A stretch of 64,000 nucleotides of DNA from the NCBI RefSeq assembly GCF_000016065.1, contig NC_009092.1, positions 2,666,001 through 2,730,000 on the forward strand. Reading direction: 5' to 3'. Positions 1 to 64,000 of this stretch are shown here, in pieces; position 1 is the first letter of the stretch, and the number at the start of each line of letters is the position of its first letter. This stretch comes from Shewanella loihica PV-4 (GTDB taxonomy: Bacteria > Pseudomonadota > Gammaproteobacteria > Enterobacterales > Shewanellaceae). The notes below the pieces were generated by a model, which had not been told where the DNA came from, ran no database searches, and was given only the letters and a program-made list of their open reading frames with translations. Made by a program: the position numbers and the translations under genes.

Positions 1-1
1 G

Positions 2-1486
2 TGCAGCAGCCTGGAGCTGGAGCAGTCCCTGCGGGCCTACTTCGAATATGTCAGGCAGCACCTGCCTATCGACGGCATCTACCTCAACATCTACCGCCCC
101 GAATATGGTGACATCCAGTTTCTGGCCCATGTGGATGAGGCGCAGACCACGGCGCTGAATAAACAGGTGAAGATCTCCGCCGAGATGGAGGCCCTGCTGA
201 GCCAGCCCGACCGTCCGGTGATCCGCATCATCAACGATCTCGAGCACGATCAGGTGACAGGCTTCGTGGCGCCTCAGGTGATCCCCAATATCCAGTCGGT
301 GATTCTGCTGCGCATGCTGAGCGGTAACACCCATCTGGGGGTGGTGGGTTTCTATGCCAAGCAGAAGGCGCAGTTTTGTCATCGCCACGCCGAGCTTATC
401 GAGCCCCACAAGGATACCCTGTCGCTAATCACCGCGTTTAATCTCAAGGGGCGTAACCTGCTCAGGGCCAATCAGGCGCTCACCCAACAAAACCGCCTAC
501 TCAAACAGGCCTTCAACCCCTGCGGGGTGATAGGTGCTGACTCTGGCCTTAAGCGGGTGATGACCCAGGTGGAGGCGATCGCCAAGCTGCATACCAGCGT
601 GTTGATCCTGGGGGAAACCGGCTGTGGTAAGGAGGTGATTGCCAACGCCGTTCACTGCAAGTCACAGCGGGCCGACAAGCCCTTCATCAAGGTCAACTGC
701 GGCGCCATCCCAGAAAGCCTCATCGACTCTGAGCTGTTTGGCTATGAGAAAGGCGCCTTCACCGGCGCCGAGCATCGCAAGGCAGGTTTCTTCGAACAGG
801 CCAACGGCGGCACCATCTTCTTAGACGAGATCGGCGAACTGCCCCTGTCGGTACAGGTGCGGCTGCTGCGGGTGCTGCAGAACGGCACCATCACCCGGGT
901 GGGCGGTTTCGATGCCATCAACTTGGATATTCGGGTGATCGCGGCCACCCACAGAAACCTGCAGGCCATGGTGAAGAAGCAGACCTTTCGTGAAGATCTC
1001 TGGTACCGCCTGGCAGTCTTTCCTATCGAGATCCCTTCGCTGCGTCAACGCCGCTCGGATATTCCCCTGCTGGTGCAGCACTTTATCGAGGTGCTGGCGG
1101 CCAAGTTTAATCTGGACAAGCTCCCCAGGGTCAGCAGTGAACAACTTGACAGTCTGAATCACTACCATTGGCCGGGCAACGTGCGTGAGCTGATCAACGT
1201 GCTGGAGCGGGCGATGATCGAGGCCCCAGAGGGGCCGCTAAACTTCAACCTTACTCAGGTGGACAAGGTGGAGCCCGCGGCCAGCGGCAAACATGAGACC
1301 ATCATTATCGATCCCAGCCACGCCAGCGATAAACTGGTGCCCCTGGATGTGATGGTGAGTAAGTATATCGCCCATGCGATGCGGATCACCGGCGGTAAAC
1401 TCTATGGGCCGGGCGGCGCCGCCGAGATGCTGGACATCAACCCCAACACACTGCGCAGCAAGATGAAGAAGCTGGGGCTGTGCTAA
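2..1486 (+). CDS. Sigma-54-dependent transcriptional activator (5' end outside window)
   Basis: Enhancer-binding protein that would use ATP hydrolysis to open promoters held by sigma-54 RNA polymerase. The reading frame is open from base 2 and its sequence is protein-like before the first possible start (GTG at 131), so the true start lies left of the window. The visible part has a GAF-like sensory region, then an AAA+ domain with Walker A GETGCGKE (bases 611-634), the sigma-54 contact loop GAFTGA (752-769) and a Walker B region ending in DEIGEL. A Fis-type helix-turn-helix closes the protein (GGAAEMLDINPNTLRSKMKK). There is no receiver domain in the visible part. The signal and targets cannot be told from sequence. 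The neighbouring porin is convergent and need not be a target. Confidence 0.93.
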   Translation, partial: CSSLELEQSLRAYFEYVRQHLPIDGIYLNIYRPEYGDIQFLAHVDEAQTTALNKQVKISAEMEALLSQPDRPVIRIINDLEHDQVTGFVAPQVIPNIQSVILLRMLSGNTHLGVVGFYAKQKAQFCHRHAELIEPHKDTLSLITAFNLKGRNLLRANQALTQQNRLLKQAFNPCGVIGADSGLKRVMTQVEAIAKLHTSVLILGETGCGKEVIANAVHCKSQRADKPFIKVNCGAIPESLIDSELFGYEKGAFTGAEHRKAGFFEQANGGTIFLDEIGELPLSVQVRLLRVLQNGTITRVGGFDAINLDIRVIAATHRNLQAMVKKQTFREDLWYRLAVFPIEIPSLRQRRSDIPLLVQHFIEVLAAKFNLDKLPRVSSEQLDSLNHYHWPGNVRELINVLERAMIEAPEGPLNFNLTQVDKVEPAASGKHETIIIDPSHASDKLVPLDVMVSKYIAHAMRITGGKLYGPGGAAEMLDINPNTLRSKMKKLGLC

Positions 1487-1529
1487 CTGCCAGTGTTAAA
1501 AGCTTGGTGCTTAATACTTGGTGTTAAGT

Positions 1530-1560
1530 GCTTAGCGTTAGAAACTGGCGCTAAGCCTTT
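1530..1560 (+). terminator. Possible terminator of the sigma-54 activator
   Basis: Perfect 8-bp stem GCTTAGCG (1530-1537) with CGCTAAGC (1549-1556) and an 11-base loop, followed by CTTTAAAT. The T tract is short, so termination would be weak. Confidence 0.4.
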
Positions 1561-1570
1561 AAATATCAGA

Positions 1571-1600
1571 GACCAAAAAAAGCACTCCGAGGAGTGCTTT
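1571..1600 (-). terminator. Rho-independent terminator of the porin gene
   Basis: Stem AAAGCACTCC/GGAGTGCTTT (1579-1600) with a two-base centre. On the minus strand it is followed by a T run (A run at 1575-1580 on the plus strand). It lies 24 bp after the porin stop codon. Confidence 0.85.
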
Positions 1601-1623
1601 GAACCTTGCAGGGAACAATCAAA

Positions 1624-2784
1624 CTAGAAGAAGTAGCGGATACCGACGGCGTAGCTGTTGTCTTGTGCCGCCTCGAAACCTTTGTCATCCATGTCGCTGA
1701 AGTCGAACTTGGCTTCGGCAAACATCACGGTATCTCGGCTGTAGCGATAGTGCAGGCCTAGCACGGCAAACTGACGTGTCCAGTTACCCTTGATGGCCGT
1801 AGTCTCGTCGGTATCCAGATCCTGATAAGAGATCAGGAAGCTAGGCACGAAACCATTGTCATAGTGGTAGGCCACCAGGAACTCGGCGCCGGTAGAGTCA
1901 TAAAGCTGACCGGCCACCAATTCGTTTTGCTTGCTCTGATGGGCGTTGAAACCGACATAGAGGCCCTTGGCGTAGCGGCCAGGCGCATACTGGTAGAAGG
2001 AGCCATACTGGGCGCCGATACCTATGATCTCGTTGGTATCATCGACGCTAACTCCGGCCAGCTCACCCTCGAAATCGCCGCGGTTAAAGCCGGCAAGTAC
2101 CTTAAACTTATCGGTCACATGATAGGTCAGGTTGGCACCATAGCTGGTGTCGAAGCTCAGGTGAGAGCCATCGTCCACCGCCTGACCATTCTTATCAAAC
2201 AGGGCGACGTCACCATTTTGCTTGGCGGCGTATTGCAGCGCGATATCCAGATCGCCGAAGCTGTTACGATAGATGAAGGCTGAGTCGGCACGGCCCGCGC
2301 CCGTTAGGCCACCGTCACCGAAGGTATAGGCGCCGACCGAGTAGCCGGTATAGACGTTGAGCACGTCTGTGGTGTACGCCACGTCATAGTAGGCGCCCCA
2401 TTGCTTACCAAAACTCAGGCTACCCCACTTGGCGTGTGACAGGCCGACATAACCTAAACGGTTAAACAGGAAGTCTGATGTCTTCTGCGCGCCCAGCTGG
2501 CCGCCCACATATTTGAGCGAGTCATCGCTGGTGACCATGTTGATGCCCCACTCGGTGTGAGCGAAGCTGCGCCAGCCGTTCTTCTCCTGGCGGTCGAATC
2601 GGAAGCCGACACGCGAAAAATTATCAACCACGGCGGTGTCATCACCATCGTTAACCGCGGCGAAACCAAGCCAGCCCATCATATTCAGAGCATTGGTTTG
2701 ATCCTTGTATAACTCGATAGCCTGCGCCGAGCTGGCCATCAATACAGATGGGATCAACAGAGCCAATAACTTCTTATTCATCAC
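1624..2784 (-). CDS. Gram-negative general porin (OmpC/OmpF-like superfamily)
   Basis: Outer-membrane trimeric beta-barrel porin for passive diffusion of small solutes, 386 aa. The N-terminus is a clear Sec signal peptide (positively charged NKK, hydrophobic LLALLIPSVLMASS, cleavage after AQA). The mature part shows alternating amphipathic strands, the porin signature around GSLSFGKQWGAYYD, and a C-terminal strand ending in aromatic residues (AVGIRYFF) as needed for BAM-dependent insertion. The length fits the family. The 310-bp upstream region carries three repeated sites (separate entry), so the gene is probably regulated. The sequence does not reveal the substrate range. Confidence 0.92.
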   Translation of the reverse strand: MMNKKLLALLIPSVLMASSAQAIELYKDQTNALNMMGWLGFAAVNDGDDTAVVDNFSRVGFRFDRQEKNGWRSFAHTEWGINMVTSDDSLKYVGGQLGAQKTSDFLFNRLGYVGLSHAKWGSLSFGKQWGAYYDVAYTTDVLNVYTGYSVGAYTFGDGGLTGAGRADSAFIYRNSFGDLDIALQYAAKQNGDVALFDKNGQAVDDGSHLSFDTSYGANLTYHVTDKFKVLAGFNRGDFEGELAGVSVDDTNEIIGIGAQYGSFYQYAPGRYAKGLYVGFNAHQSKQNELVAGQLYDSTGAEFLVAYHYDNGFVPSFLISYQDLDTDETTAIKGNWTRQFAVLGLHYRYSRDTVMFAEAKFDFSDMDDKGFEAAQDNSYAVGIRYFF

Positions 2785-2921
2785 ATTTTCCCTTTATCAG
2801 TGTTTACGCTGTTTTTTTGTTAGCTTGGGTATTCCCAATGACCTCTCTCTACCAGCAGCTAACGTGCCAGCACTGGATAAAAGGGCTGTATCGACAGGAA
2901 GTTAGAATAAGATCAAACGTT

Positions 2922-2977
2922 CACGAAATATCGTGATACGTCATCACTAAATATCGTGTTAACAGTTAAATATCGTT
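2922..2977. promoter_or_regulatory. Three repeats of AAATATCGT upstream of the porin
   Basis: AAATATCG(T) occurs at 2926-2935, 2949-2958 and 2968-2977, with start-to-start spacings of 23 and 19 bp. The first copy lies in a perfect inverted repeat, CACGA-AATA-TCGTG (2922-2935). The second is the degenerate CACTAAATATCGTG (2945-2958). The cluster sits 140-195 bp upstream of the porin start and 120-175 bp upstream of the divergent DUF4250 gene. This looks like a multi-site operator for an unidentified regulator. The rest of 2785-3096 holds no gene that I can support. Confidence 0.45.
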
Positions 2978-3096
2978 GTAAATAGCTATGGAAAGAGGTG
3001 TCATCAAAGGGCTGAGCCGAGTAACAGCGCCGTTGTCAGCCCATAAAAACTGGGCTAAACCTATAACAGATGCATACTCAGATGCAGGAGGACGAG

Positions 3097-3291
3097 ATGG
3101 ATTACCACTTAACCCAGCTAAGCGGCGATATTCTGGTGGGCATAGTCAACGAGCAGCTCAGGCTGAACTGTCATGATAGGCAAGACCTCTTCTACCAGCT
3201 GGACATTCCCAGTGCCCAGCTGGAGCAAAAGCTGGCCGCCTCAGGGTTCGAATATGACCCCATCAGCAACCAATACAAGGCCTGCAAATAG
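3097..3291 (+). CDS. DUF4250 family small protein
   Basis: 64-aa protein of unknown function resembling the DUF4250 family. I chose ATG 3097 over the upstream ATG 3070 because an AGGAGG ribosome-binding site (3087-3092) is correctly spaced from it and family members begin MDYHL or similar. The protein is soluble and mostly helical, with no signal peptide or cysteine motif. It ends 31 bp from the convergent galE stop. Nothing in the context assigns a job. Confidence 0.75.
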   Translation: MDYHLTQLSGDILVGIVNEQLRLNCHDRQDLFYQLDIPSAQLEQKLAASGFEYDPISNQYKACK

Positions 3292-3322
3292 CGATTATCC
3301 TGCCAGCGAGTTAAGAAGCTGT

Positions 3323-4333
3323 TTAGCTATATCCCCGGGGATTGCGACACTGCCAGCGCCAGCTGTCTTGCATCATCTGCGAAAGATCTCTCGCCACCCG
3401 CCAGTCGAGCTCCCGGGCCGCCTTATCTGGGCAGGCATAGCTGGCGGCGATATCCCCTGGGCGGCGCGGCGCCATATGCAGCGCAATGTCTTTACCGCTC
3501 GCCTGCTCGAAGGCCCTAACCATCTCAAGCACAGAATAACCCTGCCCCGAACCCAGATTAAAGGTATGACAGCCCGCCACCCCATGTAGGCGCGTCAGGG
3601 CCGCCAGGTGCCCCTGCACCAGATCCATCACATGGATATAGTCGCGCACGCCTGTGCCATCGGTTGTGGCATAGTCGCTACCAAATACAGACAGATAGGG
3701 CCGATGCCCCATGGCGACCTGGGTGATATAGGGCAATAGATTATTGGGCTCCCCCTTGGGATCTTCGCCAATCAGTCCGGATTCGTGGGCGCCGACTGGA
3801 TTAAAGTAGCGCAGCAGGATCACGCTGACATCTTGCTTTGCGTTAGCCCACTCGGCGCACATCTGCTCCACCACCAGCTTGGTCTGGCCATAGGGGTTAG
3901 TGCTGGAACGGGGTGCCGCTTCCATTATGGGCAGCGGCGGATTGGCCCCATAGACGGTGGCCGAGGAGGAGAAGACCAGGGTCTTCACCCCGTGGCGAGT
4001 CATGGCGCTAAGCAGGCGCATGGAGCCGACCACATTGTTGTCGTAGTATTCCAGTGGCAGCCGGGTCGACTCCCCCACCGCCTTGAGCCCGGCAAAGTGC
4101 ATCACGGCATCGATATGGTAATGGGAAAACAGGGCATCCAGCGTCCGCTCATCGCGAATATCCCCCTCGACGAAGGTAAGTTTGGCCGCGGTGATCTGCT
4201 CGACCCGCGCCAGGGACTCGAATTTGGCCCGCGACAGGTTATCCAGCACCACCAACTGATGCCCGGCGCTCAGCAGCTCGACGCAGGCATGGGAGCCGAT
4301 ATAGCCCGCGCCACCCGTGACTAAGATGCTCAT
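3323..4333 (-). CDS. galE: UDP-glucose 4-epimerase
   Basis: Interconverts UDP-galactose and UDP-glucose in the Leloir pathway (cytoplasm, NAD-dependent). This is a short-chain dehydrogenase fold with the Rossmann motif GGAGYIGSH at the N-terminus and the catalytic YxxxK pair (YGQTK) after a Ser-rich stretch (SSSATVYG). The start at 4333 is preceded by GGGGAG and gives MSILVTGG. The longer frame to 4378 would run into the sglT stop and lacks family similarity. It is the last gene of galT-galK-sglT-galE, 28 bp after sglT. Length is 336 aa, normal for GalE. Confidence 0.97.
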   Translation of the reverse strand: MSILVTGGAGYIGSHACVELLSAGHQLVVLDNLSRAKFESLARVEQITAAKLTFVEGDIRDERTLDALFSHYHIDAVMHFAGLKAVGESTRLPLEYYDNNVVGSMRLLSAMTRHGVKTLVFSSSATVYGANPPLPIMEAAPRSSTNPYGQTKLVVEQMCAEWANAKQDVSVILLRYFNPVGAHESGLIGEDPKGEPNNLLPYITQVAMGHRPYLSVFGSDYATTDGTGVRDYIHVMDLVQGHLAALTRLHGVAGCHTFNLGSGQGYSVLEMVRAFEQASGKDIALHMAPRRPGDIAASYACPDKAARELDWRVARDLSQMMQDSWRWQCRNPRGYS

Positions 4334-4361
4334 CTTCTCCCCTTTCATCTCTGGCACCTCC

Positions 4362-5921
4362 TTACCACCAGGTGACATAGAGAAAGTTGAGGATCACCAC
4401 CACCCCGAGGGCGCTGACGTTGAAAGCTCTGCCCGTCTTGAAGCTGACGCCGCCTAGCGCCACACTCGCCCCCTCTTCGAGCGAGCGCCCCATGAGGGAA
4501 ACCAGCACGCTAAGAGCCAGACAGAGCAGGAACACCAGGCCGATGCGATCCATGAAGGGCAGCTCGGGCCAGTAGAACCTCAGGCCGAAGGAGAAGATGG
4601 CCGAGCCCAGCGCCGCCGCCAGCGCGCCTTGAGAGGTCGCCCTGCGCCAGAACATGCCCGTTAGGAAGATCACCACGATCCCTGGGGTGAAGACCCCGGT
4701 AAACTCCTGAATATATTGAAAGGCCTGCTCGAACTCACCCAGCAGCGGCTGGGCCATCACCAGGGCGATCAACAGGCTTATCAGGCTAGAAAGCCTGCCC
4801 ACCAACACATAGTGCCCCTCGGATTTGGCCGGGCGCAGCATGGCATAGATATCCATGGTGAATATGGTCGAGATGCTGTTGGTCATGGAGGCCAGGGAGG
4901 AAACGATGGCCGCCACTAGCGCGGCAAACACCAGCCCCTTCACCCCGGCGGGCATCAGGGCCATCATGGAAGGATAGGCCTGATCCGGCGACTCCAGCCC
5001 GGGATAGAGGAGCACGGCGGCGATCCCCGGCAGCACCACGATGAGCGGCATCAAGAGCTTAAGATAGGCGGCGAAGGCGATCCCTTTCTGCGCCTCGGCC
5101 ACGCTCTTGGCCGCCAGGGCGCGCTGTATGATGTATTGATTAAAGCCCCAGTAGCTGATGTTCATGATCCACAAGCCGCCCACCAGCACAGAGATCCCCG
5201 GCAGGCTCATGTAGTGGGGGTTACTCTGACTCAGGATCATCTCGAAATGTTCCGGCAAGGCGCTGGAAAGCCTGTCGAATCCGGCCAAGACGCCCTGCCC
5301 GTCGGCGACCCTATCCAGCGCCAGATAGCTGAGCAGCAAGCCACCGAAGATCAGCAGCACTACCTGAATGATATCCGTGTAGGCCACCGCCTTGAGGCCA
5401 CCATAGAGGGAGTAGGCCAGGGAAAACAGCGCCAGGAACACCATGCCATAGAGCCAGTCGATCCCCGCCACCGTCTCGATCGCCAGGCCGCCGAGCCAGA
5501 GCACGGCGGTGAGGTTGACCAAGATGTAGACAGATAACCAGAACAGCGCCAGTGTGGTCTTCACCCGCTTGTCGAAGCGCTGCTCCAGGTACTGGGGCAT
5601 GGTGTAGATCTCGTTCTTGATGAAGATGGGCAGCATATACTTGCCCACCAAGATCAAGGTGATCGCCGCCATCCACTCGTAGGAGGCGATGGCCAGACCG
5701 ATGGCATAACCAGAGCCCGACATGCCGATGATCTGCTCGGCGGAGATGTTAGAGGCGATGAGTGAGGCGCCGATCGCCCACCAGGGCAAGGCCTTGCCTG
5801 CCAGAAAGTAGTCCTTTGTGTCTCGCTCATGACGTTTGTCCTGGCGGGAGATCCACAGCGCCAGCCCCAGCAGCCCAAGGGCGTAGACCAGCAAAATGCC
5901 AATATCCAGTGTCTCTAACAT
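4362..5921 (-). CDS. sglT: Sodium/sugar (galactose/glucose) symporter, SSS family
   Basis: Inner-membrane Na+-coupled sugar importer of the solute:sodium symporter family (vSGLT type), 519 aa with about 14 hydrophobic segments. The N-terminal helix (LDIGILLVYALGLLGLALWIS) is followed by the family-typical KDYFLAGKALPWWAIGASLIASNISAEQ region, written here in part. It lies between galK and galE in one operon, which supports galactose as a substrate. It probably brings in the monosaccharide released in the periplasm by the glycosidases of this locus. Confidence 0.9.
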   Translation of the reverse strand: MLETLDIGILLVYALGLLGLALWISRQDKRHERDTKDYFLAGKALPWWAIGASLIASNISAEQIIGMSGSGYAIGLAIASYEWMAAITLILVGKYMLPIFIKNEIYTMPQYLEQRFDKRVKTTLALFWLSVYILVNLTAVLWLGGLAIETVAGIDWLYGMVFLALFSLAYSLYGGLKAVAYTDIIQVVLLIFGGLLLSYLALDRVADGQGVLAGFDRLSSALPEHFEMILSQSNPHYMSLPGISVLVGGLWIMNISYWGFNQYIIQRALAAKSVAEAQKGIAFAAYLKLLMPLIVVLPGIAAVLLYPGLESPDQAYPSMMALMPAGVKGLVFAALVAAIVSSLASMTNSISTIFTMDIYAMLRPAKSEGHYVLVGRLSSLISLLIALVMAQPLLGEFEQAFQYIQEFTGVFTPGIVVIFLTGMFWRRATSQGALAAALGSAIFSFGLRFYWPELPFMDRIGLVFLLCLALSVLVSLMGRSLEEGASVALGGVSFKTGRAFNVSALGVVVILNFLYVTWW

Positions 5922-6007
5922 AGTCGTCTTCTCTTATTCTTATCGTTTTCTATGGCGAGCCTCTGGCCCGCCCCCAAACAGGCTTAAGCACTTAGACGCT
6001 TAAGCGC

Positions 6008-7189
6008 TTAGGCGAAGGCCCCCGCCCCGCTTTGGCACAGATAGATATCCGCCGTCAACCCTGTCCTTGCCTGATACTCGACGGCGATTGTCTCGCGCAC
6101 CTCGGCTATCTTGTGCTCCGGCAACAGAGCGACCACGCAGCCACCGAAGCCGCCGCCAGTCATGCGCGCGCCGCCATCCATGCCCAGCACCTCGCTAACC
6201 AGCTCCACCAGACAATCCACCTCTGGGGTGCTCACGGCAAAATCATCTCGCAGCGAGCGATGAGAGGCGGCCATCAGACGGCCGATGTAAGCGTTGTCGC
6301 CTGCGCTTAGCGCCTCAGCCATCTCAAGCACCCGGGCGTTTTCACTCACCACATGGCGGGCACGCCGAAACAGGGTCGGCTCGAGCGAGGCTTCTGCCCG
6401 ACACAGCTGCTCATAGCTCACCTGCCGCAGGGAGCTGACGCCGAAATGCTGCGCCACCTGCTGGCACTGCTCGCGCCTCAGGTTATATTCGCTGCCTACC
6501 AGCGTCCGCTTCACGTTAGAGTTGATGATCATCAGCCTTAGCCCCGCTGGCAGCGGCACCTGTTTGATAGCGAGATCGCTGCAATCGATCAGCATGGCGC
6601 GCTCCGCCTCTCCCATCGCCGAGATCAGCTGATCCATGATGCCGCAGTTACAGCCAACGAATTCATTCTCCGCCTGCTGGCCCAGCTGCGCGGCTTTTAT
6701 GCCGTCGACCTTGAGATCGAACAGCCCGGCGAAGGCCTTGATAAGCGCCATCTCAAGAGAGGCCGATGAGCTAAGCCCCGCTCCTTTAGGTAGATTGCCG
6801 CTAATCATCAGGCTGGCGCCCCTGAGAGGTGGCTGACCCGTCTCGGCCAGATAGGCGCTTAGCATCTTCACCGTACCGCGCACATAGTTGCTCCAGGGCG
6901 AGACGCTATCCAGTGGCATCTGCGCCATTGCCTGGTCATCGAGCGAAAAGCTAACCTTCTCGTTGTCCATGTCTCTCGCCACCACCTGGATCTGGCTATC
7001 ATCGCGCTGTGATGCAGCCACCGAGGTGCCCCTGTCGAGCGCCACTGGTAATACCCAGCCCAGGTTGTAATCGGTATGATCGCCTATCAAATTGACCCGC
7101 CCCGGGGCATAGGCCACCAACGCTGCTTCTTGGCCGAAGGCCTGGTTGAAGGCATAGGGAAGGGCTTGAGTTAGCTCGCCATTTTTCAT
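6008..7189 (-). CDS. galK: Galactokinase
   Basis: Phosphorylates alpha-D-galactose to galactose 1-phosphate with ATP (GHMP kinase family, cytoplasm). Signature residues are present: substrate loop PGRVNLIGDHTDYN near the N-terminus, ATP-binding loop GNLPKGAGLSSSASLE, and the C-terminal GGFGGCVVALLP motif. Length is 393 aa, normal. It is the second gene of the gal operon, 41 bp after galT. No mutarotase gene (galM) accompanies the operon. Confidence 0.97.
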   Translation of the reverse strand: MKNGELTQALPYAFNQAFGQEAALVAYAPGRVNLIGDHTDYNLGWVLPVALDRGTSVAASQRDDSQIQVVARDMDNEKVSFSLDDQAMAQMPLDSVSPWSNYVRGTVKMLSAYLAETGQPPLRGASLMISGNLPKGAGLSSSASLEMALIKAFAGLFDLKVDGIKAAQLGQQAENEFVGCNCGIMDQLISAMGEAERAMLIDCSDLAIKQVPLPAGLRLMIINSNVKRTLVGSEYNLRREQCQQVAQHFGVSSLRQVSYEQLCRAEASLEPTLFRRARHVVSENARVLEMAEALSAGDNAYIGRLMAASHRSLRDDFAVSTPEVDCLVELVSEVLGMDGGARMTGGGFGGCVVALLPEHKIAEVRETIAVEYQARTGLTADIYLCQSGAGAFA

Positions 7190-7230
7190 CTTTCTGTCCT
7201 TTTATTTAAAGCCTGGCTTTATCTGTGTTT

Positions 7231-8322
7231 TTATTGGCTCTGCTTGTTGTGGCTGTTCTTGTAATGGCTACTCTTGTAGTGGATTGGGGATTGTTCCCTC
7301 AGACGTGCGGCGGCCTGCTCTGGGGTGATGTCCCGCTGGATCTCGGCCAGCAGCTCGTACCCCACCATGAATTTTTTCACGCTGGCGCTACGCAGCAGCG
7401 GCGGATAAAAATGAGCGTGCAGGCACCACTCGGGGTGATCCTGGCCATCAAACGGCGCGCCGTGCCAACCCATGGAATAGGGAAAGGCGCACTGGAACAG
7501 GTTGTCGTAACGCACGGTGAGCGCCCCTATGATCTCCCCCAGGCTTTCACGGGTTTCGGCGGTCAGCTCGGTCATGCGCCTAATATCAAATCTTGGCAGC
7601 ACGAGGGTCTCGAAGGGCCAGCTGGCCCAGTAAGGCACAAGCGCCACCCAATCATGGTTGCTTACCACAATGCGCACTTCTTGCTGTAGCTCGCGCTCGA
7701 CATAGTCGCCCAGGAGGTTGCTGTGATGCTGCTGGTAGTAATCCGCAAGGCGCTGCTGTTTCGTCGCCACCAAGGTGGGAAGGTGGTTATGGGCCCAGAT
7801 CTGCCCATGGGGATGGGGGTTAGAGCAGCCCATGGCGGCGCCCTTGTTTTCAAATACCTGCACCCAGAGATACTTCTTCCCCAATAGCTCGCTCTGGCTC
7901 TGCCAGGCGGCGATCACCGCCTGCATCGCCTCGGGGTCGAGCTGCGCTAGCGTCAGGCTGTGATCCGGTGAGAAGCAGAGCACGCGACTCTCCCCCTCTA
8001 CCGTCTCGAAGCGAAACAGCGGGTCCTCCCCCTGAGCTTTGGGACCGTCACTATTGAGGGCCGCGAAGTCGTTTTGAAACACGAAGGTGGTGTCGTACTT
8101 GGGGTTTTGCTCGCCATTGATGCGTTTATTGCCAGGGCAGAGGAAGCACTCGCTGTCGTAGCTGGGCGCCGTGGTCAGATCCAGCGCCTCGGTCTGTCCC
8201 TGCCAGGGCCGCTTACTTCTATGTGGTGACAGCAACACCCACTCGCCGGTGAGGGGATTGAAACGGCGATGGGGGTGTTCATCGGTTGAAAACTGCGACT
8301 TAGCCTGGGTCTTTTGAAACAT
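7231..8322 (-). CDS. galT: Galactose-1-phosphate uridylyltransferase
   Basis: Transfers UMP from UDP-glucose to galactose 1-phosphate (Leloir pathway). The catalytic histidine lies in the HxHxQ-type motif NPHPHGQIWA. Zinc-site residues are seen in CFLCPGN, and the N-terminal region HPHRRFNPLTGEWVLLSPHR is typical (shown in part). The protein is 363 aa and ends with a low-complexity tail rich in His, Lys and Ser (HYKSSHYKNSHNKQSQ), which is longer than usual. First gene of the operon. Its upstream region carries a pair of the shared locus element (8389-8418). Confidence 0.97.
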   Translation of the reverse strand: MFQKTQAKSQFSTDEHPHRRFNPLTGEWVLLSPHRSKRPWQGQTEALDLTTAPSYDSECFLCPGNKRINGEQNPKYDTTFVFQNDFAALNSDGPKAQGEDPLFRFETVEGESRVLCFSPDHSLTLAQLDPEAMQAVIAAWQSQSELLGKKYLWVQVFENKGAAMGCSNPHPHGQIWAHNHLPTLVATKQQRLADYYQQHHSNLLGDYVERELQQEVRIVVSNHDWVALVPYWASWPFETLVLPRFDIRRMTELTAETRESLGEIIGALTVRYDNLFQCAFPYSMGWHGAPFDGQDHPEWCLHAHFYPPLLRSASVKKFMVGYELLAEIQRDITPEQAAARLREQSPIHYKSSHYKNSHNKQSQ

Positions 8323-8388
8323 AATAGCGATCTACATCCTTGGTTCTTAAGTGATCGCTATGCTCGGCCAGTTGCCCCTGCTTCGTCA

Positions 8389-8418
8389 TTCCTGAAAAGG
8401 GGCTTTTGTTTCCCATTT
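8389..8418 (-). promoter_or_regulatory. Predicted MelR-like operator pair upstream of the gal operon
   Basis: Read on the minus strand, AAATGGGAA (8410-8418) and TTTCAGGAA (8389-8397) lie exactly 21 bp apart as direct repeats. The second is a perfect copy of the TTTCnGGAA element found upstream of the TonB receptor; the first matches in its GGGAA half. The pair is 67-96 bp upstream of the galT start, a suitable place for activation. Assignment to the AraC-family protein at 18469-19344 is inference. Confidence 0.55.
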
Positions 8419-8627
8419 TCTTGCCTGATCTGCATGAGCCCCTCTCTACCGCGCAATCTTAATTCGATTCCGTGCAAACAAAATGACTATCTTAGCCCGA
8501 CAATCGCCGCCAAAACTTTACGACCAAAACGTTGCGGTTAAAGCTTTGCGGCCGGAGCATAGCGGGCCAACTATTGGCGGCAAAATCAGGCTGGCAGCAA
8601 AAGGTGTTAAAAAGCCCAAAACTGATT

Positions 8628-8657
8628 TTTCAATAATGATTGAGGTATTTTCGAGGT
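8628..8657 (+). promoter_or_regulatory. Weak candidate operator pair upstream of the NPCBM glycosidase
   Basis: TTTCAATAA (8628-8636) and TTTCGAGGT (8649-8657), direct repeats 21 bp apart, match TTTCnGGAA at 6 of 8 and 5 of 8 defined positions. The pair is 144-173 bp upstream of the start codon at 8801. Alone this would not be convincing; it is listed because the spacing is the same as in the strong sites of this locus. I see no gene in 8323-8800. Confidence 0.3.
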
Positions 8658-8800
8658 GATCCATTACAACTTGGGATGCTTGGATAGTCTGGCTTATCAA
8701 AAAGAAAGCCACCGATAATTATTGCATAGCCAAACTGTTGATTCGGCTGAAGTTGCTGAGGTTAATCATCATGTATAAATGACTCATCAGGAGTTTAACA

Positions 8801-11800
8801 ATGAAAATAACCCCAAGACCCTGTGTAACTCTCACCCTGGCTATCGGCCTCGCGCTGGGCACCCTACCCAAGGCCGGTCTGGCCGATGGCCTGATCCGCG
8901 ACCCCAGGATCAGGCCAGACACCCAGATCACAGTTAGCTCCAGCGATCCTCAGCTGGATCTCGCCATCGCCCGTTCGGTCGATTACATCTACGACTATCT
9001 GGTGGTCGGCCCTCAGCAATACCCCACCACGGAAGAAGCCGCGCGGATCACTAAGTTTCGCGACGCTGGGGTACCCGCCGTCCCCTCCCTGTGGGGCAGC
9101 TACCACGGCACACCGACGGCCAATGCCACAGGCTACAGAGAAAACTTCTGCCTGCGGGATGTCGCCCATCAGACAGAGGGGGCGGCCCTGCTGAGCCTCA
9201 ACGAAGAAAATATCGACATGCTGACCCGCTTCGCCTTCGACGCCCTGCAGGATAAGCGAGTTGAAGTCAGCGACCCCAATCTCGACCCCTTAGACCCCTG
9301 GGCCTCGGCGCGCCCTAAGAGTTTCTGGCAGGAATACTGGACCCTATGGTCCTACAACTTCTACGGCGCACCTTACTATATGGATGCAGGTTTTCAGGAA
9401 CTGCCCGCGCCGCTTGAGCTGTTAGAAAAAGTCTATCGCATGTATCGATTTACCGGCGATGAGCGCTGGTTATCCCAGACCTTCATGGACTATGGTGAGC
9501 AGCTGCTCAATGAGTTCGCCAGTCGTTACGACTTTAACGGCAACGGCATAGTCGACAACCGCGGTAACGAAGGGATACTGCCCACCCTGTGGGAGTTTGA
9601 GGGCGCCAGCCATATCGGTGACAACGAACTCAGCTTTAGCCTGTCGGCGGATCAGCAAGGCGGCAGTCTCATCATAGACAAGGGCTACTTCGCCCGACTC
9701 CATGTGCAGGACATGAGCCTTAAGGTGAGATTTAGAAACGGCCGCGACGACTACCTCAGGGTCAGAATAAACAACCTGACTTCCGCCACGGGCGAGGCGC
9801 CTATCCTCTCTAACGACTACCTGTTTATCGAAAATACCCAGCCGACCCAAGATCTGCTGCTCAGCTTTAACCGAGCGCCCGGCGTTACACTGACCAAACT
9901 CACCGACGGCAAGACCCCCTTGGTGCCGGGCAGTGACTACAGCATCAGCGGCAATCAGGTCGTCATCAGCAAGAGCTACCTGGATAGGATCATAGGTAAC
10001 AGCTCCTATCGCTATAAGTTCTCCTTCGGCTTCCAATTTAGCGACGCCAGCCAGGCCCGCCTGGTGGTAGAATCTGGCTCCCATAGCTACGCCGATGCCA
10101 TCTTGAGTCAACGCAGCGTCACCCTGGACTGGAACAATCTGCAGGATGTAAATCTAACACTGGATTTCAGCCAGACTCCCACGGAAAACCGTGACCTCTA
10201 CCGCATCGAGAACAACATGAACCGTGTGGTCGAAGCCGGCGATACCCTGGGGGTTCAGTACCAGGCCATACTGGCCTATGAGCAGATGCTGCGCGCCAAG
10301 GCGCAACTGGTGAACGACAGCCAGGAAGCCGCGACGCTTATCGCCAAGGCCGACCAGTATCGGGCCAGTGCCCAGTCACTGCTGAGCGATTTCCAGACCC
10401 GCTGGTACGACGATAAACAGATGACCTATGCCAGGGCATTTGACGGCTATGGCAACGCCATCTTCGGCTGGGGCCATGAAAACAGCTTCTTCATGCCGAT
10501 GAAAGATCTGCTGGAGCCTGGGGCTAAGGCCGACGCCTATCTAAGCTTTATCCACGATAACTCGGAAAGCCTCAACGAAGAGGCCAAAACCTACCTGCCT
10601 GAGGCCTTCTTCAACTACGGCCAGAACGACCGCGGCTGGTATTGGATGCAGGCAGGGCTCAAACGCTTCTTCGCCGATCGCGGTGACGATCAGGTGATCA
10701 AGACCTATCCGGAGATCGCCTTTACCAACGTCTCCAACCTGGTGACCCATATGATGGGCTTCGAGCCCAATGTGCCCCAGCATAGCATCAGCACCCTATC
10801 GCGCCTGCCGGCGAGCCTTGGGCATGTCGAGGTAGCCAACCTGCCCCTTGGCCAGAGCCTGATGCAGACCGGCGACTATCACAGGGAGATAGACAGCCTG
10901 CTCACTCTGCGTCACGACAGTCAGCACAGCACGACACTGAGCCGTAGCGCAGGTAGCGGCGAGCCCCTGACCTGGCGTGCCCAGTTTATCGGCAGCTACC
11001 CAAGTCTCTATGTAGATGGTCAGGCCCTGACTGCCAGCCAGGCCAGCATCAACGGCGTCACCATCTCCTATGTGGATCTCGACCTCAACGGCGGCCAGAG
11101 CATTGTTGTCTCGACCTCAGAAGATGGCACCGAGCCGCCGGTCGAACCACCGGTAGAGCCGCCTGTTGCCTGGACACCACTGATAGATCTTACGCCCGTC
11201 AGCCAGCAGAGCGACTGGGGCAGCATCAATCTTAATAAGAGCGTGGACGGTAACCCCCTGAGAGTCGGCGGTCAGCAATACGATAACGGCATAGGCACAC
11301 ATGCAAGTGGCGAGATCATCTACGACCTGCAGGGACAGTACCAAGGCTTTACCGCTCTGGTGGGGGTTGACGATGAGGTGGGCAGCAACGGCTCGGTGCG
11401 CTTCAAGGTCTATCTTGACAATCAGCTGGCGTTCGACTCAGGCGTGAAGACAGGCATTGACGCCGCCAGTGCGCTCGATCTGGATGTCGTGGGAGTCTCG
11501 CAGCTTAGGCTGGTTATTGAGGATGGCGGCGATGGCATCAACAGCGATCACGCCGACTGGCTACAGCCCCGCCTGACCCGGAAGGTAACAGTGCCGCTGA
11601 CCAGCCTCACGCCCCTAAGTGCCAGCACAGGTTGGGGCAACATGCAGTATGACAGGAGCATAGAGGGCAATCCGCTCACCCTGGGCGGCCAGACCTTTGC
11701 GACTGGCATAGGTACCCACTCCACCAGCGAACTTGTTTACGACCTAAAGGGCCTCTATAGCGACTTCGAGGCCAAGGTCGGCGTTGACGATGAGACCGGT

Positions 11801-12010
11801 AGCAATGGCAGTGTGGCCTTTGAGATCTACCTCGACGGCCAGCTCGCCTACGACTCTGGCGCACTGCTTGGCAGCGATTCACCCCATGCCATCGCCGTCG
11901 ATGTCAGCGGCGCCCAGCAGATGCGTCTGGTCACCACAGACGGCGGCGATAACATCAACTTCGATCATGCCGACTGGGCCGTGCCTGTGCTGATTCAAAA
12001 CGGCCATTAA
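8801..12010 (+). CDS. Secreted (alpha/alpha)6 glycosidase-like protein with two NPCBM/CBM51 modules
   Basis: 1069-aa exported protein, probably a glycoside hydrolase acting on a galactose-containing glycan; I cannot name its GH family. After a signal peptide (cleavage near GLADG) come helical segments typical of six-hairpin glycosidases at residues 45-265 and 470-665 (ENFCLRDVAHQTEG, QEYWTLWSYNFYGAPYY, WEFEGA, GWGHENSFFMP, FFNYGQNDRGWYWMQAG). Between them are two beta-rich stretches (about 275-340 and 345-430) resembling CBM_X2 (SDYSISGNQVVISKSYL). A PPVEPPVEPP linker (779-789) leads to two NPCBM domains (about 791-927 and 930-1066), each with GIGTH, a YDL(K/Q)G segment, VGVDDE and DHADW. NPCBM is CBM51, known to bind galactose-type glycans. 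RBS AGGAG precedes ATG 8801. The acid and base residues were not identified. Confidence 0.8.
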   Translation: MKITPRPCVTLTLAIGLALGTLPKAGLADGLIRDPRIRPDTQITVSSSDPQLDLAIARSVDYIYDYLVVGPQQYPTTEEAARITKFRDAGVPAVPSLWGSYHGTPTANATGYRENFCLRDVAHQTEGAALLSLNEENIDMLTRFAFDALQDKRVEVSDPNLDPLDPWASARPKSFWQEYWTLWSYNFYGAPYYMDAGFQELPAPLELLEKVYRMYRFTGDERWLSQTFMDYGEQLLNEFASRYDFNGNGIVDNRGNEGILPTLWEFEGASHIGDNELSFSLSADQQGGSLIIDKGYFARLHVQDMSLKVRFRNGRDDYLRVRINNLTSATGEAPILSNDYLFIENTQPTQDLLLSFNRAPGVTLTKLTDGKTPLVPGSDYSISGNQVVISKSYLDRIIGNSSYRYKFSFGFQFSDASQARLVVESGSHSYADAILSQRSVTLDWNNLQDVNLTLDFSQTPTENRDLYRIENNMNRVVEAGDTLGVQYQAILAYEQMLRAKAQLVNDSQEAATLIAKADQYRASAQSLLSDFQTRWYDDKQMTYARAFDGYGNAIFGWGHENSFFMPMKDLLEPGAKADAYLSFIHDNSESLNEEAKTYLPEAFFNYGQNDRGWYWMQAGLKRFFADRGDDQVIKTYPEIAFTNVSNLVTHMMGFEPNVPQHSISTLSRLPASLGHVEVANLPLGQSLMQTGDYHREIDSLLTLRHDSQHSTTLSRSAGSGEPLTWRAQFIGSYPSLYVDGQALTASQASINGVTISYVDLDLNGGQSIVVSTSEDGTEPPVEPPVEPPVAWTPLIDLTPVSQQSDWGSINLNKSVDGNPLRVGGQQYDNGIGTHASGEIIYDLQGQYQGFTALVGVDDEVGSNGSVRFKVYLDNQLAFDSGVKTGIDAASALDLDVVGVSQLRLVIEDGGDGINSDHADWLQPRLTRKVTVPLTSLTPLSASTGWGNMQYDRSIEGNPLTLGGQTFATGIGTHSTSELVYDLKGLYSDFEAKVGVDDETGSNGSVAFEIYLDGQLAYDSGALLGSDSPHAIAVDVSGAQQMRLVTTDGGDNINFDHADWAVPVLIQNGH

Positions 12011-12033
12011 TCTTCAGACGGTATTGGCCATTT

Positions 12034-12066
12034 GGCGAGTGCGGCGATTGTCTCACTCGCCTTTTT
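12034..12066 (+). terminator. Rho-independent terminator of the NPCBM glycosidase gene
   Basis: Perfect 8-bp stem GGCGAGTG (12034-12041)/CACTCGCC (12054-12061) followed by TTTTT. It lies 24 bp after the stop codon. Confidence 0.8.
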
Positions 12067-12108
12067 ACTGACTAACAAGCACAGGCATGAACATAAGACG
12101 ATAACCAT

Positions 12109-12582
12109 TCAGTGTTTAGTCTCTCGCTGCTCCAGCTCAAACTCCTGCCGCTCGACACTTTTCGCCTCCATGCGGCGAAAAGCCAGCACACCGGCGAAGA
12201 TGATGATCACCCCAAGCAGCTGCAGCGGATTGACCGCCTTGACCACAAGGTCGAACAGCACGCCGCTCAGCAGCTGACCCGAGATCACCAGCAGGCTGCA
12301 GAGGGTCGCGCCCAGCCTTAGGATAACCAGGGTGTTGAGCACCACAAACACCGCACCCACGACGCCGCCTAGCCAGGCATAGAGGGGGGCATCGAGCAGG
12401 ACCGCGATGGGCGGAGTCGGCATAGACACCAGCAGTAGACTCAAGAAGATAAAGCCCACGCCATGGTTCCAGAGCGAAGCATAGTAGGCATCGCTCGCCT
12501 GACCCAGACGACCATTGAGGATACGGCAAAGACCGATACAGACGCCGTTAAGCAGCGCAAGCAGAAGAAGCGTTAGCATCAC
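12109..12582 (-). CDS. YdcZ/DUF606 family small membrane transporter, second of a pair
   Basis: 157-aa inner-membrane protein with about five hydrophobic helices, of the DMT-superfamily YdcZ (DUF606) group, whose members often occur as adjacent half-size pairs. Segments such as LNGVCIGLCRILNGRLGQ and YASLWNHGVGFIFLSLLLV match the family pattern. Its start overlaps the stop of the upstream paralogue by 4 bp (ATGA), implying translational coupling and probably a heteromeric transporter. The substrate is unknown. The pair is divergent from a LysR regulator gene, its likely controller. Confidence 0.8.
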   Translation of the reverse strand: MMLTLLLLALLNGVCIGLCRILNGRLGQASDAYYASLWNHGVGFIFLSLLLVSMPTPPIAVLLDAPLYAWLGGVVGAVFVVLNTLVILRLGATLCSLLVISGQLLSGVLFDLVVKAVNPLQLLGVIIIFAGVLAFRRMEAKSVERQEFELEQRETKH

Positions 12583-13115
12583 GCGCCCTCCTGAGCCAGC
12601 AAGACAATCAGGGCGCCAAGGGTCATCACGGTCAGAGCAGCACCCTGCCCCCTACTCAGGCGGCGCCTCGCCATGCCAAACAAGCCCAGGCTATCGCACA
12701 CCAGGCCGAAGAGGATCTGCCCCGCCATGATGAAGGCGATGCTGGCGCTCAGCCCCAATGCGCTGTTGACCGTCATGGCTCCCAGCACCACGGTGAAGGC
12801 GCCGGGCAAGCCTCCTAGATAGGCCCACCAGGGCGCCGCCTCGTTGCGCCTTGTAAGCGCACCTTGTCTCAGGCGCACCGCGCCCAGCAGTAGGAGGGCT
12901 ACTAGAGTGCCGACCCCATGGGCGACCCAAGAGGCCAGCAGCGGCGAGCCATACTTGGCCAGCTCGCTGTTTAGGGCGATCATTACTGCCAGGGCCACTC
13001 CGCCCAGCAGCCCAAGCATCAGATTTAGTGGCGTGCTTACCTGTGGCTTAAGGTCAATGTGAGCCTGGCCTGTCGGTTCTTGTGGCATAAGTTGTGGTAT
13101 TAGCTCTTTCGTCAT
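12579..13115 (-). CDS. YdcZ/DUF606 family small membrane transporter, first of a pair
   Basis: 178-aa membrane protein, paralogue of the downstream gene with which it overlaps by 4 bp. A hydrophilic N-terminal leader of about 30 residues precedes the first helix (LNLMLGLLGGVALAVMIALN). The YdcZ-type motif follows as LASWVAHGVGTLVALLLL, and a later helix contains ALGLSASIAFIMAGQILFGL. It lies divergently, 128 bp from the LysR gene. Substrate unknown; its position inside a sugar locus may be coincidental. Confidence 0.8.
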   Translation of the reverse strand: MTKELIPQLMPQEPTGQAHIDLKPQVSTPLNLMLGLLGGVALAVMIALNSELAKYGSPLLASWVAHGVGTLVALLLLGAVRLRQGALTRRNEAAPWWAYLGGLPGAFTVVLGAMTVNSALGLSASIAFIMAGQILFGLVCDSLGLFGMARRRLSRGQGAALTVMTLGALIVLLAQEGA

Positions 13116-13243
13116 CGTCTCGTTCCACGCTAAATAGCGTCTTATTAGTCATCTTAATCTCGATGGCGCCACTTTAATCTGTTTCTATGAAATAGATAAT
13201 CCGTTATATTCGAAACTCTTTGTTGCCATAATGGAAACTATAT

Positions 13244-14143
13244 TTGGACATCTACGCCAACATTCCCCTGTTTGTCTCAGTCGTCGAACTGGGCAGTTTC
13301 TCCGAGGCCGCAAGGCGTTTAGGCATCAACAAGTCGGCGGTAAGTAAGCGCATCAGCGCCTTAGAGCAAGCCTTAGGGGTCAAGCTTATCCAGCGCACCA
13401 CCCGCAGACTGCACCTCACAGATGCCGGCAGGCAGTATTATGAATATGTGCACCAGGCGGCCGCCCTGATGCAGCAGGCCCAGGATGCCCTGGCCAGCCA
13501 ACAGGGGGCAGTTCAGGGCAGCTTAAAGGTGAGCCTGCCCAACGTCTTCGGTCAGCGTCATATCGCGCCGCTGCTGAGCGAATTTAGCCGCCAATACCCC
13601 ACCATCAACTTAGAGGTGAGCCTGGACGATCGCGTGGTGGATCTGCTTAAAGAGGGCCTGGATATGGTGGTGCGAATAGGCGATCTGCCAGATTCCAGCC
13701 TGGTTGCGGTAAAGCTCGCCCCCTGTCACAGCCTGCTGTGCGCCTCCCCCGACTATCTTGCGCACCAGAGCCATCCCAGAAGCCTTGCGGATCTCAGGGG
13801 ACACAACTGCCTCTTCTATTCGTACTTTCGCGGTGGACTGGAGTGGAGTTTTGAGCGGCGCGGCGAGGTGAGCCGAATCAAGCCCCGGGGCAACATCAAA
13901 GTGAATAACAGCGAGGTGATCCGCCGCCTGCTGCTCGATGGCATGGGGATCGCCCTGATGCCCAGGTATCTGGTGGAAGAGGAGTTGGCTGCGGGCACTC
14001 TGGTGCCAGTGCTCAGCGATTACCAGGCGCCGACACATGGCATCTACGCCCTCACCCCGGAGCGGCAACATATGCCCGCCCGGCTCAGGGTGTTTATCGA
14101 TTTTCTCAAGCAGGCGTTGGCGGAGCGCGGGGCGAACTGGTAA
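13244..14143 (+). CDS. LysR-family transcriptional regulator
   Basis: 299-aa LysR-type regulator with an N-terminal winged helix-turn-helix (LGSFSEAARRLGINKSAVSKRISALE) and a C-terminal effector-binding domain ending in VFIDFLKQAL. The start is TTG at 13244: the frame has a stop at 13229-13231 and no ATG before the helix-turn-helix, so a non-ATG start is needed. It is divergent from the YdcZ pair with 128 bp between them, the usual arrangement for a LysR activator and its target. The region contains no copy of the TTTCnGGAA element, so this unit seems independent of the sugar regulon. Confidence 0.9.
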   Translation: MDIYANIPLFVSVVELGSFSEAARRLGINKSAVSKRISALEQALGVKLIQRTTRRLHLTDAGRQYYEYVHQAAALMQQAQDALASQQGAVQGSLKVSLPNVFGQRHIAPLLSEFSRQYPTINLEVSLDDRVVDLLKEGLDMVVRIGDLPDSSLVAVKLAPCHSLLCASPDYLAHQSHPRSLADLRGHNCLFYSYFRGGLEWSFERRGEVSRIKPRGNIKVNNSEVIRRLLLDGMGIALMPRYLVEEELAAGTLVPVLSDYQAPTHGIYALTPERQHMPARLRVFIDFLKQALAERGANW

Positions 14144-14225
14144 CACCTTTCCAGCCTGACCTCGCTTAAGCCTGATATTCGGCCAAAGATAAAGCCTGAG
14201 AGTAACCCTGAAAATAGCTCTGAGA

Positions 14226-15839
14226 TTAGCCCTGAATTAACGCCCGGATGAAGGCCCTGTGATCCGGCAGTTTCTGCGCCAGAAAAGCCTTGGCGTGGGC
14301 GATCTTATCCAGCTGCGCCCAGGCCTGCTGGCGCGCCGCGTCATCGAGCGCCTTGGGCTGCGTACTGAAGCCCATGCCGTAGAGCAGATAGAGGTAGTTA
14401 TCCACGCCAAACACCTCGAACTGAGAGAAGAAGTCGTCGGGATGGGGCGTGAAGTGTTGCCACAGGGCGAGTCGCCGCGCCAGCTCCTCGGACGCCGGCT
14501 GTGCACTCAGATGAGTACGATAGTCGCGCCAGAAGGCTGAGTCACTGCGATCCGACAGCTGATAATGCAGCGCCACGAAGTCAATCACTGCCTGCCAGGC
14601 GTGACCAACGATTCGATTAAACCTGGCCTCAAGCACTGGCAGTGTCTCACTGTCTGTGGGAAATTTGCGCGCAAGTAATGACGCGGCGAAGTCAGTCAGC
14701 AGGATAGAGGTCGCCTCCAGGGGCTCGAGAAAGCCCTGGGCCAGCCCAAGTGCGACGCAGTTGCCCTGCCAGAACTTTTGCAGGTGGCCTACCCGCATGG
14801 TGAGGCTGCGAAACTCGCCGGCACTTGGCAGCTCGTCACCCAGATACCGCTTGAGCTTTCGGCGAGCCTCATCGTCGCTCAGGTAGCGATCACAATAGAC
14901 CAGACCCACGCCTCGCCGCTTGGGCAGGGCGATATCCCAGATCCAACCGGCCTGATGGGCGCTCGCCTGGGTATAGGGCGGCAGCGGCGCATTGGGCGCG
15001 CTGGCCACCTGAGTTACTAACGCCTTATTCATCCAAAGCTTATCCGCAAGGGAGATGAATTCGACGCCGAGGGCTTTCTCCATCAAGAGGCCGCTAAAGC
15101 CTGAGCAGTCAAGATAAAAGTCGAAACAGCGGCGACCGCCCTCTCTCAGGTGCAGCGCCACTATCTTCTTATCATTTTTACTTTCATTGCCCTCTGTGAG
15201 CATGTCCGTTTCTACACTGTCTGTCCCACGCCTGCCCGTCTCAAGCCTGCCTGTTTCGACTTCGAGCAGGTGATCTTGGATATGCTCGACGCCGAAACAC
15301 TCTATGGCGTTCTCCCTGAGCAGCTCGGCAAACTTGGCGGCGTCGAAGTGATAGGCATAGGCGTGGGCCCCCTGATAGGGTGCGGAGGCGAGCGTCTTAG
15401 GCGCCTTTTGCGCCTCGCAGCTATATCGCTGGGGCGACAGGGCCTCATCGAACCCCATGGGGTTCTCACCCTTTGCGAGCCCATCGAGCCAGAAGTCGCT
15501 GAGATCCACACCAAAGGGACTGGGCGGGTCGAACAGGTGATGAAAGGCGCTCATCTCGCTGCCAGGCGCGCGGTGGCGCCAGTTGATGAACTTGATCGAT
15601 TGCTTGAAGCTGGCATCACAGCGCCTGAACAGCGCCGTCTCCTCAATGCCGAACGCCTGCAGGGACTTACGGATCATGGGCACTGTGCCTTCCCCCACCC
15701 CTATGGTGGGGACATCGGGCGATTCGATAAGGGTAATGCTCACCTTAGGGCTACTTCCCTTGAGCGCCAGGCCCAGATGGTTGGCGGCCAGCCAACCACT
15801 GGCGCCGCCACCGACGATGGCAATGGATAAGATGCTCAC
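14226..15839 (-). CDS. Tryptophan halogenase-family flavoprotein
   Basis: 537-aa FADH2-dependent halogenase-like protein (PF04820 family). It has the FAD dinucleotide motif GGGASGW at residues 10-16, a lysine at position 79 (SFKQ) where RebH and PrnA carry their catalytic Lys79, the halogenase WxWxIxLP-type motif WIWDIALP near 299-306, and GFLEPLEATS near 369-378 with a conserved Glu. Residues about 195-225 form a hydrophilic insertion with repeats (ETGRLETGRRGTDSVETD) that looks like recent micro-duplication. Such genes often accompany TonB receptors in marine sugar loci, where their role is not understood. It lies 112 bp downstream of the glycosidase lipoprotein, probably co-transcribed. 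No dedicated flavin reductase is nearby. Confidence 0.85.
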   Translation of the reverse strand: MSILSIAIVGGGASGWLAANHLGLALKGSSPKVSITLIESPDVPTIGVGEGTVPMIRKSLQAFGIEETALFRRCDASFKQSIKFINWRHRAPGSEMSAFHHLFDPPSPFGVDLSDFWLDGLAKGENPMGFDEALSPQRYSCEAQKAPKTLASAPYQGAHAYAYHFDAAKFAELLRENAIECFGVEHIQDHLLEVETGRLETGRRGTDSVETDMLTEGNESKNDKKIVALHLREGGRRCFDFYLDCSGFSGLLMEKALGVEFISLADKLWMNKALVTQVASAPNAPLPPYTQASAHQAGWIWDIALPKRRGVGLVYCDRYLSDDEARRKLKRYLGDELPSAGEFRSLTMRVGHLQKFWQGNCVALGLAQGFLEPLEATSILLTDFAASLLARKFPTDSETLPVLEARFNRIVGHAWQAVIDFVALHYQLSDRSDSAFWRDYRTHLSAQPASEELARRLALWQHFTPHPDDFFSQFEVFGVDNYLYLLYGMGFSTQPKALDDAARQQAWAQLDKIAHAKAFLAQKLPDHRAFIRALIQG

Positions 15840-15951
15840 AGCTAGGGCCTCCGATTTCGGCTAAGGCGATTCGAACCTGACTTGCAACAAGTTGAAGACG
15901 CGCCCTTCCGCCCCCTTAAAGGCCAGAAAGGCGCTTGTTAGCGATAACAGC

Positions 15952-18120
15952 TTAGAGCGAGAGCAACACAGGTCCCTTGCCGTCCCAGCTAAACTTCTGC
16001 TCCTTGCCGCCTGGCTGCTGGACGCTGATCTGATAGGCATCATCGCCTTTAGCCTGAGTGCGATTAACGCAGAGATCTACCTTGCTGTTGAAGGCGCGGA
16101 TCCCCCTTAAACACATGTTATCCCAACCGGTCGGTAGATAAGGGGCGACCTTGAGGCGATTAAAGCCTGTGGGTTCCATGCCGAAGATCCCCTCGGTCAC
16201 GACCCGGGCGTAAAGGGCGCTCTCGGCCGAGAGGTGGCGCTGGTTACCCTCGGGCCAAGCCTCGACCGCATAGGGCACATGCTCACCCAGCAGGCGTTTG
16301 CGCGAATAATACTTAAAGTAGCGCATGGCGGTGTCTGTCTCCTGGGCGCTGAAGATCCCCCTGAAGGCATACAGGGTCGCCCTGTCCCAGAAGGTCTTGT
16401 TTCCCGCCTCGCTGTAGATCCCTTCTGGGCTCCACAGGTAGTCCGACAGCAGGGCATCCAGGGTCGCCTGCTTACGGTCGAAGATGCCGAAGGTGAGCGG
16501 TAAGGCGATCCAGGCCCTCAGCTTGTCGTTGCCTTGATAATACTGATAGGTATCGAACCCCTGCACGTTCGCGCCAAAATAACCCTCGATGGCGGCCTTT
16601 AGCGCCTCGGCTCGCTGGCGATAGTCGCTGGCCAGTTCCGTGTGGCCCAGCTCCTGATTCAGGTAGGCCGAGGAGATCAGCGCACCATAGGTCAACATGT
16701 TGGTGCTGAGGTTCACCTCTCCTGCGGGGAAACGTCCCTCCAGCTCATCGCTGTCGGAGGCGATTACCCCATCTTGGGTCTGCTTCTTGTAGCTAAAGTC
16801 GATACACCAGTCGATGAGAGGCAGGAGCGCGCGGGCCTGCTGCTTGTTGCCATAGGCCAGGGCGAATCGGCTGGCACCATAGGCGATCATGGCACAATCG
16901 CCCCTGTCACCGGCGCCGTTCCAGTAATCGTCACCCTCGGCGATGATAGAGGATGGGATCGCCCGTCCCTCATCGTTCATGTAACGGGCAAAGTGGGCGA
17001 AGCTGTTGATGGCCGACTCGTTGCCGCGTTTATCCCCCAGGAAGGGGAAGAAGGGGTTGATATACTCCGCCTGATCGTTGGCCCAGATCGCCGCGTAGTA
17101 GCGACCGCCGCCGGGGCCATGCATCAGGCCGCCCTTGGTCCTGAAGATAGACTCGGCGCTGCGCAGCTTGGCAAACTCGAACATCTTGTTGAGCACAGGA
17201 TCTGGCGTCTCCAGACGAAGGTTTTGATTCAGCTGGGCCACATAATCCTTACGCGCGGCTATCTCTTGTGCTGGAGAGAGCTCCTGAGCTGGCGTTAGCT
17301 CTTGTGCCGGCGTTAGCACGTTCGCTTGAGTTAGCGCCTGACCAGGCCCCGCCTCACCTACTTGCTTGTCGGCTCTGTGGGCCTCAAAGGTCACGAAGAG
17401 CTCCAGGTCGCTGCCGGGCGCCAGGCTGAACTGCCCAGCCTTGTCGCTGCTGGCCTGGATAAGATAGCGGCCATAGACCCCCTTATCCGCATCCGTCTCG
17501 ACCCTGTAATCTAAAGGCTTAAACTCCAGCGTGACGGCCTGCTCGCCCTGGTTAGTAAACCGCAAGCGCTCGATCATCTTAGGCCCTGTGGTGCTGGGCG
17601 ACAGGGTGCGACTGAGGCGTACCTTGCTGCCCTGGGCATCGGATAGCTGGCTGGTTAGATTAAGGGTGCCATCTATGGTCACACGCGCAAGTGACTCTTT
17701 CGCAAGCGGCATACCACCAAGCATGATCTCGGGCGAGACGCTCAAGGGAAAATCATGGATCAGGCTGGCATGGGTGTCGTTAGGAATGGTGCGTAGCATG
17801 GGCCAGACCAGCTTACGCTTCAGGGTCAGCTGTCCCTGCTCGTCGCTGCCGTAGTAGATGATGGCCGAGATCTGCTCGCCGCTCATCTCGATATGATCCT
17901 CATGCTTGTCCTGTACCTGCCAGGTGATCCCCTCATCGCCTAACTGCCAGCGGTCATTCAGAGTATTGGCCAAGTCGTTTAACTGCACCTGATCGTTTAA
18001 CTGCATTTGGGCCTGAGGGGCTTCTGGGGCGACTTGCTGCTCGCCTGAACGGGGCGCTTGGTGAGAACAGGCCGATAGGATGGAGATTGCGCATGCCGAT
18101 AATAAAATGCTTTTTTTCAT
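15952..18120 (-). CDS. (alpha/alpha)6-barrel glycosidase-like lipoprotein
   Basis: 722-aa predicted lipoprotein, probably a periplasmic or outer-membrane glycoside hydrolase of the six-hairpin class; the GH family was not recognised. ATG 18120 (MKKSILL) is preceded by GAGAAGAG and gives a lipoprotein signal with lipobox SAC (Cys18); the frame to 18159 adds a poor leader. Residues about 50-250 form a beta-sandwich and about 300-670 a helical barrel with WANDQAEYINPFFPF, EGDDYWNGAGDRGDCAM, FWDRATLYAFRG and EAWPEGNQRHLSAESALYAR; acidic residues in these motifs are catalytic candidates. A linker at 262-287 has the repeat LTPAQE. It probably forms a unit with the halogenase gene downstream. Confidence 0.78.
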   Translation of the reverse strand: MKKSILLSACAISILSACSHQAPRSGEQQVAPEAPQAQMQLNDQVQLNDLANTLNDRWQLGDEGITWQVQDKHEDHIEMSGEQISAIIYYGSDEQGQLTLKRKLVWPMLRTIPNDTHASLIHDFPLSVSPEIMLGGMPLAKESLARVTIDGTLNLTSQLSDAQGSKVRLSRTLSPSTTGPKMIERLRFTNQGEQAVTLEFKPLDYRVETDADKGVYGRYLIQASSDKAGQFSLAPGSDLELFVTFEAHRADKQVGEAGPGQALTQANVLTPAQELTPAQELSPAQEIAARKDYVAQLNQNLRLETPDPVLNKMFEFAKLRSAESIFRTKGGLMHGPGGGRYYAAIWANDQAEYINPFFPFLGDKRGNESAINSFAHFARYMNDEGRAIPSSIIAEGDDYWNGAGDRGDCAMIAYGASRFALAYGNKQQARALLPLIDWCIDFSYKKQTQDGVIASDSDELEGRFPAGEVNLSTNMLTYGALISSAYLNQELGHTELASDYRQRAEALKAAIEGYFGANVQGFDTYQYYQGNDKLRAWIALPLTFGIFDRKQATLDALLSDYLWSPEGIYSEAGNKTFWDRATLYAFRGIFSAQETDTAMRYFKYYSRKRLLGEHVPYAVEAWPEGNQRHLSAESALYARVVTEGIFGMEPTGFNRLKVAPYLPTGWDNMCLRGIRAFNSKVDLCVNRTQAKGDDAYQISVQQPGGKEQKFSWDGKGPVLLSL

Positions 18121-18468
18121 ACTCTTCTCGGTATTAATAACGTTTTTATCTTGTGTCATTCGAATATTTGGCTATTTATAATAGTCAAAATATAAAATAA
18201 GCCGATAAGGCTTAACCTAATAATCGAAGACACTCGGTTATTACTATTCAGTATTATTTTTTATAAGTGGCTCGTGCCGATAAATATCCAAGGAAATAGA
18301 GACTCTTGTTAAATAGCCTTCTCTATTTACCCGCCAAGCCTTTATTCGCTGCGCCTTTGTTGATTAGCCAGTCTGGACGGGCTAAGCGCGAGCGCTTTAC
18401 AGATTGAAGCACGCGAGCGCGGCAACAGGCTTACTAAAAAACAATGACACTTTCTCGAAAAATAACCC
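18121..18468. other. Intergenic region upstream of the glycosidase lipoprotein
   Basis: 348 bp between the glycosidase start and the AraC-family stop, both genes on the minus strand. AT-rich near the glycosidase (18121-18300), it holds the candidate operator pair at 18431-18460 near the far end. A 6-bp inverted repeat TTAGCC/GGCTAA (about 18364-18385) lacks a T run. I see no gene. Confidence 0.6.
18431..18466 (-). promoter_or_regulatory. Predicted MelR-like operator pair upstream of the glycosidase lipoprotein
   Basis: On the minus strand, GTTATTTTTCGAGAA (18452-18466) is identical in 14 of 15 positions to the sites upstream of the TonB receptor (19411-19425) and of the GH97 gene (24378-24392). 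A weaker partner, TTTTAGTAA (18431-18439), lies 21 bp further downstream. The pair is about 310 bp upstream of the glycosidase start. The long shared 15-mer makes chance unlikely; the regulator assignment is inference. Confidence 0.6.
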
Positions 18469-19344
18469 TCATCCCACCCGGCGACGAAACTCCAGCGGCG
18501 ACATGTTGAACTCACGCTGAAAGATGTCATAGAAGCGGCTCACCGAGCCAAATCCCGCCTCCAGTGCTATGTTCAGCACAGGATTCTCGGTATCGATCAG
18601 CAAGGCCTGGGCATGTTGCAACCGTAGCTGGTTAATATATTGTTTTATTGAGACTTTCATTACGCGATTGAAGAGCTTCATCGCATAGTTCTTGTGCAGC
18701 CCGGTGGACATGGCCACGTTTTCTATGGTGATCTTCTGATCATAATGGTCGGCGATATAACGCAGCATGGTCTGGATATGGTTAAGCCCACCAAACACCG
18801 GCTTGTCGACCCCATGGCCGCTACGATGGGCCAGATTAAAGGTGCTGTAATGCTCTATCGCCATGCGGCGGATACGGTTGCGGATCTCGTTGATCACCTG
18901 GCTGGCGAGCAGAGGCTCCTGGCTGGCGATATCCGCCTCCCAGATCTGCGTCAGCTGGCGATCGCACACATAGAGGCTGTCCGACACCATCACCTCGCCG
19001 TGGAGCAGTTGGCTGACAAACTCCCCCGGCAGCATCCAGGTGAGGAAGGCCTGCAGCGGAATGTAGATATTGACTATCTCACCGTCACCATGACAGGCGG
19101 TCATCTGATGGGGGATCGAAGCCCAGAAGATGATCATCCGTCCCTCGGGCACAGAGATCTCCTGACCGTTAATCAAATAATCCGCTGAACAATCAAAGAG
19201 GTAGTTAATCTCTATGTGTCCATGCCAATGGCTGTGGGCCATCACCTCTGGCCGCTTGCGATGAAAGCCAAACTTATTGTCCTGCGCCTGCGCCGTTAAC
19301 GGACTGGCTTCACTAAACGAAATTTTCTCGACCCATTCGAACAT
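18469..19344 (-). CDS. MelR-like AraC-family transcriptional regulator
   Basis: DNA-binding activator with an N-terminal cupin-type sugar-sensing domain and a C-terminal double helix-turn-helix. The N-terminal half aligns by eye with E. coli MelR, the melibiose activator: SHWHGHIEINYLFD, DYLING, FWASIPHQMT. The AraC domain shows ITIENVAMSTGLHKNYAMKLFNRVM and VLNIALEAGFGSVSRFYDIFQ. I chose ATG 19344 (MFEWVEK, about 291 aa, close to MelR) over the frame start at 19404; the ribosome-binding site is modest. MelR senses an alpha-galactoside, so the inducer here is probably related. It is divergent from the TonB receptor and is the likely ligand of the TTTCnGGAA repeats. Confidence 0.88.
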   Translation of the reverse strand: MFEWVEKISFSEASPLTAQAQDNKFGFHRKRPEVMAHSHWHGHIEINYLFDCSADYLINGQEISVPEGRMIIFWASIPHQMTACHGDGEIVNIYIPLQAFLTWMLPGEFVSQLLHGEVMVSDSLYVCDRQLTQIWEADIASQEPLLASQVINEIRNRIRRMAIEHYSTFNLAHRSGHGVDKPVFGGLNHIQTMLRYIADHYDQKITIENVAMSTGLHKNYAMKLFNRVMKVSIKQYINQLRLQHAQALLIDTENPVLNIALEAGFGSVSRFYDIFQREFNMSPLEFRRRVG

Positions 19345-19410
19345 AAGGATAACCCCGGTTAACCCACCTTTAGCGAAGCTAACCCAAATACATTTGATTA
19401 ACAAACATAA

Positions 19411-19446
19411 GTTATTTTTCGGGAAGTTATACCTGATTTTCAGGAA
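19411..19446 (+). promoter_or_regulatory. Predicted MelR-like operator pair 1, TonB receptor/regulator intergenic region
   Basis: TTTCGGGAA (19417-19425, inside GTTATTTTTCGGGAA 19411-19425) and TTTCAGGAA (19438-19446) are perfect TTTCnGGAA direct repeats 21 bp apart. The pair is closer to the AraC-family gene (start 19344), so it could serve autoregulation or DNA looping with pair 2, which begins about 98 bp away. Confidence 0.65.
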
Positions 19447-19514
19447 TGTTCAGAGTGAAACTTACTCAAGTAGTGAGCATGAAAATACCTGATGTTAAAT
19501 ATTCGTTAGGATAT

Positions 19515-19545
19515 TTTCTGGAAATCATAGGCACTATTTCGGGAA
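19515..19545 (+). promoter_or_regulatory. Predicted MelR-like operator pair 2 at the TonB receptor promoter
   Basis: TTTCTGGAA (19515-19523) and TTTCGGGAA (19537-19545) are perfect TTTCnGGAA direct repeats 22 bp apart. A possible -10 element TATAAA (19568-19573) places the -35 hexamer at 19545-19550, so the downstream repeat abuts the -35 position. This is the class II geometry used by AraC at araBAD. The start codon of the receptor is 133 bp downstream. Confidence 0.65.
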
Positions 19546-19677
19546 GTTTCCCTTCCAGTCTCGGGGATATAAATATCAGGGTGAACTGATTTCAAAAATT
19601 AGTTTATTGAGCCTGATAAGAATTAATTCAGCCCAAACAATAAAGCTCAAAAAGCCTGAAAACACGAAGGGAACACT

Positions 19678-22482
19678 ATGAAAAGAAATTATCTTGCCTT
19701 TGCGATTAGCCTTGCATTGGCCTCTTCACTTCCCGCCTACGGGGCCGACGACGAAGAGAAGCAACAAAATGATGAGACCGAGATGGAAGTCATCGAGGTG
19801 CGGGGGATCTTAAGCAGTCTGAAAGAGGCGCAGTCGATCAAGAAGGAAGCCGACAATGTGGTCGACGCCCTGGTCGCCGAAGATATAGGTAAATTCCCCG
19901 ACAGCAACGTCGCCGAGGCGATGCAGCGTATCCCAGGGGTAAGCGTTAACCGCCTGCGCGGCGAGGGTCAGAGCGTTACTGTGCGTGGTCTGAGTGGCGA
20001 CTACAACGTCACCACGCTCAACGGCAGAAAGATCGCCTCGGAAACCGTGGGGCGCGACTTTAACTATGATCTGATCGCCGCCGAGCTGATTGGTGGCATT
20101 CAGGTCAACAAGACCCAGCAGGCCTCTCTGCCCGAAGGCGGCATAGGCGCCATCATCAACATCGATACCCTCAAGCCCCTCAACGTGGGCAGTAAGGTAG
20201 CCGGCTCTATCGAGGGCTACTATAACGAGCGCGCCGGTGAGACAGATCCCCAAGCCTCGCTGCTGATCAGCGAGACCTTTAACGACGACGAGCTGGGGAT
20301 CTTGATCTCCGCCAACCACACCTCCTCCTTCACCCGCTTCGACAGCCACAGCGCACAGTGGGGCTGGAACGAGTGGAGCGAGGCCGAGCTGATGCCAAAC
20401 GGCGATCCTAACGTGTCGGGCCGCTTCCCCAGCTGGCCTAACATCATGGTGAGCACGGATCAGCGCGAGCGCAGCGGCGGTACGCTGGCGCTGCAGTGGC
20501 GCCCGACCCCGAACCTGGACATCAACTTTGATGCCCTTTATACCAAGTATGAGATTGAATCCACGGGGAACATGATCTCCCTGGCCCTGTTTGAGGGCAC
20601 CAACCTAGACAACATCCAGGATGTGCAGTTTGGTGCCGACGGTCACACCAACAGTATCACAATCGGTGAGCCGGGCAACATGGACTCGCCGGCCATCGCC
20701 GAGCTGCTGGAATCGCAAAATCCCCGCGACAGTGATGCCATGCAGGTGGGGCTGAACCTCAACTACATCTGGGACAACTTTAACTTTAACTTCGACCTGG
20801 CCTACTCTGAGGCGGAAGATGCCTCGGCGGCAGTCAGCTGGGTGGTGGTGCGTACCGCCATCGACACCCTCACGGTCAACTGGGATAACGGCGAGCAGGT
20901 GCCCGACATCTCCTTTGGCGATACCGTGCTGGATGAGAACATCGACTATGGCGCCTGGTATGCCCGCATCGACGGCGACAAGGTGAAGGACAAGACGGGT
21001 AACTTCAACTTCAACGGCACCTATGAGCCGGACGATGGCATCATCAGCAAGGTGCTGTTCGGCACCGGCTATAACATGCAGGACAAGGGCAAGACCTACT
21101 GGAGCCAGGAAAACCCCAGCGCCTATACCTTCCGCAACGGCGTCACAGAGAGCGAGTGGATCAACGCCCCCGATAGCGAAAAGGTGGATATCGCCGGCAA
21201 CACCCTCTGGGGACCGTTACCGGCAACAGCCCTCAATCCGGGCAACTTCGACGACTTCATGGGTAGCTCAAACGCCATGCTGCCCAACACCTGGGCGGGG
21301 ATCAACATTCCCGGGCTGTTCGACTATTATCGATCCTTGGACAGCGAGGCATTCGATCAATACTTGGTGCCCAGACCTAACCTCACCGGCGGCAACACCT
21401 ATGGGGTGAAAGAGGAGACCATCCACGCCTACGCCGAGCTGATCCTCGAAGATGAGATTGCCAGCATGCCCTATATGCTCGACTTCGGTCTGCGCTATAT
21501 AGACACAACCGTCACCTCCTGGGGCTACTCACAGGATCCCGCCAACATCGCCTTCGATGAAAACGGCCTGTTTACCGACGCAGTGGATACCGTCGGCCTG
21601 GTGGAGTTTGAAGGCAACTACAACAAGCTGCTGCCGAGCTTCAACGGTAAGCTGGGGCTGACCGATGATTTGGTCTGGCGTCTGTCGCTGTCACAGGCGA
21701 TCTCTCGTCCGCCGCTGACCAACCTGTCGCCTGTCACCTCTATCTGGCAAAACGAGGAGAAGACGCCGCCGGAGAACTTCATCTATGAGAATGACCCAGG
21801 CCTGGAGCCCTACTACGCCGATCAGCTCGATACCACGCTGGAGTGGTACTACAGCGACAGTGGCACCCTTAACCTGGCCTTCTACTACAAGGAGCTGCAC
21901 GGCTTCGTGATCTACGAGCCGACGCGGGAAACCATCAATGGCGCCAGCTTCGAGGTCACCCGCCCCTACAATGACGATGAAAACCAGTCGCGTATCCGGG
22001 GTTATGAGCTGAACTGGCTACAGACCTTCGACGACTTCCTGCCTGATGCCCTGGCGGGCTTCGGTGTGCAGGCCAACTATACCTATAACAACAGCGAGTC
22101 GGGTGAATACACGGACGATGGCGAGCAGTTGCCGTTCAAGGGATTGTCTGATCATCAGTACAATGTGGTCGCCTTCTACGAGAACCATGGGCTTAAGGTC
22201 AATGTGGCCTATAACTATCGCTCCGAGTACAGCCTGGGCAAGCAGTGGTATTGGTCAAATGCCCTCAACGACTGGACCTCAGAGACCCTACAGGTCGACG
22301 AATGGGGCCAACTGGATATGCAGGTGGGCTATGACGTCACAGACAATATCACCCTCACCTTCGAGGCCAACAACCTTCTTGACCCCGATTATGTGCAGTA
22401 CCTGAACGGGGACAAGAACCACGTAGACTATATCTCCAGCTGGGGTCGTAGCTATCGTGCGGGGGTTCGCTTCAAGTTTTAA
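19678..22482 (+). CDS. TonB-dependent outer-membrane receptor (Caulobacter-type, oligosaccharide uptake)
   Basis: 934-aa TonB-dependent receptor that would import an oligosaccharide across the outer membrane using proton-motive force via TonB/ExbBD. It has a signal peptide ending at YGADD, a TonB-box-like segment (MEVIEVRGI, residues about 36-44) and a plug domain with the typical ALVAEDIGKFPDSNVAEAMQRIPG stretch (shown in part). The C-terminal barrel ends in RAGVRFKF. The plug sequence is that of the TIGR01782-like sugar receptors common in Caulobacter, Xanthomonas and Shewanella. It has its own promoter behind two operator pairs and its own terminator. The substrate is inferred from neighbours to be an alpha-galactoside or galactose-bearing glycan. 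Confidence 0.92.
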   Translation: MKRNYLAFAISLALASSLPAYGADDEEKQQNDETEMEVIEVRGILSSLKEAQSIKKEADNVVDALVAEDIGKFPDSNVAEAMQRIPGVSVNRLRGEGQSVTVRGLSGDYNVTTLNGRKIASETVGRDFNYDLIAAELIGGIQVNKTQQASLPEGGIGAIINIDTLKPLNVGSKVAGSIEGYYNERAGETDPQASLLISETFNDDELGILISANHTSSFTRFDSHSAQWGWNEWSEAELMPNGDPNVSGRFPSWPNIMVSTDQRERSGGTLALQWRPTPNLDINFDALYTKYEIESTGNMISLALFEGTNLDNIQDVQFGADGHTNSITIGEPGNMDSPAIAELLESQNPRDSDAMQVGLNLNYIWDNFNFNFDLAYSEAEDASAAVSWVVVRTAIDTLTVNWDNGEQVPDISFGDTVLDENIDYGAWYARIDGDKVKDKTGNFNFNGTYEPDDGIISKVLFGTGYNMQDKGKTYWSQENPSAYTFRNGVTESEWINAPDSEKVDIAGNTLWGPLPATALNPGNFDDFMGSSNAMLPNTWAGINIPGLFDYYRSLDSEAFDQYLVPRPNLTGGNTYGVKEETIHAYAELILEDEIASMPYMLDFGLRYIDTTVTSWGYSQDPANIAFDENGLFTDAVDTVGLVEFEGNYNKLLPSFNGKLGLTDDLVWRLSLSQAISRPPLTNLSPVTSIWQNEEKTPPENFIYENDPGLEPYYADQLDTTLEWYYSDSGTLNLAFYYKELHGFVIYEPTRETINGASFEVTRPYNDDENQSRIRGYELNWLQTFDDFLPDALAGFGVQANYTYNNSESGEYTDDGEQLPFKGLSDHQYNVVAFYENHGLKVNVAYNYRSEYSLGKQWYWSNALNDWTSETLQVDEWGQLDMQVGYDVTDNITLTFEANNLLDPDYVQYLNGDKNHVDYISSWGRSYRAGVRFKF

Positions 22483-22534
22483 TCTCCCTTGTTAAATGAT
22501 TCGCTCAAAGACAATTTAGGCAATCGTTTTGTTC

Positions 22535-22565
22535 GCCCATTACCACTAGGTGATGGGCTTTTTTT
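22535..22565 (+). terminator. Rho-independent terminator of the TonB receptor gene
   Basis: Stem GCCCATTACC (22535-22544)/GGTGATGGGC (22549-22558) with one G-T pair, followed by TTTTTTT. It is 53 bp after the stop codon. Confidence 0.85.
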
Positions 22566-22606
22566 ATCCCCATTCCCCGCCGCAAAACTTAACTTATCCA
22601 GCTGAT

Positions 22607-22636
22607 ATTCCTGAATAATTAATAGTGTTTCTCGAA
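22607..22636 (+). promoter_or_regulatory. Predicted MelR-like operator pair upstream of the PEGA lipoprotein
   Basis: ATTCCTGAA (22607-22615) and TTTCTCGAA (22628-22636) are direct repeats 21 bp apart, matching TTTCnGGAA at 6 of 8 and 7 of 8 positions. They lie 127-156 bp upstream of ATG 22763. Immediately downstream is a perfect inverted repeat (22644-22663). Confidence 0.45.
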
Positions 22637-22643
22637 AACTACT

Positions 22644-22663
22644 CAAGGGCTGATTAGCCCTTG
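22644..22663. repeat. Perfect inverted repeat CAAGGGCT-GATT-AGCCCTTG
   Basis: 8-bp arms with a 4-base loop, 7 bp after the operator pair and 100 bp before the lipoprotein start. No T run follows, so it is not a standard terminator. It could be a protein site or a hairpin in the 5' leader. Confidence 0.5.
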
Positions 22664-22762
22664 AATGGGTCAGCCTGGATGGCTTAATTTTTAGTCGCTC
22701 ATGGATATCAATCCATCACCAACACAATCACCTACTTCTTCATCGACAGGGAGATTCTTCAC

Positions 22763-24337
22763 ATGGAAAGACATTTAAGCAATAAGCCAAACAGGCAATT
22801 AAGCAATAAACCAAACAGGCAGTTAAGCAAGCACGGAGCATCCACCCTACTGAGCCTACTCTTCTTAGGTGTCATAGGGCTCAGCCTGCCGGGCTGCGGC
22901 TCAGGTGGCGATGACGGCAAAACTAGCGAGCCAGCGGTTACACCACCGGTAGCCACACCGACACCAGAGGGGAGTCTCACAGTATCTGCTAGCGAGAGCG
23001 GCGCTGCCATCTACCTAGATGGGCGCTTCACTGGCAAGCTGACCCCGGCCGAACTCACCCTCGAGCCCGGCGAATACACCATAGGCGTGGGGCTCAACCA
23101 GAGTGAGCAGTATCTTAGACGCACGGTTCAGGTAGAGGCCGACCAGACCATTAGCCTGGCGCTGGATGAGAGCGATCGCCAGACGCCCAAGGCCTGGAAG
23201 GCGCTGTTTATCGGTGTGGCCAAGGTGCAGGCTCAGGGTGATAGTTGTGTCAGCCAATACCAGACCGAGCAGCTCGACGCTGGCTTTGACTTCTTTCGCT
23301 GGAGCTTTAAGGAGCGCGTCGAGCCCTACAGCTATCACACCATGGATTGGCAGTTTGAGCGTCTGGATATCACGGATGAGGTGGTGACCCTCAGCAATGA
23401 CAAGCTCATCGGCCCGGCGGAGATCGAGCCCTATCTGACGAACGTCGACAAGGGCGACTATGACCTCATCGTCAGTTTCTTTCGCGGCGGCGCCGGCAGC
23501 GATGACTGCTACATAGACGACTTCAAGGGCATCGCCTGGTATGACTATCGCGTGCTCAACTCAGACGCCTCCTACTACACGATACGCTTCTATGATGATG
23601 TTAGCGGGCGTATCGAGGCGGCCAAGGCAAATGACAGAGATCCGGGCATGTACATCCACGAGTGGCTGCACACCACGGCGGAGTGGTTCTTTCCCGATCA
23701 GGGCTATGCCCAGCCCAGCAGCGACGGCCAGGTGGTCCACGCCGCCGAGGTATACGGCTACAGCTGGCCCTGGATGAGTTGGTATCGAGACCTCATCCGC
23801 GGCCAGGTGAAACAGCAAGCCAGCTATGTGGGCATAGGCCCGGACGCCCTGCTCGGCTGTAGCGTCAGCGAAGACGCCTTAGGCCTGTGTTCGAGCGCCG
23901 CAGGTCAAGCAGCATCAGACGCCTCTAGTCAGGTGGCGCCAGAGGCCTTTATTCAAACACCCTTGATCTATGACAAGAGCGCCGGACAACAGGTGCCCTG
24001 GCAGACGGTGAGCCGACCCTATCGAGATGGCCGGGTCTCATTTGGTCAGATCCCGTCCGGTGAGCAGCTCTGCCTCAATCGCCACACCGTCAGCTACCTG
24101 CTCGGCGATGGCACCCTAGCACTCACCTTAGATGAAAGCCTCTGCGGCGAGCCGTCCAGCGCCCGTCTCAGCTTTACGCCTTGGCTAGCAGAGGAGCAGT
24201 CGTCGCGTGTAATCACGCTGCCCATTGACCAAGCCAGCAGGCTTTTAGCCAGCAAAAAACCCTTTATTGAAGGTGAGCACCTCAGCTTAGATGAGATCTT
24301 AATTGAGCTAAGAGCACTGATGGCGCACTCGCTCTAG
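22763..24337 (+). CDS. PEGA-domain lipoprotein with HExxH metallopeptidase-like motif
   Basis: 524-aa predicted lipoprotein of unrecognised family. The signal has a long basic leader holding an 8-residue tandem repeat (LSNKPNRQ twice), a hydrophobic segment and the lipobox LPGC (Cys45). Residues about 70-135 look like a PEGA surface beta domain (GAAIYLDGRFTGKLTPAELTLEPG). The main domain (145-365) holds HEWLH at 299-303, a candidate zinc-peptidase HExxH helix, with a further His-Glu at 326 and 329 (HAAEVYGY). The C-terminal 130 residues look like a separate beta-rich region. It has its own start (RBS GGGAG at 22750) and an operator pair, between the sugar receptor and GH97 genes. Peptidase activity is a guess from the motif; a sugar-binding or surface-anchoring role is equally possible. 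Confidence 0.7.
   Translation: MERHLSNKPNRQLSNKPNRQLSKHGASTLLSLLFLGVIGLSLPGCGSGGDDGKTSEPAVTPPVATPTPEGSLTVSASESGAAIYLDGRFTGKLTPAELTLEPGEYTIGVGLNQSEQYLRRTVQVEADQTISLALDESDRQTPKAWKALFIGVAKVQAQGDSCVSQYQTEQLDAGFDFFRWSFKERVEPYSYHTMDWQFERLDITDEVVTLSNDKLIGPAEIEPYLTNVDKGDYDLIVSFFRGGAGSDDCYIDDFKGIAWYDYRVLNSDASYYTIRFYDDVSGRIEAAKANDRDPGMYIHEWLHTTAEWFFPDQGYAQPSSDGQVVHAAEVYGYSWPWMSWYRDLIRGQVKQQASYVGIGPDALLGCSVSEDALGLCSSAAGQAASDASSQVAPEAFIQTPLIYDKSAGQQVPWQTVSRPYRDGRVSFGQIPSGEQLCLNRHTVSYLLGDGTLALTLDESLCGEPSSARLSFTPWLAEEQSSRVITLPIDQASRLLASKKPFIEGEHLSLDEILIELRALMAHSL
22775..22830 (+). repeat. 24-bp tandem repeat in the lipoprotein signal-peptide region
   Basis: Units at 22775-22798 and 22799-22822 differ at two positions, and a partial third (TTAAGCAA) follows at 22823-22830. 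Each unit encodes LSNKPNRQ, so gain or loss would change only the n-region length of the signal peptide. Confidence 0.85.
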
Positions 24338-24377
24338 GAGTATCTATCTAACACGCAGCAGGCGGGGCGAAACAGAG

Positions 24378-24457
24378 GTTATTTTTCGGGAAACATTAGC
24401 CCCGTTTTCATGCGCCCGGGCGTCAATCGACATGCTTCAATGACTTACCTTCGGGAA
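24378..24457 (+). promoter_or_regulatory. Predicted MelR-like sites upstream of the GH97 gene
   Basis: GTTATTTTTCGGGAA (24378-24392) is identical over 15 bp to the site at 19411-19425. A weak half-site TTTCATGCG (24406-24414) follows at 22 bp, and CTTCGGGAA (24449-24457, 7 of 8 matches) lies 31 bp upstream of the start codon. I could not define a convincing -10 element. Confidence 0.55.
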
Positions 24458-24487
24458 TTTCCCCGTATGAATCAGGAGTAATGAAAC

Positions 24488-26431
24488 ATGTTGCAGCGTT
24501 TTTTGACGGCGCCCCAGGCGTATAAGCAGCTGATGTTGGCCGGAGTGCTAACGCTTCCCTGCGCACTGGCCATGGGCGAGACCTATCAACTCAGCTCCCC
24601 GGACGGCAGCATCTTGGTCGATGTCATCGCCGAGGAGCAGCTCAGCTATCGCGTCAGCGTCGACGGCCAAACCATCCTGGCCCCATCACACATCGCCATG
24701 ACCTTTGCCGATGGCACGGCGCTCGGAAAGTCGCCTCAAGTGGTTGAGGTCAAGCGCAGTGCCATCTCAGAGCAGCTCACCCCGGTTATCAAGGTGCGTA
24801 CCGCCAAAATAGACAACCAATACAACCAGTTGAGCCTGAGCTTCAAAGATAACTACCAAGTGGATTTTCGCGCCTTCGATGAAGGAGTCGCCTATCGTTT
24901 CAGCGCCCAGCAGTCTGGCAAGAGTGCCCTCACCTCTGAACAGGCCGAGTTTAACTTCGCCAAAGGCGCCTTCGCCTACTTCCCCTTCGAGAAGAAGTTT
25001 GCCAGCGCCACCCAACCCAGATTTACCCCCATCGCCGCCAAGGGGATAGACAAGGACGAGCTGGGTAGCCTGCCGGCCCTGTTTGTGGTCAATGGCGTCA
25101 ATGTGTTGCTGACCGAGACAGACCTGCAGAGCTATCCCGGCCTCTGGCTAAGGGGCAAGGGCGATGGCAATGTCTATGGCGTGCACCCATTCGAGCTAGA
25201 TAAAGATGAGCAGTACACAAAGGATCTTGGCATAGTCAGCAAGTCTCGCAGCTATCCCTGGCGCATCCTGGCCATCGCCCGCAGCGACGGTGAGCTGCTC
25301 GACAATCAGATGAGCTACACCCTGGCCGAGCCGTCACGCATCGAAGACACCTCCTGGATCAAGCCAGGCAAGATCGCCTGGGACTGGTATAACGAAAACA
25401 ACCTCAAGGGGGTCGACTTCAAGGCGGGGATCAATACCGAGACCTACCAGTATTACGCCGATTTTGCCGCCGACTTTGGCATCGAAAATATCTTGATCGA
25501 CGATGGCTGGTCGTCACAGGAGGATGTACTTAACGTATTGCCGGGGATCGACATGCAGGCGATCATCGCCCATGCCAAGGCCAGAGGCGTCGGGGTACAG
25601 CTATGGGTGCCCTATTCGGCGCTGGACAAGAACCTGGAAGAGGCGTTTAAGCTCTACGCCAAATGGGGGATCAACGGCGTCAAGATAGACTTCATGGACA
25701 GCGACAGCATCAAGCGGGTGGATTTCTACTGGCGCGCCGCCGCCATGGCCGCCAAGTACAAGCTGATGGTCAACTTCCACGGCGCCTACAAGCCCGCGGG
25801 GATCCACAGAACCTACCCCAACGTGATGACCCGCGAGGGGGTCAGAGGATTGGAGAACAACAAATGGTCAGAGGTGACCTCTACCCACAACCTGCATCTG
25901 CCCTTCATCCGCATGATAGCGGGTCCGCTGGATTACACCCCGGGCGCCATGGCCAATGCCCAACAGAAGAACTTCAACAAGGTCTGGTCTCGCCCCATGA
26001 GCCTCACCACCCGGGCGCAACAGATTGCCATGTATGTGATCTACGAGAGCCCGCTGCAGATGCTCGCCGACACCCCCACCAGCTACCGCGCCGAACCTGA
26101 GATCCCGCGCTTTATCGCCGCCATTCCTACGGTATGGGATGACTTTAAGGTGCTGCATGCCAGCATAGGCGAGTATTTCACCATAGCGCGCCGCGCAGGT
26201 GATAACTGGTACATAGGCGCCATGACCAATACCCAGGCGAGAAGCCAGCAGATCAACCTGGACTTTCTTGGAGATGGTGAGTATGAGATGCAGCTGCTGC
26301 AAGATGGCATCAACGCGGGTAACTTCGCCGAAGACTATAAGCTCATCAAGAAAACCGTTACCAAGGGCGACAGCCTAGATCTCAACATGGCGGCCAACGG
26401 CGGCTATGCCATACAGCTGATCAAACGTTAA
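24488..26431 (+). CDS. GH97-family retaining alpha-galactosidase-like enzyme
   Basis: 647-aa exported glycoside hydrolase family 97 protein (SusB/BT1871 relatives) that would remove alpha-linked galactose (or glucose) in the periplasm. A signal peptide (LMLAGVLTLPCALAMG) precedes an N-terminal beta-supersandwich (30-290), a TIM barrel with WDWYNENNLKG, ILIDDGWS and GVKIDFMD, and a C-terminal beta domain. Asp401 in KIDFMD sits where retaining GH97 enzymes have their nucleophile. Glu456 lies 55 residues later in MTREGVRGLE, the same spacing I recall for Asp415/Glu470 of BT1871; the inverting SusB lacks the Asp. This favours a retaining alpha-galactosidase, agreeing with the Leloir operon and MelR-like regulator. 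RBS AGGAG at 24473. Confidence 0.88.
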   Translation: MLQRFLTAPQAYKQLMLAGVLTLPCALAMGETYQLSSPDGSILVDVIAEEQLSYRVSVDGQTILAPSHIAMTFADGTALGKSPQVVEVKRSAISEQLTPVIKVRTAKIDNQYNQLSLSFKDNYQVDFRAFDEGVAYRFSAQQSGKSALTSEQAEFNFAKGAFAYFPFEKKFASATQPRFTPIAAKGIDKDELGSLPALFVVNGVNVLLTETDLQSYPGLWLRGKGDGNVYGVHPFELDKDEQYTKDLGIVSKSRSYPWRILAIARSDGELLDNQMSYTLAEPSRIEDTSWIKPGKIAWDWYNENNLKGVDFKAGINTETYQYYADFAADFGIENILIDDGWSSQEDVLNVLPGIDMQAIIAHAKARGVGVQLWVPYSALDKNLEEAFKLYAKWGINGVKIDFMDSDSIKRVDFYWRAAAMAAKYKLMVNFHGAYKPAGIHRTYPNVMTREGVRGLENNKWSEVTSTHNLHLPFIRMIAGPLDYTPGAMANAQQKNFNKVWSRPMSLTTRAQQIAMYVIYESPLQMLADTPTSYRAEPEIPRFIAAIPTVWDDFKVLHASIGEYFTIARRAGDNWYIGAMTNTQARSQQINLDFLGDGEYEMQLLQDGINAGNFAEDYKLIKKTVTKGDSLDLNMAANGGYAIQLIKR

Positions 26432-26443
26432 ACGTCCCACTCC

Positions 26444-26494
26444 AAGGGTCTGAGTCGCATCACACTCCATGCGTTCAGGCCCTTGCCTTTTCTC
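26444..26494 (+). terminator. Possible terminator after the GH97 gene
   Basis: Imperfect 10-bp stem AAGGGTCTGA (26444-26453)/TCAGGCCCTT (26475-26484) with a 21-base loop, followed by the T-rich GCCTTTTCT. The long loop makes it a moderate candidate. Confidence 0.4.
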
Positions 26495-26558
26495 TTGCTT
26501 CCGCCCTTGTCTATGCTCTGACTTATGTTCTTGCTTAGATTCTTGCTTAGCCTCTTAA

Positions 26559-28571
26559 TTAGGCGCTTGTTTTAGCCCTTGTTTTAGACGCGGCTCTAGC
26601 CGCAGTCTTTTTCGCCCCGCTAGCCTTGCCTTTGGCACCTGTCGCCGTGCCGCGTCGATTGCCATAGCCACGTTTCTTAAACGAACGCTTAGGCGCCTCG
26701 ACACCTTGCAAGGCCTTGGGCAGCTGGGCACCGGCCTGCATGATAAGCCCATTGAGCGACTCGACTAGCGGCGCCATGAAGCTCAGGTACTTGGCCTCTT
26801 TACGGCTGATGGCGTCAAGGTGACTCTCCCACAACGCCGTCATATCAGGCGTGGTAGCGGACTCCGGTAGGCTATTGATGAGGCCGCGACCGACCGGGGT
26901 CGAGACGATAGACTTCCCCTGGCGGGCCAGAAAACCACGCTTGAACAGCAACTCTATGATCCCGGCGCGGGTCGCCTCTGTGCCCAAGCCGTCGGTTTCC
27001 TTGAGGATCTTACGGATCTCTGGGTTGGTCACGTAGCGGCTGATCCCCGTCATGGCGCTCAGCAGGGTGGCATCGGTAAAGGCCTTGGGCGGCTGGGTCT
27101 GCTTCTCGATAAGCTCTCCCTGGCCAGAGTGCAGCATCTGTCCCTTATGTAGCGGCGGCAGCTGGGCCAGGGCCTCGTCGCCCTCGCCGTCTGTTTTGTC
27201 ATCGCTGCGCTTAGGGAACAGTTGCTTCCAGCCTAGGGCGATCTCCTGTTTGGCCTTGGTGTGAAAATGGCCGCCGGCGATCTCCACCTCAACCTGAGTC
27301 TCATGGTAACGATAGACGGGGTAAAACTGCGCCAGATATTGACGGGCCAGTTGCAGGTAGATCTGTTTCTCGGCCTGAGTCAGGGCACTCAGGTTGGCCA
27401 CCTTCTCGGTGGGCACTATGGCGTGGTGGGCATCCACCTTGGCATCGTTCCAGGCCTTGGAGACTATCTTAAGATCCGGCGCGGCGCACTGGGCGGTGAG
27501 TTCGCCAGCCCCCTTGAGCACGGCGCCGATCACGCTGGGCGCCAGGGCCAGCTGCTCCTTGGGCAGATAACGGCTATCGGAGCGCGGATAGGTGATCAGC
27601 TTATGTTTCTCATACAGTGACTGACAGGTATCGAGCACCGTCTTGGCACTCATGCCGAATCGCTTCGCCGCATCTATCTGCAGCGACGACAAGTTATAGG
27701 GTAAGGGTTGCCCCTGCTGCTTATCTTTGGCCTGCAGATCTGTCACCTTGGCGGGCTGCTCTGTGATCCGCCCCACCACGTTTTCCGCCAGGCGGCGCGA
27801 CAGCACCCGCCCCTCCTCATCCATGTAGGGCTGACAGGCCTCGCTGGGTTGCCACTTGGCCTTAAAATGCGCCTGTTCCTGGGTGTAGAGATTGGCCAGC
27901 ACCTCATAGAAAGGCTTGCTGACAAAATGTTCAATAGCCTCATCGCGGCGCACCACCAGGCCCAGCAGGGGGGTCTGCACCCGACCGACAGAGAGCACTC
28001 CCTGATAGCCCACCTTGCGCCCCTGCAGCGTATAGGCGCGGGTCATGTTCATGCCATAGAGCCAGTCGGCGCGGGAGCGCGCCAGCGCCGAGGTCGACAG
28101 GGGGATAAACTCGCGGTTGCTACGCAGCTGCCCCAGGGCACGCTTAACGGCCTGAGGGTTGAGGTCGCTCACCAGCAGACGCTGGGTCTGCTCTAGCTTA
28201 TCGCCCTTGACCCCCAGATAGGCGATCACCTCATCCACCAGCAGCTGACCTTCACGGTCAGGATCCCCGGCGTTCACCAACTGACTGGCCTGCTTGACCA
28301 ATTTTCTCAGCACGCTGAGCTGACCGCGAGTCTTGCTCTTAGGGGTCATCTTCCACTGCTGCGGCACTATGGGCAGATGGTCGAACGACCAGGACTTAAA
28401 GGCGGGATCATAGCTGTCGGGCTCGGCCTGCTCCAGCAGGTGGCCTATGCACCAGGAGACGGTATCGCCATTGGCCGCCGTGATATAGCCCTCGCCCTTC
28501 TTGTGGGGTTTAGGTAACACATCGGCGATTGCCCGCCCGAGACTGGGCTTCTCTGCTATGTATAAGATCAT
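26559..28571 (-). CDS. topB: DNA topoisomerase III
   Basis: Type IA topoisomerase that decatenates and relaxes negatively supercoiled DNA, 670 aa. The N-terminal TOPRIM domain has EKPS and the metal-binding DPDREG (103-108). The active-site tyrosine is Tyr328 in LITYPRSD, the same position as in E. coli TopB. The C-terminal 60 residues are a basic Lys/Arg/Ala/Gly-rich tail (KKRGYGNRRG, AKKTAARAASK) suited to DNA binding, in place of zinc fingers. Single gene, convergent with the GH97 gene; this marks the right edge of the sugar locus. Confidence 0.97.
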   Translation of the reverse strand: MILYIAEKPSLGRAIADVLPKPHKKGEGYITAANGDTVSWCIGHLLEQAEPDSYDPAFKSWSFDHLPIVPQQWKMTPKSKTRGQLSVLRKLVKQASQLVNAGDPDREGQLLVDEVIAYLGVKGDKLEQTQRLLVSDLNPQAVKRALGQLRSNREFIPLSTSALARSRADWLYGMNMTRAYTLQGRKVGYQGVLSVGRVQTPLLGLVVRRDEAIEHFVSKPFYEVLANLYTQEQAHFKAKWQPSEACQPYMDEEGRVLSRRLAENVVGRITEQPAKVTDLQAKDKQQGQPLPYNLSSLQIDAAKRFGMSAKTVLDTCQSLYEKHKLITYPRSDSRYLPKEQLALAPSVIGAVLKGAGELTAQCAAPDLKIVSKAWNDAKVDAHHAIVPTEKVANLSALTQAEKQIYLQLARQYLAQFYPVYRYHETQVEVEIAGGHFHTKAKQEIALGWKQLFPKRSDDKTDGEGDEALAQLPPLHKGQMLHSGQGELIEKQTQPPKAFTDATLLSAMTGISRYVTNPEIRKILKETDGLGTEATRAGIIELLFKRGFLARQGKSIVSTPVGRGLINSLPESATTPDMTALWESHLDAISRKEAKYLSFMAPLVESLNGLIMQAGAQLPKALQGVEAPKRSFKKRGYGNRRGTATGAKGKASGAKKTAARAASKTRAKTSA

Positions 28572-28670
28572 ACTGACATCAATTACTGTATAAATTAACA
28601 GTAACTTTAAACCACTCGCGGCCCTGGCGCAAATAGGAAAGGCGATCTCATGCTTACGTGTAAATTTTGT

Positions 28671-28685
28671 TGAGAATCATTCTCA
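28671..28685. promoter_or_regulatory. Fur-box-like perfect palindrome
   Basis: TGAGAATCATTCTCA is a perfect 7-1-7 inverted repeat and matches the core of the Fur consensus (TGATAATnATTATCA, with A/T to G/C changes common in Shewanella). TTGAGA at 28670-28675 could be the -35 hexamer of the following gene, so Fur binding would block the promoter. The operator is 38 bp upstream of ATG 28723. Confidence 0.7.
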
Positions 28686-28722
28686 CTAAAGGCTAGTCTA
28701 AGGGCCATTCACGGAGGCCGAC

Positions 28723-28998
28723 ATGCACACACGACTCAAGACATCTTACCGACCCGAACGCCTACTGATTTACGCCACGCTGATGACGACGGCGCTGCTG
28801 TTACTCTCGCTGTCATCCTCCCTCTTTCCCTGGCGCCTGGATCCCTTGGTGCAATTTAGCCTGCTGCTGTTGCTAAGCTGCGCCAGCACCCTGTTTGCCC
28901 TCGCACGCCATGGCGCACACCATAGACCGGCCCTTGGGCTACTCTTCGGCCTCTGGCTAATGGTATGGGTAAGCCAGGGATTGCTCATGCCGGTGTGA
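28723..28998 (+). CDS. Small membrane protein, probably iron/Fur-regulated
   Basis: 91-aa protein of no recognised family. It has a basic N-terminus (HTRLKTSYRPERL) and three hydrophobic helices (about 15-35, 43-61 and 70-89). GGAGG lies at 28712-28716, well spaced from ATG 28723. The perfect Fur-type palindrome overlapping its likely promoter predicts expression under iron limitation. It stands alone between topB (divergent) and a chemoreceptor gene (convergent). No metal-binding motif is evident beyond the His-containing loop ARHGAHHRP. Function unknown. Confidence 0.65.
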   Translation: MHTRLKTSYRPERLLIYATLMTTALLLLSLSSSLFPWRLDPLVQFSLLLLLSCASTLFALARHGAHHRPALGLLFGLWLMVWVSQGLLMPV

Positions 28999-29097
28999 TC
29001 GCTAACGTGCGCTTGCCCCTCTAAGCTAAAACTTAGCTCTGCCGCGGCCCCTGCCACAGCCACGGCCGTGCATTCGATGCCGTTGCCATCTGACCAC

Positions 29098-29124
29098 AAA
29101 AAAGGCGCCTCCCAAGAGACGCCT
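29098..29124 (-). terminator. Rho-independent terminator of the chemoreceptor gene
   Basis: On the minus strand, stem AGGCGTCTC/GAGGCGCCT (29103-29124, one G-T pair) followed by TTTTTT. It lies 27 bp after the stop codon. Confidence 0.85.
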
Positions 29125-29150
29125 ATATTACAGATATGAAAACCTCTGCT

Positions 29151-31268
29151 TTAGGTCTTTAACTTACCCAACTGCTGGTGTTGCTGCTCCACCAGGCCCG
29201 CCAGGCTGGCACTGCTCTGCTGGGCCTCGTCGGCGAGTCTCGCCAGCTCGGAGGCGGAATCTGAGATGCCTGTGATATTACGGCTGACCTCTTCGGTCAC
29301 GGCACTCTGCTCCTCGGCGGCGGTCGCGATATGGGTCACCTGGCTGGAGACCTCCTGAATTTGATTCACTATGGTGTTGAGTGAACTCAGGGCCGACTCT
29401 GTCTGAGCCACGGCGCGCTGGGCACCATCCACCCCTTGGTCGATGATCTGCGAGGCGCTGTTGACCTCACGCTGCAGCGCCTCGATCAACTTGCCTATCT
29501 CATCGGTCGAACTCTGGGTCTTGGAGGCCAACGCGCGTACCTCATCCGCGACCACGGCGAAGCCCCGGCCTTGTTCACCGGCGCGGGCGGCCTCGATGGC
29601 GGCGTTAAGCGCCAGCAGATTGGTCTGCTCGGCGATGGCGCTGATCACCTCGAGGATCTTGCTGATGTTGGTGCTGCTTTCCGCCACCTTACCCACGGCC
29701 TCCTTGGCCAGCAGGGATTCCTGAGACATATGGGTCACATAGCCCATCGCCTGGCTCAGGCTGTCCTCACCTGCCTTGACGTTGAGGGTCATGGCTTCGG
29801 TTTCCGAGGCCGTCTGCTCAGATGCCTTGGCCACCTCGAGCGCCGTGGCGCTCATCTCATTAACCGCGGTCACCACACTCTCGATATCGCTGTACTGACG
29901 ATTGACGCTGTTGTGAGTCTGCTGGGCTATCTCCGCCGCCACCTGACTCTCGGCCTGCGAGCGTGATGCCAGCTCCTTAAGCTCGCCAATTAGCAGCCTC
30001 AACTTATTGATAAAGCCGTTGATGCCACCGCCCAGGGCGATGAGTTCGGCGTGGGACTCCACTGTGACCTGCTGAGTCAGGTCTCCTTCGGCACTGGCTA
30101 AGTTTTCCACCCGGCTCTGAATCACCTTCAGCGGCGCGACAATAGAGCGGATCACCAGGCTGATGGTAACCACGGCGATCAGCGAAACGATGACGCCTAC
30201 GATCAGCAGCAGGCTGCCCAGAGAGCTGGCCATCGCCGACATAGCCTTATCCATGGCATTTGCCGCCTGATAGGCATCGGCCTTGGCCACCTCAATCACC
30301 AGCGACCACTGCGCCTTGGCGAGCGGGATCTCGATAGGATAGGCAACTATGATGTTATCGCCCTGCTCCAGATAACCGCCCTGGCGATGCAGCCCGGTCA
30401 ACTGACTGGCGAGCGACGGGGCGATAGACTCGCCCAGTGGCCGCGCCTTCTTATCATAGTGACTGGCCGCCACCACCAAGCCCTTCTGGCTCAGCAGGGT
30501 CACCTTGGCCTTGCCCTGATACAGGCTAGCGGAGAGCTCGTCGATCAGCTTCTGAAACACCGGCAAATTAACATCCACGCCGATTACACCGCGAAAGCTG
30601 CCGCCAACCACCACAGGCACGGTCAAGGAGGTCATCAGCGCCGTGTTGCCCGGGCTTATCTCATACAGGTAGGGCTCCATCAGACAGGGCTGCTTAGTAT
30701 CCTTGGCGCACAGGTACCATTCGGCCTCGCGCACGCCAAACTCCTTGAGAGTGGCATCATACTTCTCGCTGGCGTCATCCACCTGCTGATGCTCGACGCT
30801 GCCATCGTCGCTGCGGGTGTAATAGATCTCCAGGGTACCCACCTCGGGTACGCTGTGACTGATCTTCTGGGTATAGTCGCCGTCGCGGCCATCGTAGCCG
30901 TTGGGCTCAAACTGGGCATACATAGAAGAGAGCTGACTGTTTTTTCGCAGCACGCCGGCCACCGACTCCTCTACCCCTTCTCGGGATAGCGGCTGGCTAG
31001 CGGCGCTCTGCTCTATCATGCCGGCAAACGAAAAGGGGATCCGATAGGCCTCATTGATAAAACCCGCCACCCGCTCGCCATACTCACCGGCCCGGGCACT
31101 GAGGCGCTGGCGAGTTTCATCATGCAGCGCACCTTGCACCTGGCCCGCCAGTTGCGCGTTTTTATCGCTGAGCGACCACCAGAGGCTGAAGGAGAGGATG
31201 GCGACTATGATCAAAAACAGCGCTGAGGTGATCCAAAGCAACTTAGTACTGATGGACAAGTGTTTCAT
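29151..31268 (-). CDS. Methyl-accepting chemotaxis protein with Cache-type sensor
   Basis: 705-aa transmembrane chemoreceptor that signals through CheA/CheW. TM1 is about residues 8-31, the periplasmic domain about 35-345, and TM2 about 350-374. The periplasmic part looks like a double Cache domain ([45 protein letters not shown]). A HAMP domain follows, then a long coiled-coil signalling domain with the hairpin tip [20 protein letters not shown]. There is no C-terminal CheR-binding pentapeptide (it ends QLGKLKT). Ligand unknown; dCache receptors of this type often bind amino or organic acids. Confidence 0.95.
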
Positions 31269-31403
31269 TTATCACTCCTAGGGATGACGGCAGGTTTGAG
31301 GCTTAATACTTTCACTCATTAAACATAGCACTAAAGCATTAAAACACCATGCTATCAGGTATTTAATTAGCCTTGCAGGGTAAGAGATGTAGCAAAATGC
31401 CCC

Positions 31404-31436
31404 ATAAAAAAACCGACCACTAGGGGTCGGTTTTTA
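31404..31436 (-). terminator. Rho-independent terminator of purF
   Basis: Stem AAACCGACC (31410-31418)/GGTCGGTTT (31425-31433) flanked by A and T runs on both sides, so it can act in both directions. It is 24 bp after the purF stop. Confidence 0.9.
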
Positions 31437-31456
31437 GCTGACGCATGTGCTATCCC

Positions 31457-32971
31457 TTAGGGATGACAGACGTTATGTAGCTCTAAGTTAGTGCCGATAT
31501 CCTTGATGCGATTGGCCTTGGCATCGTCGTTACGCAGCTGGGTCAGGTGATCCAGATAGGCCTGATCCACGTCGTTGGTAATATAGTTACCGTCGAATAC
31601 CGAGGTCTCGAAACGTTTGATATCTGGGTTTTGCTGACGTACGGCTTCAATAAGATCTTGCAGGTCCTGGAAGATGATGCCATCGGCACCAATCAGCTTG
31701 TTGATCTCTTCCGCGTCGCGACCGTGGGCGATCAACTCGCTCGAGGTTGGCATGTCGATACCATAGACGTTAGGGAAACGGATCTCAGGGGCCGCCGAGG
31801 CGAAGTAAACCTTCTTGGCACCGGCTTCACGGGCCATCTCGATGATCTGCTCTGAGGTAGTACCGCGCACGATAGAGTCATCCACCAGCAGCACGTTCTT
31901 GCCCTTAAACTCGGCGTTGATGGCATTTAGCTTGCGGCGAACCGACTTCTTACGCTCCTGCTGACCCGGCATGATGAAGGTACGGCCGATGTAACGGTTC
32001 TTCACGAAGCCCTGACGGTATGGCAGGTCCAGGTTACGGGCGATCTCTAGGGCGATATCGCATGAGGTTTCAGGGATTGGGATCACAACGTCGATATCGT
32101 GATCTTCCCACTCTTTCTTAATCTTCTCACCCAACATGGTACCCATGTTGACGCGGCTGCCGTAGACAGACACCTTGTCGATGGTCGAGTCTGGGCGGGC
32201 GAAGTAAACGTATTCGAAGATACAAGGTGAATAGCTTGGCGACTGGGCACACTGACGGGTATAGAGCTGACCATCTAACGAGATATAGATGGCTTCGCCT
32301 GGAGCGACATCACGTACCGTCTCGAAGCCTACGGCATCAAGGGCCACGCTCTCAGAGGCCACCATATATTCGGTGCCCTGCTCTGTCTCGTTCTTACCCA
32401 GTACCAGTGGACGAATACCGTAAGGGTCACGAAACGCCACCAGACCCTGGCCGATGATCATCGCCGCCACGGCGTAGGCGCCGCGTGTCAGCTCGTGTAC
32501 CTTAGTGACCGCCTCAAACACCTCGTCGGCAGTGAGGTACTGGCTCTTGGTGTGTTGCAGCTCGTCGGCCAACAGGTTAAGCAGGACTTCAGAATCTGAG
32601 GTGGTGTTAACGTGACGACGTTGCTTCACCAGACGCTCGTGCAGCTCGACCGTGTTGGTCAGGTTGCCGTTGTGCGCCAGAGAGATCCCGAAAGGAGAGT
32701 TAACATAGAAAGGTTGCGCCTCAGACGCGCTCGAGCTACCCGCAGTTGGGTAACGCACGTGACCTATGCCGGCGGTGCCCTGCAGGCGCTGCATATGCTT
32801 AGGTTCAAATACGTCTTTTACCAGACCATTGGCCTTACGCAATCTAAACGCATTGCCATCAACGGTGACAATGCCCGCGGCGTCTTGGCCACGATGCTGT
32901 AGCACTGTGAGTGCATCATAGATTGTCTGATTAACCGATGTTCGGCCAACTATTCCGACGATACCACACAT
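31457..32971 (-). CDS. purF: Amidophosphoribosyltransferase
   Basis: First committed step of purine synthesis: glutamine plus PRPP gives 5-phosphoribosylamine. The N-terminal nucleophile Cys2 (MCGIVGIVG) begins the glutaminase domain. The phosphoribosyltransferase domain carries the PRPP loop [14 protein letters not shown]. 504 aa, standard length. It lies downstream of cvpA (87 bp gap) as in E. coli. Confidence 0.98.
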
Positions 32972-33058
32972 GGGTAGGTTTCCTCATTTTAAGATGTTCT
33001 GATAATTATTATCTGCGGCCATGACCTGAGGTTAAGGCACGCCTATGCTTACGCATTC

Positions 33059-33547
33059 TTATATTTTAGGTACAAAGCTTGAGGTGTTTTCCACATAGTC
33101 AAAGAACCACTGGATAACCACTCCGAATTCGGGAACCAGTTGCGAGCTGGCCCACCAGTCTGTCTTGGGCGCCCCGGTAAAGGCGTCCAGGAAAAAGAGT
33201 ATCGCGCTAACGATGAGTGCGCCGCGCAGGGCGCCGAAACAGAGGCCCAGCACCCTGTCTGTGCCAGACAGGCCCGTCTTGACCACAAGTTGGCCGATGA
33301 GATAGTTAACTAAGGCACCGAGAATAAGGGTCGAGATGAACAGGATGGCGATGGCGATGCCGTTACGCACCATTTCATCTTGCATCTGGGTCAGGTAGAC
33401 GGCGAGATCTTCATAAAATTGACTCGCCACGAAGAAGGCGGCAAACCAGACCACGAGTGACATGGCTTCCTTAACGAAACCACGAAGCAGACTAATTAAA
33501 GTCGAGATTGCGATGACCGCAATAATGGCATAATCGATCCAAACCAT
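33059..33547 (-). CDS. cvpA: CvpA family inner-membrane protein
   Basis: 162-aa membrane protein with about four transmembrane helices, homologous to the colicin V production protein. The N-terminus (WIDYAIIAVIAISTLISLLRGFVKE, shown in part) and the region ALRGALIVSAILFFLDAF are characteristic. It is placed directly upstream of purF and downstream of dedD, as in many gammaproteobacteria. Its role is linked to envelope homeostasis in other species; the molecular activity is not established. Confidence 0.95.
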   Translation of the reverse strand: MVWIDYAIIAVIAISTLISLLRGFVKEAMSLVVWFAAFFVASQFYEDLAVYLTQMQDEMVRNGIAIAILFISTLILGALVNYLIGQLVVKTGLSGTDRVLGLCFGALRGALIVSAILFFLDAFTGAPKTDWWASSQLVPEFGVVIQWFFDYVENTSSFVPKI

Positions 33548-33704
33548 TGAATAAGGTGATCCAGCATTAGCATTAAGACGGCGGGATTTTACCAGAGACT
33601 GAAGACATTCTCACCCCCTAGCCTGATTTAAAAGTGATTTAGTTTATCCGCAATTACGGACACTGAGTTCTGACTTGAGGCTATTTTCACCCTGTAGCGC
33701 AGAC

Positions 33705-33735
33705 AAAAACGCCCAGGACAAAGCCTGGGCGTTTG
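33705..33735 (-). terminator. Rho-independent terminator after dedD
   Basis: Stem AAACGCCCAGG (33707-33717)/CCTGGGCGTTT (33724-33734), with a T run on the minus strand. It separates truA-folC-dedD from cvpA-purF, so cvpA must have its own promoter in 33548-33704. Confidence 0.88.
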
Positions 33736-33765
33736 GAAGTGATAACGGCAAATCAGTGCTGTGGA

Positions 33766-34431
33766 TTAGAGCAGCGGATTGTAGTCGACCACCGCGGACT
33801 TGAGGCCGGTAAACTTATCCAGCTTGGTCTGCAACTTCTGTAGCTTGCTCTTGGAGATATCCGGGCCGACAAACACCTTAGTCAGCTGACCATCCACCGG
33901 CTTTTGCGGCACGGTATAGGCACGATAACCCTCGCCTCGCAGACGTTTAACCAGGGCGTTCACATTATCGGCATTCTTAAAGCTACCCAGTTGCAGAGTA
34001 TAGGCTGAGCTTGCGACCTCAACCTTAGATTCAGTTGCCTTAGCTTGCGTGACTTTCGCAGGGGTTTGCCTAGCTTCACTGGTTTTAGCTTCACTGGTTT
34101 TAGCTTCACTGGTTTTAGCTTCACTGGTTTTAGGCTCGCTGGTTTTAGCTACGTTGGCACTATCAGCTTGACTGCTCACCTGCTGGTCGAACTGAGCCTG
34201 CTGCTCACTCAGGTCTATAGCCGTAATACTTTCCTGCTCATCGAGGCGGGACTCGGCTTGGGGCCGCAGTGGGATCTCGGCAAACTGCTCTTCCTGATGC
34301 TGCTTCTTACCATCTAAGATATCGGGCAAAAAGATCACCCCCAGGGCCACCAAGACTATGATGCCCACCAGACGGTTTTGAAACTGGCTCGATACCTTCT
34401 CTTGTTTGACTTCTACTTCATCCACCTGCAT
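33766..34431 (-). CDS. dedD: DedD-like SPOR-domain cell-division protein
   Basis: 221-aa bitopic inner-membrane protein. It has a short cytoplasmic N-terminus, one transmembrane helix (LVGIIVLVALGVIFLPDIL, about residues 22-40), a periplasmic linker and a C-terminal SPOR domain (about 145-221, AYTLQLGSFKNADNVNALVKRL and VGPDISKSKLQKLQ) that binds denuded septal peptidoglycan. The linker contains the pentapeptide KTSEA in tandem, encoded by a 15-bp DNA repeat. Its ATG follows the folC stop without a gap (TAAATG), so the two are translationally coupled. Confidence 0.92.
   Translation of the reverse strand: MQVDEVEVKQEKVSSQFQNRLVGIIVLVALGVIFLPDILDGKKQHQEEQFAEIPLRPQAESRLDEQESITAIDLSEQQAQFDQQVSSQADSANVAKTSEPKTSEAKTSEAKTSEAKTSEARQTPAKVTQAKATESKVEVASSAYTLQLGSFKNADNVNALVKRLRGEGYRAYTVPQKPVDGQLTKVFVGPDISKSKLQKLQTKLDKFTGLKSAVVDYNPLL
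34071..34145. repeat. 15-bp in-frame tandem repeat in dedD
   Basis: TAGCTTCACTGGTTT occurs four times without change (34071-34130), followed by a degenerate fifth unit (34131-34145). Each unit adds five residues to the periplasmic linker between the membrane helix and the SPOR domain, so copy-number change would alter linker length without frameshift. Confidence 0.92.
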
Positions 34432-35724
34432 TTAACTTAGGTCCAATTGCTTAAACTCTGCCACAGTGTAAAAGGAGCCAAACACAATTACCACATCGGA
34501 TTGGCCAATCTCTGGCTTTAACGCTTGGTATGCCTGCTCAACCGAGGCAAACCCATAGGCAGCTTTGTCGCCGCTCAGATAGCTGAGCAAGTCCTTCGCC
34601 TTGGCGCTGCGTTCACAGTTAAGGTCCGTCAGATACCAGGCGTGGATCTGATCCTCGAGCAGCCCAAGCACGGCGCGGCAATCCTTATCTTTTAACATAC
34701 CGCACAGGGCGAAGATACGCTTACCCTTGTACGCCTCGAGTCGCTGGGCCAGATAGGCCGCCGCATGGGGGTTATGGGCCACATCTAAGATGATCTTAGG
34801 CTGCTCGCTGACCACCTCCAGACGACCGGTCAACTTAGCCCCGCTTAGCCCGGCATCGATAGATGTGCGAGCCGCTTGAGTCACAAACTGTTCTGCCAAC
34901 AATTGCTGCACCACAGCCAGGGCGGTTGCCGCATTAGCCAAGGGTAAGGTTGGCAGTGGCAAGCCAGACAATGAAAATTGGGGCACAGACGATTGAGGCA
35001 TATCACCTAGCTCAAAACGCCAGTCAGTCTCGCTCGCCTGGTAGCTAAATTCGTGATTTACCCTTACCATCTTGGCGCCGATAGACTCGGCGTATTCAAC
35101 CACGCTTGCCGGCAAGTCTGGGTCGCCAATCACCACGGGACGGCCAGCGCGCATGATCCCCGCCTTCTCGCGGCCCACCAACTCCCGGGTATCGCCCAGG
35201 TATTCCTGATGGTCGATGTCGATGGCAGTGATCACCGCGATATCGGCATCGATAATATTGGTAGCATCCAGGCGTCCACCCAGCCCCACCTCGAGTAACA
35301 CGAGATCCAGCTTCGCCTGCTTGAACAGGTAGAGTCCGGCCAGGGTGGCATATTCGAAGAAGGTCAGCGAGATGTCGCCGCGCGCGGCATCTATGGCACA
35401 AAACGCCTCGATAAGCGCCTCGTCGCTGGCATCTACCCCATCGATACGTACCCGCTCATTGTATTTGAGCATGTGAGGCGAGCTGTAGACACCGACGCGT
35501 TGCCCGGCTTTTCTCATGATGGCTTCTATCATGGCGCAGGTGGTTCCCTTGCCATTGGTACCGGCAACGGTCACCACCTTGGTGCCCTCGAGGCTATCAA
35601 GCCCCATGACCTTGGCAACGGCCGCAACGCGGCCAAGGCCCATATCTATCTCTGTGGGATGGATAGCCATCAGATGATTCAGCCAGTCGTTAAGGCCAGA
35701 TTGTGCGTTGGGTACAGGCGTCAT
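34432..35724 (-). CDS. folC: Bifunctional dihydrofolate synthase/folylpolyglutamate synthase
   Basis: Adds glutamate to dihydropteroate and to tetrahydrofolates. It is a Mur-ligase-type enzyme with P-loop TVAGTNGKGTTC, the folate-site segment SSPHMLKYNERVRIDG and GLGGRLDATN. 430 aa, normal length. It lies between truA and dedD. In E. coli accD lies directly upstream; here only 64 bp separate folC from truA and accD is absent. Confidence 0.97.
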   Translation of the reverse strand: MTPVPNAQSGLNDWLNHLMAIHPTEIDMGLGRVAAVAKVMGLDSLEGTKVVTVAGTNGKGTTCAMIEAIMRKAGQRVGVYSSPHMLKYNERVRIDGVDASDEALIEAFCAIDAARGDISLTFFEYATLAGLYLFKQAKLDLVLLEVGLGGRLDATNIIDADIAVITAIDIDHQEYLGDTRELVGREKAGIMRAGRPVVIGDPDLPASVVEYAESIGAKMVRVNHEFSYQASETDWRFELGDMPQSSVPQFSLSGLPLPTLPLANAATALAVVQQLLAEQFVTQAARTSIDAGLSGAKLTGRLEVVSEQPKIILDVAHNPHAAAYLAQRLEAYKGKRIFALCGMLKDKDCRAVLGLLEDQIHAWYLTDLNCERSAKAKDLLSYLSGDKAAYGFASVEQAYQALKPEIGQSDVVIVFGSFYTVAEFKQLDLS

Positions 35725-35788
35725 ATCAGAATCTTTTTAACTCTTTGTTATTCAGTGTCGTTGTTGTTCAGGATCTTGGTTATTTGGA

Positions 35789-36574
35789 TTAGTCGAGCAT
35801 AAACAGAGGCCCCAGGGCCAGCTTAGGTAAGGCATAGTGCTCGGGATAGGTCACATCCACCAGGTAGAGACCGTTAGGCTTAGCAGTCGCCGCCGCCTGA
35901 GTGCGATCCTTCAGCGCCAGCAGCTCCTTAATCCAGCTCACAGGTTGGCGACCATAACCCACCTCGAGCAGGGAGCCGACGATATTACGCACCATGTGAT
36001 GCAAGAAGGCGTTGGCCTTGATGTCGACACAGATATACATGCCCTGACGGGTCACATTGACCTCGTGAACGCAGCGAAATGGGGTGTTCGACTGGCATTG
36101 AATGGCGCGAAAGCTGGTAAAGTCCTGCTCACCCAGCAGGAACTGGGCCGCCTCATGCATCTTGGCCTCATCGATCTGCCCCGGATAGTGGCTCACTCCA
36201 GAGCGGAGAATGCCGGGTCTAAACTGATGGTTATAGATCATGTAGCGATAACGGCGGGCGGTGGCGGTAAAGCGGGCGTGGAATTCGTCATCCACATCCT
36301 TGGCCCAGCGCACGGCGATATCATCCGGCAGGTTGACATTGACCCCTAGGGTCCAGGCACTCTCTTTACGCACGGCATTGGTCTCGAAATGCACCACCTG
36401 GCCCGTAGCATGAACGCCTGCGTCGGTACGTCCGGCGCACTGAATCGAAATAGGTTCGTTGGCAACGAAAGATAGGGCTCTCTCGAGCTGGGCTTGTACC
36501 GAATCTACCTCGGCCTGACGTTGCCAGCCAAAATAACGGCTGCCATCATATTCGATACCTAATGCTACGCGCAT
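35789..36574 (-). CDS. truA: tRNA pseudouridine(38-40) synthase
   Basis: Makes pseudouridine at positions 38-40 of the tRNA anticodon arm. The catalytic aspartate lies in [12 protein letters not shown] (Asp51 here). N-terminal [12 protein letters not shown] and C-terminal [17 protein letters not shown] are family signatures. 261 aa. It heads the truA-folC-dedD unit; fimV lies upstream behind a terminator. Confidence 0.97.
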
Positions 36575-36760
36575 GAAATACCTGTCCTCATGTTTAATTA
36601 CTCATGTATAAATAAATCTGTTCGCTAGGCGGCGGATTCTAGCACAAGCTAGGTGTTAACTGGATAGTAAATGGTGCGTTAACTGGATACTGGATAGTTA
36701 AGGAGAGAGTTAAGTAGAGAATCAACTATCCCGATATTTACCGACCTGGCTCGCCGCCAT

Positions 36761-36785
36761 AAAAAAACGGCGCCTAAGCACCGTT
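36761..36785 (-). terminator. Rho-independent terminator of fimV
   Basis: On the minus strand, stem AACGGTGC/GCGCCGTT with one G-T pair and a TTAG loop, followed by TTTTTTT. It lies 37 bp after the stop codon. Confidence 0.88.
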
Positions 36786-36821
36786 CTTCAAATCGCTTTT
36801 CTAGACTAAATCTCGTATAAA

Positions 36822-39512
36822 TTAGAGCTCGTCTAGCAGCTTCTTGGCTTCCTGCTGCTGACGCTCGTTGCCGTCCAGCTCGACCTCTTTAAGCAGCGCC
36901 TTGGCGCTGTCCATATCGTCGATCTCGATATAGGCGCGGGCCAGATCCAGCTTGGCATTGACCGCATTCTCTTCGTCGTCCACATCGACCATGGCGGCGT
37001 TGCCCATCAGGCTATCGAGCTCGCCCATGTCGACATCCAGCTCCTTATACTTATCGACATCCAGCTGCTCCTCGTCGGCCTCATTGAGCAGCCTGTCGAT
37101 ATCGATAAAGCCGTTGTCTTGCTGGAAGGCGGTCAGGTCGTGCTCGGGCACGGCTCTGGCGGGACGCTTCTTCTCCGCCGCATCAAGGGCAGCCAAGGCC
37201 TGATCTACGGTCAGATTATCATCATCGTCCAGCTGCAGCGAGATACCATCGTCATCATCCTCAACCGGCGTCTCTTGGGCGCTTGGCGCGTCGCTGGTCA
37301 AGGCTGATTCCCACTCCAGCATGTTATCGCTGCTACGCTTGTTCCCCTTGAGATCACCGAAGAAGCCCGATTCGCCCTTTTCGACCTTAGGCTCTTCCGC
37401 CTCTTCGACCGATTCGAGATCGGCGAGCAGTGCGTCGAGATCCACCTCGCCGTCATCTTCGGCCTTAATCTCTTCCTCTGCGTCCGCCTCTACAGCCGGC
37501 TTATCTTCACCCAGGTCGAACTCGAGCGGCGCGTGACCGGCCGATTTGCTCTCTTCCTGCTCTGCGGCTAACTCGGCTGCAACGTCAAGTTCTGGCCCTG
37601 TCTCCTCAGGTGCAGTCTCCTCAGCTTCATCCTCGGCAAGCTCTAGATCGGCGACGTCGGCTTCTGGCTCGCTTGCCGGCGCAGCAGGTTCGAACTCGGC
37701 CAGTAAGGCATCAAGATCCGCCTCTTCAACCTCATCGTTTTCTTCCTCAAGCTCGGCGGCGATCTGACGAGCAATCTCATCATCCTCGCTATCGGACGCT
37801 TGGGCAGCGGGCTCGGCATCGAATCCTGCCAGCAAGGCATCGAGATCTGTCTCATCGACATCGCCCTCATCGCCCTTGGCCTCGATCGCCTCCTCAAGCT
37901 CCTGAGCGATCTCATCGGCCAAGGTTTCCTCGGACGCTTCAGGCTCGGCGGCTTCTTCTGGCTTAATCTCTTCTAAGCTAGTCTCTTCTGCGCGAATCTC
38001 TTCTTCTACGTTAGTCTCGTCGTTCACAGTTTCTGCCGGCAGGTCAAACTCCGCCAGCAGCGCATCCAAGTCTTCCTCTTTGGCGTCTTCGCTTGGTGTT
38101 TCTTGCTCAAATTCGGCCAGCAGTTCGTCGAGATCTGTCTCTGGGGTCGCCTCTTCCTCAAGAACTGGCGCCTCGAAGGCAGTCTCTTCGATGCTCTTCT
38201 CTTCGACATGCGTCTCTTCGATTGGCGCTTCTTGCGGTGCGTCTAGTTCGGCAAGCAGACTGTCGAGATCATCTTCCTGGGTTGCCTTAGCTTCTTCCTG
38301 CTCCTGTTCACCCATGGCCTCGGCCCAGAGATCGTCCAATGATTGGCCTTCATCTTCAACCGGTGACATCACCTGCTCATCACCTGCATCCACTACCATC
38401 TCGGCAGCTTCTTGGGGCAGCTCGTCACTCAGATCCGCCTCAGGTTTTAACTGGGTCTCGTCGACCTTCATCAAGGAATCCAGCGAATCGGCCTCATCAT
38501 CTGTATCCAGATGCACAGCCATCATCTCTTCGCTATCTTCAGGCGCTGGCGCGACAGGCTTATCGTCCATCGGCGGCGTTACGGGCGTGCTCGACTCTAC
38601 CGCTTCGCTCTTGTTGTTGCGACGCTTGATGAATAACCATACCAATACCAGCAGCAATAGCGCCGGAATGGCAGCGAACAGACCGAGATAGAGGGGGTTA
38701 TCCATCATGGTGCGCCAGCTGTCGTCCACCTCTTTAGGCTTTGCCGGTTGGGTCGCGGCGGCCAGCTGCTGACGAAGCTGCTCGACCTCACTGTTTAGCT
38801 GCGCCTTCTGCTCTTTTTGAACCAGCAGCGCTTCTTCCAGCTCGGCGATGCGGCTGCTTTGTTCGTCTATCTTAGCCTGCAGCATCTCGCTGTCGTTGTT
38901 GCCCAGGTTTAACTTATCCTGTGCCCTGGCCAGCTCGTCGGTGAGCGACAGGTTCTTGGCCTGCTCAGCCTCGAGCTTGGCGGTTAACGCCTCGATCTGC
39001 TTCTGCTGCTCGGCGCTAGGCTTATCAGCCTGAACCATCTCTGGCTGACTAGCTTCTGACGCCTGAGCCTGTTTAGTCTGTGTCACTACCGGCTTAGGCT
39101 TTGCTGCCGTCTGCGGCTTCTGACGCCAGCCTTTATCGTTACTCTCTGCCTGCTGTTTGGCCAGGCTCTTAGGAATAGCCAGCATCACCTCTTTAGATGG
39201 GATCAGCAGGATCATCCCCTTCTCTAGGCTGTTGTAGTTGTCGCTGGTAAACGCATGAGGATTGGCTTCATAAATCGCTGCCATCACCTGATAGATGGTC
39301 ACACTCGCATCGGGACGGGTTTTCTGTGCAATACTCCAGAAGGTATCGGATGCCGTGGTCGGCCCGTATTGACGCAGAGTCTGGCGACTTTCGCCATCTG
39401 GGCCGGTAATATTGAGAGGTTCTGCGGCAGATAAAAGACCCGAAGTCGACGAGAGAACAAGCAGAGCGCTGGCTAGCAAACCAGCAAGATGCGATGTGCG
39501 AAAGTTCATCAA
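36822..39512 (-). CDS. fimV: FimV/TspA-like polar hub protein
   Basis: 896-aa inner-membrane protein that in Pseudomonas, Vibrio and Shewanella relatives organises the cell pole and supports type IV pilus or twitching functions. It has a signal peptide (to about 29), a LysM-like periplasmic domain (about 45-105), a coiled coil (about 165-255), one TM helix (273-297), a very acidic cytoplasmic region with repeated DLDALLAEFD-type units (about 395-690), and a C-terminal TPR-like cap (KLDLARAYIEIDDMDSAKALL). The start could be either of the first two methionines. Repeats of this kind often vary in number between strains. Confidence 0.93.
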   Translation of the reverse strand: MMNFRTSHLAGLLASALLVLSSTSGLLSAAEPLNITGPDGESRQTLRQYGPTTASDTFWSIAQKTRPDASVTIYQVMAAIYEANPHAFTSDNYNSLEKGMILLIPSKEVMLAIPKSLAKQQAESNDKGWRQKPQTAAKPKPVVTQTKQAQASEASQPEMVQADKPSAEQQKQIEALTAKLEAEQAKNLSLTDELARAQDKLNLGNNDSEMLQAKIDEQSSRIAELEEALLVQKEQKAQLNSEVEQLRQQLAAATQPAKPKEVDDSWRTMMDNPLYLGLFAAIPALLLLVLVWLFIKRRNNKSEAVESSTPVTPPMDDKPVAPAPEDSEEMMAVHLDTDDEADSLDSLMKVDETQLKPEADLSDELPQEAAEMVVDAGDEQVMSPVEDEGQSLDDLWAEAMGEQEQEEAKATQEDDLDSLLAELDAPQEAPIEETHVEEKSIEETAFEAPVLEEEATPETDLDELLAEFEQETPSEDAKEEDLDALLAEFDLPAETVNDETNVEEEIRAEETSLEEIKPEEAAEPEASEETLADEIAQELEEAIEAKGDEGDVDETDLDALLAGFDAEPAAQASDSEDDEIARQIAAELEEENDEVEEADLDALLAEFEPAAPASEPEADVADLELAEDEAEETAPEETGPELDVAAELAAEQEESKSAGHAPLEFDLGEDKPAVEADAEEEIKAEDDGEVDLDALLADLESVEEAEEPKVEKGESGFFGDLKGNKRSSDNMLEWESALTSDAPSAQETPVEDDDDGISLQLDDDDNLTVDQALAALDAAEKKRPARAVPEHDLTAFQQDNGFIDIDRLLNEADEEQLDVDKYKELDVDMGELDSLMGNAAMVDVDDEENAVNAKLDLARAYIEIDDMDSAKALLKEVELDGNERQQQEAKKLLDEL

Positions 39513-39645
39513 TTCTTCCCTTTCAAGCGATGATGGACTGCCATTTGGCAGTGTGCTTTAGGCAATTGTATTTATTGAGATTACTATAAACCAGTTTTAG
39601 ATGGCCTGCTACTGTTCACATTTCAAAAACAAGTGATCACACAAA

Positions 39646-39672
39646 AAAAGCCTGCAAACTGCAGGCTTTTTC
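39646..39672 (-). terminator. Rho-independent terminator of asd
   Basis: Stem AAAAGCCTGC/GCAGGCTTTT (39647-39670) with A and T runs on either side. It lies 38 bp after the asd stop. Confidence 0.9.
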
Positions 39673-39709
39673 TCCACTTATGCGCTACTTAGCCCGTCAG
39701 GGCCAGGGA

Positions 39710-40726
39710 TCAGTAGTAGTCTCTGACCAAGACTTCGGCGATCTGCACGCTGTTGAGCGCCGCGCCTTTTCTAATGTTATCAGACACAACCCAGAGGTTG
39801 ATGCCGTTAGGATGAGAGATATCTTCGCGCACGCGGCCCACGTATACAGGATCGGTTCCTGCCGCCTCGGTCACCGCCGTTGGGTACTCTTCGTTAGACT
39901 CGAACAGCTCCACGCCCGGCGCATCACGCAACACGGCCTTAACATCCTCGGCGCTCACCGGCTGTACAGTTTCGATATGCACAGCTTCAGAGTGACCATA
40001 AAATACCGGCACACGCACCGCGGTTGGATTAACCACTATCTGGTCATCGCCGAAGATCTTCTGGGTTTCCCAGACCATCTTCATCTCTTCTTTGGTGTAG
40101 CCGTTGTCCATAAACTTATCGATCTGCGGCAACACGTTAAAGGCGATCTGCTTTGGATAGGCCTTAGGCTCTACCGGTAGCCCCTGAAGCAGCTTGGCGC
40201 ACTGATTAGCCAGCTCTTCGATAGCCTGCTTGCCCGAGCCAGATACCGACTGGTAGGTCGCCACATTGATACGTGAGATCCCATAAGCATCATAGATAGG
40301 CTTAAGGGCAACCAGCATCTGGATAGTCGAACAGTTCGGGTTGGCGATGATGTTGCGATTACGGAAATCGGCGATCGCCTGTGGGTTCACCTCGGGAACG
40401 ACCAGAGGGATATCGATGTCGTAACGGAAGTGTGAGGTGTTATCGATCACCACACAACCATGCTCGGCGGCGATAGGTGCCCACTTGGCCGACACGTCAC
40501 CGCCCGCCGAGAAGAAACCTATCTGCGCCTGAGACCAATCGAAGGTCTCCACATCTAAAATTTCGACCTGTTTACCATGGAAAGTTACCGTGTCGCCCGC
40601 ACTACGACTACTGGCCAAAGGATACAAGTTGGCAACGGGAAAGTTGCGCTCTTCGAGGATCTCAATCATTGTTTGACCCACGGCTCCCGATGCACCTAAA
40701 ACGACGACGTTAAATTCCTGCGACAT
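39710..40726 (-). CDS. asd: Aspartate-semialdehyde dehydrogenase
   Basis: Reduces aspartyl-4-phosphate to the semialdehyde, the branch point to lysine/diaminopimelate, threonine and methionine. It has an N-terminal NADP fold GASGAVGQT and catalytic Cys132 in NPNCSTIQ. The start at 40726 (MSQEFNVVVLG) fits the family and has AGGAG 12 bp upstream; the longer frame to 40768 overlaps pdxB and is not family-like. Length 338 aa, of the short Gram-negative asd2 type. It begins 2 bp after the pdxB stop and is probably co-transcribed. Confidence 0.94.
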   Translation of the reverse strand: MSQEFNVVVLGASGAVGQTMIEILEERNFPVANLYPLASSRSAGDTVTFHGKQVEILDVETFDWSQAQIGFFSAGGDVSAKWAPIAAEHGCVVIDNTSHFRYDIDIPLVVPEVNPQAIADFRNRNIIANPNCSTIQMLVALKPIYDAYGISRINVATYQSVSGSGKQAIEELANQCAKLLQGLPVEPKAYPKQIAFNVLPQIDKFMDNGYTKEEMKMVWETQKIFGDDQIVVNPTAVRVPVFYGHSEAVHIETVQPVSAEDVKAVLRDAPGVELFESNEEYPTAVTEAAGTDPVYVGRVREDISHPNGINLWVVSDNIRKGAALNSVQIAEVLVRDYY

Positions 40727-40728
40727 AA

Positions 40729-41859
40729 TTACAGACCGACTCCTGAAAAACCTAATTCGAGCAACCAATCTACATCAGAACCCGCGGTATTGGCTAGCAT
40801 TAACGCGCTAAATTCACGTCGATGCTTATGATTTTTTCTCATCAGGTCGAAGCCTTTGTTATTTTGAAAGCGCTGGCGAAACAGTTCGTCGTCATCGCGC
40901 AGGTCATAGACCAGGCGCACCAGGCAGAGCAAGGCCTTTTCATCGGGCACAGACAAGGGTGACAACTGATGACTCCAGAGCGGTGGCAACAGGCTGGCAA
41001 GCGACTTGTCGACCGCCCTGCCCAGCTGAGCCATCAAGGCCTGATACAGCATGAAGGTGCCTCGAGCCTTGCCCTCCAGGCTATAGCCAGCTATGTGTGG
41101 GGTGGCTACCTCAACCAGTGGCACCAACTCAGGCATTGGCAGCGGCTCCCCCTCCCATACATCAAGCACCAGCTTGAGATCGCTGCGCTGCTGTTTCACC
41201 TCGATAAGCGCGCGGTTATCGATCACCTCACCGCGGCAGCAGTTCAGCAGCCAGGTGTCTTCGGCAAGTGCATTCAGGCGCCTCTTATCAAACAGATAGT
41301 GGGTGGGATGCTCGCCATCTCGAGTCAGTGGCACATGCAGGGAGATCACATCGCAGCGCTCAATAAGCTCATCTAACGAGACAAACTCTCGCTCATCGCC
41401 GCTTTGTTCAAGTAAGGGATCGTTAAGCAGGGTCTTCACCCCATAGGCCTCAAGGCACTTTTGTAGCGCCGTGCCCGTATTACCTGCGCCGACTATGCCG
41501 ACCGTCTTGCCCTTAAGCGGGTTGTGAAAGCGTCTGGCCAGCTCCAGCATGGCATTGAAGGCATATTCGCCGACGGCCACCGCGTTACAGCCCGGCGCAT
41601 TGGTGCAGAAGATGCCACGCTGCTTAAGATAGTCCAAATCCAGATGGTCCATGCCTATGGTGGCGCTGCCCACGAAGGAGAGCCTGTCGCAGCCATCCAG
41701 TAGACTCTTATTCACCTTAGTGACAGAGCGCACCAGCAGCACATCGGCATCTTTCACCTGAGCCTGGGTCAGGGTACGGCCATCGACCATCACCACCTCG
41801 CCAAGATCGGCAAACAGGGCTTCGACATAGGGCATGTTTTCATCGGCTACAATTTTCAT
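40729..41859 (-). CDS. pdxB: Erythronate-4-phosphate dehydrogenase
   Basis: Second step of the DXP-dependent pyridoxal 5'-phosphate pathway. This is a D-2-hydroxyacid dehydrogenase fold with NAD motif [17 protein letters not shown], the [14 protein letters not shown] segment, [12 protein letters not shown] and the [14 protein letters not shown] region with the catalytic His. The C-terminal dimerisation extension of PdxB is present. 376 aa. It is directly upstream of asd with a 2-bp gap. Confidence 0.97.
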
Positions 41860-41954
41860 CGACTTCTCTTCACAGTTTACTTGGGGCTACTTTATCGTAT
41901 TATTTCGCCGTACTATTTTGCCGCACTATTTTTTTGCAGTAAATTTCGGGCACA

Positions 41955-41981
41955 AAAAAGGAGCCCTAAGGCTCCTTTTCG
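41955..41981 (-). terminator. Rho-independent terminator of ndk
   Basis: Stem AAAGGAGCC/GGCTCCTTT with a CTAA loop and a T run on the minus strand. It lies 23 bp after the ndk stop. Confidence 0.9.
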
Positions 41982-42003
41982 AGAGTTTTGCATCAGACTC
42001 GAA

Positions 42004-42435
42004 TTAACGAGTACGTGGGCAAAGTTCTTCAGCGCTGAAGAAGTAAGCGATTTCACGCTCTGCAGAAGCAACGGCGTCAGAACCGTGAACGGCATTCTCG
42101 TCGATGCTGTCAGCGAAATCAGCACGCAGAGTGCCACGAGCCGCTTCAGCTGGGTTAGTTGCACCCATGATTTCACGGTTAGCCAGAACAGCGTTTTCGC
42201 CTTCCAGTACTTGAACCATGATAGGACCAGAAGTCATGAACTCAACCAGTGCGCCGAAGAAAGGACGCTCGCTGTGCTCGGCGTAGAAGCCTTCAGCTTG
42301 TTCTTTGCTTAGGTGAACCATTTTAGAAGCGATGATTTTCAGGCCAGCGGTTTCAAAACGGTTGTAGATAGCACCGATGTGGTTTTTAGCAACGGCATCA
42401 GGCTTGATGATAGAAAAAGTACGTTCGATAGCCAT
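42004..42435 (-). CDS. ndk: Nucleoside diphosphate kinase
   Basis: Transfers the gamma-phosphate of ATP to nucleoside diphosphates through a phosphohistidine, His117 in NAVHGSD. 143 aa, with the usual N-terminus [15 protein letters not shown]. Single gene with its own terminator; iscX lies 201 bp upstream. Confidence 0.98.
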
Positions 42436-42636
42436 GTCTAGCTTCCTTCATTAAACAGGTTTTTAAAAATTCGCGCGGATTATACGAAATTAAATCCGAA
42501 AAACCTACCTTTATAGCGAGATGAATGAGACATTCATCAAACCGTCATCTAGGCTGGCGCGATCCGGCTAGCAAACTGGCATGTGCAAATCGAATCCAGC
42601 TAGTAAGCAAGCGAGACTTTAAACCTCGAAACCGGC

Positions 42637-42828
42637 TCAGTACTCGTTGATCCAGCAGGCCTGAATCGCCTCTAGGATCCGCTCGTTGCAATGGTTGGGA
42701 TCGTCGTCAAACTCATCCAGTGCCAGGATCCATTCCCGCAGATCGGTGAAGCGGATCTTGGCGGGATCCACATCGGGATGAGCCTCGAGCAGACTGAGCG
42801 CCACATCGAGAGAATCTATCCATTTCAT
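42637..42828 (-). CDS. iscX: Fe-S assembly protein IscX
   Basis: 63-aa acidic protein (YfhJ) that binds IscS and iron and modulates Fe-S assembly. The sequence is family-typical: MKWIDSLDVALSLLE, DPAKIRFTDLREW and DEFDDDPNHCNERILEAIQ. It follows fdx in the usual order, but a strong terminator (42891-42923) stands between them. iscX therefore depends on read-through or a promoter in the 62 bp before it. Confidence 0.95.
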   Translation of the reverse strand: MKWIDSLDVALSLLEAHPDVDPAKIRFTDLREWILALDEFDDDPNHCNERILEAIQACWINEY

Positions 42829-42890
42829 TGTCTTACCTCTATCGCAAATACTTACCCCTTAAGTTTAGCCCCTTGGCAGATGCCGGGATC

Positions 42891-42923
42891 AAAAAAGCCG
42901 GTCTGATAGACCGGCTTTTTTGA
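42891..42923. terminator. Strong bidirectional-type terminator between fdx and iscX
   Basis: Stem AAAAAAGCCGGTC/GACCGGCTTTTTT, 13 bp and perfect, with a 5- to 7-base loop. It ends the isc operon transcript 24 bp after the fdx stop. Confidence 0.93.
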
Positions 42924-42946
42924 GATTGCTAATACATTAAGCAGGC

Positions 42947-43282
42947 TTAGCCTTCACTCACCATGTTGATGGTGTATTTAGGGATCTCTACCACCAGATC
43001 GCTGTCAGGCACCTTAGACTGGCACGACAGACGGCTCTCAGGCTCCAGGCCCCAAGCTTTATCCAGCATGTCATCTTCCAGCTCATCGCTCTCTTCGAGC
43101 TCATCGAAGCCTTCACGAATGATCACATGACAAGTGGTACAGGCACAGGATTTCTCACAGGCGTGCTCTATGGTGATGCCGTTACGCAGCGCCACATCCA
43201 GCACAGTCTCGCCCACCTGGGCCTCGACTACCGCGCCGTCCGGGCATAACTCTTCATGGGGTAAAAAAACTATCTGAGGCAT
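42947..43282 (-). CDS. fdx: [2Fe-2S] ferredoxin of the Isc system
   Basis: 111-aa adrenodoxin-type ferredoxin supplying electrons for Fe-S cluster assembly. The ligands are Cys42, Cys48, Cys51 and Cys87 (CEKSCACTTC and LSCQSK), the same positions as in E. coli Fdx. It is 8 bp downstream of hscA in the isc operon. Confidence 0.98.
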   Translation of the reverse strand: MPQIVFLPHEELCPDGAVVEAQVGETVLDVALRNGITIEHACEKSCACTTCHVIIREGFDELEESDELEDDMLDKAWGLEPESRLSCQSKVPDSDLVVEIPKYTINMVSEG

Positions 43283-43290
43283 ATTGTTAC

Positions 43291-45153
43291 CTATATATTG
43301 TCAACCGACTGGCCCTTGAGCGCCAATCGAATGGAATTATCCATACGTTTCGCGGCAAAGTCCTGGCTGGCATCGTCCAGCGCAGCAATTGCCTTCTCGA
43401 TGGCGTCAGTATCCGACTGGCTCGCCACCTGTGCCAAATTGGCCATCCCCGCCTGGATGGTCGCCGCTTCCGCTTCGTCCAGCAGATCGCCATCTTTGGC
43501 CAGCGCCGCCGACAGGGACTCTAATACCCTGGCCGCTTCCACCTGCTGCTCCGCTAACATGCGGCGCTCGATATCCTCTTTGGCATGGGCCATCGAATCT
43601 TTGAGCATGGTGCCGATCTCTTCGTCGGTCAGACCGAAGGAAGGCTTCACCTGAATGCTCGCCTGCACGCCAGAGGACTTCTCCATGGCGGTCACGCTGA
43701 GCAAGCCATCGGCATCGACCTGGAAGGTGACGCGAATATGCGCCGCGCCGGCTGCCATAGGCGGAATGCCCTTGAGGGTAAAGCGTGCCAAGGAGCGACA
43801 ATCGGCCACCAGCTCACGCTCGCCCTGCACCACATGAAATGCCATGGCCGTCTGACCATCCTTAAAGGTGGTGAACTCCTGGGCGCGGGCTACCGGAATC
43901 GTGGTGTTACGAGACACCACCTTCTCCACCAGGCCACCCATGGTTTCGATACCCAGGGACAGCGGGATCACATCCAGCAGAAGCAGATCTGATTCTGGCT
44001 TGTTACCCACCAGGATATCAGCCTGAATCGCGGCGCCGATGGCGACCACACGGTCAGGATCGATTGAGGTCAACGGCGCCTTACCAAAGAAGCCTTCGAC
44101 ACGCTCACGCACCAGAGGCACGCGGGTCGAGCCGCCCACCATCACGGTTTCCAGCACTTCATCGTTGCTGATCGCCGCATCGCGCAGTGCTCGGCGACAG
44201 CTGGCAATGGTCTTCTTCACCAGAGATTCGATAAGAGCGTCAAACTGCGCCTTGTCGACAACTTGTTCATGCACTATGCCCTGCTCCAGGGTCAGACTCG
44301 CAGTCACGCTGGCCTGTTCGGTCAGGGCCTCTTTCACGCGGCGACTCTCGATTAAGAGTGCGCGGCGCTCACTGGCCGTAAGGCTGGTCAGTTGCCAGCT
44401 CTCCTGCAGGTGAGCGGCCAGGGCATGGTCGAAATCATCACCACCCAGCGCCGAGTCGCCGCCGGTAGCCAGTACCTCAAACACGCCTTTGTTCAGGCGC
44501 AGGATCGAGATATCGAAGGTCCCGCCACCCAGGTCATAGATGGCAATCACCCCTTCCTGGCCCGAGTCCAGTCCGTAGGCAATGGCCGCCGCCGTCGGCT
44601 CGTTGAGTAGACGCAGCACCTTGACCCCAAGCAGGCTGGCCGCCTCTTTGGTGCCCTGACGCTGAGCGTCATCGAAGTAGGCCGGCACTGTGATCACTAC
44701 GCCTTCTAAGGACCCCCCTAGGGTCTTCTCGGCGCGATCCACTAAGGGTCTTAGGATATCGGCAGAGATCTGAATAGGGTTGAACTGACCGGCCTGGGTA
44801 TTAAACAGTGGCAGGCCATTTTCGCTGGCAGAGAAATTATAGGGTAGCGAGGCATCCTTGGCCTGGATATCACTCAGGCTGCGCCCCATGAAACGCTTAA
44901 CAGAGACCACGGTATTGAGTGGATCTTGGGCGGAGAAACGCTCGGCATCCACGCCAACCTGCACTCCGTCTTCGCTGTAACGCACAACGGAGGCCAGGGC
45001 ATGACGACCAGATTCGTCGGCCAGGGTATCGGCTACGCCACTGCGCACGGCCGCCACCAGTGAGTTGGTCGTACCTAAGTCAATGCCTACCGCCAGCCTG
45101 TGCTGGTGCGGCGCGGCGCTCTGTCCGGGTTCAGCGATCTGCAAAAGTGCCAT
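43291..45153 (-). CDS. hscA: Hsp70-type Fe-S chaperone HscA
   Basis: 620-aa specialised Hsp70 that, with HscB, drives cluster transfer from IscU. It shows the ATPase motifs [23 protein letters not shown] and [10 protein letters not shown], and an SBD-alpha lid shorter than DnaK's. It is preceded by GGAAAG. A terminator-like hairpin lies in the 72-bp gap after hscB (separate entry). The IscU it acts on carries the recognition motif LPPVK. Confidence 0.98.
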
Positions 45154-45163
45154 ATCTTTCCAA

Positions 45164-45208
45164 CTTAAAAAAATAAAGGCTCAGTCGACCGCAATCGACG
45201 ACAGAGCC
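45164..45208 (-). terminator. Terminator-like hairpin between hscB and hscA
   Basis: On the minus strand, arms GGCTC/GAGCC (45204-45208/45178-45182) and inner arms GTCGA/TCGAC (paired 45095-style within 45184-45199) form a two-part stem. It is followed by TTTATTTTTTT (45167-45177). The form is that of an intrinsic terminator, imperfect in the middle, inside an operon. It may act as an attenuator lowering hscA-fdx relative to iscRSUA. Confidence 0.45.
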
Positions 45209-45225
45209 ATAAAAAACATTCGCGC

Positions 45226-45747
45226 TTAAAAGAGAGCGTCTTCGGCTCGCTCGAGTTCCGCCTGCAACTTATCCATAAACTTGAGTTTACGCACCAGGTC
45301 CGCGGCCTGCTCCAGAACTGAAGCCTCTTCACTGCCTATCTTTTGCGCCAGCTGCGCCGTGATGTCGCCGCGATACTCGCCAAAGGATTGATGCAGGTGC
45401 TCGATAGCCTCGTCGGGATCATCGCAATCGCTAATCTCCTCCAGCGCCTCGCGCCACTCCATCTGCTGCATTAAAAACATTGTGTCTTTAACCGTGGTGG
45501 ATTCGTGGCTGAGGTCGATTCCCTTGAGGCTGAGCATGTGCTCGGCGCGCGAGATGGGATGTTTCAGGGTGTTATAACCATCGTTGACCTGGGCGGTGTG
45601 CTGCACCGCCAGGCGCTTGTCCTGCTCGCTGGCATTGGCAAACTTGTCAGGGTGCACCGCACGCTGCAGTTCGCGATACCGCTCTGAAAGCACAGCGGTA
45701 TCTAGCTCAAACGATGGCGATAAACTAAACAACTCAAAATAGTTCAT
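45226..45747 (-). CDS. hscB: J-domain co-chaperone HscB
   Basis: 173-aa J-protein that brings IscU to HscA and stimulates its ATPase. The N-terminal J domain contains the HPD motif in [12 protein letters not shown], and a C-terminal helical bundle for IscU binding follows. It is 15 bp after iscA. Confidence 0.97.
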
Positions 45748-45762
45748 GTATCTCGATTCGCT

Positions 45763-46086
45763 CTAAACGGTGAAGCTCTCGCCGCAGCCACACTCCCCTT
45801 TTGCATTGGGGTTGTTGAACTGGAAGCCCTCGTTAAGTCCCTCTTTGACGAAATCTAACTCGATCCCTTGCAGGTAGATGAAGCTCTTGGCATCGATGAT
45901 GATTTTCACCCCATCGATCTCATAAACTTCATCGTCGTCATTGAGTTCATCGACAAACTCCAGCACGTATGCCATGCCGGAGCAGCCGGACGTCTTCAGT
46001 CCCAAACGTAATCCGATACCTTTACCGCGGTTGGCCAAGAAGCTTCTTACTCGATCGGCCGCCGCCGGTGTCATCGTTATTGCCAT
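45763..46086 (-). CDS. iscA: Iron-sulfur cluster assembly protein IscA
   Basis: 107-aa A-type carrier. The cluster/iron ligands are Cys35 ([10 protein letters not shown]), Cys99 and Cys101 (GECGCGESF), at the standard positions. It lies 14 bp after iscU. Confidence 0.98.
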
Positions 46087-46100
46087 TATTACTCCGACTA

Positions 46101-46484
46101 TTACTTTTCGTGCTTAGCCTTGTACTCGTCTAACGCTGCCTTGATGGCGTCTTCAGCCAAGATTGAGCAGTGGATTTTAACAGGCGGTAGGGCAAGCTCT
46201 TCAGCAATATCCGTATTTTTAATCGCTTGCGCTTCTTCAATCGTCTTGCCCTTCACCCACTCGGTGACCAGAGAGCTTGACGCGATAGCGCTACCACAGC
46301 CGTAAGTCTTGAACTTGGCATCTTCGATGATACCGTTGTCGTCGATCTTCAGCTGAAGCTTCATAACGTCACCACAGGCAGGCGCACCTACCATACCGGT
46401 AACCACTGAAGGGTCGTTCTTGTCGAATGAACCTACGTTACGCGGGTTCTCATAATGATCTATTACTTTTTCACTGTAAGCCAT
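46101..46484 (-). CDS. iscU: Iron-sulfur scaffold protein IscU
   Basis: 127-aa scaffold on which [2Fe-2S] clusters are built. Cys37, Cys63 and Cys106 are the ligands (GAPACGD, YGCGSA, IHCSIL). The HscA-binding motif LPPVK is at 99-103. It lies 36 bp after iscS. Confidence 0.98.
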
Positions 46485-46520
46485 GATTCTGCTCCAATCT
46501 CTATTCGTTTATCGGCCGGA

Positions 46521-47735
46521 TTAATGATGTGCCCACTGCACTGTTGACAGGTCAACACCATCTTTAAACATCTCCCACAATGGAGACATCTCTCTCAACT
46601 GACCGATAGACTTGGTAATGGTCTCGATCGCATGGTCAATCTCCTCTTCAGTCGTGAAACGACCGATAGAGAAACGGATTGAGCTGTGCGCCATTTCATC
46701 GTCTAATCCTAATGCACGAAGCACATAGCTAGGCTCTAAACTTGCTGAGGTACAGGCAGAACCAGAAGAGACCGCCAGATCTTTCAGCGCCATCATCAAA
46801 GACTCACCTTCGACGAAGTTAAAGCTGACGTTCAGGCTGCCGCAGTATCTTTGCTCTGCATCACCGTTGATATAGGTTTCTTCGATATGCTTGATGCCGT
46901 CCCACAGTCTGTCGCGCAGACGACGGATACGGGCGTTATCGCTTTCCATGTCGGCCTTGGCAATCGCCGCCGCTTCACCCATGCCCACAATTTGGTGAGT
47001 CGCCAGGGTACCACTGCGCATGCCGCGCTCGTGTCCACCACCGTGCATAGTCGCTTCCAGACGAATACGTGGCTTACGACGCACATACAGGGCGCCAATG
47101 CCTTTAGGGCCGTACATCTTGTGCGCCGAGATTGACATCAAATCAACCTTGCTCTTTTGCAGGTCGATAGGTAGCTTGCCGGCACTTTGTGCCGCATCCA
47201 CGTGGAAAATCACCTTCTTGGCACGGCATAGCTCGCCAATGGCGTCGATATCGTGGATCACGCCGATCTCGTTGTTAACATGCATCAGGCTGAGCAGTAT
47301 GGTGTCTTCACGCATCGCCGCTTCGAGCTTCTCGATAGGGATGATGCCGTTTGACTCTGGCTCAAGGTAAGTCACCTCGAAGCCTTCACGCTCTAGCTGA
47401 CGACAGGTGTCCAGCACGGCCTTATGTTCTGTCTTACTGGTGATGATGTGCTTGCCTTTCTTATGATAAAAATGCGCAACACCCTTGATGGCCAGGTTGT
47501 CAGACTCGGTTGCACCCGAGGTGAACACGATCTCGCGTGGATCGGCGTTGATCAGCTCGGCGACCTGGTTACGGGCGATATCCACCGCCTCTTCGGCCTG
47601 CCAGCCGTAACGGTGAGAACGTGAAGCGGGGTTACCAAAAATCCCGTCCATCGTCATGTATTGCATCATTTTCTCTGCCACGCGCGGATCGACCGGCGTC
47701 GTAGCAGCGTAATCTAAATAAATAGGAAGCTTCAT
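46521..47735 (-). CDS. iscS: Cysteine desulfurase IscS
   Basis: PLP enzyme releasing sulfur from cysteine for Fe-S clusters, tRNA thiolation and other uses. PLP lysine is Lys206 in SAHKMYGP; His104 (TEHKAVL) stacks on PLP; the persulfide Cys328 is in SSGSACTSA. 404 aa, identical numbering to E. coli IscS. Second gene of the operon, 77 bp after iscR. Confidence 0.98.
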
Positions 47736-47812
47736 CTCACACTCCGTACTGAGTAGTCATGGCGCGACCACTTAACCACGTACATATAGTAATAATTAAT
47801 AACAAAGTTAAC

Positions 47813-48274
47813 TTACAGGGTTACCCTTTGTTCCTGTTGCATCTTGTCTTGCTTGATTGAGATAAATTGCACATCTCGCTTGTTCATCAGACCCGCAAGG
47901 CTAATGCCATTTAAAAAATCTGAAATCTGTTTGCTCAAATCGCCCCAGAGCGAATGGGTTAAACATCGAGTACCGCTCTGACAATTTCCCAAACCTTGAC
48001 AACGTGTGGCGTCGACCGACTCATCTACCGCCCTAACCACCATGCCCACGGAAATATCGCTGGCGTCGAAACCGAGACGATAACCGCCACCAGGTCCTCT
48101 GACGCTGGAGACTAAACCATGCTTACGTAATTTAGCGAAGAGTTGTTCAAGATAGGAAAGGGAGATTCCCTGACGCTCGGAGATGTCAGCTAATGGGACC
48201 GGGCCAGAAGTAGAATGCATTGCAACGTCTAACATTGCCGTTACCGCATACCGACCTTTTGAAGTTAGTTTCAT
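47813..48274 (-). CDS. iscR: Fe-S-sensing transcriptional regulator IscR
   Basis: Rrf2-family repressor that senses its own [2Fe-2S] cluster and shuts off the isc operon when clusters are plentiful. The winged helix is at the N-terminus ([18 protein letters not shown]). Cluster ligands Cys92, Cys98, Cys104 and His107 lie in [18 protein letters not shown] chose ATG 48274 because the family starts [10 protein letters not shown]; the frame to 48283 adds MVA. Two type 1 IscR sites lie 40-90 bp upstream. Confidence 0.97.
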
Positions 48275-48314
48275 AGCTACCACTGCTCTCTAAAATGCTT
48301 GGGTCAATTCAACC

Positions 48315-48364
48315 ATACTTGACTGTTTTAGTCAAGTATAAAACCTAGCAGATTAGTCAGGTAT
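48315..48364. promoter_or_regulatory. Two abutting type 1 IscR-binding sites in the iscR promoter
   Basis: 48315-48339 is a near-perfect 25-bp palindrome built on ATACTTGACT/AGTCAAGTAT. It matches every defined position of the type 1 consensus as I recall it. 48340-48364 directly abuts it, with one strong half (TTAGTCAGGTAT) and one poor half. The arrangement predicts repression by holo-IscR. E. coli iscR also has two such sites. Confidence 0.88.
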
Positions 48365-48470
48365 TAAGGACGTTATCGGAAACAGGAAATACCCTGCTTC
48401 GTTGCTGGGGTATTTAACCTGTTTCAAGGCAAAGATTCAACGCTCAGAGGGCAATAAATCTCACTCTTTA

Positions 48471-49292
48471 TTAAATAATGGGATCAAACTCATCTATCGC
48501 CTGCTGGCGCTTCTCGGCCGCGGCCTGCTCGGCGTCGCTAAACTCACCCACTTCAAGCTCGGGAAGGCGCTCGGTACAGACGCTGCCGCCCATGCTCTGC
48601 ACGGCCTGACACACCTCTTGCACCTTAGAATCCATCAGGTGCATATGATCCAGCATCTTGCCGATGGCATTGGCCACAGGGTCTGGATTATCGGGCGATA
48701 CCGCGTAGGCATCGAAGCCATATTTCTTGGCCATCTCGGTGCGGCGCTGAACATGCTCCTTGGCCTCTTCGCTGGGTCTGGCCACCTCACGGGCGGGGAT
48801 CCCCACCACAGTAGTATCTTTAGGTACCTCTTTGACCACCACAGAGTTAGAGCCGACACGCGCCCCATCGTGCATGGTGATCGGCCCCAAGATCTTAGCG
48901 CCTGCGCCCACTACTACATTGTTGCCCAGGGTCGGGTGACGTTTACCCGCCTGCCAGGTCGTTCCCCCCAGGGTCACGCCATGGTATAGGGTACAATCGT
49001 TGCCTATCTCGGCGGTCTCCCCTATCACCACACCCATGCCGTGGTCGATAAAGAAACGGTCGCCTATGGTGGCACCAGGATGGATCTCCACCCCGGTCAG
49101 CCAACGGGAGAAAGTTGAGATCATGCGCGCGGTGAGACACCACTTGGCCTTCCAAAGCTTATGGCTGACACGGTGGATCCAAATCGCCTGCATACCAGGG
49201 TAGTTGAGCAGGATCTCTAGGGTACCGTTTGCCGCCGGGTCTCTGTGATAGATGGAGGCTATGTCATCTTTAATTCTGGAAATCACGCCCAT
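48471..49292 (-). CDS. cysE: Serine O-acetyltransferase
   Basis: Makes O-acetylserine for cysteine synthesis. It has an N-terminal helical part ([20 protein letters not shown]) and left-handed beta-helix hexapeptide repeats with the active-site region [18 protein letters not shown]. The start at 49292 has GAAGGA upstream and fits the short CysE of isc-linked loci (273 aa); the frame to 49349 overlaps trmJ. The C-terminal tail is longer than the beta-helix and variable. It is placed next to iscR, linking cysteine supply with IscS demand. Confidence 0.95.
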
Positions 49293-49296
49293 GGCT

Positions 49297-50055
49297 CTAT
49301 TCTTCCTTCGTTGACTGTGCGTCTTGTGTGGCCTGCTGTGCCAATTCAACCTTCTTATCCACCGAGGTCAGGATACCTCGGAGGATGTTCATCTCCTGAC
49401 TCTCGATTCTCGCCCGGCTAAAGAGACGTCTGAGCTTAGTCATCACCTGCCCCGGATGTTGCTTGATAATAAATCCGGTCGACAACAGGGTCTTCTCCAG
49501 GTGAACGAAGAAGTTTTCCTGCTCCTTGGCCAGGGGATACGCCTGCTCTTCTACCGTCTCGGGATCCATGGCGAGGTGCGCAACACGCGCCTCATAACAG
49601 ATGATCTGCACCGCCTGGGCCAGATTAAGCGAGGTGTACTCAGGATTGGCCGGTATGGTCACATGATAGTTGCACTTTTGCAGTTCGTCGTTGCTCAGAC
49701 CGTTACTCTCGCGGCCAAAGACGATGGCTACTGGGCCGTTAACGGCGGCGCCGGCGAGTTTCTCACCCGCCTGACGGGGATCCAACATGGGCCAGTCCAG
49801 GGTGCGGCTGCGAGCACTGGTGGCGATCACCAGGCTGCAGTCTGCGATGGCATCTTCCAGACAATCGACGGTCACCGCATGTTTAAGGATATCCGACGCC
49901 CCGGCGGCAAGGGCTACAGACTGGCCATCGGGTGCCACCTTGGGCTCGGCGAGATAAAGCGTGGAAAGGCCCATGGTTTTCATGGCACGGGCGGTTGAAC
50001 CTATATTACCTGGATGAGTGGTTCCTACGAGAACGACACGAATATTGCTAAGCAT
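49297..50055 (-). CDS. trmJ: tRNA (cytidine/uridine-32-2'-O)-methyltransferase TrmJ
   Basis: SPOUT-family methyltransferase modifying position 32 of several tRNAs. The N-terminus [20 protein letters not shown] fits TrmJ; motifs [17 protein letters not shown] and the C-terminal knot region [17 protein letters not shown] are present. I chose ATG 50055 by family alignment (252 aa) although the ribosome-binding site is weak. It ends 4 bp before the cysE start and is probably co-transcribed. Divergent from suhB. Confidence 0.95.
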
Positions 50056-50212
50056 GAAACAAGTTTGATTTCTTTCTATAGAACAGTGAATTGATGGTAT
50101 CACAGCGCAAGGGGATCCCTTAATATAAAAATCTATATTTGATATAACGATTGAAAAGCGTATAATACGCGCCGATTATTTATATCTGTTCTTTAACATC
50201 CAGGGGATTGTA

Positions 50213-51016
50213 ATGCATCCGATGCAGACCATCGCCGTGCGCGCCGCTCGCGCCGCCGGCCAAACAATTATGCGTGCCTATACCGAACTCGACCGTGTAG
50301 AAGTTAGCGCAAAAGGTATCAATGACTACGTGACTAACGTAGATAAAGAAGCAGAAGCTGCCATTACATATCAAATCCGCAAGTCGTACCCGGACCACAC
50401 CATAGTTGGTGAAGAAAATGGTGAGAACAAGGGCCAAAACAGCGACTACATGTGGATTGTCGATCCTCTGGATGGCACTAACAACTTTGTTAGAGGCATC
50501 CCTCATTTCGCGGTATCTATCGCCGTACAACACAAAGGCAAGACAGAAGTTGCCGTCGTCTACGATCCTGTTCGTGACGAGCTGTTCACTGCTGTGCGCG
50601 GTAAAGGCGCCAAACTAAACGATTTCCGTATTCGCGTAAGCAAGGCGAGCGATCTCGATGAGGCCATCGTGGGTACAGGTTTCCCCTTCAAGGCGAAGCA
50701 ACACACTGAAACTTACATGAAACTTTTTGCTTCTACCTTTAGCCAATGTGCCGATCTGCGCCGTGCAGGTTCAGCCGCCCTAGATCTGGCTTACGTAGCA
50801 GCGGGTCGTATGGACGCCTTCTTCGAGATCGGTCTCAAGCCTTGGGATATCGCTGCTGGCGACCTGATCGTCCGCGAAGCCGGCGGTACCGTCACCGACT
50901 TTACCGGTAACCATGGCTACATGGGTTCAGGCAACATCATCGCTGGTAGCCCTAAGGCGACTGTTGCCATGGTGAAGAGCTTCCGCCCTCTGCTGAGCGA
51001 TGCCCTAAAGCGTTAA
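50213..51016 (+). CDS. suhB: Inositol-1-monophosphatase / SuhB
   Basis: 267-aa Mg2+-dependent inositol monophosphatase family protein; in E. coli SuhB is also part of the rRNA antitermination complex. Metal-binding motifs are GEENGE, DPLDGTNNF and WDIAAGDLIVREAGG. RBS AGGGGAT is 9 bp upstream of ATG 50213. It is divergent from trmJ and ends with a strong terminator. Confidence 0.97.
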   Translation: MHPMQTIAVRAARAAGQTIMRAYTELDRVEVSAKGINDYVTNVDKEAEAAITYQIRKSYPDHTIVGEENGENKGQNSDYMWIVDPLDGTNNFVRGIPHFAVSIAVQHKGKTEVAVVYDPVRDELFTAVRGKGAKLNDFRIRVSKASDLDEAIVGTGFPFKAKQHTETYMKLFASTFSQCADLRRAGSAALDLAYVAAGRMDAFFEIGLKPWDIAAGDLIVREAGGTVTDFTGNHGYMGSGNIIAGSPKATVAMVKSFRPLLSDALKR

Positions 51017-51047
51017 CCCCCGGATTAAACAGCATCGCACGCTAAAG

Positions 51048-51070
51048 ACCGCCTTCATGGCGGTTTTTTT
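51048..51070 (+). terminator. Rho-independent terminator of suhB
   Basis: Stem ACCGCC/GGCGGT with a TTCAT loop followed by TTTTTTT. It lies 31 bp after the suhB stop. Confidence 0.9.
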
Positions 51071-51320
51071 ATGCCTGTTGTTTATAACCTATCTATATGG
51101 TCTTTTTTTAGAGACTTTGAATAACGCTTTTCTCCACTTCATATCCTGATTTCAGCCATAGGCCGTTGCACGGTTTCATCAAGCCATATCAAGTTAAAAA
51201 CCGCTACACGAAAAATGCTAGATGAAGAAGCCGCCTCCATTCAAAGCCGGTGCCCTGATTCAATCCTGATTAATTAAAAACGAGCTGCGCTTATTTACAT
51301 GCATATAAATTACACCTTAT

Positions 51321-51347
51321 AATATCCGACATAATTACTCGGATATT
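51321..51347. promoter_or_regulatory. 27-bp inverted repeat in the nnrS upstream region
   Basis: AATATCCGA (51321-51329) and TCGGATATT (51339-51347) are perfect 9-bp inverted arms separated by 9 bases, ending 13 bp before the nnrS start codon. It does not look like the NsrR or FNR/NnrR sites I know. The rest of 51071-51320 holds nothing I can identify. Confidence 0.5.
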
Positions 51348-51360
51348 TATTGAGACGCGT

Positions 51361-52533
51361 ATGCTTAACATAGACGAACCCGCCCACCTCCAACCCAAAC
51401 TCGCCCTGCTGCGTTTGGGATTTCGTCCCTTCTTCCTGTTTGGCGCCCTGTTCAGCCTAGTCGCCTTGGCGCTTTGGGGCAGCTTTCTCACCGGTCGTCT
51501 CGGCTTTACCCCCCATGGGAATCCGCTGTGGTGGCACGGCCATGAGATGTTATTCGGCTTCGTGATGGCGATTGTGGCAGGCTTCCTGTTAACCGCATCG
51601 CAAACCTGGACAGGTCAGAAGAGCATCAAGGGCTGGCCACTGGGTGCCCTCTTCCTGCTTTGGCTGGCGCCGCGCATCTTGCTCGCGAATAATCAGTGGG
51701 GCAGCTTCGAGGTCGTGGCCATGCTGGATCTGCTGTTCGCGCCGGCGGCCGCGCTGGTACTGGCGAGACAGGTGATCGCCGTCAAACAGTGGCGCAACTT
51801 TGCCTTCATCCCCATCCTGCTGTTGCTTACTGTGGCCAACGCCCTGAGTTACTACGGCGTCAGCAGCCAGAACAGTCTGCTGGTGTCCCATGCCTTTCAC
51901 GGCGCCACCATCTTGATGGTGACCATAGTGGCCCTCATCGGCGGTCGGGTGATCCCCTTCTTCACCGACAGAGCCACACAGTGGCAGCGACTGGACAACA
52001 TCTCCTGGCTGGAAAAGCTCACCTTCGTCAGCCTGATGGCACTCTTTATCGCCATGCTTATCGGTCAGTCTCTTGCAATAATGCTCTGCGCCGCCGTGGC
52101 CGGGATCACCCTACTGGTGCGCTGGTCCCGCTGGGGCGTGCAATCGACCTTTGGCGTGCCACTGCTCTGGTCGCTACATCTGAGTTATCTCTGCATCCCT
52201 GTGGGTCTACTGCTGATCGCAGTCGGGGCCAGCGTCTCCGCCGGTCTGCATGCCATGACGGTGGGGGGACTCGGCGGCATGATCCTGGCGATGATGGCCA
52301 GGGTCTCGTTAGGTCACACGGGTCGTAACCTCTTGCCACCTAAGGTGATGACGGGCGCTTTTGCGCTGATCCTCATCTCGACCATCACCCGCGTCTTGGC
52401 CAGCCTGTTCCCGGCGCAGTTTATGCTCTGGCTAACCATCGCACTGGTCGCCTGGATCTTTGCCTTCGGCACTTTCGTTATCTGCTATGCCCCTATTTTG
52501 CTCACGCCAAGGGTAGATGGCAGACCGGGCTAG
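51361..52533 (+). CDS. nnrS: NnrS family heme-copper membrane protein
   Basis: 390-aa inner-membrane protein with about 12 helices. In Vibrio and Rhodobacter NnrS protects against nitric oxide stress; its biochemical activity is uncertain. Conserved features are LGFRPFFLFGALFS near the N-terminus, HGHEMLFGFVMAIVAGFLLTA (shown as key part HGHEMLFGF), ALIGGRVIPFFT and HAMTVGGLGGMILAMMARVSLGHTGR, with His residues fit for heme/copper binding. No norV or norB neighbour. A perfect inverted repeat lies just upstream and may be its operator. Confidence 0.93.
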   Translation: MLNIDEPAHLQPKLALLRLGFRPFFLFGALFSLVALALWGSFLTGRLGFTPHGNPLWWHGHEMLFGFVMAIVAGFLLTASQTWTGQKSIKGWPLGALFLLWLAPRILLANNQWGSFEVVAMLDLLFAPAAALVLARQVIAVKQWRNFAFIPILLLLTVANALSYYGVSSQNSLLVSHAFHGATILMVTIVALIGGRVIPFFTDRATQWQRLDNISWLEKLTFVSLMALFIAMLIGQSLAIMLCAAVAGITLLVRWSRWGVQSTFGVPLLWSLHLSYLCIPVGLLLIAVGASVSAGLHAMTVGGLGGMILAMMARVSLGHTGRNLLPPKVMTGAFALILISTITRVLASLFPAQFMLWLTIALVAWIFAFGTFVICYAPILLTPRVDGRPG

Positions 52534-52641
52534 GCGCCTAACAGAGGCTAAAGCGTCAGATTGTGAAAAGCATCACACCCAGACGCTGGCGTAGCGCTCA
52601 ATACTTGTTACCATCTATAAAAACACAATTGAGCGCTATTT

Positions 52642-53046
52642 ATGGGAAAACTCTACACGCAATATGGCTCTAAAAGCCTCAAAGCAATAGAACATTTTGT
52701 TTTAATTATCATCGCCATTGCCACCATAGTGGCCATAGGGCAAGAGATAGCGCACATCATCAAGATGGGAGAGGTGGCGCTGGCTGATCTGCTGCTACTC
52801 TTCATCTATCTCGAGGTGCTGGCCATGGTGGCCAACTACGCCGAGTCGGGTAAGTTGCCGGTGCGGATGCCGCTCTATATCGCCATCGTCGCTTTGGCCC
52901 GTTATCTGATTCTCGATATGAAGGGAATGGAAGACTGGCGCATTCTGGCTATCTCAGTATCTACCCTGGTGCTCGCCAGCACGGTTATCGTGATCCGCTG
53001 GGGTCAGCTAAAACTCCCCTATCCTCGTAAAGAGGACGACCACTAG
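52642..53046 (+). CDS. psiE: PsiE family phosphate-starvation-inducible membrane protein
   Basis: 134-aa membrane protein with four helices of the PsiE family (LLLLFIYLEVLAMVANY and MPLYIAIVALARYLILD are typical). Function unknown; in E. coli transcription is PhoB-dependent. I did not find a convincing Pho box in the 108 bp upstream. Confidence 0.9.
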   Translation: MGKLYTQYGSKSLKAIEHFVLIIIAIATIVAIGQEIAHIIKMGEVALADLLLLFIYLEVLAMVANYAESGKLPVRMPLYIAIVALARYLILDMKGMEDWRILAISVSTLVLASTVIVIRWGQLKLPYPRKEDDH

Positions 53047-53362
53047 CCTGTTTAAGAGCCAGTGAGCTCTAGGCAGGCAATGGCCAGCAAGTTATGGGGC
53101 GGTAAGCTATTAAGACGGTATGCTATTAAGACGGTAAGCGCCGCCCCTCTTATCAATAAATGCCTGACTCGGCAGACATAGACTCCCCAAGCGTTACTGC
53201 TCACCTATTCACTCCTCATAGCTCCTCGCTAGTCGGTTTACCCCATTAGCTCGCCTGCAAATAACTAACCGTTATTCATGTTGTTATAACTATTATTTCC
53301 CTCATAAACTGTGCTACGTTTAAAGGGCTTTACCCCTATCTCTAACAGCAAGGAATACTCTG
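53047..53362. other. Intergenic region with a 16-bp-period duplication
   Basis: 316 bp between psiE and the PilZ gene without a coding frame I can support. It contains GCTATTAAGACGGTA at 53106-53120 and again at 53122-53136, a direct duplication with a one-base spacer. Confidence 0.7.
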
Positions 53363-53665
53363 ATGGATCAAAGCCACGAAGATTTTGAAGAACGCCGTCA
53401 ATCCCTGCGGGTTGACATGGAAGCCGAACGCATACTGATCTCATGGACAGATGGCTTAGGCGTGGTGCACACAGATGATGCTATCTGTATGGATCTGGCA
53501 CGTCGTGGTGTGCTAATTGAATACAAGCAGGCCTTTACCCTGGGCGAGCTGCTCACAGTGACCTTCAATCCCAACACAGATAAACAAAACAGCATCAAGG
53601 CTCAGGTGTGTCGCTGCAGCGAATGTGCCCCACACCGTTTCCAAGTTGCGATGCAAATTATTTAG
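53363..53665 (+). CDS. PilZ-domain protein
   Basis: 100-aa single-domain PilZ protein, probably a cyclic-di-GMP receptor. The RxxxR-like motif is ERRQSLRVDME near residues 10-20. The second motif is DLARRGVLIEY (about 47-57), which departs from the usual D/NxSxxG because Ser is replaced by Ala. The rest is a small beta-barrel ending HRFQVAMQII. An AAGGA ribosome-binding site is present. It stands 113 bp before the ParA-like gene in the same direction. Cyclic-di-GMP binding is plausible, but the altered motif lowers certainty. Confidence 0.78.
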   Translation: MDQSHEDFEERRQSLRVDMEAERILISWTDGLGVVHTDDAICMDLARRGVLIEYKQAFTLGELLTVTFNPNTDKQNSIKAQVCRCSECAPHRFQVAMQII

Positions 53666-53778
53666 GCTTTTCAGTGAACTAAAAACGGGAGTTCAGGCAG
53701 TATCCATAACTCTGTTCTATACTAAACAGCACAAGTTCTGCGACATAAATCAGTGCCAATGCTTGAGGGAGACACGCT

Positions 53779-54447
53779 ATGATTCTGCTTGTTGGGGGTG
53801 AGAAAGGCGGCGCGGGCAAGAGTTGCCTGGCCCAGAATATCGCCGTACATATCACTCAAAAATTCAATGCCAACGTATTGATGGTCGACTGCGATCCCCA
53901 GCGCACCACCTCTGACTGGATCCAGGCCCGGAACGAAGATGCCAGCCTGCCTGCGATCAACTGTATCCAACTGTACGGTAAAATTCGTAATGATCTGCTT
54001 GGGTTAGACCAAAGATTTGACTATGTGATCGTCGACTGTGGCGGTCAGGATAACCTGGCAATGCGTGCGGCCATGTCGGTAGCCACCTATGTGGTGCTGC
54101 CACTCAGGCCAAAGCGGCGCGATCTCAAGACCCTCCCCCATATGGAAGATATGCTCAGTACCTGTAAGATGGTCAACCCTAAGATGGTTGCTACCGTGGT
54201 GATGACACAATGCCCAGCGCTGCCCAGCCAATATAAACGCATATTGGAGGCCAAAGAGGTGGTTGAGTCATTTGGGCTGAGGGTGCTTGACGCGGTAACC
54301 TTTAGCCGCAACGTCTACGATGACAGTGAAGAACAGGGATCGTCGGTCATCGAAATCGAACCGGATGGAAAAGCCGCCGCCGAGATACGTGCTATCGCCG
54401 ATGAACTGTTTGCGATACCACCAGAAAATTCCTATGAGCTTAACTGA
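53779..54447 (+). CDS. ParA/MinD-superfamily ATPase
   Basis: 222-aa deviant-Walker-A ATPase with KGGAGKS at residues 9-15, switch region DCDPQRTTSDW and DYVIVDCGGQDN. It lacks the N-terminal helix-turn-helix of plasmid ParA proteins, so it is the short type used for segregation or for positioning protein complexes. RBS GAGGGAGA. It overlaps by 14 bp a gene for a small basic protein with a ribbon-helix-helix-like end, forming a two-gene cassette. No parS-like repeats, replication gene or plasmid remnants are nearby. Confidence 0.9.
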   Translation: MILLVGGEKGGAGKSCLAQNIAVHITQKFNANVLMVDCDPQRTTSDWIQARNEDASLPAINCIQLYGKIRNDLLGLDQRFDYVIVDCGGQDNLAMRAAMSVATYVVLPLRPKRRDLKTLPHMEDMLSTCKMVNPKMVATVVMTQCPALPSQYKRILEAKEVVESFGLRVLDAVTFSRNVYDDSEEQGSSVIEIEPDGKAAAEIRAIADELFAIPPENSYELN

Positions 54448-54778
54448 TCTTAAACGTCGTAAATCCAAACCTCGCAAGAAATTGTCGGTTGAAGATTTTA
54501 TCGAGGATGCCAACAACTATGCGTTTGGTCAGCCGAGCCTTGCCAATCGCGTCAAGAAATCGCGCAAAACCAACACCACGGTCAATCAGAAGAAACAGGC
54601 GAGTCGCATCTTTCGCCACGCCACCTTCACCTTGACCGAGACCAGCATAGCCCAGCTCAATACGCTGGCGAAGGAGAGCAAGGTCGCCAAGTCGCGACTG
54701 ATCCGTATGATGATCACCGAGTTCGCCAGCAAATCTAAGGCCGAGCTAGAGGTGCTAATAGAGCTCAGCCAGGACTAA
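54434..54778 (+). CDS. Small basic protein with C-terminal ribbon-helix-helix-like segment, ParA partner
   Basis: 114-aa protein. I chose ATG 54434 (MSLTDLKRRKSKPRKKLS) because it overlaps the ParA gene by 14 bp; the frame open from 54320 lies inside parA and reads as shadow sequence. The N-terminal half is basic and likely disordered (KSKPRKKL, RVKKSRKTN). The C-terminal half, FRHATFTLTETSIAQLNTLAKE and KVAKSRLIRMMITEF, looks like a ribbon-helix-helix DNA-binding unit. By analogy with ParA/ParB-RHH pairs it may bind DNA and stimulate the ATPase. Family not recognised by name. Confidence 0.75.
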   Translation: MSLTDLKRRKSKPRKKLSVEDFIEDANNYAFGQPSLANRVKKSRKTNTTVNQKKQASRIFRHATFTLTETSIAQLNTLAKESKVAKSRLIRMMITEFASKSKAELEVLIELSQD

Positions 54779-54810
54779 TAAGTTAGTGACTATTCGTTGA
54801 TGACTAGTCG

Positions 54811-55053
54811 TTAGTGATTACAGATACGATCGGCTGCGGTGGCTATCCCCTCGGCCGACTCGGTAAACTTACCCTTGCGCTCGAGAAACGCGATCAGCTC
54901 CTGGGCATCCATCTCGCTGGCCGAGCAAGTATGATAACGAGCCTGCTCACCAAACTCCTTATGCATAAGCTGAGTCAGCTCCCCCTTAGATATTGCGCGG
55001 CCCAAGGACAACATAAGTTCCATCACCTGATGGCCATGAATTGAATCTGACAT
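54811..55053 (-). CDS. yecH: YecH family protein (DUF2492)
   Basis: 80-aa protein closely resembling E. coli YecH: SIHGHQVMELML at the N-terminus, EFGEQARYHTCSASEMDAQELIAFLERKGKF (in part) and C-terminal DRICNH. The conserved His and Cys residues suggest a metal site; function unknown. Convergent with the ParA-partner gene. Confidence 0.93.
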   Translation of the reverse strand: MSDSIHGHQVMELMLSLGRAISKGELTQLMHKEFGEQARYHTCSASEMDAQELIAFLERKGKFTESAEGIATAADRICNH

Positions 55054-55210
55054 ACTCTTCCTAAAAGATATAAAATAGATGTCTCTTTATAACCTATCTC
55101 GGTAGCAGAAACTTTGATCCCGAGCCCAAAGCCCGCCCTTGTCCTAAAACCAGCGCCAGTGCTATGCTGAGGATCACTAAGGCCTCTCCCACACGAGTAC
55201 CCAAGTTTCT

Positions 55211-56908
55211 ATGCCTTTAATCCTCCTGCTCACCCAACAGATGTGCCTCTACCTGGTCATAGTGTACCTGCTGAGTAAGACGCCGCTGTTTAAGCTATTT
55301 GCCGAGACGGCAACCCGTCTGCCCCATAAGATCTACATCTATCTTATCTTCTCGGGTTTCTGCATCATGGCCACCTATTTTGGTGAGCAGACCAACGATG
55401 CCATCGCCAATACCCGCGCCATGGGCGCCGTGCTCGGCGGCCTGTTAGGCGGACCGGTTACCGGCTTTTTGGTGGGCCTAACCGGCGGCCTGCACAGATA
55501 CAGCATGGGCGGCTTTACCGACTTGGCCTGTGCCATCTCCACCACGTTAGAGGGCCTATCGGCGGGCATAGTCGGCTTTTACCTGCGTAAGCAAAATCGC
55601 AGCGAGATGGTCTATGCGCCGCTGCTGGTCGCCCTAGTCACCTTCTCGGCCGAGATGCTACAGATGGCGCTGATCCTGGCCATCGCCAAGCCCTATGGTG
55701 ATGCCCTAGCCCTGGTGAAACAGATAGCTCTGCCCATGTTGACGGTCAACTCCATAGGCGCCGCCCTCTTTATGAGCATGGTGCGGGATCAGAAGACCAT
55801 GTTCGACAAGCTCTCCTCTGCCTTCTCCACCAAGGCACTTAAGATTGCCGAGCGCAGCGTGGGGATCCTCTCCAAGGGGTTCGATCAGGAGGGCAGCACT
55901 AAGGTGGCGCAGATCATCCTAGAGGAGACTAACGTCGGCGCGGTGGCCATTACCGATAGGGAGAAGCTGCTGGCGTTTATCGGCATCGGTGACGACCACC
56001 ATATTCCCGGCACCCCCATCTCCTCAAAGATCACCCAAGATGCCATAGAGCAGAACTGTGTCATGTTCGCCGACGGTGTGGAGACCCCCTATGCCTGCTC
56101 CATCTCGCCCCAGTGTCGCCTCGGCTCCAGCCTGGTGATCCCACTGAGGTGCGAGTCTGAGGTGATAGGCACCATCAAACTCTATGAGCCCAAGAATAAG
56201 CTGTTTCTCAACATCAACCGCACGCTGGGTGAAGGGATCGCCAGGCTGATGAGTAACCAGATCCTCTACGGCCGCTACGAGCTGCAACAGAGCCTGCTGA
56301 CTCAGGCGGAGCTCAAGCTGCTGCAGGCGCAAGTTAATCCCCATTTCCTGTTTAACGCGCTCAATACCATCGCCGCCATCATAGGCAAGGATCCCCTGAT
56401 GGCGAGGCAACTGCTCCAACACCTGTCGCAGTTTTTGCGCATCAACCTCAAGCGCACCACAGGCCTGGTGACCCTCAGCGATGAGCTGGAACATATCGAC
56501 GCCTACCTCACCATAGAGAAAGCGAGATTTATCGATAAGCTCAGCGTGCATATCGACATTCCAGCAACGCTGCACCAGTACCGCCTACCGGCCTTTACCC
56601 TGCAGCCCATCATAGAGAATGCGGTAAAGCATGGTACCTCACACCTGCTGGAGCCCGGGGAAATCTGGGTCAGTGGCAGAGCCGAGCAAGATTTATTAAT
56701 ATTGGAAGTAAAAGATAATGCAGGTCTGTATCGGGAAGAGCTCAATGCAGACACCTCAGGATTAGGTATGTCCATCGTCCATAAGCGGATCCAGAGCCTG
56801 TTTGGCCCCCACTATGGCGTTAAGATCAACTGCGAGAAGGACCGTTTTACTCAAGTCATTATTACCCTGCCGCTAAATGATGTGGCACAGACGGAACCCA
56901 CAGCGTGA
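55211..56908 (+). CDS. btsS: LytS-type sensor histidine kinase, BtsS-like
   Basis: 565-aa membrane kinase with an N-terminal 5TM-5TMR_LYT region (GAVLGGLLGGPVTGFLVGLTGG), a GAF domain (about 220-350), a His-kinase domain with the phosphorylated His378 in QVNPHFLFNALNTIAA, and an ATPase domain (PIIENAVKHG). This is the architecture of BtsS, the pyruvate sensor of E. coli. It overlaps the response regulator gene by 4 bp. A BtsR-type operator and a CstA-family gene follow, supporting the BtsS assignment. Pyruvate as ligand is inference. Confidence 0.9.
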   Translation: MPLILLLTQQMCLYLVIVYLLSKTPLFKLFAETATRLPHKIYIYLIFSGFCIMATYFGEQTNDAIANTRAMGAVLGGLLGGPVTGFLVGLTGGLHRYSMGGFTDLACAISTTLEGLSAGIVGFYLRKQNRSEMVYAPLLVALVTFSAEMLQMALILAIAKPYGDALALVKQIALPMLTVNSIGAALFMSMVRDQKTMFDKLSSAFSTKALKIAERSVGILSKGFDQEGSTKVAQIILEETNVGAVAITDREKLLAFIGIGDDHHIPGTPISSKITQDAIEQNCVMFADGVETPYACSISPQCRLGSSLVIPLRCESEVIGTIKLYEPKNKLFLNINRTLGEGIARLMSNQILYGRYELQQSLLTQAELKLLQAQVNPHFLFNALNTIAAIIGKDPLMARQLLQHLSQFLRINLKRTTGLVTLSDELEHIDAYLTIEKARFIDKLSVHIDIPATLHQYRLPAFTLQPIIENAVKHGTSHLLEPGEIWVSGRAEQDLLILEVKDNAGLYREELNADTSGLGMSIVHKRIQSLFGPHYGVKINCEKDRFTQVIITLPLNDVAQTEPTA

Positions 56909-57615
56909 TCACTTGCTTAATTATCGACGATGAACCCTTTGCCCGTGAAGCCCTCAACGACCAACTCAAGATCTATCCCGAGCTCGAGGTGATAGGCCAA
57001 TGCAGCAACGCCATCGAGGGGATGCAGGCCATAGGCAAGCTCAAGCCGCAGCTGATCTTCGTCGATATCCAGATGCCCAAGATAAGCGGGCTCGAAATGG
57101 TGGCCATGTTGGATCCCGACAGCATGCCCAGGGTGGTGTTTGTCACCGCCTTCGATGAATACGCCATCAAGGCCTTCGACAATCATGCCTTCGACTATCT
57201 GCTCAAACCCGTGGACGAGGCACGCCTGGCCACCACCATATCCAGGGTGCGCCGGGACTTGCGCCAGGTGCCACTCGACGCCGTGCTGCCCACCCAGCTC
57301 GAACATGTCCCCTGCTACTGCGGTAACCGTCTCAAGGTGATCAACGTCGAAGAGGTGGAGTTTGCCTTTAGCGATCTCAGCGGCATACATGTCACCACGG
57401 CGCAGGAGCAGGTGCACACTCATCTGACTCTCAAGGTGCTGGAAGAGAAGACGGATCTGGTGCGCTGCCACAAGCAGTATCTGGTCTCACCCCAGGCGAT
57501 CAGCGAGATCGTTATCTTAGAAAACGGCGCCGAGGTCCTGACCCACTCGGGGAAGACGGTTCCCGTCTCCCGCCGCTTCCTGAAACCGATAAAACAGCTC
57601 TTCGGCTTTCACTAA
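56905..57615 (+). CDS. btsR: LytTR-family response regulator, BtsR-like
   Basis: 236-aa regulator with a receiver domain (phospho-acceptor Asp54 in IFVDIQMPK) and a C-terminal LytTR DNA-binding domain (about 130-236). The start is GTG 56905 in the overlap GTGA with the kinase stop, implying translational coupling. The direct repeat at 57637-57665 fits the BtsR motif, so its target is probably the following CstA-family gene. Confidence 0.92.
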   Translation: MITCLIIDDEPFAREALNDQLKIYPELEVIGQCSNAIEGMQAIGKLKPQLIFVDIQMPKISGLEMVAMLDPDSMPRVVFVTAFDEYAIKAFDNHAFDYLLKPVDEARLATTISRVRRDLRQVPLDAVLPTQLEHVPCYCGNRLKVINVEEVEFAFSDLSGIHVTTAQEQVHTHLTLKVLEEKTDLVRCHKQYLVSPQAISEIVILENGAEVLTHSGKTVPVSRRFLKPIKQLFGFH

Positions 57616-57636
57616 TACAGTTACTGGCTCGATTTT

Positions 57637-57665
57637 ACCGCTTAATCTGCTTATTCGACCACTCA
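57637..57665 (+). promoter_or_regulatory. BtsR-type operator upstream of the CstA-family gene
   Basis: ACCGCTTA (57637-57644), a 13-base spacer, and ACCACTCA (57658-57665). This fits exactly the motif reported for E. coli BtsR/YehT as I remember it, ACC(G/A)CT(C/T)A-N13-ACC(G/A)CT(C/T)A. It lies 70-98 bp upstream of the start codon. A 6-bp inverted repeat TGTCGG/CCGACA (57672-57696) follows. Confidence 0.85.
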
Positions 57666-57734
57666 CCTAAATGTCGGTTTCCTTAAATTGCCGACAGGTT
57701 ACACTCTTGTTAACTTTAAATGGGAGTACTAATT

Positions 57735-59171
57735 ATGATGTGGTTTCTAATGTGTGTCGGCCTGCTACTCGGCGGATACTTCATCTACGGTAAGTTTGTT
57801 GAGAAGGTGTTCGGTATCAATACCGCTCGCCAAACCCCCGCCTTTACCAAGACAGACGGCGTCGACTATGTGCCTATGTCAAAAGGTAAGGTTTACCTGA
57901 TCCAGCTGCTGAACATTGCAGGTGTCGGCCCCATCTTCGGCCCTATCTTAGGTGCCCTCTATGGTCCTGCCGCCATGCTGTGGATCGTGATCGGTTGTAT
58001 CTTCGCCGGTGCGGTGCATGACTACTTCTCTGGCATGCTGTCGGTACGCAACAATGGCCAGTCTGTGCCAAACCTTGCCGGTAAGTACCTGGGCAACAGC
58101 GCCAAGCACTTCATGAACGTGTTTGCCATCATACTCCTACTGCTCGTGGGCGTGGTCTTCATCTCTGCGCCTGCTGGACTGCTCGGCAAGTTGACCGGTT
58201 GGGACGTTAGCCTGTTCCTCGGCATCATCTTCACCTACTATCTGATCGCCACCATCGTGCCGGTCGACAAAATCATTGGTCGCCTCTATCCCTTCTTCGG
58301 CGCCCTGCTGCTGTTCATGTCTGTGGGTCTGACCATAGCACTGATCGTCTCTAGCGAGCACACCCTGCTGCCAGGTTTCAGCGCCGGTGACTTCCTGTCT
58401 AACCTGAACCCTAACGACATGCCACTCTGGCCTGCCCTGTTCATCACCATCGCCTGTGGCGCCGTATCTGGCTTCCACGCCACTCAGTCACCGCTGATGG
58501 CTCGCTGCGTCGAGAATGAATCTAACGGACGCTTCGTGTTCTACGGTGCCATGATAGGTGAAGGTATTATCGCCCTGATCTGGTGTGCTATCGCCCTGTC
58601 ATTCTTCGGCGGCGTAGAAGGCCTGAATGCCGGCATGGCGGGCAACCCTGCAAACGTTGTGTATGAAGCTTCTACTGGCCTGCTAGGCGCTGTGGGTGGA
58701 TTCATGGCTATCCTAGGTGTGATTGTTCTCCCTATCACCTCTGGCGATACCGCATTCCGCTCTGCACGTCTGATCTTGTCTGAGTTCTTCAAGATGCCAC
58801 AGACTGCATTGCCTAAGCGTCTGGTGCTGGCTATCCCACTGTTTGTGATTGGTGCGATTCTGACTCAGGTCGACTTCGGGGTGATCTGGCGTTACTTCGG
58901 TGTGGCTAACCAGACCACAGCCGTGATGATGCTTTGGACCGCTTCTGCATACCTGCTACGTCATAACAAGCTGCACTGGATCTGTACCGTACCAGCCATG
59001 TTCATGACCACAGTGGTTATTAGCTTCCTGCTGAACTCTGCCACCTTAGGTGCAGGCCTACCTATGACGGTTTCTACCATTGCCGGTGTGGTATCGACCT
59101 TGGTCATTACCGCACTCATCATAGTGAAGACTAAGGGCCGCGGCGAAGAAGAGTTACCCGAAGAAGCCTAA
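57735..59171 (+). CDS. CstA-family transporter, probable BtsT-type pyruvate importer
   Basis: 478-aa membrane protein of the carbon-starvation CstA family with many helices. Motifs are LNIAGVGPIFGPILGALYGP, VHDYFSGMLSVRNNG and SGFHATQSPLMARC. E. coli CstA and BtsT are about 700 aa, so this is the short subfamily lacking part of the C-terminal region. I chose ATG 57735 (MMWFLMCVG): GGGAG lies 8 bp before it, while the upstream ATG 57720 has no such site. Its place behind btsSR and a BtsR operator points to pyruvate:proton symport; a peptide or other substrate cannot be excluded. Confidence 0.88.
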   Translation: MMWFLMCVGLLLGGYFIYGKFVEKVFGINTARQTPAFTKTDGVDYVPMSKGKVYLIQLLNIAGVGPIFGPILGALYGPAAMLWIVIGCIFAGAVHDYFSGMLSVRNNGQSVPNLAGKYLGNSAKHFMNVFAIILLLLVGVVFISAPAGLLGKLTGWDVSLFLGIIFTYYLIATIVPVDKIIGRLYPFFGALLLFMSVGLTIALIVSSEHTLLPGFSAGDFLSNLNPNDMPLWPALFITIACGAVSGFHATQSPLMARCVENESNGRFVFYGAMIGEGIIALIWCAIALSFFGGVEGLNAGMAGNPANVVYEASTGLLGAVGGFMAILGVIVLPITSGDTAFRSARLILSEFFKMPQTALPKRLVLAIPLFVIGAILTQVDFGVIWRYFGVANQTTAVMMLWTASAYLLRHNKLHWICTVPAMFMTTVVISFLLNSATLGAGLPMTVSTIAGVVSTLVITALIIVKTKGRGEEELPEEA

Positions 59172-59195
59172 ACACTCCAGTAACATCCCCCAAAG

Positions 59196-59226
59196 TAAAA
59201 AACCAGTCGCAAGACTGGTTTTTTTA
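59196..59226. terminator. Bidirectional terminator between the CstA-family gene and yaeQ
   Basis: Stem AAACCAGTC/GACTGGTTT (59200-59222) with a GCAA loop and T runs on both strands. It serves the CstA-family gene on the plus strand. Confidence 0.9.
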
Positions 59227-59284
59227 TGCCGGTTTCTGTGTCGCTCACAACACCAATCGTTTTAGCACTCAACGCCGAAGCGTC

Positions 59285-59824
59285 TTATCCCTTTAGCTGC
59301 TCAGGGGTAATATGCACGCTGCCGCTATCGTTGGAGAGCCACACCTCTCCCTCGCTGATATTATATTGCAGGCTCATGTTGCGACTGACTATATCGCCCA
59401 TCGCCTTCACCTGCTCTTCGGGCAGGTTCCACACAGCAAGGTTCTGATAACGGCTGAGGGCCTGCTCATTTTGCTGCCACCAGATAGGCACAGCGCGGCC
59501 GCCATAGGTGTAGAGCAACACCCTATCGGCGCGGCTACTGGCCTTCCTCAACCACTTCTCATCGCTCTGACCAAACTCGATCCACAGCTCTATCTCGTCG
59601 CTCAAGGATTTCTGCCACAACTCGGGCTCTCCCTCGACGCACAGCCCCTTGCTAAAGGCCAGAGTATCACTGGCGTTCAGGACAAAGGCCAGCAGCCTGA
59701 CCATCATGCGGGCATCGGTTTCGGATGGGTGCTGTGACAGCGTGAGGGAATGATCTTGATAGTAGCCACGATCCATGTCGGCAATCTGCAGCTGTACTTT
59801 ATAAACGGTTGCTTTGGGCGCCAT
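59285..59824 (-). CDS. yaeQ: YaeQ family protein
   Basis: 179-aa protein of the YaeQ family, a PD-(D/E)XK nuclease-like fold. Typical segments are ATVYKVQLQIADMDRGYYQDHSLTLSQHPSETDARMM (in part), LWIEFGQSDEKWLRKAS and ITPEQLKG. Molecular role unknown; E. coli YaeQ was reported as a suppressor of RfaH loss. Single gene. Confidence 0.93.
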   Translation of the reverse strand: MAPKATVYKVQLQIADMDRGYYQDHSLTLSQHPSETDARMMVRLLAFVLNASDTLAFSKGLCVEGEPELWQKSLSDEIELWIEFGQSDEKWLRKASSRADRVLLYTYGGRAVPIWWQQNEQALSRYQNLAVWNLPEEQVKAMGDIVSRNMSLQYNISEGEVWLSNDSGSVHITPEQLKG

Positions 59825-59892
59825 AATGCTCAGTCGTTAACAATAAAGCGCCTAGTTTACCCTAATTAGGCGCCCTTTGAGCAAGAGATGCG

Positions 59893-60804
59893 TTACAGTG
59901 CGCCCGGGCGCAGGTGTTTCGCCATGGGGAAATGGGCCACCAGCTGAACTATGGTCTCGGTTTCGGCGTAGACCATCACCCGCTCGCCCTTGTCTAACCT
60001 GGCTGATAACTCACTGAGCGGTAACATGGGCTGACGCCCGGCGTCGCGGCGCACCAACTCAGACAGACGCTCTGGCAGCGCTAAGTCACTACATAGCCAG
60101 TCGAGACGCTGCATCATAGGCACGGCGGCCAGGGGCAGCAGATCGATTGGCGTGTGGGCCTCGAGCAGCAAGAGCTCGCCACTGCCCGAAAGCGTACCGA
60201 ACGCCTGCTCGAAATAGTTATCCGTGCGCTCATCGAATCTGTCGCCATTGAGGCGGAAGAACTGCTCCCAAAACAGCTTACGCTGCTCAAACGCCGGCAG
60301 CCGATGCTGCACCTCGGTGCGTTTATCGGCGATGAAATCGAACAGTTCACTCAAGGATGATGGCAGCCAGGTCTCCAAACGAGCCCTAAGCTCGCGGGCA
60401 AACACGGGGGCGGCGCCACTGGTGCTGATAGCGACCTGTAAGCGGCCCCTGTCGACGATGGCGGGGGTGATGAAGTTACAGAGCTTGGGGGCATCGACCA
60501 CATTGACCCAGAGCCCCAGCGCCTTGGCCTGCAGGGCAAACTGACGATTGAGAGGCTCGTCACTGGTGGCCATATAGAGCAGATCTATCCCTTCGAGGTC
60601 GTCGAGTTCGGCGAATCTCTGCTCCAGGGCGATCTGCCCCTGGTTTGCCATGGCCATCACGGCGTCGCAGACATCTGGAGCGATCACCCGAATATGGGCC
60701 TGGGTGCGGCTCAGCAACTCAAGTTTGCGGCTGGCGACAATGCCTGCGCCTATCATCAGGATCTTCAGCCCATCGGCCTGGGCGAAAATGGGAAAATATT
60801 GCAT
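59893..60804 (-). CDS. Precorrin-2 dehydrogenase/sirohydrochlorin ferrochelatase with decayed methyltransferase tail
   Basis: 303-aa relative of the N-terminal half of CysG, which oxidises precorrin-2 and inserts iron to give siroheme. It has the NAD-binding motif GAGIVASRK (19-27), Asp104 in NVVDAPK where CysG has its catalytic Asp104, and a dimerisation domain ending LFWEQFFRLNG. Residues about 207-285 align by eye with the start of the CysG uroporphyrinogen methyltransferase domain (GELLLLE; MMQRLDWL; LSELVRRDAGR; LDKGERVMVYA). The SAM loop GAGPGDAG is replaced by EAHTPID and the rest of the domain is missing. A separate cobA-type methyltransferase must exist elsewhere if siroheme is made. 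Confidence 0.9.
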   Translation of the reverse strand: MQYFPIFAQADGLKILMIGAGIVASRKLELLSRTQAHIRVIAPDVCDAVMAMANQGQIALEQRFAELDDLEGIDLLYMATSDEPLNRQFALQAKALGLWVNVVDAPKLCNFITPAIVDRGRLQVAISTSGAAPVFARELRARLETWLPSSLSELFDFIADKRTEVQHRLPAFEQRKLFWEQFFRLNGDRFDERTDNYFEQAFGTLSGSGELLLLEAHTPIDLLPLAAVPMMQRLDWLCSDLALPERLSELVRRDAGRQPMLPLSELSARLDKGERVMVYAETETIVQLVAHFPMAKHLRPGAL

Positions 60805-60874
60805 CGATTAAATGACTTGTCTCGACTAAGGATAAGACAAGAGTAAAGTAAGCCTCTGCGAGCGGCAAGCACTA

Positions 60875-61192
60875 CTAGCTAAGCTGCTCGCTACGCTCGG
60901 CGCTGCAATGCCAGCAGAGCTCAAAGTTACCTTCATTCATCTCGTGGCATTTGACGCATTGCCACTTGGGACTCTCACTGTTTAGGGTCTCAAGCTGCGC
61001 CCTGGCCGCCTCATACTGAGACTCGGCCACCCACAGCTCGACATCCTGTAGATCCACCGGCAACTCGCCGATCCCACCTAGCAAGGCCTCGCCTCGCAGT
61101 TCGACCCCGATACCGCAGGCCTCCAACATCCCTTTCCAAGCATGGGCCTGTAACAAGTTACCACCGGCCACCAACTTACTGCGCTCTTCCAT
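60875..61192 (-). CDS. DUF2007 domain protein with C-terminal zinc ribbon
   Basis: 105-aa protein. Residues 1-75 match the DUF2007 'putative signal transducing' fold (NLLQAHAWKGMLEACGIGVELRGE, in part). The end has a CxxC...CxxC zinc-ribbon pattern (CVKCHEMNEGNFELCWHC). Function unknown. It is preceded on the same strand by secF behind a terminator, so it is a separate unit. Confidence 0.85.
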   Translation of the reverse strand: MEERSKLVAGGNLLQAHAWKGMLEACGIGVELRGEALLGGIGELPVDLQDVELWVAESQYEAARAQLETLNSESPKWQCVKCHEMNEGNFELCWHCSAERSEQLS

Positions 61193-61312
61193 CTTTATCC
61201 CCTACAACGCTTGCTCTTTTTGGCAAATTATCAGGTGTATTGATTAATCGCTGAACATCCTAGCCTTAAAACTTACATTTTGTCGAGTCGGGATCCGGCC
61301 AAATTGGCAATA

Positions 61313-61338
61313 AAAAAGCCACGAAATCGTGGCTTTTT
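61313..61338 (-). terminator. Rho-independent terminator of secDF
   Basis: Stem AAAAAGCCACGA/TCGTGGCTTTTT type (AAGCCACGA with TCGTGGCTT) around 61313-61338, with T run on the minus strand. It lies 26 bp after the secF stop. Confidence 0.9.
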
Positions 61339-61364
61339 CATAACACTGGTCGGGCAGCTTGTGC

Positions 61365-62312
61365 CTACGGCATCAATGCATCCTGATCCGCGCCCTCTTT
61401 TTCTATTTCAACAGGCATCATATGTTCGCGGTTGATCCCTAGTTTTACAGCCAGGAAACTCGCCACATAGATAGAGGAAAAAGTACCCACGAAGATACCC
61501 ATCAGCAAGGCTGTCGCGAAGCCGTGGATCATGGTGCCCCCCTTGAGGAACAAGGCCACAACCACCACCAGGGTAGTACCTGTGGTGATGATGGTACGGC
61601 TCATGGTTTGGGTAATAGAGTTGTTTACCACCTCTTCAGGGGTGCCCTTACGCATCTTGAGGAAGTTCTCACGGATACGGTCAAACACAACGATAGTATC
61701 GTTGAGCGAGTAACCTACTACCGTCAGCACACCCGCCAGCACCGTCAGGTCGAACTCCAGCTGGAACAGTGAGAACACACCGAGCGTGATGATCACGTCG
61801 TGCGCCAATGCCGCCACCGAACCGAGGGCCAGACGCCATTCGAAACGGAAAGAGACGTAGATAAGGATACAGATCAGCGCCACCAAGACGGCCAGGCCGC
61901 CCTGCTCGGCGAGCTCTTTACCCACCTGAGGACCAACAAACTCGACACGTTTCTGGCTCACACCTGGATCGACTTTAGCTGCGGCCTCCATCACATGCGC
62001 AACCTGTAGGTCGCTCTTCACGCCTTCTTTAACAGGCAGACGGATCAGCACGTCGCGGCTTGAACCAAAGTTCTGCACCACGGCGCCATCTGTCTCGTCT
62101 GAGGTCAGGGCTGCGCGCAGCTGATTCAGATCGACAGGGTTCTTAAACTCCATCTCAACGACGGTACCGCCGGTGAAATCCAGACCCCAGTTTATTCCAT
62201 TAACTGCCAGTGAAGCCAGAGAGCCGATCACTAAGATGAGTGATAGCGCACTGATAGCTACGGCGTGACGCAGGAAGTTGATCGTGCCTTTAATTGATAA
62301 AATCTCGAACAT
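61365..62312 (-). CDS. secF: Protein translocase subunit SecF
   Basis: 315-aa inner-membrane subunit of the SecDF complex, which uses proton-motive force to help proteins leave the SecYEG channel. Six helices. The periplasmic P4-like domain follows GLDFTGGTVVEMEF, and the conserved VGYSLNDTIVVFDRIREN is present. I chose ATG 62312 (MFEILSIKG), with AAGGGGA 8 bp before it; the TTG at 62318 is too close to that site. It lies 13 bp after secD. Confidence 0.97.
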   Translation of the reverse strand: MFEILSIKGTINFLRHAVAISALSLILVIGSLASLAVNGINWGLDFTGGTVVEMEFKNPVDLNQLRAALTSDETDGAVVQNFGSSRDVLIRLPVKEGVKSDLQVAHVMEAAAKVDPGVSQKRVEFVGPQVGKELAEQGGLAVLVALICILIYVSFRFEWRLALGSVAALAHDVIITLGVFSLFQLEFDLTVLAGVLTVVGYSLNDTIVVFDRIRENFLKMRKGTPEEVVNNSITQTMSRTIITTGTTLVVVVALFLKGGTMIHGFATALLMGIFVGTFSSIYVASFLAVKLGINREHMMPVEIEKEGADQDALMP

Positions 62313-62325
62313 GGTCAACGTCCCC

Positions 62326-64000
62326 TTAAATAGACAGTTTCTTCACGCGCTTACCGCCCCAGATAGCGTTAACTATCGAGCGAGTACCCACGATGGCGGT
62401 GAACATAGAGGTCGCGATACCTATCATCAGGGTCACGGCGAAGCCTTTCACGGCGCCGGTACCCACGGCAAACAGGATCAAGGCCGTCATAAAGGTGGTG
62501 ATGTTGGCATCGGCAATGGTTGAGAACGCGTTGCCATAACCTTCATGGATCGCCTGCTGAACGCTGCGTCCGGCACGTAACTCTTCACGAATACGTTCGT
62601 AAATCAGTACGTTACCGTCAACCGCCATACCGACTGTCAATACCATACCGGCAATACCCGGTAGGGTCAGCACGGCGCCAGGGATCATAGACATGACGCC
62701 CACTACCATTACTAGGTTAGCCGTCAGCGCCAGGTTAGCGATAAGGCCAAAGCCGCGGTAGTAGACCAGCATGAAGATTAACACGACCGCCATACCCCAG
62801 ATCATCGCCTGCAGACCGTTGTCGATGTTTTCCGCACCCAGGCTAGGACCAATGGTGCGTTCTTCGACAATTGAGACTGGCGCGATCAAGGCACCGGCAC
62901 GTAGCAAGAGGGCAAGGCTTTGCGCTTCAGAGTGGTCAAGACCGTTAATAACGAAGTTACGGCCCAGACGCGCCTGGATGGTCGCAACCGAAATCACCTC
63001 TTCGATCTTATCCATCTTCACGCTGCCGTCAGGATTCTTGGCACCGTTATCTTTATACTCGATGAACAGGGTCGCCATCGGCTTGCCGATGTTGTCCTTG
63101 GTCACGTTGGAGAAGATAGAACCACCCTTAGAGTCCAGGTTAATAGACACCTGAGGACGGCTGTATTCATCGAAACTTGGCTGTGCGCCCTGAATATGGT
63201 CACCTGTGAGCATTACCTCTTTTTGCAGAGCCACTTTACCGCCTTCACGACGATCATAGATCTGCGAACCTGGAGACACGCGACCGGCTGCAATCGCCGC
63301 GGCATCGGCCTTCTCGTCTACCATGTGGAATTCGATAGACGCGGTAGCCCCCAGGATATCCTTGGCGCGGGCCGTGTCTTGAACACCCGGCAATTCGACG
63401 ATGATGCGCTCCGCGCCTTGGCGCTGAACCACTGGCTCGGCAACACCCAACTCGTTTACACGATTACGCAAGGTGGTGATGTTCTGCTGCAGCGCTTCCT
63501 CTTTCACTTGCTTGAGGTAGATCTCGCTCATGTTCGCCAGCAGCATGAAATCGCTACCAGACGACGCATCGACGAACACCATCTCGTTAGTGCGGCTCTT
63601 GAGGAATCGTTCTGCCTTGGCTAAATTCTCGGCATCACGAAACTTGATCTCAATCCCTTTAGGGGTATTGCGAATACCCGCATAACGAATTTTTTCACCA
63701 CGAAGATCGGTTCTGAAATCGGCAATTTTCGCTTCGGTCATCTTGCGGATCGCCTCGCTCATGTCCACTTCCATCAGGAAGTGCACACCACCGCGAAGGT
63801 CCAGACCCAGCTTCATCGGGCTACCACCCATAGACTCCAGCCACTGAGGCGTAGCCGGGGCCAGGTTAAGCGCCACGATATATTTGTCGCCGAGTACCTC
63901 GGCAATTGCTTCTTTCGCCAGCAGTTGCTGGTCCGCATCGGCAACACGTACCAATAGCTGACCGTTTTCCAACTCTGAACGCTTCACCGCGATGCCTTTC
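62326..64000 (-). CDS. secD: Protein translocase subunit SecD (5' end outside window)
   Basis: Partner of SecF in the SecDF translocation motor. The frame runs open to the right edge. The first readable residues ([21 protein letters not shown]) correspond to about residue 60 of E. coli SecD, so the first transmembrane helix and start lie outside. Visible are the periplasmic P1 region ([34 protein letters not shown]), then the five-helix C-terminal part with [18 protein letters not shown]. Operon with secF. Confidence 0.97.

Follow-up and report, generated by a model that had tools for sequence, protein, structure and literature searches.

Escherichia coli MelR has several 18-bp sites, one of which lies over the −35 region of melAB, and regulation of the MelR type is co-dependent on CRP. 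At araBAD, AraC occupies two direct half-sites 21 bp apart (I1-I2), the downstream one over the −35 region. In some other Shewanella, according to the available parts of PMC2996990, the galT-galK-symporter operon is controlled by GalR, a LacI-family regulator with an AACGTT-centred palindrome. In the available parts of the Shewanella reconstructions (PMC2996990, PMC3223726), galR is listed for S. woodyi and for two strains of S. baltica; no regulator is assigned there to the gal genes of S. loihica or of the remaining galKM-locus species. Here, we analyzed a 64-kb stretch of the Shewanella loihica PV-4 genome (the window). A MelR-like activator encoded at 18469–19344 is very probably the regulator of a paired-repeat regulon, which would comprise uptake, cleavage, galactose use and the regulator's own gene.

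The regulator is 291 residues in length and is encoded on the minus strand. It is a member of the AraC/XylS family, matching PF12833 (5e-20) and, in two stretches, PF00165 (1.3e-19). An earlier note on this DNA had likened it to E. coli MelR, and the alignment bears this out: the two proteins are 33% identical over 279 residues and both helix-turn-helix motifs can be aligned. Against the NCBIfam MelR model NF007693 (equivalog) the protein scored 243.2 bits, the next best model reaching 77 bits; since the cut-off is 253, we call it MelR-like, not MelR. Of 394 genomes searched across the order, 3 contained the regulator, two of these within Shewanella; this is too few for an independent test.

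The earlier note had listed TTTCnGGAA copies at 19417/19438 and 19515/19537, the 15-mer GTTATTTTTCGGGAA at 19411 and 24378 with a one-change copy on the minus strand (18452–18466), and weaker pairs at 22607/22628 and 8389/8410; all of them are present. Pair A (19417–19446, plus strand), a perfect 21-bp direct repeat, is located 73 bp upstream of the regulator start and has no second perfect 21-bp pair beside it anywhere in the genome. Its counterpart lies about 70–76 bp upstream of araC in many relatives. In seven of these (G009, G065, G080, G100, G102, G107 and G116) the place beyond it is taken by a topoisomerase gene instead of the receptor; G039 and G055 share the topoisomerase neighbour and lack a counterpart. 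No pair was found upstream of araC in eight of 29 loci (G010, G016, G039, G055, G081, L010, L017 and L018), and the pair is borderline in six. Pair A probably serves autoregulation and possibly also the TonB receptor.

Pair B (19515–19545, plus strand; downstream copy 19537–19545) adjoins the promoter of the TonB-dependent receptor gene (19678–22482, plus strand; TIGR01782, 604 bits), a predicted target. It is a 22-bp direct repeat and the only perfect 22-bp pair in the genome. The candidate −10 element TATAAA (19568–19573), recognized by inspection, lies 31 bp from the start of the downstream copy, and GATATAAATA at this element also occurs in G085 and L015 (Colwellia). Pair B counterparts in these two score 22.1 and 20.4, respectively, both with 21-bp spacing; in L013 just the downstream half aligns well. 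Of the 21–22 bp spacing given in the earlier note, 21 bp is conserved and the 22 bp of 19515/19537 is a feature of the close group of this species. A weaker 21-bp pair (22608–22637, score 20.9) lies between the receptor and a PEGA-domain gene (22763–24337); it is assigned to the minus strand, uncertainly, because the half-site is nearly palindromic. Among the scanned relatives it otherwise occurs only in G044.

On the other side of the regulator, the 18452 copy turned out to be the upstream half of a minus-strand 21-bp pair (18431–18460; downstream copy 18431–18439) that stood outside the training set. This pair faces GHx (15952–18159, minus strand), a lipoprotein-like glycosidase gene and predicted target, which has no match to any Pfam family at 1e-3; with moderate confidence, its predicted fold resembles that of GH94/GH65 enzymes. 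A pair scoring at least 14 precedes GHx in 16 of the 24 loci holding the gene, two at 22 bp; no pair was found before it in the remaining eight. Aligned upstream regions point to a candidate extended −10 element, TGC-TTCAAT (18403–18408, minus strand); TGCTTCAATC is kept in nine of 13 of them and altered in the other four. A gene for a tryptophan-halogenase-like flavoprotein (14226–15839, minus strand; PF04820, 391 bits) is probably co-transcribed with GHx, judging from strand and distance.

The second glycosidase gene, GH97 (24488–26431, plus strand), is also a predicted target. Its product matches the retaining alpha-galactosidase model NF053844 with 689 bits against a cut-off of 800, and the nearest solved structures, 3a24 and 5e1q, carry the name alpha-galactosidase; an alpha-galactosidase gene is thus linked to the regulator, as in MelR-type systems. 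Upstream of GH97, a good half-site (24384–24392, plus strand), which G040 and G044 share and G085 has with a single change, is followed 22 bp downstream by a weak partner (24406–24414, plus strand), with three mismatches for the pair. The alignment of GH97 upstream regions gives a candidate −10 TTCAAT (24436–24441, plus strand). Within the fetched stretch, 22 of 29 loci in relatives hold a GH97 match; about half of these matches, at just 33–46% identity, might have a different sugar as substrate. Five regulator-positive genomes yielded no close GH97.

The gal operon is composed of galT (7231–8322; assigned by search and synteny, a predicted target), galK (6008–7189; assigned by synteny, its 93% identical G009 relative matching galactokinase Pfam families) and a sodium/solute symporter gene (4362–5921; PF00474, TIGR00813), all on the minus strand. 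Upstream of galT, a minus-strand 21-bp pair (8389–8418) consists of a downstream copy at 8389–8397 and an upstream copy, AAATGGGAA, at 8410–8418. The earlier note had ranked this pair as weak; its upstream half indeed departs from TTTCnGGAA, yet it is the best conserved footprint that we found, so that the weakest site of the earlier note has the strongest comparative evidence. The footprint was present in 17 of 21–22 regulator-positive genomes and in 0 of 28 regulator-negative genomes examined; it was not found in regulator-positive G022, G048, G049, G067 and G101. galT itself is present in 22 of 22 regulator-positive genomes and in 40 of 107 others. These genomes are related and not independent, and a galT tree of 30 rows needs just two label changes.

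The repeat sites, their spacing, their conservation and their co-occurrence with the regulator were all computed here. TTTCnGGAA occurs eight times in the window against 1.62 expected, and none of 100 shuffles reached eight. Across the genome, the 9-mer taken singly shows no enrichment (74 copies; 186 for the pattern read backwards); seven of the 74 fall in the 22-kb locus (∼0.36 expected), one of them in a coding region (9392). Same-strand pairs 18–26 bp apart number only two in the 4.6-Mb genome, both upstream of the TonB receptor, as seen by inspecting the genomic 9-mer list by eye. A matrix built from the galT and receptor sites found five pairs in the 22.2-kb locus, all scoring at least 20 and three being training sites, and no pair of at least 18 in a 400-kb sample from outside it (roughly 9% of the genome). 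In 29 loci, 67 pairs were detected, against 11 with the reversed matrix. Among 73 upstream regions of relatives, 25 reached the threshold at 21 bp and 0–3 at each other spacing (12–33); with a galT-trained matrix, 14 of 29 araC upstream regions reached 10 at 21 bp, and 0–3 elsewhere (14–29). The repeats are conserved where the surrounding upstream DNA has diverged. With a receptor-only matrix, the 22608 match scored 16.7, barely above the best sample score (16.5). Two outside 21-bp matches with two mismatches (1731503 and 3360405) were not accepted as targets; the latter scored below 14.

The earlier note had proposed a position matrix and a scan of this and other Shewanella genomes, and had named equal frequency genome-wide as the contrary outcome. 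The matrix, on the 400-kb sample, and the mismatch patterns, on the whole genome, both favoured it. Conservation, spacing and co-occurrence in other Shewanella were likewise favourable. Its statement that most units carry the repeats was too wide: good pairs stand at the receptor, GHx, the gal operon and the regulator, those at GH97 and 22763 are weaker, and no pair scoring at least 14 was found upstream of 8801–12010, the two EamA-like genes or the LysR gene. Its central proposal, one MelR-like activator for uptake, cleavage and the gal operon, is supported at the level of sequence.

We propose that the repeats are the operators of the MelR-like protein, which would bind two half-sites of the TTTTCnGGAAT type in the same direction, 21 bp or two helical turns apart. 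Downstream copies begin 30–35 bp before the candidate −10 elements of the promoters predicted by inspection; together with the 21-bp peak, this gives the two-turn direct repeat with one copy at −35 of a class II AraC-type promoter. The downstream half-site would cover the −35 region at the TonB receptor, GHx, gal and, more weakly, GH97, and the activator bound there, about 31 bp before the −10, would compensate for a poor −35 box. One regulator would in this way command outer-membrane uptake (the TonB receptor), cleavage (GHx and GH97) and galactose use (galT-galK-symporter), and by binding the conserved pair before its own gene it would control itself. The inducer is presumably an alpha-galactoside or galactose. 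In this marine Shewanella group, sugar uptake, alpha-galactoside cleavage and galactose breakdown appear to be switched on together by a MelR relative.

The closest competitor, though unlikely, is that the protein acts chiefly by repression, or in a dual mode with repression when inducer is absent. Pair A stands before the regulator's own gene, and E. coli MelR reportedly represses its own promoter; however, poor −35 boxes suit class II activation, as do downstream half-sites located around −40 to −32, and activation instead of repression is what we infer. It is less probable still that the MelR-like regulator is limited to alpha-galactoside genes and that the galT footprint belongs to another activator. 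The departing upstream half-site, the receptor-only matrix, which did not place the galT pair among its best seven matches, and the five regulator-positive genomes lacking the footprint speak for such a division. Against it, the galT pair agrees with the others in its 21-bp spacing and its downstream half-site, the receptor, GHx and araC pairs are recovered when the matrix is built from galT sites only, and the footprint is found only alongside the regulator, also in five genomes (G009, G010, G016, G055 and G091) that keep both while no GHx (1e-5) or close GH97 was found, the search having covered these two enzymes. Very improbably, the sites belong to a global regulator or to the LysR gene at 13244: a close relative of the latter (96–97%) lies in the fetched stretch of just G040 and G044, other LysR matches being 23–39%, the galT footprint tracks the AraC-family gene, and E. 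coli melR-melA shows enrichment of the half-site. Chance in AT-rich intergenic DNA can practically be dismissed: the single 9-mer is unenriched genome-wide, but genome uniqueness of the pairs, the matrix contrast with the genome sample, the 21-bp peak and conservation amid diverged DNA put the observation far above chance.

For the MelR-like regulator at galT, the earlier note had also suggested replacement of GalR-type control. In 50 galT upstream regions the footprint and the GalR-type palindrome never occur together, and a search at 1e-50 gave no GalR match for 13 of the 17 genomes with the footprint, which supports the replacement. Five of 28 regulator-negative genomes have the palindrome and an adjacent galR. 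S. loihica itself has no GalR match at 1e-50; its galT lacks both an adjacent GalR orthologue and the AACGTT palindrome, with a single AACGTT at −214 in another context. In this clade, the MelR-like regulator would do for galT the job of GalR in some other Shewanella. More tentatively, and with rather less than even confidence, we suggest that a MelR-type activator replaced GalR at the Leloir galactose operon and has galactose itself as an inducer, besides alpha-galactosides. In G009, among the five genomes above, the regulator is 100% identical to the 18469–19344 product, and the sole GH97 match lies elsewhere in the genome with 33% identity. The regulon as proposed would supply the regulator of the S. 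loihica gal genes, a natural case of regulator-family replacement at one operon, and a DNA motif carried over from E. coli MelR.

The regulon is of a well-known kind and new as a regulon: no earlier description was found in the literature searched, whose scope took in few subscription papers and not those on MelR binding, or in the available parts of PMC2996990, PMC3223726, PMC5343134, PMC6392122 and PMC12825309. Like E. coli MelR, to which it is 33% identical, the Shewanella regulator is of the AraC family and is linked to an alpha-galactosidase gene; different from MelR proper, it scores just under the NCBIfam cut-off (243 vs 253). The E. coli melR-melA region contains the same type of half-site, including a 20-bp pair beside melR, with five matches of at least 9 in 282 bp, a number that none of 2000 shuffles and none of 1000 permuted matrices attained. 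The targets differ, being melA and melB in E. coli and the TonB receptor, GH97, an unassigned glycosidase and the gal operon in Shewanella. The Shewanella pairs mostly have 21-bp spacing and a single direction; of the E. coli half-sites, two strong ones lie on opposite strands. The layout is that of AraC I1-I2, although half-site sequence and sugar differ from those of araBAD. Like GalR in other Shewanella, the MelR-like regulator is predicted to stand over galT-galK-symporter; in its clade, galT has no galR neighbour and carries the 21-bp footprint where the GalR palindrome would stand.

The carbohydrate locus starts with the symporter, galK and galT genes, in this order along the window and all on the minus strand. 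The next gene (8801–12010, plus strand) encodes a 1069-aa protein, in which a Pfam search identified two NPCBM stretches and CBM_X2; no Pfam match was found for its N-terminal part (residues 1–336), and the matrix scan described below found no regulator pair upstream of it. Two putative EamA-like genes (minus strand) and one putative LysR gene (plus strand) follow, then a halogenase-like gene, the glycosidase-like gene GHx (15952–18159) and the MelR-like regulator gene araC (18469–19344), all on the minus strand. The locus ends with plus-strand genes for a TonB receptor, a PEGA-domain protein (22763–24337) and a GH97 protein, an alpha-galactosidase as predicted from its sequence. The regulator contains a double helix-turn-helix; MelR is by far its best model, with a score slightly below the cut-off. 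The PEGA-domain protein carries an HEWLH motif and is zinc-peptidase-like; among 29 loci it was matched only in G000, G044 and L015.

The coordinates of the TTTCnGGAA copies in the earlier note were read back and are correct. The window holds eight copies versus 1.62 expected, and none of 100 shuffles reached eight; genome-wide (4,602,594 bases, one contig) there are 74 copies, seven of them within the 22-kb locus. Repeats had been reported upstream of the TonB receptor; indeed, a whole-genome pair search allowing up to three mismatches found a single perfect 21-bp pair and a single perfect 22-bp pair, both lying between the regulator and receptor genes.

The proposed concentration of such sites in this locus also held when a position matrix was run on other loci and on a sample of the own genome. 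The matrix has 13 columns and was trained on 34 half-sites taken from galT (weight 0.25) plus six from the receptor region (four from the window, two from G085). Over 29 loci, 67 pairs scored at least 14 and the reversed matrix gave 11, a test that is partly circular for galT and receptor sites; GHx sites, and the regulator's self sites except those of the window's group and G085, are outside the training set. In a 400-kb own-genome sample, two pairs scored at least 14 and none at least 18; the locus contains five pairs of at least 20, three of which are training sites. With a galT-only matrix, the pairs at 19417 (pair A, before the regulator), 8389 (galT), 18431 (GHx), 22608 and 19516 (TonB receptor) scored 26.5 to 16.3, versus a sample maximum of 12.8. 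With a receptor-only matrix, 18431 scored 18.8 and 22608 scored 16.7, near the sample maximum of 16.5; the galT pair was not among its listed matches.

The spacing is specific. At 21 bp, 25 of 73 upstream regions (a set excluding the window's close group, G000, G009, G040 and G044) scored at least 16, compared with 0–3 at each of the remaining spacings between 12 and 33; G085, which is in training, accounts for two of the 25, and adjacent divergent regions overlap. The araC upstream regions likewise peaked at 21 bp with the galT-only matrix: among 29 loci, 15 beat all 200 shuffles, six were borderline (2–19 of 200), and the site was not found in eight.

Upstream of galT, the conserved block GGGAnnTAAAAGnnnCTTTTCAGGAATGAC is conspicuous, though galT is only 63–67% identical in many relatives. 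This footprint (at most three mismatches in 24 positions) is present in 17 of 50 upstream regions, all 17 in regulator-positive genomes; the best of 1000 single-base shuffles of these regions was 7. It is absent (at least eight mismatches) from the other 33, which comprise 28 regulator-negative genomes, regulator-positive G101, G048, G067 and G049, and the second galT of G085; in regulator-positive G022 it is absent as judged by alignment alone. The 50 regions cover 49 of 62 galT-carrying genomes, leaving out 12 regulator-negative genomes and the second galT of G090. Fisher tests gave about 1e-8 and 1e-9, kinship being ignored. On the galT tree (30 rows), the label requires two changes, versus about 10 on average for shuffles.

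GalR-type control was assessed by searching with E. coli GalR in 35 genomes: all 22 that encode the regulator and 13 of the 28 that lack it. In five of the latter (G046, G026, G027, G061 and G125), a 43–46% match adjoins galT on the opposite strand, and these same five are the only ones of the 28 with a AAACGTTT-type palindrome upstream of galT. In the own genome, GalR gives no match at 1e-50. Nor was a match obtained in 13 of the 17 genomes with the footprint; the other four, G009, G040, G044 and G085, have a 41% match away from galT. All five footprint-less regulator-positive genomes have a 40–42% match elsewhere, which may or may not be GalR. Because the other eight regulator-negative genomes searched have neither palindrome nor footprint, GalR is not the sole alternative to the MelR-like regulator.

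Of the 129 genomes searched in the genus, 22 have the regulator at 1e-60; its named relatives are from Shewanella species, Colwellia, Pseudoalteromonas, Rheinheimera and Microbulbifer. In the 29 loci it lies alongside varying combinations of GHx, GH97, galT, galK, symporter or TonB receptor; the 5.2-kb L010 contains the regulator only. GHx was found in 21 of these genomes, and 17 of the 21 also encode the regulator; in G014, G019, G072 and G073 a 59–60% relative occurs in the absence of the regulator. A genome search with a query shown to work did not find GHx in regulator-positive G009, G010, G016, G055 and G091. The G009 locus, L063, encodes a 100% identical regulator and keeps galT and galK with the footprint; receptor, GHx and GH97 were not found in the stretch fetched. 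In L015, from a Colwellia MAG, two regulator copies (77% and 62% identical) flank receptor and PEGA genes.

By inspection, the receptor, GHx and GH97 promoters each have a downstream half-site that starts 30–31 bp ahead of TATAAA or TTCAAT, and the likely −10 of galT begins about 32–35 bp from its downstream half-site; therefore, the half-site would lie over the predicted −35 region. In class II AraC-type activation, a half-site covers the −35 region, and the regulator bound there may activate in this way. Pair A mostly lies 70–76 bp before the regulator start (90 in L012, 116 in the borderline L016). Since this position is kept in seven genomes even beside a topoisomerase gene, pair A is a predicted autoregulation site; in G039 and G055 the topoisomerase neighbour is present and pair A is absent. 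Galactose is a candidate inducer, because in five genomes the regulator and the footprint at galT are retained though neither GHx nor a close GH97 was found.

GHx itself is a glycosidase-like lipoprotein, highly conserved across 15 aligned relatives; it matches no Pfam family at 1e-3, and sequence comparison finds no solved structure related to it. Its predicted model (mean pLDDT 67.5) has a fold like that of GH94/GH65 enzymes, with an identity of about 12%, and GHx possibly represents an undescribed glycoside hydrolase family.

The matrix also finds matches in E. coli. The 282-bp melR-melA region of MG1655 has five matches of at least 9, one near-palindromic site being counted on both strands; this count was attained by none of 2000 shuffles and none of 1000 column-permuted matrices. 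In a 15-kb E. coli record, every 282-bp stretch with at least three matches overlaps this region. The best pair adjoining E. coli melR is at 20 bp, CTTTCCTGGAATA with the weaker TATGGCAGGAGTG; it scores 12.5 and so would not have passed the cut-off of 14 applied in the scans above. The melR-melA matches probably coincide with previously published sites.
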